Shown here one piece after another: positions 1-26,735 of a stretch of DNA of 26,735 nucleotides (positions within the stretch are counted from its first letter, which is position 1; each line of letters opens with the position of its first letter). Source of the stretch: a virus. Below the pieces are notes generated by a model that was not told where the DNA came from, made no database searches, and saw only the letters and a list, made by a program, of their open reading frames with translations. Position numbers and translations under genes: made by a program. The stretch covers positions 1 through 26,735 of IMG/VR virus record IMGVR_UViG_3300025312_000160; one strand, 5' to 3'.

Positions 1-1
1 T

Positions 2-1804
2 AAACGATGGGATAGTCTTTTCGTGCGCATCGGAAAGTTTAGCGGCAATGTGGCGATTGACGGAACGTTATCCATCGACTCGATCATTACAGCTCTTCGA
101 TTGACGTCGAACCTCACCGTTGATGGCACAGTCACGGGCGATACGCTCGTCGGCGATTGGACCATGACCGGCAATCTGCAATCGACTGCGCAGGGGTCTC
201 TTGCCGGTGTAGCGTCTGCAAAATTCTATTATCAACCCTCGACCGGCAATGCCGTGCTCGGTGCATGGGGCAAGGATGCCTCGACAACGGGGACAATCAG
301 CTTCTATCTTGCAAAATCCGATGGAAGTGGAGGTGAAATAGAAGTCAGCATTGATTCGGCGAGCACAAATTTCACGGGCAATGTTCTCCCCTCAGCCGCC
401 TCAACGTATGCGCTTGGTTCTGCAGTGCTACCATGGAGGGCAAGCCACTACGATTCACTCCTTTCCACGTATCTGAACGGTCGCGTGATCCGCATGGGTT
501 CAGCCTTGTCCGACACGACGAAGTTTCTTCTTAACTCCGATACCACCTCTCTCGTTGCCATGCAGTGGGAGTTAGACGGCAAGACTCCCATGACGCGCAT
601 GTTGACGGTGGCGGCCAATGCTCCATTGGCTTCGTCGGCAGGCGCTCAAGATTTGTCAGCCGACAGAACGTGGACGCTCTCTGCTGACACAACGACAGCT
701 CTTTCAGGACTGACGACGCTCTACCAGAATTCACTCAAGGCCAGCATATCTTCACTCGGCTCGGCTGCTTACGTTGACTCGACTCGTATCGCCTATCAGG
801 ACAAAACCAACACTTTCACGCAAGCGCAGACGTTCAATAGCACCATCAACCTCCAGACCATATCAAGCGCGGCCTCATTCACGGGGACGGTCGCTACAGT
901 GGGCGATGTTACAGTAGGCGGCATTGCTTTGCTGGACACAATCCGTAATTCGCTTACGTCAGTGGTGGTGGATGATTCGCTGACGGTGACGGGACTTGCT
1001 ACCATCGCAGGTGATGTGGCGGTAAATGGTGGTGACTTAACAACTACGCAGACTACGTTTGCATTGCTCAACGTAACCCCTACGACGATAAATGCCTTCG
1101 GAGCTGCAACTACGATAAGCATGGGCGCACTCACGGGGACGACCACAATCAACAATGATCTGATTGTTGGCGATGAATTGATAGTGAATGGGACGGGAAC
1201 AAGTTCATTTGCAGGTCCCATCTCCGGCACTACGGTAACGGCAAGTTCTTATGGAATCTTCGGCGGGGGGGATATTGTCGTGGCTTCCGGTGGTATGGCA
1301 AAGATTATAATTGATGGCGCAGACGCTACCGAGACAAACGCAGAAAACGCCATCTTTGAAAAAACCGCCAACCTGAATTACACTTCGCGGGCATCCCATA
1401 TCTTTGTGATTGATAACGATGCCAACGAATCAAATAGAACCTTTTCAATTCGTGCGGACAGTGTTGAATCATCCGATATTTTCACTCTCTCTAAGGCGGG
1501 CGCACTTACCGTCGCCGCAGGACTCTCCGGCACTACGGTAACGATGACAGGTAGTCTTGATGTTGATGGCGACGTAGCGGACACTTCGGCCTTCACCACG
1601 ACTGCAACGCGAGCCGCAGTCTATATCGCGGGCGCGCTCTCAACAGACAAGTACACGGTCAGTCACCGAAACGCAAGCGGAACCGAGACATTGCCGGTAG
1701 CGGACGATCAAATGTCCTATTATGCCAAAGCTGACAGCTTGATTGTGCTGAGACAGGCTGGAACAACAAGCGGACTGAAGTTCTCATACAGCAGATTCAA
1801 ATAA
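2..1804 (+). CDS. Phage fibre/appendage structural protein, 5' end outside the window
   Basis: The reading frame is open to the left edge. The first in-frame start-like codon is a GTG at 23, but it has no ribosome site, and the codons before it read KRWDSLFV, which resembles the internal segment around WRASHYDSL. I therefore infer a gene cut by the window rather than a start at 23. About 600 residues are visible, rich in Thr, Ser, Ala and Gly, with repeated short beta-prone blocks (LTVDGTVTGDTL, LTVTGLATIAGDVAVNG, NAFGAATTISMGALTGTTTINN). Such blocks are typical of phage tail-fibre and tail-spike shafts, which trimerise as beta-structured rods at the virion tail. A 20-base exact direct repeat encodes LSGTTVT or ISGTTVT at two sites (1221-1240 and 1524-1543). 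No obvious chaperone or enzyme domain is seen at the C-terminus. The lysis-type genes follow directly. Confidence 0.75.
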   Translation, partial: KRWDSLFVRIGKFSGNVAIDGTLSIDSIITALRLTSNLTVDGTVTGDTLVGDWTMTGNLQSTAQGSLAGVASAKFYYQPSTGNAVLGAWGKDASTTGTISFYLAKSDGSGGEIEVSIDSASTNFTGNVLPSAASTYALGSAVLPWRASHYDSLLSTYLNGRVIRMGSALSDTTKFLLNSDTTSLVAMQWELDGKTPMTRMLTVAANAPLASSAGAQDLSADRTWTLSADTTTALSGLTTLYQNSLKASISSLGSAAYVDSTRIAYQDKTNTFTQAQTFNSTINLQTISSAASFTGTVATVGDVTVGGIALLDTIRNSLTSVVVDDSLTVTGLATIAGDVAVNGGDLTTTQTTFALLNVTPTTINAFGAATTISMGALTGTTTINNDLIVGDELIVNGTGTSSFAGPISGTTVTASSYGIFGGGDIVVASGGMAKIIIDGADATETNAENAIFEKTANLNYTSRASHIFVIDNDANESNRTFSIRADSVESSDIFTLSKAGALTVAAGLSGTTVTMTGSLDVDGDVADTSAFTTTATRAAVYIAGALSTDKYTVSHRNASGTETLPVADDQMSYYAKADSLIVLRQAGTTSGLKFSYSRFK

Positions 1805-1827
1805 AAACAAAGGGGGCAATAATCGCC

Positions 1828-2154
1828 ATGCTTGAATTCCTTCAACACGCTCCGCTGTGGGTGCAGATTATCAGCGTCGGAAGTCTTTCGACGCTCGGCC
1901 TCTATATTATCCTGCTCATCGTTCGCTCCGTGATTGGCTTGCGGACGAAGACATTCAACGGATCGACAAAGAATATCGAGATGTCCTTGACAACGATAGC
2001 CGCAAACACGACGGACATGAAAGAACTCATGGCAATGGGATTTGGAGACTCACGGGAACGATTGGAAAAGATCGACAAGAATCTTGGCCTTGCAATGGAC
2101 CGACAGATTCACAGGGAAGACCTTGCTGGCCTCAAACGAAGGAGAAAACAATGA
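1828..2154 (+). CDS. Small single-span membrane protein, lysis-cassette neighbour
   Basis: The 108-residue product has one strong hydrophobic segment at about residues 10-33 (VQIISVGSLSTLGLYIILLIV). It is followed by a hydrophilic, probably helical tail with many charged residues and a very basic end (GLKRRRKQ). I do not recognise a named family. N-terminal anchor plus helical tail is the shape of many phage holin-like and accessory lysis proteins, and the gene is the first of four that end with the lysozyme. A G-rich stretch (AAAGGGGGC) lies about 11 bases before the ATG, a long but usable spacing. The stop codon overlaps the next start (ATGA), so translation is probably coupled. Function is inferred only from shape and position. 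Confidence 0.7.
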   Translation: MLEFLQHAPLWVQIISVGSLSTLGLYIILLIVRSVIGLRTKTFNGSTKNIEMSLTTIAANTTDMKELMAMGFGDSRERLEKIDKNLGLAMDRQIHREDLAGLKRRRKQ

Positions 2155-2585
2155 GTCCTAAAAAGCCGGATGTCTCATTGATGGAAGCCAGAGACACATC
2201 TGAGGCGATCAACTACATATTTATCGGAGTGAAGTTTTTCCTCTTGAAACATACCTTGAAGACACTGCTTGTCCTGATGCTCATGGCCGTAGGGCCTATC
2301 TACGTCGGATGGGATTATTTCACTTCGGCCAAAGTGAAGATCGAAAAGGCACTTCCACTGGATGAGGACACGGGTTGGAGGTTCTCGATCATGCCGGAGG
2401 CATACGCCTCGACAGGAGAGAAGCCAAACGAAATACGGATTGACGGCAAGCTCTATGGCTATTATGATCCTCTCTTTACTGTCTATGTCATGCAAGGCCG
2501 TCAAAAGTTATTCATCTACGACAAAGAGACGCGCGAAAGTATTGTCATGAAAATACCGGAATTAGGCTCACAAACGAAGGAGTAA
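2151..2585 (+). CDS. Membrane-anchored protein with exposed C-terminal domain
   Basis: The start ATG overlaps the previous stop (ATGA) and has an AAGGAG site about 6 bases upstream. The 144-residue product has a hydrophobic segment near residues 35-55 (LKTLLVLMLMAVGPIYVGW) after a polar N-terminus. A soluble domain of about 90 residues follows (GWRFSIMPEAYAS, DGKLYGYYDPLFTVYVM). This looks like a membrane-tethered periplasmic or surface domain. No catalytic motif is evident and I do not recognise the family. Its place between two membrane-protein genes and just ahead of the holin/lysozyme pair suggests an envelope or lysis role, such as a spanin-like or regulatory part, but this is inference. 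Confidence 0.7.
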   Translation: MSPKKPDVSLMEARDTSEAINYIFIGVKFFLLKHTLKTLLVLMLMAVGPIYVGWDYFTSAKVKIEKALPLDEDTGWRFSIMPEAYASTGEKPNEIRIDGKLYGYYDPLFTVYVMQGRQKLFIYDKETRESIVMKIPELGSQTKE

Positions 2586-2591
2586 CGGGTT

Positions 2592-2990
2592 ATGGACTTT
2601 ACACAATTTGGACTTTCGGCCATTCAGCTTGTGGTCTTTATGATGTTCGTCACGGCGGTCATTGAGGTCATCAAAGGCATCTCCGCGAAAGGCGTCTTTG
2701 GTATTGTTAAGGAATTGGGTTATACGCTGTTCAAGAACCAGCCACTTTCGCCAGAAACGATTAGAACACTCAACTTCATCATTGCCCTCATCTTTCTTCG
2801 GTCGTTCGAATATGGAGCTATGGCGAGGCTCCTAGGCATTGATACGATGACATTTGGACCCTTTGCCTACTGGCTGGACTATATAGCGACTGCCTCAGTC
2901 ATCTACATGGGGGCAGATTATCTCTTCAGTTGGTATTGGAAAATCAAAGCAAGGGCCAATGAAGTAGCGGAAGGAAAAAAGGATGCCTGA
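2592..2990 (+). CDS. Putative holin (multi-span membrane protein)
   Basis: The 132-residue protein has three likely transmembrane segments: about residues 10-28 (IQLVVFMMFVTAVIEVI), about 58-75 (LNFIIALIFLRSF) and about 90-115 (FAYWLDYIATASVIYMGADYLF). It ends in a charged tail (KARANEVAEGKKDA). Small size, several spans, a polar C-terminus and an 8-base overlap with the lysozyme gene together fit a holin, which forms the inner-membrane lesion that releases endolysin. The family was not identified by a signature motif, so the holin call depends on topology and context. An AAGGAG sequence lies about 14 bases before the ATG, weaker spacing than its neighbours. Confidence 0.65.
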   Translation: MDFTQFGLSAIQLVVFMMFVTAVIEVIKGISAKGVFGIVKELGYTLFKNQPLSPETIRTLNFIIALIFLRSFEYGAMARLLGIDTMTFGPFAYWLDYIATASVIYMGADYLFSWYWKIKARANEVAEGKKDA

Positions 2991-3405
2991 TCTGACATTG
3001 CTCGCGGCTGAATTGACGCGAGATGAGGGACTCCGCTTGAAGCCCTACTTGGATTCCGTCGGAAAGACCACAATTGGCATCGGGCGTAATCTCACGGATC
3101 GGGGGATATCCGAGGACGAAGCAACATACCTGCTTGCAAACGACATTGCAGAGGTTCTCCAGGAACTTGACCGTCAACTGGGTTGGTGGAGAACAATGAA
3201 CGAGCCGCGTCAACGTGTGCTGGCAAATATGTGCTTCAATATGGGCATTGGAACATTGATGACGTTCAAAAATACGCTTTTCAACATGCGAGAAGGCAAC
3301 TATACGTTGGCTGCTTCCGGCATGAGAGACTCTCGATGGTACACCCAGGTCGGCGTGCGGGCTGAAAGATTGGCTGTGATGATGGAAACTGGAAAAGAAT
3401 TTTAA
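2983..3405 (+). CDS. Endolysin, T4-type lysozyme (glycoside hydrolase 24)
   Basis: The 140-residue product carries the T4-lysozyme catalytic pattern: Glu15 in RDEGLRLKPY, Asp24 in YLDSVG and Thr30 in TTIGIG. The 9- and 6-residue spacings are the same as Glu11, Asp20 and Thr26 of T4 lysozyme. The later block (RQRVLANMCFNMGIGTLMTFKNTL) and the RWYTQVGVRAERL end are also typical of the family, and the length is normal for compact phage lysozymes. The enzyme cleaves the N-acetylmuramic acid to N-acetylglucosamine bond in peptidoglycan. No signal peptide is visible, so export would depend on the putative holin, whose gene overlaps it by 8 bases. The gene appears complete, which argues against an intron interrupting it. 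Confidence 0.95.
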   Translation: MPDLTLLAAELTRDEGLRLKPYLDSVGKTTIGIGRNLTDRGISEDEATYLLANDIAEVLQELDRQLGWWRTMNEPRQRVLANMCFNMGIGTLMTFKNTLFNMREGNYTLAASGMRDSRWYTQVGVRAERLAVMMETGKEF

Positions 3406-3407
3406 TC

Positions 3408-3660
3408 GCCGTCCGCTTCTGGCTTGATCTCGGCAGGTTCCGCCCCGGACGGCACTTCCTCTCTGCCCCAATCTCAAGGAATGTCTTCATCTTGACGATG
3501 TGCTCAAGGCTCTTCCTGTGGAAGTGCCGAACAGTTCTCAAGCGTAAACTACTGTTTCCACTATTTTACTTTCCGTGTCTAAAGTAAATTATCGTCCGCC
3601 TCGAATCCTGATTTCGGCAGGCCCACCTCCGGACGAAGACCCCTCTGCAAAGTAGGTGGG
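3408..3660 (+). repeat. Two related pseudoknot-capable modules (3408-3482 and 3592-3660)
   Basis: Both modules read: CGTCCG arm, a short hairpin (CUUG/CAGG in the first, CCUG/CAGG in the second) with loop A-U-Y-U-C-G-G, the returning CGGACG arm, then a conserved CTCTGC. In the second copy the segment after the hairpin (CCCACCT, 3622-3628) pairs with AGGTGGG (3654-3660) across the returning arm, giving a pseudoknot. In the first copy the equivalent segments are GTTCC (3437-3441) and GGAAT (3478-3482), also complementary although the sequence differs. Conserved loop bases with changed but complementary arms suggest a duplicated RNA fold rather than chance. Confidence 0.5.
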
Positions 3661-3702
3661 GATGGAAAAGTTTGGCAACGAACTCCCGACTACGTTGCGC
3701 TG

Positions 3703-3729
3703 AACGCCTCGGCTTGTCGCTGGGGCGTT
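3703..3729 (+). terminator. Strong 11-bp hairpin, possible rho-independent terminator after the lysis genes
   Basis: AACGCCTCGGC pairs with GCTGGGGCGTT around a 5-base loop (TTGTC), with two G-U pairs. TTCGCTT follows, so the T-run is short (four T, two of them inside the stem). It may end the lysis transcript about 300 bases after the lysozyme stop, or be one helix of the larger RNA. Confidence 0.4.
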
Positions 3730-3751
3730 TTCGCTTGGTGGGAAAATATCT

Positions 3752-3859
3752 CAATCGGTAATTTTTACCGTCTCATTTACTACGTTATTGCAGGGGTTTC
3801 CGCTCGTTTGTAATTATTACAAACGGCATACTTCTTGATTTTGTAATCTTTACCGATTG
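3752..3859. other. Nested AT-rich palindromes
   Basis: CAATCGGTAA (3752-3761) is the exact reverse complement of TTACCGATTG (3850-3859). Between them lie a local hairpin that reuses the first arm (CGGTAA, TTT, TTACCG; 3756-3770) and a perfect 9-bp palindrome, CGTTTGTAA/TTACAAACG, with loop TTA (3805-3825). The left arm can therefore pair either locally or with the distant arm. This could be part of the RNA described above, an operator cluster or a replication-origin element. The sequence alone does not decide between these. Confidence 0.45.
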
Positions 3860-3874
3860 CAGAATATGTCTTGT

Positions 3875-4032
3875 TTCCACCTCCGGTTCTGCGTATCATC
3901 AAACGCGGAACCACTTCGATGCGCGAATTTAAACCCGACATATTCTCCCACGTCTCTTGTAGTCCTTCCTTCGCCGGATTCTCCGGATCGCATGGAGTGG
4001 AACCGCACTATGAGAGCGTGGGAGTTTTTATT
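3875..4032 (+). ncRNA. Pseudoknot RNA element, copy A (upstream of the HNH gene)
   Basis: Helix P1 pairs TTCCAC-(C)-TCC (3875-3884) with GGAGTGGAA (3994-4002). Helix P2 pairs CTCCCACG plus TCTC (3945-3956) with GAGA plus CGTGGGAG (4012-4024), with one bulged G. P1 and P2 interlock as a pseudoknot. A small hairpin, CCGGA/TCCGG (3974-3986), sits just before the 3' strand of P1, and the element ends in TTTTTATT. The same order of helices, and 25 of 32 identical bases starting at the P2 5' strand, occur in the leader at 6283-6408. The GTG start of the HNH gene is 12 bases after this tail. Confidence 0.55.
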
Positions 4033-4043
4033 GATGTGCTCTG

Positions 4044-4718
4044 GTGAAAAAATTAAGTCTTATTAATCAGCATTTTGGATCGTGGACCGTTCTCAGGTCT
4101 TATGGGTATCATCACGAGCATACGCATTGGGTTTGCCGATGCAAGTGTGGTACCACAAAAATAATCCCGTCTGGGAATTTGACATGTGGACTGTCAAGAC
4201 AATGCGCGTCGTGCGGATATAAAAACATGATTGGATGGAAGTATGGCTTAGCTAGTAAACAAACGCCACGCGAATTACGAACTTGGAGGTCGATGATGTC
4301 GCGCTGTTTTAACCGGAATAAACCTGAATACAGATATTATGGCGATCGCGGGATAACGGTGTGTAGCCGTTGGAAGAATTCTTTTGAGAACTTCCTCGCT
4401 GATATGGGGCCACGTCCGAAGGGAATGTCCATCGACCGAATCAATAACGATGGAAACTACGAGCCGAGTAATTGCCGATGGGCGACACCAAAACAGCAAG
4501 CCATGAATACTAGGTGGTTCCGTCGTCCTGAGGGAATGAGATTCGCAGGGCTTGTTTGTCTTTCGCGGGCGGAAACCCCCAAGGGAAATCTGTATGCAAA
4601 CACGTATTTTCTTTTCCGCTGTGATTGTGGGCAAGAGAAAATTATTCGGTTTTCAAGTGTGCGGCGCGGTGTAACAAAACACTGTGGTTGCCGTCAGGGT
4701 GAAAGGGAAGTGGCCTGA
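4044..4718 (+). CDS. HNH homing-type endonuclease with N-terminal zinc-binding region
   Basis: The 224-residue product begins with the [16 protein letters not shown] block and a Cys cluster (CRCKCG, then CASCG) seen in phage HNH/AP2-type endonucleases. A central HNH-like region has [30 protein letters not shown] and KQQAMNTR. The C-terminus repeats a second Cys-containing block ([23 protein letters not shown]). Such enzymes nick or cut DNA and move as free-standing homing genes. The start is GTG with no clear SD site. The upstream ATG at 4034 is in another frame and soon stops. The stop overlaps the ATG of a truncated replication gene (ATGA). It sits next to structured RNA, but the lysozyme upstream is intact, so I do not read this as an intron-borne enzyme. 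It more probably inserted between genes. Confidence 0.88.
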
Positions 4719-4849
4719 TGGCGTGGATGGAACTGCACCAAGAATTCTACAATCATCCAAAGGTTCGACGGTTTGCGGCTATTCTCAAAGAGCGTGTCCC
4801 GTTCGGGCGCGGGGTTTTTATTTTTCCCATCTACAAGAGGATTACTTGA
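4718..4849 (+). pseudogene. Truncated N-terminus of a phage replication (replisome-organiser-type) protein
   Basis: The ATG overlaps the HNH stop and opens a 43-residue frame starting [20 protein letters not shown]. This is the characteristic beginning of phage replication-initiation/replisome-organiser proteins, which are normally well over 200 residues. After about residue 25 the likeness ends, and the frame runs into the G-rich/T-rich segment at 4805-4826 and stops. The stop TGA overlaps the TTG start of the next gene. I interpret it as a remnant truncated by a deletion or insertion, with the intact replication gene now at 6413. It might still be translated as a small coupled peptide. Confidence 0.55.
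4805..4826 (+). repeat. Partial copy (C) of the pseudoknot element's 3' end
   Basis: A 22-base segment, GGGCGCGGG then G then TTTTTATTTTTC, matches the end of the leader at 6387-6408 with one difference (A in place of the tenth base) and resembles 4015-4032. Here the G-rich arm can pair with the bases just before it (GCGTG-T-CCCG, TT, CGGGCGCG), giving a terminator-like hairpin followed by T-runs. The upstream parts of the full element are not recognisable. Confidence 0.55.
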
Positions 4850-5409
4850 AATTCGAGATTAAACATCGGTTCAACAATGCTGTTCTGTTCTCGCTTAAGA
4901 CTGACTCGCTCAAATTATGCGTTGAGGCGGCGGTAAAATCCCATGCGTACCTCTCCGGTGCGAACCTCTCCGGTGCGGACCTCTCCCATACGGACCTCTC
5001 CCATACGGACCTCTCCGGTGCGACAGGTTTCAACCCAAATTTTTACACGCCACTTTTCATGCTCTTAGACCAACCTGGAAAAATTCGGGCGTACAAATTG
5101 GTCAACAAGTATCACGAGGGACCATTCAACGGCGGTATCAAATACATCGTCGGCAAGGTGGTGAAGGTAACAAGAGTCAACAGCGACGTGAATGTGCAGT
5201 GCGGATTTGGCATTAATGTAGCTACACTGAATTGGTGTATGAAAGAATGGTGCAAGGGTCGGAAGATTCTCTTAGTGGAGTTCACGGCAAAAGACATTGC
5301 CGCCATACCGTCAGGCACAGACGGGAAATTCCGCGTTCGCAAGTGTAAAGTTATCCGCGCGTTGGATTTGAAGAAAATCGGACTTACAGTTCCGAAAGAA
5401 AAGAAATAA
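4846..5409 (+). CDS. Pentapeptide-repeat-containing phage protein
   Basis: I choose the TTG at 4846 because an AGAGG site precedes it by 5 bases. The protein would begin (M)KFEIKHRFNNAVLF, the usual opening of a common phage protein with this design, whereas the frame upstream is uncharacteristic. The product is 187 residues. Residues about 30-60 hold six pentapeptide units of the A(D/N)LSx type (AYLSG ANLSG ADLSH TDLSH TDLSG AT), which form a right-handed beta-helix turn. The C-terminal part of about 125 residues (YKLVNKYHEGPFNGGIKY, VGKVVKVTRVN, FRVRKCKVIRALDLKK) is a separate domain common to these phage proteins. The biochemical role is unknown. The start overlaps the stop of the preceding remnant (TTGA). 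Confidence 0.8.
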   Translation: MKFEIKHRFNNAVLFSLKTDSLKLCVEAAVKSHAYLSGANLSGADLSHTDLSHTDLSGATGFNPNFYTPLFMLLDQPGKIRAYKLVNKYHEGPFNGGIKYIVGKVVKVTRVNSDVNVQCGFGINVATLNWCMKEWCKGRKILLVEFTAKDIAAIPSGTDGKFRVRKCKVIRALDLKKIGLTVPKEKK

Positions 5410-5418
5410 GAGGATCAC

Positions 5419-6030
5419 ATGAAACCCCAACTCACAACCAAAGCATATTTTTCTAGGCATCGTTCTGCTTGCATTGACGCTAAACAATATGCGCTCAAAT
5501 TCAAGACCGCACATGAGGCGTGGCAGAAATGCAAACGTGCTAATTGGATGCTGTGGGCTGTATATCAGGACACGAAACTTGTCAATCAAATCGGCAAGGC
5601 GACCTTCGTTGGGCTTGCAATTACATTCGCAGAACGGGCGTTGCCTGAGTTTGAAAAGAAATATCCCAATGATGCGCGACCGAGAGAAAAAATCAGGGCC
5701 GCGAAAACGTGGCTTAAGCGGAAAACGAAGAAGAACCAAGAGATTTGCGCCAGTGCCGCCAGTGCCACCCATGCCGCCAGTGCCGCCTATGCCGCCAGTG
5801 CTGTCAGTGCTGTCAGTGCCGCCGATGTCACCAGTGCCGCCTATGCCGCCCATGCTGCCATGGATGCCGCCGCCAGTGCCGCCAGTGCCGCCAGTGCCGC
5901 CAGTGCCGCCTATGCCTTCCATGCCGCCAGTGCTGCCTATGCCGCCAGTGCCGCCTATGCCGCCAGTGCTGACGAAAGACTTTGGCAAGCCAAAGTAGTG
6001 CGGCGAGCAATTAAGAATCCATTCAAATAA
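5419..6030 (+). CDS. Imm5-like protein with low-complexity Ala-rich repeat
   Basis: The 203-residue product has an N-terminal domain with AWQKCKRANWMLWAVYQD, IGKATFVGLAITFAERALPEFEKKYPND and KIRAAKTWLK. This is the pattern of phage and bacterial proteins annotated as Imm5-type putative immunity proteins. Residues about 110-190 are almost entirely ASA, AYA and AHA repeats made of GCC AGT GCC-like codons, followed by a short conserved-looking end (RLWQAKVVRRAIKNPFK). In this family an Ala-rich helical stretch sits between the two parts, here strikingly expanded. The role in the phage is unknown. The stop overlaps the next start (TAATG), and an AGAGGAT site precedes the ATG. Confidence 0.7.
   Translation: MKPQLTTKAYFSRHRSACIDAKQYALKFKTAHEAWQKCKRANWMLWAVYQDTKLVNQIGKATFVGLAITFAERALPEFEKKYPNDARPREKIRAAKTWLKRKTKKNQEICASAASATHAASAAYAASAVSAVSAADVTSAAYAAHAAMDAAASAASAASAASAAYAFHAASAAYAASAAYAASADERLWQAKVVRRAIKNPFK
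5748..5980 (+). repeat. In-frame short tandem repeats (GCCAGTGCC / GCCTATGCC)
   Basis: About 230 bases are built from 6- to 12-base units with a GCC, AGT/TAT/CAT, GCC rhythm inside the Ala-rich part of the Imm5-like gene. All differences keep the reading frame (Ala alternating with Ser, Tyr, His, Val or Asp). The near-perfect units should expand and contract by slippage. The other frames of the stretch are also open, which explains the long spurious reading frames there on both strands. Confidence 0.85.
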
Positions 6031-6242
6031 TGGCCATTAACATTGATACTCGTCCTTCCAAGGCAATGTTCAAGACACACAGCAAATTCCCTCCTACTGC
6101 GTGTGGATATTGCGATGGAAGAATTCCTGTAAGGCGTTGCGGTAGTCGTTCTAACCGTGGATTCCGATGCACGCGGCAATGGGATCACAAGCCGCCGCAC
6201 GTCCATTGTGCTGAAAATGAACATCGGAAAACTTCGTGGTAG
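6030..6242 (+). CDS. Small Cys/His-rich (zinc-binding) protein
   Basis: A 70-residue product whose ATG overlaps the previous stop (TAATG). It has CGYCDG (CxxC) near residue 25, further Cys at VRRCG and FRCTRQW, and a C-terminal HKPPHVHC. The spacing looks like a compact zinc-binding fold, and RQWDHKPPHVHC resembles the Cys/His tail of small phage zinc proteins. I do not recognise a named family. The local context (TAATG coupling, and a promoter directly after the stop) suggests it is the last gene of the transcript running through the pentapeptide and Imm5-like genes. Confidence 0.6.
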   Translation: MAINIDTRPSKAMFKTHSKFPPTACGYCDGRIPVRRCGSRSNRGFRCTRQWDHKPPHVHCAENEHRKTSW

Positions 6243-6245
6243 GAC

Positions 6246-6277
6246 TTGACAGGATGCTAAAAAAAATTGCATATTAT
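6246..6277 (+). promoter_or_regulatory. Candidate sigma70-type promoter ahead of the replication gene
   Basis: A perfect -35 hexamer, TTGACA (6246-6251), is followed by an A-rich spacer and either CATATT after 18 bases (6270-6275) or TATTAT after 20 (6272-6277). Transcription would start near 6282-6285, at the first strand of the structured leader at 6283. The -35 begins inside the end of the preceding gene's region. Confidence 0.5.
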
Positions 6278-6282
6278 GTTCA

Positions 6283-6408
6283 GTAAGTTCGGAACGGTGC
6301 TAAACAATCTACCACATACAACCCCGCGTCCCTTTCAGCCCTTTCTTTGCCAGCTTCGGCTTGCATCGTTCGGACTTACTCTGATTGGGCGCGGGATTTT
6401 TATTTTTC
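6283..6408 (+). ncRNA. Pseudoknot RNA element, copy B (leader of the replication gene)
   Basis: P1 pairs GTAAGT and GAACG (6283-6296) with CGTTC and ACTTAC (6367-6379). P2 pairs CCCGCGTCC (6323-6331) with GGGCGCGGG (6387-6395), crossing P1. A UUCG-capped hairpin (6349-6364) lies directly before the 3' strand of P1. The element ends ATTTTTATTTTTC, five bases from the ATG of the replication gene, and no SD site is visible. Topology and order match copy A at 3875-4032. The central P2 pair is A-U in A and G-C in B, and P1 has unrelated sequence but is still complementary. It could be an attenuator or translational regulator, or a stand-alone RNA of about 125 bases ending in a terminator. Confidence 0.6.
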
Positions 6409-6412
6409 TGCC

Positions 6413-7225
6413 ATGAAATGGCTCAAAATGGATTGCGACGCACAAGAAAACCTTGATATGAGAAAACTTGTTGACGCGTGGGGATGGGAATGGTATGGTC
6501 GGTATTGGGCTATTCTTGGCAAGGTTGGCATGTTGGTAACGGAGAGTCGTCAGACGTTCGCGCTACAAACGAACAACGGTGATCCATTCCCCGTCCGACT
6601 ATTGTCAAACGATCTCGGCACGACCGTTGAACGAATGACGGACTTTCTTTCCTACCTGGCAGATAATCGTTTAATCGACAAACGAGCATGGAGTGAAAAA
6701 GCCCTTATTTATGTGCCTAAATTGAAGGATAGGGCAGACGAATATACGAAGAAACTCCTGACAAAGTCCCGACAAACTCCGGAGCAAGAAGAAGAAGAAG
6801 AAGTAGATAAGAAAAAGAAAGAGAATACTAAAGATAAGATAAGAGGACATCCCACAAAACTATCAAACCCGAATCTTGATGAGGTTAAAACGCTTTGGAT
6901 TGAGAGAGAGTATGTCCGTCCCGAGGTCGAGGCTGAAAAGTTCTTTAATTACTACGAAGCGAATGGTTGGCGTGTCGGGAAAAATCCGATGAAAAATTGG
7001 AAGGCCGCTGCCGCCGGATGGAATACCAGAGCAAAGGAATATGGAAATGAAAGAACTAGCCAGAGTCCTAAAGCAAACAGTGTCGTTGAGCGTGCCACCT
7101 TCCGACATGGGCCGGAGGACGAGCAACGCTTTAAGAATCTTGGCGAGTCAATCAGAGGGATTCGCGATAGGGAAGACAACGACAGTAAGCGGGTTGGACC
7201 TGATACCGTCACCCCAAGTAAGTGA
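6413..7225 (+). CDS. Phage replication protein, replisome-organiser/DUF4373-like N-terminus
   Basis: I start at the ATG encoding MKWLKMDCDAQENLDMRKLV, because this is where the family's characteristic opening begins. The reading frame continues upstream only through the RNA leader. The 270-residue product has an N-terminal winged-helix-like domain (WYGRYWAILGKVGMLV, LSNDLGTTVERMTDFLSYLADNRLI), a very acidic then basic linker (QEEEEEVDKKKKENTKDK) and a C-terminal block (EVEAEKFFNYYEANGWRVGKNPMKNWKAAAAGW). The last is a conserved helicase/primase-loader-type module in phage replication proteins. Such proteins bind the phage origin or help load the replicative helicase. Start-site translation appears to depend on the leader, since no SD is seen. 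Its last 180 bases are overlapped by the next gene in another frame. Confidence 0.8.
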   Translation: MKWLKMDCDAQENLDMRKLVDAWGWEWYGRYWAILGKVGMLVTESRQTFALQTNNGDPFPVRLLSNDLGTTVERMTDFLSYLADNRLIDKRAWSEKALIYVPKLKDRADEYTKKLLTKSRQTPEQEEEEEVDKKKKENTKDKIRGHPTKLSNPNLDEVKTLWIEREYVRPEVEAEKFFNYYEANGWRVGKNPMKNWKAAAAGWNTRAKEYGNERTSQSPKANSVVERATFRHGPEDEQRFKNLGESIRGIRDREDNDSKRVGPDTVTPSK

Positions 7226-7598
7226 GCAGAGTATTTTGAAAGCAGCAGCGTTCACTGAGCAGAACTTTGGTGTGAAGTATGCACCGGAAAAGTGGATAAT
7301 GCTTTCTCAGATGATGGTCTCGGAAGGTTGGAGTGAGGAAAGATTCAAAAGAACGTATGAGCATTTTCTTACGACTCAGAAATATCCAAATTGGACGGTT
7401 GCGGATTGGTTCTCGTTCGATATCGAAGTGCATCCTTACGCCTGGTATTTGGAGCAAATTCACGTCAACGGTGCGTCCGTAAATGCTTCGATTGAATGTT
7501 ATAAGTTGCCCGATGAAAAAATATGTTTTCGATACGTTGACGGTCAAACACTTCCCTTCCCCCGCAAGATGGTCAGAGACAAGGAATGGGTAGGATAG
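7047..7598 (+). CDS. Unrecognised protein, possibly replication-associated, overlapping the replication gene
   Basis: I prefer the ATG at 7047, since AAAGGA lies 7 bases upstream (an ATG at 7041 is too close to it). The 183-residue product shares 179 bases with the replication gene in a different frame, an unusually long overlap. If the N-terminus is not real, translation could begin at a later internal codon such as the ATG at 7107. The middle (ILKAAAFTEQNFGVKYAPEKWIMLSQMM, WSEERFKRTYEHFLTTQKYPNWTVADWF) looks like a well-ordered helical domain. No catalytic motif stands out. Position between the replication protein and small zinc proteins suggests a replication accessory role, but I do not recognise it. 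Confidence 0.65.
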   Translation: MKELARVLKQTVSLSVPPSDMGRRTSNALRILASQSEGFAIGKTTTVSGLDLIPSPQVSEQSILKAAAFTEQNFGVKYAPEKWIMLSQMMVSEGWSEERFKRTYEHFLTTQKYPNWTVADWFSFDIEVHPYAWYLEQIHVNGASVNASIECYKLPDEKICFRYVDGQTLPFPRKMVRDKEWVG

Positions 7599-7625
7599 TC
7601 CAAAGTGCAATCCGTAGGAGTCAGA

Positions 7626-7898
7626 ATGGTTCATCCAACTTGCAGAGATTGCGGGAAGAAACTCCACGCGACGAAACCCGGGATCAAAGACCGATGCACT
7701 ACATGCGGCAACATTCACGCGCACAAGAGGGACATAGCGCGACTGAGAAAGAAACGGGGGAAGACACACGTCTCGGACGGGACAATAGGTTACGCGAGAT
7801 ATTTCTACGAGTATAACATTGGCCCTTGGAATGGTGATGAAGAACGCACACTACCGGCGTACCAGTTGGGCGGACACAAAAGGAGAGGAATGGAGTAG
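7626..7898 (+). CDS. Small zinc-ribbon protein
   Basis: The ATG at 7626 has an AGGAG site 5 bases upstream, better than the in-frame GTG at 7605. The 90-residue product begins MVHPTCRDCGKKLHA and has a second pair in DRCTTCGNIHAHKR, giving a CxxC-(13)-CxxC zinc-ribbon. A basic stretch (RDIARLRKKRGK) follows and may contact nucleic acid. The C-terminal half (GYARYFYEYNIGPWNGDEE) is unrecognised. It lies 27 bases after the preceding gene, in the same transcript. Its stop overlaps a GTG (TAGTG) that opens the next small frame. Confidence 0.7.
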   Translation: MVHPTCRDCGKKLHATKPGIKDRCTTCGNIHAHKRDIARLRKKRGKTHVSDGTIGYARYFYEYNIGPWNGDEERTLPAYQLGGHKRRGME

Positions 7899-8035
7899 TG
7901 GCAGGACAGCCACACGATCCGGAGATATATCCACCAGTCCGCAAGGCAATGGAGGGCAACGAAGGATATCCCTTGGTCACATCTTGCTCCCCTTCATTAC
8001 GCTCTGGCTCTGGATTCAGGAAGTCGCGGACATGA
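7898..8035 (+). CDS. Possible small protein, 45 residues
   Basis: A GTG overlapping the previous stop (TAGTG) opens a 45-codon frame (MAGQPHDPEIYPPVRKAMEG at the start). A GGAATGGAG sequence is close upstream. The coupled start supports it, but composition in the second half (SCSPSLRSGSGFRKSRT) is not protein-like. A competing frame from 7819 to 8055 encodes a hydrophobic segment (LGHILLPFITLWLWIQEV), so either or neither could be real. I list it because the stretch 7899-8080 would otherwise be unexplained. Confidence 0.35.
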   Translation: MAGQPHDPEIYPPVRKAMEGNEGYPLVTSCSPSLRSGSGFRKSRT

Positions 8036-8080
8036 GGGATGGGGAGGACTCTTGAGAAACGTAGTTCTGAGAGGAAAAAT

Positions 8081-8368
8081 ATGAACCGCCGAAACTTTTT
8101 GGAGAGTTTAGGTGCATTTTCCGTTCTTCTTTCGGTTGGCGTTAACCCCCACATATATGAGGCTGAGTTTTTATTTTTCAAAGATGATGACTATGAAAGC
8201 TTCACTTGTATTGCAATAAGAATTGGTGAGTGGAGAAAAATGGTAGTATTTAACGGAACGGTAAAAGATAGAGTGGCGGCCTTTCGTCTAGGGAAAAAAC
8301 TATTAGCCGAATCTGCTGCTGTGCAATTTAATTGCAAGCCGGAGCAAATACATTTCAAAAAACGGTGA
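8081..8368 (+). CDS. Small protein with twin-arginine-like signal sequence
   Basis: The ATG has GAGAGGAAA upstream at good spacing. The 95-residue product starts MNRRNFLESLGAFSVLLSVG, matching the RRxFL pattern plus short hydrophobic stretch of twin-arginine signal peptides. This suggests export of a folded protein by the host Tat system. The mature part (IYEAEFLFFKDDDYESFTCIAIRIGEWRKMVVF, then RVAAFRLGKKLLAESAAVQFNCKPEQIHF) resembles a small alpha/beta fold, but I cannot assign a function. A Tat signal on a phage early-region protein would be unusual. The RR could also be an incidental feature of a membrane-anchored protein. Confidence 0.65.
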   Translation: MNRRNFLESLGAFSVLLSVGVNPHIYEAEFLFFKDDDYESFTCIAIRIGEWRKMVVFNGTVKDRVAAFRLGKKLLAESAAVQFNCKPEQIHFKKR

Positions 8369-8470
8369 TGATCTCAACGCAAGGCACTTAGCACATCCAC
8401 AGAAGGAGAAAGAAATCAAGTCAGAGTTGCGCTCCATTAAGCGCAGACTTCCAAATCGTAAGAGGAAACC

Positions 8471-8632
8471 ATGAACTTCCTTCGTCAATTACTTTTGGAC
8501 TTCCGATTCGGAATATACCGAGACAATGTAAGCAACAGGTATTGCGACGGATGTGGGAACTTTGCATCAATAGCATATTGGTATGGAGGGAAGCCATTGT
8601 GCAGAACATGCGCACGGGTGGAGTTGACGTGA
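8471..8632 (+). CDS. Small zinc-finger protein
   Basis: A 53-residue product with AAGAGGAAACC before the ATG. It reads MNFLRQLLLDFRFGIY and then has two Cys pairs, CDGCGN and CRTC, separated by about 19 residues (FASIAYWYGGKPL), a clear small treble-clef or ribbon-like zinc site. Its stop overlaps the GTG start of the following gene (GTGA). The preceding 100 bases (8369-8470) hold only an unstarted basic frame, and I see nothing firm there. The function is unknown, and it is one of several mini zinc proteins in this transcript. Confidence 0.7.
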   Translation: MNFLRQLLLDFRFGIYRDNVSNRYCDGCGNFASIAYWYGGKPLCRTCARVELT

Positions 8633-9180
8633 CTGAACGCCCGATACTTTTCTCCGGCCCAATGGTAAGGGCAATTTTAGACGGGAGCAAAACGCAGACG
8701 CGGCGCGTGGTGAAACCGCAACCAATCCCGTCAGCATCGTTGCACTTTGACGTTATCGCCGATCATATTTATGCCAACGGTATCGTTGCCGACTGTAAAG
8801 ATTTTCCCATCCCGATACGATTTTACATTGGCGACCGTCTTTGGGTGCGGGAAACATTCAGCGATCGGGGCGACAACAATGCAGCGTATCGGGCAACGGG
8901 TGACGTGCGATGTGAGGATGAATATGTGAAGTTGCAAGATATGGGAGTGGTCTGGAAGCCCTCGATCTTCATGCCGCGATGGGCCTCAAGGATTACGTTG
9001 GAGATTACCGACGTTCGCGTTGACAAATTGGTGACTATTAACCATGTTGATGCTACAAAGGAGGGATTTGATTCCCTGGAAGACTTTAAGTCCGCATGGA
9101 ATAAACTCCACCAACGAAAGGAAGGATTTTTATGGCAAAGCAATCCTTGGGTATGGGTCTTGGAGTTCCGAAAGGTGTAG
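8629..9180 (+). CDS. ASCH-domain-like phage protein
   Basis: The GTG at 8629 overlaps the previous stop and has GGAG 5 bases upstream. The product of 183 residues begins MTERPILFSGPMVRAILDG. This, with the following SKTQTRRVVKPQP, is the hallmark opening of phage ASCH-like proteins. Further family blocks are YIGDRLWVRETFSD, AAYRATGDV, WKPSIFMPRWASRITLEITDVRV, and the final SNPWVWVLEFRKV. ASCH folds are related to PUA domains and are thought to bind RNA or modified nucleic acid. The exact substrate in phages is not established. The last 49 bases overlap the next gene. Confidence 0.88.
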   Translation: MTERPILFSGPMVRAILDGSKTQTRRVVKPQPIPSASLHFDVIADHIYANGIVADCKDFPIPIRFYIGDRLWVRETFSDRGDNNAAYRATGDVRCEDEYVKLQDMGVVWKPSIFMPRWASRITLEITDVRVDKLVTINHVDATKEGFDSLEDFKSAWNKLHQRKEGFLWQSNPWVWVLEFRKV

Positions 9181-9377
9181 TTCTAAAGTGCATACCTGGT
9201 ATAACGGAGAGATATGCGGCTGGGTCAGACAAGTTGAACGATGTAGCGGTGAGAATAATAAGAGCATCTATTCCGCTTGGTCTTTGGGATTCTGGTAATG
9301 CAGCTAAAGTGTTTGGAGTAACTAAGTCTACAATTATGCAGATTGCGAGCGGAAGAAATTGGAAGCACATAAAATGA
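9132..9377 (+). CDS. Helix-turn-helix DNA-binding protein
   Basis: An 81-residue product whose ATG lies within the end of the ASCH gene, preceded by GGAAGG at 5-6 bases. The C-terminal two thirds (VAVRIIRASIPLGLWDSGNAAKVFGVTKSTIMQIASGRNWKHI) is a compact helix-turn-helix. The second and third helices are AAKVFGVTKSTIMQIASG, ending with the NWKHI motif seen in phage HTH domains often attached to HNH endonucleases. Here it stands alone without a nuclease. It probably binds DNA, perhaps as a local regulator. The N-terminal 25 residues carry no clear motif. Confidence 0.7.
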   Translation: MAKQSLGMGLGVPKGVVLKCIPGITERYAAGSDKLNDVAVRIIRASIPLGLWDSGNAAKVFGVTKSTIMQIASGRNWKHIK

Positions 9378-9541
9378 TCCCCCTTTCCTCGCTCTGGCAG
9401 GTGACACTTTCGATGTGCGCAGGGATAGTATTCTGCGGGACGATAATGGGTCAAAGTGTTTGGACGGTGCTGATATTGATATTGATGATCTCAGCCCCGA
9501 CAGTGATTGTAGCAATGAATAAGGAGAATGAAAATGACTAG
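9374..9541 (+). CDS. Small membrane protein (two hydrophobic segments)
   Basis: The ATG overlaps the previous stop (ATGA). An in-frame TTG at 9359 is possible but less likely. The 55-residue product contains two hydrophobic stretches (WQVTLSMCAGIVFCGTIM and VWTVLILILMISAPTVIVAM) joined by a short polar turn, and a charged C-terminus (NKENEND). This is a helical hairpin in the inner membrane. I do not recognise it. Class II holins share this topology, but a second holin so far from the lysis genes would need evidence. Confidence 0.6.
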   Translation: MIPLSSLWQVTLSMCAGIVFCGTIMGQSVWTVLILILMISAPTVIVAMNKENEND

Positions 9542-9656
9542 AACCCCCGCAGAGTTAGAGCGTGTCGGAGGTGGGGAAGTCGTCGCAACTGATGGAGGTG
9601 GTTGGATCAAGAGAATCCGCATACGTCGATACGTTCCCTTAAAGGCCACCCCATGA
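9534..9656 (+). CDS. Small hypothetical protein, 40 residues
   Basis: A strong AAGGAG precedes the ATG by 8 bases. The 40-residue product is MTRTPAELERVGGGEVVATD followed by a glycine and basic stretch (GGGWIKRIRIRRYV). The ATG overlaps the end of the previous gene and its stop overlaps the next ATG (ATGA), so the unit is embedded in the operon. There is no recognisable domain. Basic charge and small size could fit a DNA- or protein-binding peptide, but this is speculative. Confidence 0.55.
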   Translation: MTRTPAELERVGGGEVVATDGGGWIKRIRIRRYVPLKATP

Positions 9657-9976
9657 CCAAGCAAGAGCATAAGCATAGGTTAGACATCGACCCAAAAGTT
9701 ATGAAAGCTATGTATCGTGCAGGGAAAAAATTGGCACGTGAAATTGGTTCGCAGAAATGTAACCATGCTTGGTATTTGGCAATCGCAAGCACAATTGGTA
9801 GCGGGAAAACTGTGATTGCTCGTTGTGACGCTTGTCCTGCGATTCTAAACGAAGTGCAAGTCAGCCGCATCCTCAACCGCAAGCATCCCAAGTATCTAAA
9901 AGTTGGGACCGTAGAAACGGTGGGTGATGATGATGCGTTAGACAGGCATCTTGAACTCTACCGCAAATCCAAATGA
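9653..9976 (+). CDS. Small putative zinc-binding protein
   Basis: The ATG at 9653 overlaps the previous stop. The 107-residue product has a basic helical start (MTKQEHKHRLDIDPKVMKAMYRAGKKL) and then KCNHAWYLAIAS, followed by ARCDACPAILNEVQVSRIL. The C-x-HAW and CxxC elements are typical of a phage protein type with a compact zinc site. A GSGKT sequence lies between them. It looks like a P-loop but lacks the rest of an ATPase and is probably a turn between the metal-binding elements. The function is unknown. Confidence 0.62.
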   Translation: MTKQEHKHRLDIDPKVMKAMYRAGKKLAREIGSQKCNHAWYLAIASTIGSGKTVIARCDACPAILNEVQVSRILNRKHPKYLKVGTVETVGDDDALDRHLELYRKSK

Positions 9977-9995
9977 CCACTCACAGGAGGTTCAC

Positions 9996-10337
9996 ATGAA
10001 AGCAATTCAAAAGTTCGCCGTAGTCAACAGTCGCAAGATCGTATTCGTAGTTCTCGTTCTCGCAGTCTCGGTTCTGACGTATCGGGAAATCACTAGGGAT
10101 TTTCCCCCCGAGAAGTCTCAGCCACAATTCCAGAGTCTGGACATTCCCGTAGTGATTCAAATCCCTGGATATACGGTTGTCTTTTCCGCAGATTCGACGA
10201 AGCCTTCAGTGACGTTCGTAATCAGGTTCGTGAAGTCAGATGATACTTCCGCATTTCGTCAGAACGGTTGGTCAGTAGGAAGTGTTGCGGACAAGGACAG
10301 AGATATTTGGGCCGTAAGCTCGCAGGTTATCAAGTGA
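9996..10337 (+). CDS. Membrane-anchored small protein
   Basis: A strong CAGGAGG site is 6 bases from the ATG. The 113-residue product has an N-terminal anchor at about residues 14-30 (KIVFVVLVLAVSVLTY) preceded by basic residues. A soluble part of about 80 residues follows with beta-rich character (IPVVIQIPGYTVVFSADS, SVTFVIRFVKSDD, SVADKDRDIWAVSS). Topology predicts a single-span protein with most of its mass outside the cytoplasm. No family was recognised. Its stop overlaps the next start (GTGA). Confidence 0.65.
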   Translation: MKAIQKFAVVNSRKIVFVVLVLAVSVLTYREITRDFPPEKSQPQFQSLDIPVVIQIPGYTVVFSADSTKPSVTFVIRFVKSDDTSAFRQNGWSVGSVADKDRDIWAVSSQVIK

Positions 10338-10519
10338 TTTTCAAGGAAGTAGAATACGAAGGGATGAAGGAGACCCGCGAGAGGTGCGACGATATCGAGG
10401 CCGATCTATTCTTCATAACTTCTAGCATCAACGGGAATCCAGAACTTGCGGAATTTAAGAGACGAGTGGAATCTGTGCAGAAGCGAATTGTCGAACTCAG
10501 AAAATACGTGGGAGCGTGA
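10334..10519 (+). CDS. Small coiled-coil-like protein, 61 residues
   Basis: The GTG start overlaps the stop of the preceding gene (GTGA). An alternative ATG at 10364 would shorten it by 10 residues. The product is acidic-basic and mostly helical (ETRERCDDIEADLFFITSSINGNPELAEF and RRVESVQKRIVELRKYVGA), with heptad-like spacing of hydrophobic residues, suggesting a short coiled coil. No family was recognised. A weak AGG is the only SD-like sequence, consistent with coupling. Confidence 0.5.
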   Translation: MIFKEVEYEGMKETRERCDDIEADLFFITSSINGNPELAEFKRRVESVQKRIVELRKYVGA

Positions 10520-10553
10520 GTCTTCCGGTTCCATTTAATTCAGGAGTCTAATC

Positions 10554-11216
10554 ATGCAATTCTTACTCAGTAACTGGAAGTCAGTCGGGTTTGTTCTTGT
10601 CCTGTTTCTCATTGGACTTTCGATCTGGCTGTATGGAAATAGTCGGGAGTCCGAGGGCCGCGAGATTCAAAGGGTGATTGACGATGAGAAGTATCAAGCG
10701 TTGGTCGATGCCAAGACTCAGGTAGATTCTCAGTTGACGGTTGCTAGAGAAACCCTACCCCCTCTCGTCATACGCTATCGGGACCGGACGTTACCAAGTC
10801 CTGATATACGCTCACAGGTGGACTCAGCATTCAGGGAAGGAATCGCTCAGGGTCTAGATTGTCAGGAGCAACTGTATAGACTGGCTGAACCTGCTACGCT
10901 ATGGATCGACACGACGCAACTGACGAAAGACTCTCTCGAAGTCAGGACAACGGGCCGCGTGGACTATTATCCCTTGTCCAGAGATTTCTACGCGACGATT
11001 CAAGCTGCTCCGGTCATCACTCGGACTTGGCTTGTCAAGTCAGGGTTTATTATCCAAGCCCTTCCTGATATTTTGGGGGTTGAGATAACTCTGGGGAATC
11101 AGGTAAAGAATCCTTCCCCGCGATTAGGGCTTATGGTATTTCGGGAGGGCTACGGGCTAGGTCTAGACTTGCAGGCGAAGGAGAATCCGGTGGTCAAGGT
11201 GGGAGTTAGGTTCTAA
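10554..11216 (+). CDS. Membrane-anchored protein with N-terminal span, unrecognised
   Basis: A CAGGAG site lies 8 bases before the ATG. The 220-residue product has a strong transmembrane helix at about residues 10-27 (VGFVLVLFLIGLSIWLYG). A charged helical segment (REIQRVIDDEKYQALVDAKTQVDSQL) and then a beta-rich C-terminal domain follow (FIIQALPDILGVEITLGN, SPRLGLMVFREGYGLGLDLQ, ENPVVKVGVRF). The end of alternating residues suggests a small beta-barrel or beta-sheet outside the membrane. An inner-membrane spanin-like or structural role is possible, but nothing in the motifs decides it. The stop overlaps the next start (TAATG). Confidence 0.65.
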   Translation: MQFLLSNWKSVGFVLVLFLIGLSIWLYGNSRESEGREIQRVIDDEKYQALVDAKTQVDSQLTVARETLPPLVIRYRDRTLPSPDIRSQVDSAFREGIAQGLDCQEQLYRLAEPATLWIDTTQLTKDSLEVRTTGRVDYYPLSRDFYATIQAAPVITRTWLVKSGFIIQALPDILGVEITLGNQVKNPSPRLGLMVFREGYGLGLDLQAKENPVVKVGVRF

Positions 11217-11542
11217 TGGCAAGATACAATCGTGGTAAGCGCATGATTGGTTGGAGACGAAAGCGCAGAAAGTTTGTCTATTGGCAAAAGCCGATTGAAG
11301 TCTATGAGATATCGGGTTGTCATAGATGCAAAGGGCATAACTGCACGTATTCAGAATTTGTTGACCGTATGTGGTGTTTCGATTGCAAGAGAGAATACAA
11401 GCCGAGTCATTGGGGAATCTTCGAGGGACCGATACCAATCAACGTGACGCACATGCTTGGTATTTATTTCCATCGGGTCAACATCAAGACGCAAGAACTA
11501 ATCAAGGAAGATGATCCGCGATATTCTAAGGCGTGGCCATGA
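11216..11542 (+). CDS. Small zinc-binding protein
   Basis: The ATG overlaps the previous stop. The 108-residue product starts with a very basic segment (RYNRGKRMIGWRRKRRKF) and then carries CHRCKGHNC and, 13 residues on, CFDCKREY, a four-Cys zinc site. The C-terminal part (THMLGIYFHRVNIKTQEL, DDPRYSKAWP) is unrecognised. Basic residues next to a zinc site often indicate nucleic-acid binding. The stop overlaps the ATG of a mini-gene. Confidence 0.6.
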   Translation: MARYNRGKRMIGWRRKRRKFVYWQKPIEVYEISGCHRCKGHNCTYSEFVDRMWCFDCKREYKPSHWGIFEGPIPINVTHMLGIYFHRVNIKTQELIKEDDPRYSKAWP

Positions 11543-11595
11543 CCGCCCGTTCTAAGTTAGTCCATAAGGCAGACAAGGCCGCGAGGAAAGTATGA
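11539..11595 (+). CDS. 18-residue basic mini-protein
   Basis: An ATGA overlap begins an 18-codon frame (MTARSKLVHKADKAARKV) that ends in another ATGA overlap with the VRR-NUC gene. The double coupling and Lys/Arg-rich composition make translation plausible, but so short a frame can also serve only to hand ribosomes to the nuclease gene. No function is suggested. Confidence 0.35.
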   Translation: MTARSKLVHKADKAARKV

Positions 11596-11885
11596 GTCGT
11601 TACCGCGCACATAAGCCGGACGGCAATCAAGATGCCATTGTCAAATCACTCCGGCAAATCCCTGGGGTTAAGGTTCTCGTTCTTTCGCAAATTGGTAAGG
11701 GATGCCCCGATATTTTAATAGGCTACAAGGGGCGCAACTGGTTATTTGAGATCAAAGACCCGTCGCAGGACAAAAGCACACGCGTATTGACGAAGGATGA
11801 GGCCGCGTTCTTCTTCGGTTGGACAGGTCAGGCAAATGTGGTCGAAACGCTTGCAGATATTCTCAGAATATTGGGCATAAAGTAG
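11592..11885 (+). CDS. VRR-NUC (PD-(D/E)XK) nuclease
   Basis: The 97-residue product matches small phage VRR-NUC nucleases. It has an N-terminal helix (DGNQDAIVKSLRQIPGVKVLVLS), then GKGCPDILIGYKGRNWLFEIKD with the catalytic Asp of PDI and the E-x-K pair, and a C-terminal FFFGWTGQANVVETLADIL helix. This minimal domain acts as a structure-specific nuclease, for example on Holliday junctions or flaps, during recombination and replication. A GAGGAAA lies 3-4 bases before the ATG. It is the last gene of the 6413-11885 transcript. The promoter for the Y-like RNAs begins 45 bases after its stop. Confidence 0.88.
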   Translation: MSRYRAHKPDGNQDAIVKSLRQIPGVKVLVLSQIGKGCPDILIGYKGRNWLFEIKDPSQDKSTRVLTKDEAAFFFGWTGQANVVETLADILRILGIK

Positions 11886-11929
11886 CACAAAGATTCAGGG
11901 AGAAACAGGAAGAATTAAGAAGAATTAGC

Positions 11930-11958
11930 TTGACATTACAATATCTGTTTGGTAGAAT
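11930..11958 (+). promoter_or_regulatory. Strong sigma70-type promoter for the Y-like RNA/TROVE unit
   Basis: TTGACA (11930-11935), a 17-base spacer and TAGAAT (11953-11958): a perfect -35 and five of six bases in the -10. Transcription would start near 11965, about ten bases before the first RNA unit. The spacing and fit are the best of any promoter I found in the window. Confidence 0.8.
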
Positions 11959-11975
11959 ACGAATAATATGATTAT

Positions 11976-12039
11976 GGGATGGCGTAGATTACGGATACTT
12001 CTCCTAGAGAAAGAAAACCCGTAGTCGCTTGTTCCTCCC
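11976..12039 (+). ncRNA. Y-RNA-like unit 1
   Basis: The closing helix is GGGA-(bulged U)-GG (11976-11982) with CC-UCCC (12034-12039). An asymmetric internal loop has CGUA on the 5' side and GCUUGUU on the 3' side. The upper helix is GAUUACGG (11987-11994) with CCGUAGUC (12018-12025), 8 bp with one G-U, and the loop contains a small UUCUC/GAGAA hairpin. A T-rich stretch follows the closing helix. The layout (closing helix, asymmetric CGA-like/GC..UU loop, inner helix, large apical loop) recalls the Ro60-binding end of Y RNAs. No database comparison was possible. Confidence 0.7.
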
Positions 12040-12050
12040 TTTGTTTTGTT

Positions 12051-12115
12051 GCCGATGGCGTAGATTACGGATACTTCTCCTGATAAAGAAAACCCGTAGT
12101 CGCTTGTTCCTCGGC
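12051..12115 (+). ncRNA. Y-RNA-like unit 2
   Basis: Unit 2 starts 75 bases after unit 1 and shares its core almost exactly. The closing helix is different in sequence but fully paired: GCCGA-(U)-GG (12051-12058) with CC-UCGGC (12109-12115). The upper helix GAUUACGG/CCGUAGUC (12063-12070, 12094-12101) is identical to unit 1, with a 23-base A- and pyrimidine-rich apical loop. TTTAATTTT follows the closing helix. Confidence 0.7.
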
Positions 12116-12124
12116 TTTAATTTT

Positions 12125-18343: not shown

Positions 18344-18967
18344 TCATATACGCAACTCCGCATGTGCATTCTCCCGCAACACTGCATGTGCATTCCCCCA
18401 CAACTCCGCATGTGCATTCCCCCACAACACCGCACGTGCATTCTCCCGCAACACTGCACTTGCATTCTCCTGCAACACTGCATGTGCATTCTCCCACAAC
18501 TCTGCATGTGCATTCTCCCACAACTCCGCATGTGCATTCCCCCGCAACTCCGCATGTGCATTCCCCCACAACACCGCACGTGCATTCTCCCGCAACACTG
18601 CACTTGCATTCCCCCACAACTCCGCACTTGCATTCCCCCACAACTCCGCATGTGCATTCTCCCGCAACTCCGCATGTGCATTCTCCCACAACTCCGCATG
18701 TGCATTCCCCCGCAACTCCGCATGTGCATTCTCCCACAACTCCGCATGTGCATTCTCCCGCAACTCTGCACTCGAATTCCCCCGCAACACCAGATACAGG
18801 TTTGCCGAGCGTGACGATTCAGCGCCGCACTCCAATACAACGCGGCCGTAGACTTCGCAAATACCTGTAAGTTTGACCCGCACGGTCGCGCGGACTTCCA
18901 CATCTTTCTCGATGCGATTGTTGAGCGCATCCCATTCGGCCTGAGAGTTGACTACAATCTGCGTCAT
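18344..18967 (-). CDS. Protein with 17 tandem 8-residue repeats
   Basis: AGGAGA precedes the ATG. The 207-residue product has an N-terminal domain (MTQIVVNSQAEWDALNNRI, RATVRVKLTGICEVYGRVVL) and then 17 units of consensus A-(E/V)-L-(R/W)-(E/G)-N-A-(H/R/S), ending AELRI. The regular alternation of small and hydrophobic residues fits a beta-solenoid. I recall similar repeats in phage proteins of unknown function, with no known activity. The unit is 24 bases, and the codons are nearly identical between copies. The gene begins the coding part of the leftward operon after two small genes. Confidence 0.8.
   Translation of the reverse strand: MTQIVVNSQAEWDALNNRIEKDVEVRATVRVKLTGICEVYGRVVLECGAESSRSANLYLVLRGNSSAELRENAHAELWENAHAELRGNAHAELWENAHAELRENAHAELWGNASAELWGNASAVLRENARAVLWGNAHAELRGNAHAELWENAHAELWENAHAVLQENASAVLRENARAVLWGNAHAELWGNAHAVLRENAHAELRI
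18350..18780 (-). repeat. 24-bp coding tandem repeat array
   Basis: About 17 units of 24 bases (plus strand CAACTCCGCATGTGCATTCTCC with variants) lie wholly inside the repeat-protein gene and stay in frame. Alternative bases occur mainly at fixed positions (C/T in CTCC/CCCC, TCCGC/CACCG), so copies have mixed and recombined. Open frames on the plus strand over this stretch are by-products of the repeat. There are no spacers, so this is not a CRISPR array. Confidence 0.9.
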
Positions 18968-19019
18968 GATTGTCTCCTATGAATGAGCGATAAATCGGCC
19001 TGTTGGATGTGATGGATGA

Positions 19020-19154
19020 TTAGGACTGTGGATAACGACCACGTACCTCGTTGTCATCAGAAACAGTAAAGGTAACGTCATTATCATTGCCGGTTGGGTC
19101 GCGCAATTCCTGACGGTCGATTGCCTCTGCGCGTTTCGTGTCCTTCGACTTCAT
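19020..19154 (-). CDS. Small acidic protein, 44 residues
   Basis: The minus-strand frame encodes MKSKDTKRAEAIDRQELRDP and then TGNDNDVTFTVSDDNEVRGRY. Composition is protein-like, and the frame fills the gap between two genes, but the SD is poor (AATGATGAATGTTCC before the ATG). The gap from 18968 to 19019 shows nothing else. Function is unknown. Confidence 0.45.
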   Translation of the reverse strand: MKSKDTKRAEAIDRQELRDPTGNDNDVTFTVSDDNEVRGRYPQS

Positions 19155-19184
19155 GGAACATTCATCATTAGAGTGGGTGAAGGT

Positions 19185-19403
19185 TTATTGTTGATTGACT
19201 GCAATGATTTTAAAATTGCTCGCGGACCATTTTTCGAAATTGTCGGCTAATCCTAAAAATGCTGATTGAGCATCGTGTAGGGTTGCGAAATTCATTGTGG
19301 GACGATTGCACGCGCTGTCTAATTCGATGATCAGCTCATTGTCTGTGTCAACGCAAACACTGGCATAATCTGAACGTATCTGATATGTTGTGTTGTGTTT
19401 CAT
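19185..19403 (-). CDS. Small hypothetical protein, first gene of the leftward operon
   Basis: A strong AGGAGGT site is 5 bases from the ATG. The 72-residue product (MKHNTTYQIRSDYASVCVDT, NRPTMNFATLHDAQSAFLGLADNFEKW, ASNFKIIAVNQQ) looks like a small alpha/beta domain with no motif I recognise. Being the first gene after the divergent region with the best SD, it is probably abundantly made early. An inverted repeat lies 28-71 bases upstream. Confidence 0.65.
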   Translation of the reverse strand: MKHNTTYQIRSDYASVCVDTDNELIIELDSACNRPTMNFATLHDAQSAFLGLADNFEKWSASNFKIIAVNQQ

Positions 19404-19430
19404 GGCGACCTCCTATGTTTGGTGCATGTA

Positions 19431-19474
19431 AACTGCTAAAATGGTTTCACAAAGTCAATTTTTGATTAGCAGTT
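19431..19474. promoter_or_regulatory. Inverted repeat, candidate operator, in the divergent control region
   Basis: AACTGCTAA (19431-19439) and TTAGCAGTT (19466-19474) are exact reverse complements spaced 26 bases apart. They lie in the 222-base gap between the leftward operon and the terminase genes. The position, shortly upstream of the first leftward gene, fits a regulator binding site. No clear leftward -10 is seen with the TTGACT-like -35 that falls between the arms. Confidence 0.45.
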
Positions 19475-19561
19475 AGGCATCATAAACATCAATAGACACA
19501 GGCATTTTATAACAATCGACAGCCGGTTATTATTTCCGAAAAAATCAGTGAATCGGTAAAT

Positions 19562-19591
19562 TTGACATACTCAAAAGAAAATGCGGATATT
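19562..19591 (+). promoter_or_regulatory. Candidate rightward promoter for the packaging/head genes
   Basis: TTGACA (19562-19567), an 18-base spacer and GATATT (19586-19591). It lies 34 bases ahead of the small terminase ATG. The rest of the 19404-19625 gap is AT-rich with no gene. A packaging (cos or pac) site could also lie here but shows no recognisable sign. Confidence 0.45.
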
Positions 19592-19625
19592 GGGCCAGAA
19601 ACGTAAGGCAGGCTGAAAAAAAATC

Positions 19626-19886
19626 ATGGCAAACGGAGGAAAGCGACCAGGGGCTGGCAGACCGAGAGGAAAACCCAATACTTTCACACGCACGGCGCGC
19701 GAAGCATTTCAAATTGCGTTCGACACGCTTGGAGGACCAGCGGGATTAGCAAAGTGGGCGAAGGAAAATCAAACTGAGTTCTACCGTATTTACGGTAGGC
19801 TTATTCCGGTTGAGATCGAAAACACGGGTGAAGTAACTCTCAAGGTTCGCTACGTTGATACGCCAAAGCAAGACGAAACCGATTAA
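19626..19886 (+). CDS. Small terminase-like protein
   Basis: The 86-residue product starts MANGGKRPGAGRPRGKPNTF. The KRPGAGRPRG basic opening is characteristic of many phage small-terminase or DNA-binding packaging proteins. The rest (AFQIAFDTLGGPAGLAKWAKENQTEFYRIYGRLIPVEIENTGEVTL) gives a helical core and a short beta end. It would recognise phage DNA and load the large subunit. It is shorter than many small terminases. The SD is weak. Its 3' end overlaps the large terminase by 32 bases, and the pair is adjacent as expected. Confidence 0.75.
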   Translation: MANGGKRPGAGRPRGKPNTFTRTAREAFQIAFDTLGGPAGLAKWAKENQTEFYRIYGRLIPVEIENTGEVTLKVRYVDTPKQDETD

Positions 19887-21159
19887 CGAGGAATGGGTTG
19901 ATATTCCGCGACCGCACGAAAATCAATTGCCGTTTCTGCGATCGAAGGTAAAACGGAAAATCATTCGCGGCGGGCGTCGAGGCGGGAAAACAGTAGGAGC
20001 GGCGATACTTGCATGTGAGGCTTTTCTGGTGGGCAAGCGAGTTCTCTATGCCACACCAACCTCAGACCAGATACAACGATTTTGGACAGAGATCACGCGA
20101 GCTTTTGCACATGCGGTCAAACGTGGAGTATTGAAAAAGAACGAGACGGAACATGTTATTGAAGTCGTACACAAAGAGCAGCGTATCAGAGCAAAGACGG
20201 CCTGGAACGCCGATACGCTTCGAGGTGATTACGCTGATCTATTGATCTTGGATGAGTTTCAGCTGATGAACGAGGATGCATGGGAAATTGTTGGTGCGCC
20301 AATGTTGTTAGACAATAACGGAGACGCAGTGTTCATCTATACGCCACCCTCGTTACATTCCCGCAGCGTCACAAAGGCAAATGATCCTCGTTATTGCGCG
20401 AAAATGTTTTTGAAAGCCACGGCAGATACAACCGGCCGGTGGCAAGCCTTCCACTTCACCTCATACAGTAATCCATCGTTGTCACGCAAAGCCCTGGCGG
20501 ACATCTCACATGACATGACCGACCTTGCTTTTCGGCAAGAAATTATGGCCGAAGACATTGATGCAGCTCCAGGGGCTTTATGGACACGTGAGAATATCGA
20601 AGTCAATCGCAGAACCTCATACCCTGATTTGGATTTGGTCATCGTCGGAGTCGATCCTTCAGCTACTTCCACTGGAGACGAAGCCGGTATTGTCGTAGCA
20701 GGAAGAGCGAAGAATGAATACTTCACGCTTGCAGACAACAGCATACAAGGTTCGCCGAATGATTGGGCCAAAGCGGCGGTGACAGCCTATCATGTGCATA
20801 AGGCTAACTTCATTGTTGCCGAGCAGAATAACGGCGGTGAAATGGTTGCTTCCGTTATTCATGAAGTCGATAAAGATGTTCCCGTTGAGTTGGTCCACGC
20901 TTCAAGAGGGAAAGCAACGAGAGCTGAGCCGGTGGCTGCGATCTACGAACAATCAAGAGCGCATCATATCGGAGTGTTCGGATTATTGGAAGATGAAATG
21001 GCCCTTTGGACTCCTGGGGATGCTTCGCCGAACAGAATGGATGCTCTTGTCTGGGCCTATACGAAACTTATTGAGACTGAACCGCCTTTGACATCAGCTG
21101 ACCTGCGCGCAATCGAAATCCCTGAGATGGAAGCTGTGAGCATAACCGAGAATTACTGA
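19855..21159 (+). CDS. Terminase large subunit (packaging ATPase/nuclease)
   Basis: The frame starts with TTG at 19855 inside the small terminase gene. No ATG is in frame before the Walker motif, so TTG is the best start. The 434-residue product has Walker A GGRRGGKT (39-46), Walker B LLILDEF (129-135) with catalytic Glu134, and an RNaseH-like nuclease with Asp267 in IVGVDPS, a central AEQNNGGE and Asp396 in NRMDALVWA. It drives DNA translocation into the prohead and cuts the concatemer. The length is slightly compact for a TerL, and all key residues are present. Confidence 0.95.
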   Translation: MIRQSKTKPINEEWVDIPRPHENQLPFLRSKVKRKIIRGGRRGGKTVGAAILACEAFLVGKRVLYATPTSDQIQRFWTEITRAFAHAVKRGVLKKNETEHVIEVVHKEQRIRAKTAWNADTLRGDYADLLILDEFQLMNEDAWEIVGAPMLLDNNGDAVFIYTPPSLHSRSVTKANDPRYCAKMFLKATADTTGRWQAFHFTSYSNPSLSRKALADISHDMTDLAFRQEIMAEDIDAAPGALWTRENIEVNRRTSYPDLDLVIVGVDPSATSTGDEAGIVVAGRAKNEYFTLADNSIQGSPNDWAKAAVTAYHVHKANFIVAEQNNGGEMVASVIHEVDKDVPVELVHASRGKATRAEPVAAIYEQSRAHHIGVFGLLEDEMALWTPGDASPNRMDALVWAYTKLIETEPPLTSADLRAIEIPEMEAVSITENY

Positions 21160-21161
21160 CA

Positions 21162-22541
21162 ATGGCTAAACGCCGTTCTCCCGATAATCAGCCTGCGAAG
21201 CTCCCGGAATACGGGGAATTGGTTTCCATTATGCAGTCGGAAACAGCCACAATTCTTTCCGATTATGTCAGGCAATATGTCGGCATTGTCGGCGGAACGC
21301 CGGAACCTGGGCAGGGCATCTTTATCAATTGGGACCGGGTGCTTACTACTCAGTCCTATAAAGAGCTGGCATGGTTTGATTTGTACCAGGAGGTAGAGCG
21401 AGACCCGCATGTTTTGGCTGTCATGGGATCGGCGAAAATTAACATTGCCGGTATACCGTGGGATATGTCAGCCTATCTCAAGCCGGGAGAGAAGAAACCA
21501 TCGCTAAGAAACCAAGCGATTGCGGATTTTGTCAAGAGGGTTCTGACTGATACGGGGTATTTCCCGCAGCACATATACAATCTGATGGGCGCACTCGGCA
21601 AAGGATTCGCCGTCAGTGAGATTGTGTATGATACAGTAACCGGACCAGGTGTGAGGATCAAGCAGATTCTCAATCGTCCGCAGCGCAGATTTCAATTTGA
21701 TGCGGTTGATCGTTCCTTGAAACTTCGGGACATCAAGAATCCCTACTACGGTACTCCGCTACCGGATAAGAAGTTCGTCGTGCATCGTGTATCGGCTGAA
21801 TGGGACAATCCGTTTGGAGACGCAATAGACCAGAGTTTGTACTGGATGTGGCTCTTCAAAAAGACCGTTTGGAAATACTGGATGATGCACCTCAATGTCG
21901 CTTCATCATCAATTCCCTTGGTGCAGCATCCGGCGAAAGCTCCGCCGGAAATGAAAACTGAAGCCCTGGATATTGCAAAGATGATTCGTCAAGGAGCCTA
22001 TGGACGGCTGCCAGATAATTTCAAAATCATTTGGGCTGAGGCTGCCAACGGTCCGCAAAACGCAGAGACATACAACAATTTCATTCGGACAGTCAATGAT
22101 GAGATGTCGAAGGCCATCAACGGCCAGACTCTCACGACTGAGGCTTCTTCGGGGACAGGCACAGGGACTCAGGCTCTTGGTAACGTCCATCAGGGGACGC
22201 AGACTGCGAGAGATGTATATAGGGCGCACGGTTTTGAGGCGACACTCAATGCAACAGTCATTCCCTGGATTACAGATTTCAACTTTGCCAACGTCGAGGG
22301 ATACCCACGGTTCAGGTTCGACCTAGAAGACCCCGAAGATTTGGTGCGGGAAGCGACTATTGTCAAGATGCTTTCAGATGCCGGATATGATTTCGACCAA
22401 GAAGAACTATCAGAGAAATTCAACTATACGTTGACGAAGAAAGAACCATTGAAACTGAATCCTGCAAATCCGATTGACAAGAAGCTGGATAAACTGAATC
22501 CAGATGAACCAAAGGAGAAGGATGATGAAGAAGAAAAGTGA
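21162..22541 (+). CDS. Portal protein, Mu gp29/DUF935-like
   Basis: The 459-residue product starts 2 bases after the terminase stop. It has VERDPHVLAVMGSAKINIAGIPWDM (a portal stem-side opening), MGALGKGFAVSEIVYDTVTG, RRFQFDAVD and KKFVVHRVSAEWDNPFGD. Further on are QSLYWMWLFKKTVWKYWM, a glycine/threonine stretch (EASSGTGTGTQALGN) and a C-terminal PRFRFDLEDPEDL. The order and motifs match Mu-type portals (DUF935), which form the dodecameric ring at the DNA entry vertex. The C-terminus is acidic and Lys-rich. The last 17 bases overlap the next gene. Confidence 0.88.
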   Translation: MAKRRSPDNQPAKLPEYGELVSIMQSETATILSDYVRQYVGIVGGTPEPGQGIFINWDRVLTTQSYKELAWFDLYQEVERDPHVLAVMGSAKINIAGIPWDMSAYLKPGEKKPSLRNQAIADFVKRVLTDTGYFPQHIYNLMGALGKGFAVSEIVYDTVTGPGVRIKQILNRPQRRFQFDAVDRSLKLRDIKNPYYGTPLPDKKFVVHRVSAEWDNPFGDAIDQSLYWMWLFKKTVWKYWMMHLNVASSSIPLVQHPAKAPPEMKTEALDIAKMIRQGAYGRLPDNFKIIWAEAANGPQNAETYNNFIRTVNDEMSKAINGQTLTTEASSGTGTGTQALGNVHQGTQTARDVYRAHGFEATLNATVIPWITDFNFANVEGYPRFRFDLEDPEDLVREATIVKMLSDAGYDFDQEELSEKFNYTLTKKEPLKLNPANPIDKKLDKLNPDEPKEKDDEEEK

Positions 22542-23862
22542 GATAGTCATTGATGCTTTCAAGGCGGGTGATTATCCGCAAGGAAACTTCGGAGCCAAAG
22601 AGCTATCGGAATTAGCCTCGTCCTACGACCCGAAGAACTACGAGGCTCCGATACTCATAGGGCATCTCTCAGACCCCTCCTATAAAGGCAAGAGTTCGAT
22701 ACCGGCCTATGGCTGGATCGGCGCCGTCAAGGTCGTGGGAGATCACCTGAAGTTCGTGGCCTCACAGTTCTCCGAGCAGTTGAAGGGATTCATCAAGGAC
22801 GGATTCTACAAGAAGGTCTCGGCTGCGTTCTTCCAACCGAACGACCCGAACAATCCGACCCCTGGCAAGTGGCATCTGCATCACCTTGCTTTCTTAGGTG
22901 GTGTTCCTCCGGCGGTCAAAGGACTTGAGCAGATTGCTTTTGCTCAGATGGTCAGTGGTGGTATGGAGTTCTCGGAGATGGTAGTTGAGTTCGCAGAAGA
23001 CGGGGCTATCGAAGAGGTTGAGGAAATGGGGAAAGAGGATACGCTGAAGAACATGACGGAGTATTGCGCCAATTTCATCTCGAAGGTGGAGATGGCTCTG
23101 TCTGCGGACGTTGACGCTGAGACTCGTAAGGGCCGTATCAATCTCGCGGCGTATGACCTTCAATCAGAACTGTCTTCGTGTGTCAATGAACACTTCGCAT
23201 TTATGAACAAGATGGAAAGTGTTGGGGAGAAAAAAGAAGATGGGAAAATGGAGATGTCAGAAAAGAAAGGTTGGCTGGTCAGACTGGCCGGACGAGTTCA
23301 CGAAGTAATCACTCAAAGAAAGGAAGTCGATATGGATGCAACAAAAGAAAAAGAGTATCAGGAGAAAATCTCCACTCTTGAAATCCAGGTGAAGGAATTC
23401 GCCGAGAAGGAACGGCTGGCAAAAGAAGCTATCGCAACCACAGAGAAGGCAACCAAGGACGCGGCTGAGAAGGCCAAGTCTAATGCTCTGACCGCTGAGG
23501 TCAAGACGTTCTGCGAGACGGCGGTAAAAGAAGGTCGCATGACCCCCGCAATGGTCGAGACTGATAATCCAATCATGCTGAACCTCGCCAAAGTCGATCC
23601 TTCGGCTTTGAAATCCTTCCAGGAAAAGTATGCAAAACCCATCGTTCCGATTGGGACAGTATCGGAAATCGATCAGCATGGTGCTGACGATAAGCGACCT
23701 CAAATACTCCAAAGCGCGGAGAAGTATGCAGTAGCACACAGGGCGGACAAAGAATTTGCAGGCTTGACGGCTGCGAATGCAATAAGCCGGGCCGTGTATC
23801 TCCACAGCATTGGACAGATCAAGTTTGAGGCCGAATCAACAATCAATCAGAAAGGGGCCTGA
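22525..23862 (+). CDS. Head maturation protease/scaffold fusion, Mu I-like
   Basis: The AGGAG site is 7 bases from the ATG at 22525 (an ATG at 22522 is also in frame). The 445-residue product has an N-terminal domain with LASSYDPKNYEAPILIGHLSDP, AYGWIGAVKVVGDHLKF, GFYKKVSAAFFQPNDP and LHHLAFLGGVPPAVKGL. This is the characteristic series of Mu-I-like head proteases. A charged region follows, and then a C-terminal coiled-coil scaffold (ISTLEIQVKEFAEKERLAKEAIATTEKATKDAAEKAK), with a tail of globular appearance. Protease and scaffold in one chain shape the prohead and then remove the core. Confidence 0.85.
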   Translation: MKKKSEIVIDAFKAGDYPQGNFGAKELSELASSYDPKNYEAPILIGHLSDPSYKGKSSIPAYGWIGAVKVVGDHLKFVASQFSEQLKGFIKDGFYKKVSAAFFQPNDPNNPTPGKWHLHHLAFLGGVPPAVKGLEQIAFAQMVSGGMEFSEMVVEFAEDGAIEEVEEMGKEDTLKNMTEYCANFISKVEMALSADVDAETRKGRINLAAYDLQSELSSCVNEHFAFMNKMESVGEKKEDGKMEMSEKKGWLVRLAGRVHEVITQRKEVDMDATKEKEYQEKISTLEIQVKEFAEKERLAKEAIATTEKATKDAAEKAKSNALTAEVKTFCETAVKEGRMTPAMVETDNPIMLNLAKVDPSALKSFQEKYAKPIVPIGTVSEIDQHGADDKRPQILQSAEKYAVAHRADKEFAGLTAANAISRAVYLHSIGQIKFEAESTINQKGA

Positions 23863-23864
23863 CA

Positions 23865-24284
23865 ATGGCCACTGGAAATAACGTCGCCGGGGATGTCTGG
23901 GTAGCCCATACCCTGCCCATCACGACGACCGCGAATCTCGCGGGAAAAAGTCTTATCACGGTCGTAGGTGCTGCGGTCGCAAATGCGGCCAATAGCGTCT
24001 TCGGTGTGATCAGAGTCGATACACCCTCCGGCGACAGTGCTGACGTGAAGGTGGCGCCATCAATCGTTGAGGTTATCGTGACTGGGACAGTGACGAAGGG
24101 CGGGAAGGTCGAAGTCCTTCAGGCGACAGTGGTTGCGAACATCAACGGAACAGAAACTAACACCACCTCTGCCGGAGTTACAGATTTGGCAAGTGGATAT
24201 CCAATCGGGAAAGCGTTGTCGGGCGGCGTGGCAAATGAAACCGTCCTCGTCGCGCTGTTCCTTAACGACGGCAAGACCGGTTAA
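23865..24284 (+). CDS. Capsid decoration-type protein
   Basis: The 139-residue product begins 2 bases after the previous stop. It is rich in Ala, Gly, Val and Thr with VAHTLPITTTANLAGKSLITVV, FGVIRVDTPSGDSADVKVAPS, VEVIVTGTVTKGGKVEVLQA and GKALSGGVANETVLVALFLND. The KGGKVEV and GKAL-x-V-L-F pattern fits head decoration proteins (DUF2190-like), which stabilise the capsid lattice. Its position between protease/scaffold and capsid is canonical. Confidence 0.75.
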   Translation: MATGNNVAGDVWVAHTLPITTTANLAGKSLITVVGAAVANAANSVFGVIRVDTPSGDSADVKVAPSIVEVIVTGTVTKGGKVEVLQATVVANINGTETNTTSAGVTDLASGYPIGKALSGGVANETVLVALFLNDGKTG

Positions 24285-24295
24285 AGGAGACGAAC

Positions 24296-25336
24296 ATGAA
24301 AAGCGTTTATTATCAACGCAATCTCCAGACGGGATTGCTCGATGTGAAAGAGTTCGCGTCTGATTCGCAACTGTCGCTCTTGCGCATCTCTGACCCCGTG
24401 GCAACGAATCTTGTCCAGGGTTATACGAACGCGGAGTTGAAGGGTGACAAATTTCTTACTCCGGTCAAGATGCCGAAACGGACTGGACGATTTCCGGCAT
24501 TCGGTCAGGAAGCATTTGTGATCTCCGGTGATCTCAAGCGGGCAGTGGGTGCGAGGGTTGCACGTTTGAATGTCCAGTCAGGGTTTGTAACGCTCACGAT
24601 GGACGAATACGCTTCGGGTGTGTCGCTTGAAAATAGCGAACGTGAAGAGTGGGCGGGTGCGCCGGATATGCTCTTGAACGGCCGGTTGCTCACCAACACG
24701 GCCCGTATCAGGTTGTATCGGGAGAAGCTCCAGGCTGAAGCGATGACGACCACAACCAACTACGCATCGGGGCATTACATTTCCGGTGCTGGAAAAGCTT
24801 GGGGTGGTGCGGGATCGGGAGATCCCGTGGCAGATATGTGGGACCTCCAGGAACTCATCCTGAAAAAGAATGGCCGCTTCGGCAACGTGGCGTTCTTCTC
24901 ATGGGGTGCATGGTTGAAATTTATCAACAACACAGCAGTCCTCAATCGCATCAAATATGGCGGAAGCGCAATCAGCCCAGCGCAAATGTCCGAAGCAGCG
25001 GCAGCGCAGTTGCTGCACGTTGATGAGGTGCATGTCTGCGGTGCGGTCTATGGCACTCCATCAGCTCCGGGTTCTGACGGCGGCGTGAAGAAGTCGGCAC
25101 TGACCAAAGCCTTCTTGTGGGATTCCGTGCAGTCGAACAACGCTGGCATCATCATTCGTGGTTCGGGTTCCGGGATCGAATCTGCATTCGGATATACCTG
25201 GGAACATCAGGCGTATCCAAAGGTCGAGAGTTACTACGAGAACCAGACCAAATCGCAGGTATGGGATGAGCAGCACGTCTTCAACCCAGCAATCACTGCG
25301 AACGAAGCCGGTGCAATGTATTATTCACTCGCGTAA
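24296..25336 (+). CDS. Major capsid protein
   Basis: AAGGAG precedes the ATG. The 346-residue product lies directly after protease/scaffold and decoration genes, exactly where capsid genes are found in this gene order. Blocks such as VKMPKRTGRFPAFGQEAF, VTLTMDEYASGVSLENSEREEW, LLTNTARIRLYREKLQAEAM and FLWDSVQSNNAGI look like HK97-fold elements. No N-arm cleavage site is obvious. I did not recognise a specific capsid family by motif, so the assignment rests on position, length and fold-like features. Confidence 0.82.
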   Translation: MKSVYYQRNLQTGLLDVKEFASDSQLSLLRISDPVATNLVQGYTNAELKGDKFLTPVKMPKRTGRFPAFGQEAFVISGDLKRAVGARVARLNVQSGFVTLTMDEYASGVSLENSEREEWAGAPDMLLNGRLLTNTARIRLYREKLQAEAMTTTTNYASGHYISGAGKAWGGAGSGDPVADMWDLQELILKKNGRFGNVAFFSWGAWLKFINNTAVLNRIKYGGSAISPAQMSEAAAAQLLHVDEVHVCGAVYGTPSAPGSDGGVKKSALTKAFLWDSVQSNNAGIIIRGSGSGIESAFGYTWEHQAYPKVESYYENQTKSQVWDEQHVFNPAITANEAGAMYYSLA

Positions 25337-25353
25337 CGGGGAGGACACAGACA

Positions 25354-26385
25354 ATGGGAACTCCCTCAACAACCAAAAGCACATTTCTTCCCGCACAGGC
25401 ATACTCCGATCTACTGGCCGTGAAGGGCTATCCGTTCGGTTCGGGACAGGTGTATTATGTCGATGAAACGAATGGAGCAGATACTAACAATGGTTTGGAC
25501 GGTTGGTCCAATGCCAAGGCGACGATTCAGGCGGCCATTACGGCAGCCTCGCAGGGCGATACGATTTTGATTGCCCCGGTCGAAGTTGCTGCCGGTGACA
25601 CTGATCCGGGAAGTTACTCGGAAAACCTGGTCATCGGGACAACGCAAGCCTATCTGTCGCTCATCGGTGTTCCACGCGGACGGGTCCAAGGCGGCCTTCC
25701 GCAATTGAAGGTCGGTGCGACGACGACCTCGCCGCTTCTGACCATTCGCGCTCCTGGCTGCACTATCCGCAACCTCGGTTTCAATGGTACAGGCGGGACG
25801 GGTGGAGGTATTGTTTTCGATGAAACCACAGCCAACGGTCAGGCGTGGGGAACATCTATCGAAAATTGCCACTTCAAGAACTGCGTCGGCACAACGGCAA
25901 CAAACGCAGCGACGGGCGGAGCGATCAACTGGCAGTCTGTAGGCGGAGCGTGGCAGATACTCGTCAAGGGTTGCCGGTTCTACAAAAACGTTGGCGATAT
26001 TGTCATGAAAGGAACAACATCTTCATTGCCACAAGATGTCGTTATTGAAGACTGCGTGTTCTCCGGCCCGGCTGCAAGCGTGGATTGCAATATCTACGTA
26101 GCGGCTGACGGTATCAACGGCGTTGTGGTTCGCAATTGCTCATTCCAGCAAAAACCCGCCATTGGTTCTGGAACCAATGCAAAATATATCGTCATGGGTA
26201 CTGGAACGGTTGGCGTGATTGAAGGCTGCAAGTTTGGATGCCAGACTTCAGCAACAGGCGGGACACAAATCACGTTCAAGTCGGGCGGAACTGGTGGAGA
26301 CTTCCCAACAACGGTTCATATCGTAGCCAGTTTTGGGCAGTCGATCACCGACGGCGAATCCGGCGAGATCACTATCGCTGCATAA
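25354..26385 (+). CDS. Right-handed beta-helix virion protein
   Basis: GGGAGG lies 10 bases before the ATG. The 343-residue product has an N-terminal VYYVDETNGADTNNGLDGWSNAKATIQAA, which is the pattern that opens pectate-lyase-like beta-helix proteins. It then has repeats such as IRNLGFNGTGGTGGG, IENCHFKNCVG, VKGCRFYKNVGD, IEDCVFSGPA, VRNCSFQQKP and IEGCKFGCQ, each one coil with Cys/Phe stacked. The glycine-rich C-terminus is short. It may be a capsid surface or adhesion protein, or an enzyme on the virion. No catalytic residues could be assigned. Its place just after the capsid gene is unusual for a tail spike. Confidence 0.8.
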   Translation: MGTPSTTKSTFLPAQAYSDLLAVKGYPFGSGQVYYVDETNGADTNNGLDGWSNAKATIQAAITAASQGDTILIAPVEVAAGDTDPGSYSENLVIGTTQAYLSLIGVPRGRVQGGLPQLKVGATTTSPLLTIRAPGCTIRNLGFNGTGGTGGGIVFDETTANGQAWGTSIENCHFKNCVGTTATNAATGGAINWQSVGGAWQILVKGCRFYKNVGDIVMKGTTSSLPQDVVIEDCVFSGPAASVDCNIYVAADGINGVVVRNCSFQQKPAIGSGTNAKYIVMGTGTVGVIEGCKFGCQTSATGGTQITFKSGGTGGDFPTTVHIVASFGQSITDGESGEITIAA

Positions 26386-26397
26386 AGAGGAAAGCGC

Positions 26398-26610
26398 ATG
26401 GCTAAATTCATTATCAATACTGCGCAGACAAAAGCATTGCGGTTGTCTGAGATTAACGGTGTGTTCATCGACGAAGTGAAGAACGATGATCTTTCGAGCA
26501 CGTTCACGGTGATGTTGAGAACAACCGGACCGATATATTTCGAGATAGCCAATACGCTTGCGGAAGCGAAGGCATTGGCCGTGCCAATCCTTGCGGCGTT
26601 GGAACAGTAG
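26398..26610 (+). CDS. Small hypothetical virion-cluster protein
   Basis: GAGGAAA precedes the ATG. The 70-residue product starts MAKFIINTAQTKALRLSEIN and continues GVFIDEVKNDDLSSTFTVMLRTTGPIYFEIANTLAEAKALAVPIL. It has two beta-like segments and a helix, a small alpha/beta domain with no motif I recognise. It is in the head gene cluster, so a structural or assembly role is likely but unproven. Confidence 0.6.
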   Translation: MAKFIINTAQTKALRLSEINGVFIDEVKNDDLSSTFTVMLRTTGPIYFEIANTLAEAKALAVPILAALEQ

Positions 26611-26613
26611 CAT

Positions 26614-26645
26614 TGGATGCGGGAGTCGAGAGATTCCCGCATTCA
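26614..26645 (+). other. 11-bp hairpin between head genes
   Basis: TGGATGCGGGA (26614-26624) pairs with TCCCGCATTCA (26635-26645), with one G-U and a loop of 10 bases. There is no U-run beyond it. It may be an attenuator or mRNA processing/stability hairpin between the small protein gene and the next gene. Confidence 0.5.
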
Positions 26646-26682
26646 CAAAATTTCACAATACCATCAATCAAGGAGAAATGTC

Positions 26683-26735: not shown

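Follow-up and report, generated by a model that had tools for sequence, protein, structure and literature searches.

The 638 bases between the lysozyme and HNH endonuclease genes of this phage (positions 3406-4043 of the window, by which we mean the whole 26,735-base stretch of record IMGVR_UViG_3300025312_000160) are tentatively interpreted, at somewhat short of even confidence, as an inter-operon control region that would halt late transcription and feed a structured, probably attenuating leader. The region looks composite, with a hairpin motif present twice, a terminator-like hairpin, three palindromes and a 3' domain ahead of the HNH gene. We counted in favor of this interpretation the excess of helices on the + strand, a 3' element (element A) that runs into five T residues beside a gene start, the copies B and C of that element, a cluster of GTAATNNTTAC sites unique in the genome, and the hairpin at 3702-3730. 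Counted against it were the apical domain of element A, which is unusually large for an intrinsic terminator, the lack of a sigma-70 promoter matching at least 9 of 12 positions inside the region, and the lack of a homologue outside this phage. If correct, a hairpin-rich, gene-free stretch of phage DNA would be divisible into terminator, operator and leader modules rather than forming a giant RNA.

The lysozyme gene, recognized by one near-full Phage_lysozyme match, extends to 3405; the HNH endonuclease gene (4044-4718, + strand; PHROG 374, E 8.5e-64) starts with a GTG at 4044, downstream of element A. A second record, IMGVR_UViG_3300025314_000111, matches the window without a difference at 1-3705 and to about 99.9% at 18941-26735; 10,491 bases of it join both window ends. 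Because both ends overlap between the two records, the phage map closes at ~37.2 kb (about 37,226 bases). The second record breaks at 3705, within the 12-bp hairpin (3702-3730) of the gene-free region, and at 18941, near an array in which a 24-bp unit, CGCAACTCCGCATGTGCATTCTCC, recurs ~18 times (18351-18788). No gene is assigned in the large stretch around this array (17283-19625), which immediately precedes the terminase genes; the array is possibly an origin, a packaging site or a variable repeat. The phage encodes a Mu-type portal, a large terminase and a TROVE/Ro60-type protein, and its large genes are on the + strand across the genome. Two further repeat arrays are coding: a 15-bp pentapeptide-repeat array at 4944-5022, in a gene that also resembles RIIB lysis-inhibitor profiles, and a 9-bp array at 5748-5969 that encodes (A/S/Y)-rich repeats.

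The sequence-only reading had found no credible gene in 3406-4043, and the ORF list, coding scores and fold z-scores agree in describing a gene-free region that is structured on the + strand. Open reading frames inside it reach at most 69 amino acids, and the peptides tested matched nothing in Pfam or PHROG at a meaningful E-value. RNA folding of the whole region gave z = -7.0 on the + strand and -3.4 on the - strand, and z = -6.3 for 3590-4032 on the + strand. When 200-nt windows were scanned over the complete 37.2-kb map, the most strongly folded stretch of the genome fell within the region, and + strand windows starting at 3801, 3601 and 3701 held ranks 1, 3 and 4 of about 373. Compared with dinucleotide shuffles, local stems with 8 or more pairs and a span no longer than 120 nt numbered 34 on the + strand (16.8 +/- 4.4 in shuffles; 0 of 200 as many) and 17 on the - strand (11.9 in shuffles; 27 of 200), and three stems of 10 or more pairs were Watson-Crick throughout, compared with 0.04 in shuffles. 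The dozen or more helices claimed earlier are therefore present, and they exceed chance. An excess of G-U-containing stems on the + strand only fits the trace expected from an RNA read rightward; part of this excess may be compositional, because whole-region shuffles lose local heterogeneity such as G-rich and T-rich runs.

The same reading had called several of these helices long-range and interlocked. The helices are real, but many are mutually exclusive alternatives, as with 3450-3459/3520-3529 versus 3446-3453/3408-3415, and 3738-3752/3937-3951 versus 3945-3952/4017-4024. Only 24% of bases had a partner with a probability above 0.9, and pair confidence was low over the 5' two thirds of the region. 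Bases left unpaired on the + strand were 70% pyrimidine, C/U-rich rather than A-rich. A rightward, untranslated, highly structured RNA is supported by the strand-specific helix excess, together with the compensatorily changed copy of the 3' domain described below.

The 5' part of the region contains a motif of 57-60 nt at 3407-3467 and again at 3591-3649, both on the + strand, recognized by repeat search, folding and a within-genome nhmmer comparison (E 0.34). Both copies have a small CYUG/CAGG hairpin inside a C/G-rich stem. In copy 1 an 8-bp stem, GCCGUCCG/CGGACGGC (3408-3415/3446-3453), encloses a CYUG-AUYUCGG-CAGG hairpin and is followed by CCTCTCTGC; in copy 2 one outer pair differs on both sides (C-G to U-A). 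A covariance model of the motif (R3) found no copies elsewhere in 424 kb and none outside the window. A perfect 10-bp long-range helix (3450-3459/3520-3529, + strand) competes with the stem of copy 1, and an 8-bp + strand hairpin, UUUACUUU/AAAGUAAA, detected by repeat search and stem count, occupies 3565-3588. Farther downstream, the 12-bp terminator-like hairpin at 3702-3732 (+ strand; z -5.2) contains three G-U pairs and is followed by UUUUC. With a computed pairing probability of 0.96 for 3702-3730, it is a candidate for the end of the late/lysis transcript.

Three operator-like palindromes follow, at 3756-3770 (CGGTAA-TTT-TTACCG), 3805-3825 (CGTTTGTAATTATTACAAACG, with 10-bp half sites) and 3840-3859 (TTTGTAATCTTTACCGATTG). 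In the third, the left half matches site 2 and the right half reads as site 1 inverted. Their core, GTAATNNTTAC, starts at 3758, 3810 and 3843, at spacings of 52 and 33 bp; these three sites fall within 96 bp, the core occurs nowhere else in the 37.2-kb genome, and none of 100 window shuffles equalled the number of matches. Near-identical palindromes that are clustered and rare elsewhere mark multipartite operators, and operators, unlike unrelated RNA hairpins, are expected to have half-sites in common as these palindromes do, although the palindromes could instead act as RNA hairpins. The right control region of lambda is a three-operator multipartite phage operator. Like such operators, the present cluster has three similar palindromes, within about 100 bp, ahead of a transcription unit; it differs in that GTAATNNTTAC was matched to no known operator and that its repressor is only putative. 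The sigma-70 promoter scan, which covered the palindromes as well as the rest of the region, gave no match reaching 9/12 at these sites, and the weaker candidates carry no weight.

The 3' domain begins with a hairpin domain at 3861-3946 (+ strand; z -5.8), which has a 10-bp base (3861-3870/3937-3946) and a 10-bp apical hairpin with one G-U pair (3885-3894/3903-3912). Element A (3945-4029, + strand) comprises an 18-pair interrupted helix (3945-3963/4007-4024) that has tandem wobble pairs and keeps CCTTYCTTYGCC and YGCAT as conserved internal sequence; a T5 comes next and ends 14 bases before the HNH start. A covariance model built from 3861-4029 (R2) found one further place in the same genome, 6271-6402 (E 3.6e-5, filters off). 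The second copy of element A, element B (6319-6402, + strand), was also found by sequence alone (nhmmer E 1.1e-4); it too ends in T5, 10 bases before the ATG at 6413 of the next gene, and a sigma-70-like promoter lies upstream of it (6246-6275, + strand; TTGACA-18-CATATT, 10/12 match). The aligned core of A and B keeps CGTCYCTTNNAGYCCTTYCTTYGCC and YGCAT, and 5 of the 18 helix pairs are changed on both sides. Such double-sided changes numbered 0-1 in slid-partner controls and reached five or more in 18 of 500 shuffles, which for two sequences is suggestive of compensatory change rather than conclusive; the comparison is limited to two copies because no homologue exists outside this phage among the collections searched. 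A partial copy, C (GGGCGCGGGGTTTTTATTTTTC, 4804-4826, + strand), lies between the HNH gene and the next gene and agrees with element B, in its 3' arm and T-run, at 21 of 22 positions. The 22-base stretch common to the intergenic sites 4804-4826 and 6388-6410 (21/22) reads GGGCGCGGG(A/G)TTTTTATTTTTC, pointing to an exchange of terminator halves.

Both A and B combine a stable G+C-rich stem with a U-run, as intrinsic terminators do (A, 3945-4024 plus T5; B, to 6395 plus T5), and the genome's + strand has only three such long stems with T5, these two included. Their apical domain of about 40 nt is no short hairpin loop, and a simple scan for terminators whose loops measure 3-8 listed neither element. 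They resemble phage intrinsic terminators and attenuator leaders in that a G+C-rich helix runs directly into T5, in their siting either between operons or in the interval from a promoter to its first gene, and in their presence as copies in one genome. They differ from these in the apical part, with its common conserved CCTTYCTTYGCC and YGCAT, and belong to no known family. Since the second copy stands before another gene, the 3' module appears to be a reusable terminator-like leader element; the position of B between promoter and gene likewise suggests that A and B are leaders of the attenuator/terminator type. A/B would then be a leader/terminator element, apparently not described before, that a single phage employs twice.

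These modules suggest how the control region could work. Transcripts of the lysozyme gene would enter the hairpins and stop at the computed terminator-like hairpin 3702-3732. The repeats observed at 3756-3859 would probably bind a dimeric repressor that controls a local promoter, both protein and promoter being putative. A transcript starting at the palindromes, or reading through them, would begin with a structured leader (3861-4029) that ends in element A. One factor or folding state may set the entry of RNA polymerase into the gene downstream of each of the A and B leaders. Pairing of 3738-3752 with 3937-3951, a predicted alternative, would take the 5' arm of element A out of its helix and is a possible antiterminator.

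Comparison with related phages, by which covariation might have been judged, returned no homologous non-coding stretch, which leaves covariation to the two copies inside this phage. Searches by DNA, neighboring proteins, patterns and covariance models across phage, plasmid, viral and genome collections found no relative of 3406-4043 outside the phage itself. BLASTN of the region gave a single 40-base match among phages (E 0.05) and none among plasmids. When the lysozyme, a holin-like protein (2592-2990), the HNH protein, the tail protein and the capsid served as baits, no related non-coding stretch was recovered, and the holin-like and tail baits matched only the same phage. In the nearest relative, whose capsid is 72% identical, there is no lysozyme homologue and no comparable gap after the tail and lysis genes. 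Run on 22 whole records and on loci totaling 1.67 Mb, model R2 found no copy outside this genome. Several matches were rejected: three to the repeated-hairpin pattern in viral and genome contigs (L083, L085 and L197) arose by chance, being coding or an unrelated Streptomyces intergenic hairpin; two to the A/B pattern in viral contigs (L198 and L199) lacked a profile match and lay inside long ORFs; and one nhmmer match (L012) fell within a DNA-polymerase-type gene.

Other explanations of the region were weighed against these data. A missed leftward small gene or decayed gene cassette would account for the purine-rich minus strand and its A-rich unpaired bases, and the minus-strand frame at 3780-3941, which runs from an ATG and spans 75 codons from stop to stop, has a marginal but phage-like 60-codon coding score that only 3 of 300 shuffles equalled. 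The best 40-codon score, however, is at chance level (reached by 74 of 300 shuffles), the frames are short and interrupted by stops, no frame tried had a meaningful Pfam or PHROG match, the peptide of the longest minus-strand frame has no homologue in phages, and the genome carries its large genes on the other strand; we regard this explanation as improbable. A DNA-level site, either an operator cluster or a replication origin, would make the inverted repeats protein-binding palindromes and the RNA folding incidental. The three matching palindromes with their near-helical spacing (52 and 33 bp) agree with this, as does the switched skew of the region, where the purine fraction on the + strand is 0.43 compared with 0.55 in neighboring genes. 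Such a site leaves unexplained why G-U-containing helices are enriched on the + strand and not clearly on the - strand, why paired bases changed together in elements A and B, and why a + strand T-run ends both, and as the whole explanation it seems distinctly unlikely.

A single ornate non-coding RNA of about 620 nt, stable in the manner of GOLLD or ROOL and either cut from or trailing the late transcript to end at the element-A terminator, is a further possibility; the sequence-only reading had proposed a candidate ornate RNA and named these two classes for size and phage setting. GOLLD often lies near or contains tRNA genes and forms a multimeric nanocage, and ROOL is a stable RNA of high abundance. 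The region resembles GOLLD in phage setting, large size and dense folding, and ROOL in length and phage setting. GOLLD rises during lysis, and the ROOL RNA env-120 measures 659 nt (PMC12286853). Kinship with either class was not borne out. An Infernal-type check against all Rfam families, GOLLD and ROOL included, matched nothing, whether at the gathering score or with E allowed up to 5, and scans that included 3300-4150 yielded sub-threshold, chance-type matches only; ARAGORN found no tRNA in the window. The region thus differs from GOLLD in lacking a covariance-model match, a nearby tRNA and a recognized conserved 3' domain and in being modular, and from ROOL in lacking a model match and a tRNA island and in pairing with little confidence over the 5' two thirds. 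Failed membership lowers the case for one of these classes and not that for the weaker option that part of the region acts as a stable RNA. Neither a group I or II intron nor a HEARO-type RNA with an HNH gene was matched by any model up to E 5, and a tRNA-like reading of 3406-4043 likewise had no model match. A single large RNA is favored by the adjoining lysis genes, the extreme + strand folding, the twice-present motif and the clean 3' terminator. It is disfavored by the C/U-rich unpaired bases and by the failure to find relatives, whereas the model of the same phage's small RNAs finds relatives at once. Because element A also stands alone elsewhere in the genome, the 3' part behaves as a separable module. 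We therefore consider one large RNA unlikely. An undescribed class of phage RNA, a rightward ~620-nt molecule of repeated hairpin modules whose 3' module A/B is reused as a regulated terminator or leader under a common factor, seems rather unlikely as well. Where a new class or several adjacent RNAs had been proposed, the modular anatomy brings the second option closer, as several adjacent elements, and leaves one ornate RNA unsupported.

The stronger RNA result of the window is a set of Ro60-associated RNAs that is supported by covariation and has relatives in many phages. Upstream of the TROVE/Ro60 gene (12225-13562, ATG at 12225), and behind a promoter, TTGACA-17-TAGAAT, at 11930-11958, three Y-RNA-like RNAs of ~62 nt lie in tandem (11976-12039, 12052-12114 and 12126-12184). 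The Rfam scan left all three unmatched. Their covariance model (R1) has no match in 3406-4043, and a link of the control region to Ro60 Y RNA was rejected. All four pairs of their closing stems differ among the three in a compensatory manner. R1 gave 30 further matches (E < 0.01) in 15 of 17 other TROVE-phage loci. Most are upstream of the TROVE gene at distances up to about 1 kb; the exceptions lie just downstream (L102) and farther downstream (L094) of it. The 33 matches, the window's own three included, gave 30 distinct sequences, in which 96.9% of cells pair and covariation is 0.97, compared with 0.24 in shuffled and at most 0.16 in slid controls, in an alignment fitted to the model, which favors pairing. 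The Wolin group has reportedly described Ro60-linked Y RNAs near Ro60 genes in bacteria and phages, and so the tandem RNAs and their R1 relatives are probably a new set within this known kind. A bulged-cytosine feature characterizes Y RNAs (PMC4030889).

Follow-up and report, generated by a model that had tools for sequence, protein, structure and literature searches.

Homologous RNAs, probable leaders of replication-initiation genes, in a phage genome, and an architecture that recurs in unrelated phages

Introduction

What does a structured RNA do when it occurs twice in one viral genome, apparently in front of different genes? The window analysed here is a 26,735-nt stretch of viral DNA (IMG/VR record IMGVR_UViG_3300025312_000160) that carries two such elements, copies A and B, both on the + strand. 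An initial annotation described them as a duplicated pseudoknot RNA of no known class, with two covarying helices (P1 and P2), and proposed a duplicated, mobile or trans-acting regulatory RNA as likely. We asked whether the copies are related, whether their helices hold, which genes follow them and where else the arrangement is found. The RNA looks like an undescribed switch that permits or prevents the onset of phage DNA replication. The expression control of replication genes is poorly known in phages of Bacteroidota, and a leader RNA that cultured phages of Flavobacterium and Cellulophaga carry and Rfam lacks offers a concrete, testable control point.

Results

Copies A (3945-4034) and B (6322-6407) are homologues from CCC(A/G)CGTC through TTTTTATT, about 10 s.d. 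above shuffled sequences: their local alignment scores 172, while 1000 shuffles average 60 (s.d. 11) and peak at 112, and each is the best match of the other when the rest of the window is searched. The duplication is thus upheld, as is the covariation of P2, a 13-bp stem that is interrupted and carries a bulged U in A as well as in B. All 26 of 26 cells of P2 are paired across the two copies, and four pairs are compensated on both sides (A-U/G-C, C-G/U-A, G-U/U-A and C-G/U-A), where only one of the four had been pointed out before. Slid registers, used as a control, are 23-58% paired with zero double changes. Both copies also share a U-tail between the stem and the start codon.

The leader of copy B (6282-6407) contains P1 (5′ strand 6282-6293, 3′ strand 6369-6380; AGUAAGUUCGGA/UUCGGACUUACU), P2 (6323-6331 and 6387-6395), a P3 hairpin (6349-6364) and the U-tail (6396-6407). 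The joint P1 and P2 topology reaches -40.8 kcal/mol, compared with -25.1 +/- 3.1 for shuffles, none of which (0/100) was as good, and P1 alone beats chance (p 0.001 and 0.0025). A putative sigma-70-like promoter (TTGACA-18-CATATT, 6246-6275, +), recognised by consensus match only, ends 7 nt ahead of the 5′ strand of P1; it is argued from this position because consensus matches in the region are about as frequent as expected (7 observed, 6.7 expected). Behind the leader lies a replication-initiation or helicase-loader-like gene (6413-7225, +; phrog_15768, E 2e-18), whose relatives are annotated as replication initiation protein or DUF4373 and adjoin helicase or loader genes.

Copy A has the same core (3945-4034), with the bulged P2 stem, an inner hairpin and a U-tail at 4025-4032, preceded by a 5′ hairpin domain identified by folding (3862-3945, +; GAAUAUGUC/GACAUAUUC). 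This domain encloses the candidate 5′ strand of P1, placed at 3884-3892 or, as initially annotated, at 3874-3884. Here the claimed pairing finds no confirmation: P1 of copy A alone is not better than chance (p 0.11-0.14), and ordinary hairpins suffice for a very stable fold of the RNA, one at 3862-3945 and the next at 3946-4023 (z -6.35 for 3862-4032). The proposal of a two-copy regulatory pseudoknot therefore stands in part, for the homology, for P2 and, by energy and P1 p-values, for copy B, with the same covarying architecture elsewhere, but not for P1 of copy A.

An HNH endonuclease gene does follow copy A (4044-4718, +; phrog_374, E 8.5e-64), as first described, but the difference between the downstream genes is probably superficial. 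The HNH stop overlaps the start of a 43-codon open reading frame (4718-4849, +) whose match to phrog_9474 ('replication initiation protein') covers only residues 1-26 (E 6.7e-4), so that copy A, judged from the sequence, probably also precedes a replication gene, now truncated, with the HNH gene in between. Within this remnant, 22 nt of a third copy survive (4805-4826, +), which comprise only the 3′ strand of P2 and the U-tail and resemble the 3′ end of copy B (21/22 identical). The copies look like duplicated modules of RNA plus replication gene, one of them split by the HNH gene, and the idea of a mobile RNA is not supported.

Sequence searches for further copies came back nearly empty. Comparison of A and B with 50,697 phage records by blastn gave nothing useful, DNA patterns of the RNA over viral contigs gave chance matches only, mostly inside coding genes, and 50 terminase relatives, searched at the DNA and protein levels, gave no convincing further copy. 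Covariance models built from A and B, the check proposed at the outset, returned a single meaningful match, weak, in locus L043, where it sits exactly ahead of a replication gene. The wider family is visible only through position and topology; sequence-based covariance searches miss such a structured RNA because these persist and the sequence does not.

That the RNA belongs to no known class is borne out, as Rfam 15 (C4 antisense RNA, HEARO and HDV-like ribozymes included) gives no match to A or B at E up to 1, nor to 25 other loci at E up to 0.1; elsewhere in the window it matches only unrelated snoRNA and lncRNA models. HEARO, considered because of the HNH gene, was rejected given the absence of an Rfam match and an HNH protein of the short phage type. 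An HDV-like ribozyme, considered because of the strand order, was rejected on its long pyrimidine linker after P2, its lack of a P4 helix and, again, Rfam. A Ro60-like protein encoded by the phage made Y RNA a candidate as well, which was rejected for A and B. Bacterial Y RNAs carry the Ro-binding sequence GNCGAANG ... CNUUGACC in the terminal stem, and neither motif occurs within A or B on the + strand. Other Y RNA candidates adjoin the Ro60-like gene of this phage.

The strand order (P1 5′, P2 5′, an optional hairpin, P1 3′, P2 3′, U-tail, start codon) is found again upstream of replication-initiation genes in many unrelated phages that have no stem sequence in common. Apart from the weak L043 match, no sequence similarity between A or B and these other subfamilies was detected, and architecture and position are what joins them. 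The architecture is enriched over control-gene leaders in two tests on two unbiased leader sets (p = 4e-4 and 2e-5); P1 p-values for other phages are single values for loci picked by eye and were left uncombined. In cultured Cellulophaga and Flavobacterium phages an RNA of this architecture heads the replication operon, with a small gene between the RNA and rep in the Flavobacterium phages. Compensatory changes keep both P1 and P2 in the L005, L051/L056 and L207-type groups, which show the order of an H-type pseudoknot or kissing loop, found energetically in copy B; within the L005 and L207-type groups the covarying P1 is completely paired. In one subfamily both P1 strands are exact 7-nt hairpin loops. 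The U-tail separates stem and ATG in most subfamilies, and TAnnTTTG, a promoter motif, lies upstream, at a nearly constant distance, in 31/39 leaders compared with 134/596 controls. Bacterial-genome relatives of the rep gene are mostly without the RNA, with the exception of L273, from a Nitrospira MAG contig (z -12.6).

P1 is the most variable helix. Its 5′ strand, X, can change from one replication gene to a near-identical one, and unlike genes have exchanged leaders. In some leaders a third strand is seen: X is repeated directly before the ATG in L046, L049, L316 and L224, and two complements of the 3′ strand, X′, precede it in L230 and L268. An automatic three-strand scan is weakly above chance (4/71 leaders, expectation 0.9, maximum 3), and two of its four positives look like chance. 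The third strand is absent from copies A and B.

Discussion

The structure of this RNA is well supported. We propose that they are copies of a promoter-proximal leader, about 90-125 nt long, of replication-initiation genes. X, near the RNA 5′ end, would be complementary to X′, which would sit in the loop of a hairpin resembling a terminator (P2 plus U-tail) directly ahead of the start codon. Transcription from the leader promoter would most likely stop normally at the U-tail and release a short RNA, and X/X′ pairing, in cis and perhaps in trans via the released RNA, would set how often polymerase or ribosome passes to the replication gene. The outcome would be an RNA attenuator that limits phage replication. 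From the sequence, we infer that the U-tail terminates transcription and that read-through into the replication gene is regulated; action in trans is plausible. As a whole, a promoter-proximal attenuator or small RNA that controls the replication gene by P4 CI- or IsrK-like logic has, in our estimate, an even chance of being the right description. Counted against it are the non-significant P1 of copy A, the near absence of sequence shared with the other subfamilies and the lack of a third strand in the window; moreover, the majority of replication-gene leaders sampled without bias fail to score, and a few subfamilies (L224, L230 and L245) arrange the U-run and stems differently.

A broader claim is more tentative, and we hold it rather doubtful: a widespread, undescribed class of phage leaders in which a short, fast-changing, self-complementary X/X′ pair gates rep and, in trans, makes phages of the same code exclude each other. 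Compensated changes in the kissing strands between near-identical phages hint at immunity groups encoded by RNA, of which P4 and plasmids offer the best-known cases. If true, this would amount to superinfection immunity or incompatibility groups specified by RNA in phages of Bacteroidota and others.

Control of translation only is unlikely. Here, the leader would always be transcribed through, X′ would pair alternatively with X or with the start-codon region to close or open rep translation, and the U-run would be a ribosome-access region. The start codon does lie 0-30 nt from the structure, and the X copies and X′ complements before the ATG fit such a switch, but most subfamilies, A and B included, have no copy of X at the ATG and do show a GC-rich stem and then a U-run, like intrinsic terminators. 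Rather improbable is an independent trans-acting small RNA gene that merely adjoins rep and has other targets. That unrelated phages keep the RNA at the start of the replication operon argues against this, despite its own promoter motif and terminator-like end, the intervening small gene in Flavobacterium phages and the HNH gene that copy A now precedes.

We give little credence to a binding site for the Rep protein or an origin-like element, serving autoregulation or replication. Replication-initiation proteins commonly act close to their own gene, and the linkage to such genes is constant; yet in L023 and L031 the leaders share X and agree at 93% where the Rep proteins agree at only 52%, and in L007 and L009 the Rep proteins are 94% identical but X differs and leader identity is 75%. 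Stem sequences are not conserved, and G-U pairs and a one-sided T-run point to RNA. Convergence, in which A and B are a duplicated ordinary long-loop terminator with a fortuitous P1, is just as improbable, since the plain hairpins and non-significant P1 of copy A and the unrelated stems of the subfamilies are outweighed by P1 of copy B (p 0.001), the completely paired, covarying P1 of the L005 and L207-type groups and the enrichment over control leaders.

The attenuator that we favour resembles several known systems. The CI RNA of satellite phage P4 lies in the leader of the replication operon and forms an immunity system, where an upstream seqA and a downstream seqC are complementary to the RNA element seqB, and the RNA, made by processing, causes premature termination in cis and in trans and thereby immunity (summarised in PMC4825925). 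The present RNA is likewise found in phage replication-operon leaders, with premature termination as the proposed outcome, and a complementary upstream partner is seen in copy B and most subfamilies. In contrast to P4 CI, it seems to end at its own U-tail, its pseudoknot or kissing architecture and its replication genes differ, and a downstream partner occurs only in L046, L049, L316, L224, L230 and L268, not in the window. IsrK of the Salmonella prophage Gifsy-1 is a leader with two forms, a short terminated RNA and a read-through mRNA, which are mutually complementary, and controls an antirepressor/antiterminator circuit that the short form activates (PMC4825925). Both are phage leaders, ours with a predicted terminator-like stem and U-tail before the downstream gene, but that gene is a replication gene here, repression is proposed in place of activation, and no relation in sequence to IsrK was seen.

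The C4 antisense RNA of phages P1 and P7 is a short leader, complementary to control sequences of the downstream gene, that controls an antirepressor. The RNA described here is comparable as a short leader complementary to sequences that control a downstream phage gene; it differs in giving no Rfam match in the loci scanned and in preceding a replication gene rather than an antirepressor. Among plasmids, the rep-gene leaders of pT181 and pIP501 are attenuated by antisense RNA before the start codon, and ColE1 RNAI/RNAII use 7-nt kissing loops as specificity determinants. The first is mirrored in a rep-gene leader with a proposed attenuator before the start codon, and the second in the 7-nt kissing loops of one subfamily. 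Unlike in these plasmid antisense systems, both kissing strands here lie inside one RNA.

Copies A and B are a duplicated leader RNA

Two related RNAs, copy A (core 3945-4034) and copy B (6282-6407), are encoded on the + strand of the window. From the 5′ strand of P2, the long stem before the U-tail, to the U-tail itself they align with a score of 172 (60 ± 11 for 1000 dinucleotide shuffles), and each is the other's best match within the window, which upholds the duplication proposed in the initial annotation and indicates that A and B are homologous over this stretch. The common stem consists of CCCRCG, a bulged U, CYC, a 2x2 step and a 4-bp extension. The covariation claimed for P2 stands, with 13 of 13 pairs kept in both copies and four altered on both sides. 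The claimed pseudoknot, in which the P1 helix pairs a 5′ strand (X) with a 3′ strand (X′), holds for B, where the order P1 5′/P2 5′/P1 3′/P2 3′ gives -40.8 kcal/mol versus -25.1 ± 3.1 kcal/mol (0 of 100 shuffles) and P1 by itself has a p of 0.001-0.0025, but is unproven for A, whose P1 is no better than chance (p 0.11-0.14). For the copy A transcript the predicted fold is a pair of strong hairpins, one after the other (z -6.35), and the candidate P1 5′ strand lies within the first. Neither copy has a match in Rfam, in agreement with the absence of a known class noted at the outset.

The 26,735-base virus record carries phage terminase, capsid and lysozyme genes, and both genes that A and B were said to precede, an HNH gene and a replication gene, were found. 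Behind B lies a replication-initiation/helicase-loader-like gene (6413-7225; 270 aa; phrog_15768, E 2e-18), whose relatives are labelled 'replication initiation protein' (Porphyromonas phage) or DUF4373 (Vibrio phages) and are adjoined by helicase or DnaC-like loader genes. Behind A is a phage HNH endonuclease gene (phrog_374, E 8.5e-64), whose stop codon overlaps the start (4718) of a 43-codon ORF (4718-4849), the first 26 residues of which resemble phrog_9474 'replication initiation protein' (E 6.7e-4). Copy A, too, thus probably leads a replication gene; that gene is now broken, and the HNH gene stands between the two. Inside this broken ORF is a remnant of a third RNA copy (4805-4826), which agrees with the 3′ end of B at 21 of its 22 nt. 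A and B are a genuine leader RNA that belongs to replication genes and has been duplicated.

Another HNH gene associated with a replication locus of this type occurs in Leeuwenhoekiella phage Arctus_1 (L395 451-924), where an ORF annotated HNH endonuclease III opens with a replication-protein N-terminal domain (39 residues, 56% identical). Elsewhere in the window, ORF 5419-6030 ends (5740-5990) in many Ala-Ser-Ala-Ala/Tyr repeats with a 9-base unit, GCCAGTGCC, and a strongly repetitive minus-strand coding region of 24-base units (18222-18967), with several frames open on both strands, has another repeat number in the near-identical contig L134. A Ro60-like TROVE + vWA protein (12174-13562; PF05731 E 9e-20) is directly preceded by three tandem ~75-nt repeats (11978, 12054, 12128; region 11931-12206), themselves preceded by a TTGACA-17-TAGAAT promoter. 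Each repeat ends T-rich, and repeats one and two form long stems whose ends differ between them but are complementary (GGGA/UCCC, GCCGA/UCGGC). These repeats, which have no Rfam match, are candidate phage Y RNAs.

The same architecture precedes replication genes of other phages

The initial annotation had looked to a covariance model for further copies; built from A and B and run on 0.8 Mb around relatives of the replication gene (rep), it gave one further place of note (L043 5381-5473, E 0.08), ending 8 nt before the replication-gene ATG (5482). The corresponding position in other rep relatives has the identical strand order with unrelated stem sequences, as in L032 (P1 GCUACUCGGU/GCCGGGUAGC, P2 CCCAUCACUGC/GUAGUGGUGGG), L051 (P1 UUACGACC/GGUCGUAG, P2 AAAGGCCCCAUUCGGU/ACCGAAUGGGGUUUUU) and L229 (P1 GGUAGGA/UCCUACC, P2 AAGUGUGACG/CGUUACACUU), where a U-rich tail and then the replication-gene ATG follow the structure. 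In cultured phages, too, the replication operon opens with this RNA (z -3.9 to -6.8), with P1 strands UCUCUCACAA/UUGUGAGAGG in Cellulophaga phi13:2 and phi19:3, GUGAGACG/CGUCUCAC in Flavobacterium LMO6/LMO9 phages, UGAGAGCU/GGCUCUCA in elemoA and CGGGCAGGU/GCCUGCCCG in 11b; a single small gene separates the RNA from the replication gene in the Flavobacterium phages.

These example loci were partly chosen by eye, and the unbiased tests are two scans in which a topology scanner was applied to replication-gene leaders and leaders of other genes. A z below -2.5 was reached by 27.6% of 58 replication-gene leaders vs 3.2% of 252 controls (Mann-Whitney p 4e-4), and the second set gave 12 of 59 vs 8 of 220 (p 2e-5). 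The most extreme single case is a Nitrospira MAG contig, L273 (z -10 to -12.6). The majority of replication-gene leaders fail the scan, in part because the gene sits within an operon.

Within subfamilies the helices covary. All three are 98-100% paired across the 11 sequences of the L005 group, in which four of the seven P1 pairs are altered on both sides (CUGCGAA/UUCGCAG, GUACGAA/UUCGUAC, AGUCGAG/CUCGACU, others); the covariation score is 0.360 vs 0.152 ± 0.018 when shuffled (0/500), and slid registers do not exceed 0.064. P1 is also the most variable helix there, at 0.306 differences per site (other stems 0.13-0.17, linker 0.04), a point relevant to the mechanism discussed below. Nine pairs are altered on both sides in the L051/L056 group (0/500), and the L229 group is consistent with covariation, though it varies little. 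The L207/L210/L215/L218/L258 group is predicted to form a kissing-loop pseudoknot: each P1 strand is a hairpin loop of 7 nt, the sequences being GAGAGAG, GUAAGAG, GUAGAAG, GUAGCAG and GUCGCAU, every one of them with a perfect complement at nearly constant spacing. Subfamily helices have frequent G-U pairs and few unpaired cells, and a T-run occurs on one strand only; the functional strand is therefore the coding-strand RNA.

The subfamilies are tied to A and B via topology, position and gene content, not via sequence, and similar attenuators may have arisen independently in them. A and B are one case of a widespread pseudoknot/kissing-loop attenuator-like architecture that seems not to have been described before. 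No other locus scanned matched Rfam, and no account of such a leader was found in the open-access full-text literature.

Proposed mechanism and specificity

Of 39 such leaders, 31 have TAnnTTTG (the -7 promoter element in Bacteroidota) upstream, for the most part at 92-137 nt from the start codon; among 596 control leaders the motif occurs within 200 nt in 134. In copy B, TTGACA-18-CATATT ends 7 nt before P1. From this placement, the RNA seems to begin at the structure and finish at the U-tail. Directly before the replication gene lies a structured leader RNA whose end resembles a terminator and whose pseudoknot helix covaries; its U-tail would terminate transcription, and X/X′ pairing would regulate read-through.

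L007 and L009 have replication proteins that are 94% identical but an X that differs at four of seven positions; L023 and L031 have X in common and leaders 93% identical, yet their proteins share only 52% identity. A given leader does not go with a given replication protein, which speaks against the Rep protein recognizing the leader and in favour of an RNA-RNA specificity code, possibly one that acts in trans.

Comparison with P4 CI and IsrK

In phage P4, CI RNA stops the replication genes through premature termination, in an arrangement where CI lies between an upstream strand, seqA, and a downstream strand, seqC (PMC4825925). In some subfamilies of the leader RNA, a second copy of the P1 5′ strand stands immediately ahead of the start codon: L046 (CAGCGAC), L049 (CUGCUAC), L316 (CGGUCA) and L224 (ACACCAC). 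The last 45 bases before rep in L230 and L268 hold a 10-base word twice in direct repeat (ATACACAATA / ATACATAACA), between a T-run and the ATG; both copies are complementary to a word in the terminator-like hairpin loop, and all three change together. X′ in these six loci thus has partners on either side, upstream and downstream, as in seqA-CI-seqC. An automatic count of three-strand leaders is weak (4 of 71 vs 0.9 by chance), and, unlike P4 CI, the window's own copies A and B have no such arrangement. IsrK, a phage leader that occurs both in a short, terminated form and as read-through mRNA (PMC4825925), offers the closest published logic for a leader of this kind. Most likely the leader RNA works like the P4 CI or IsrK systems, a likeness that need not mean membership of either.
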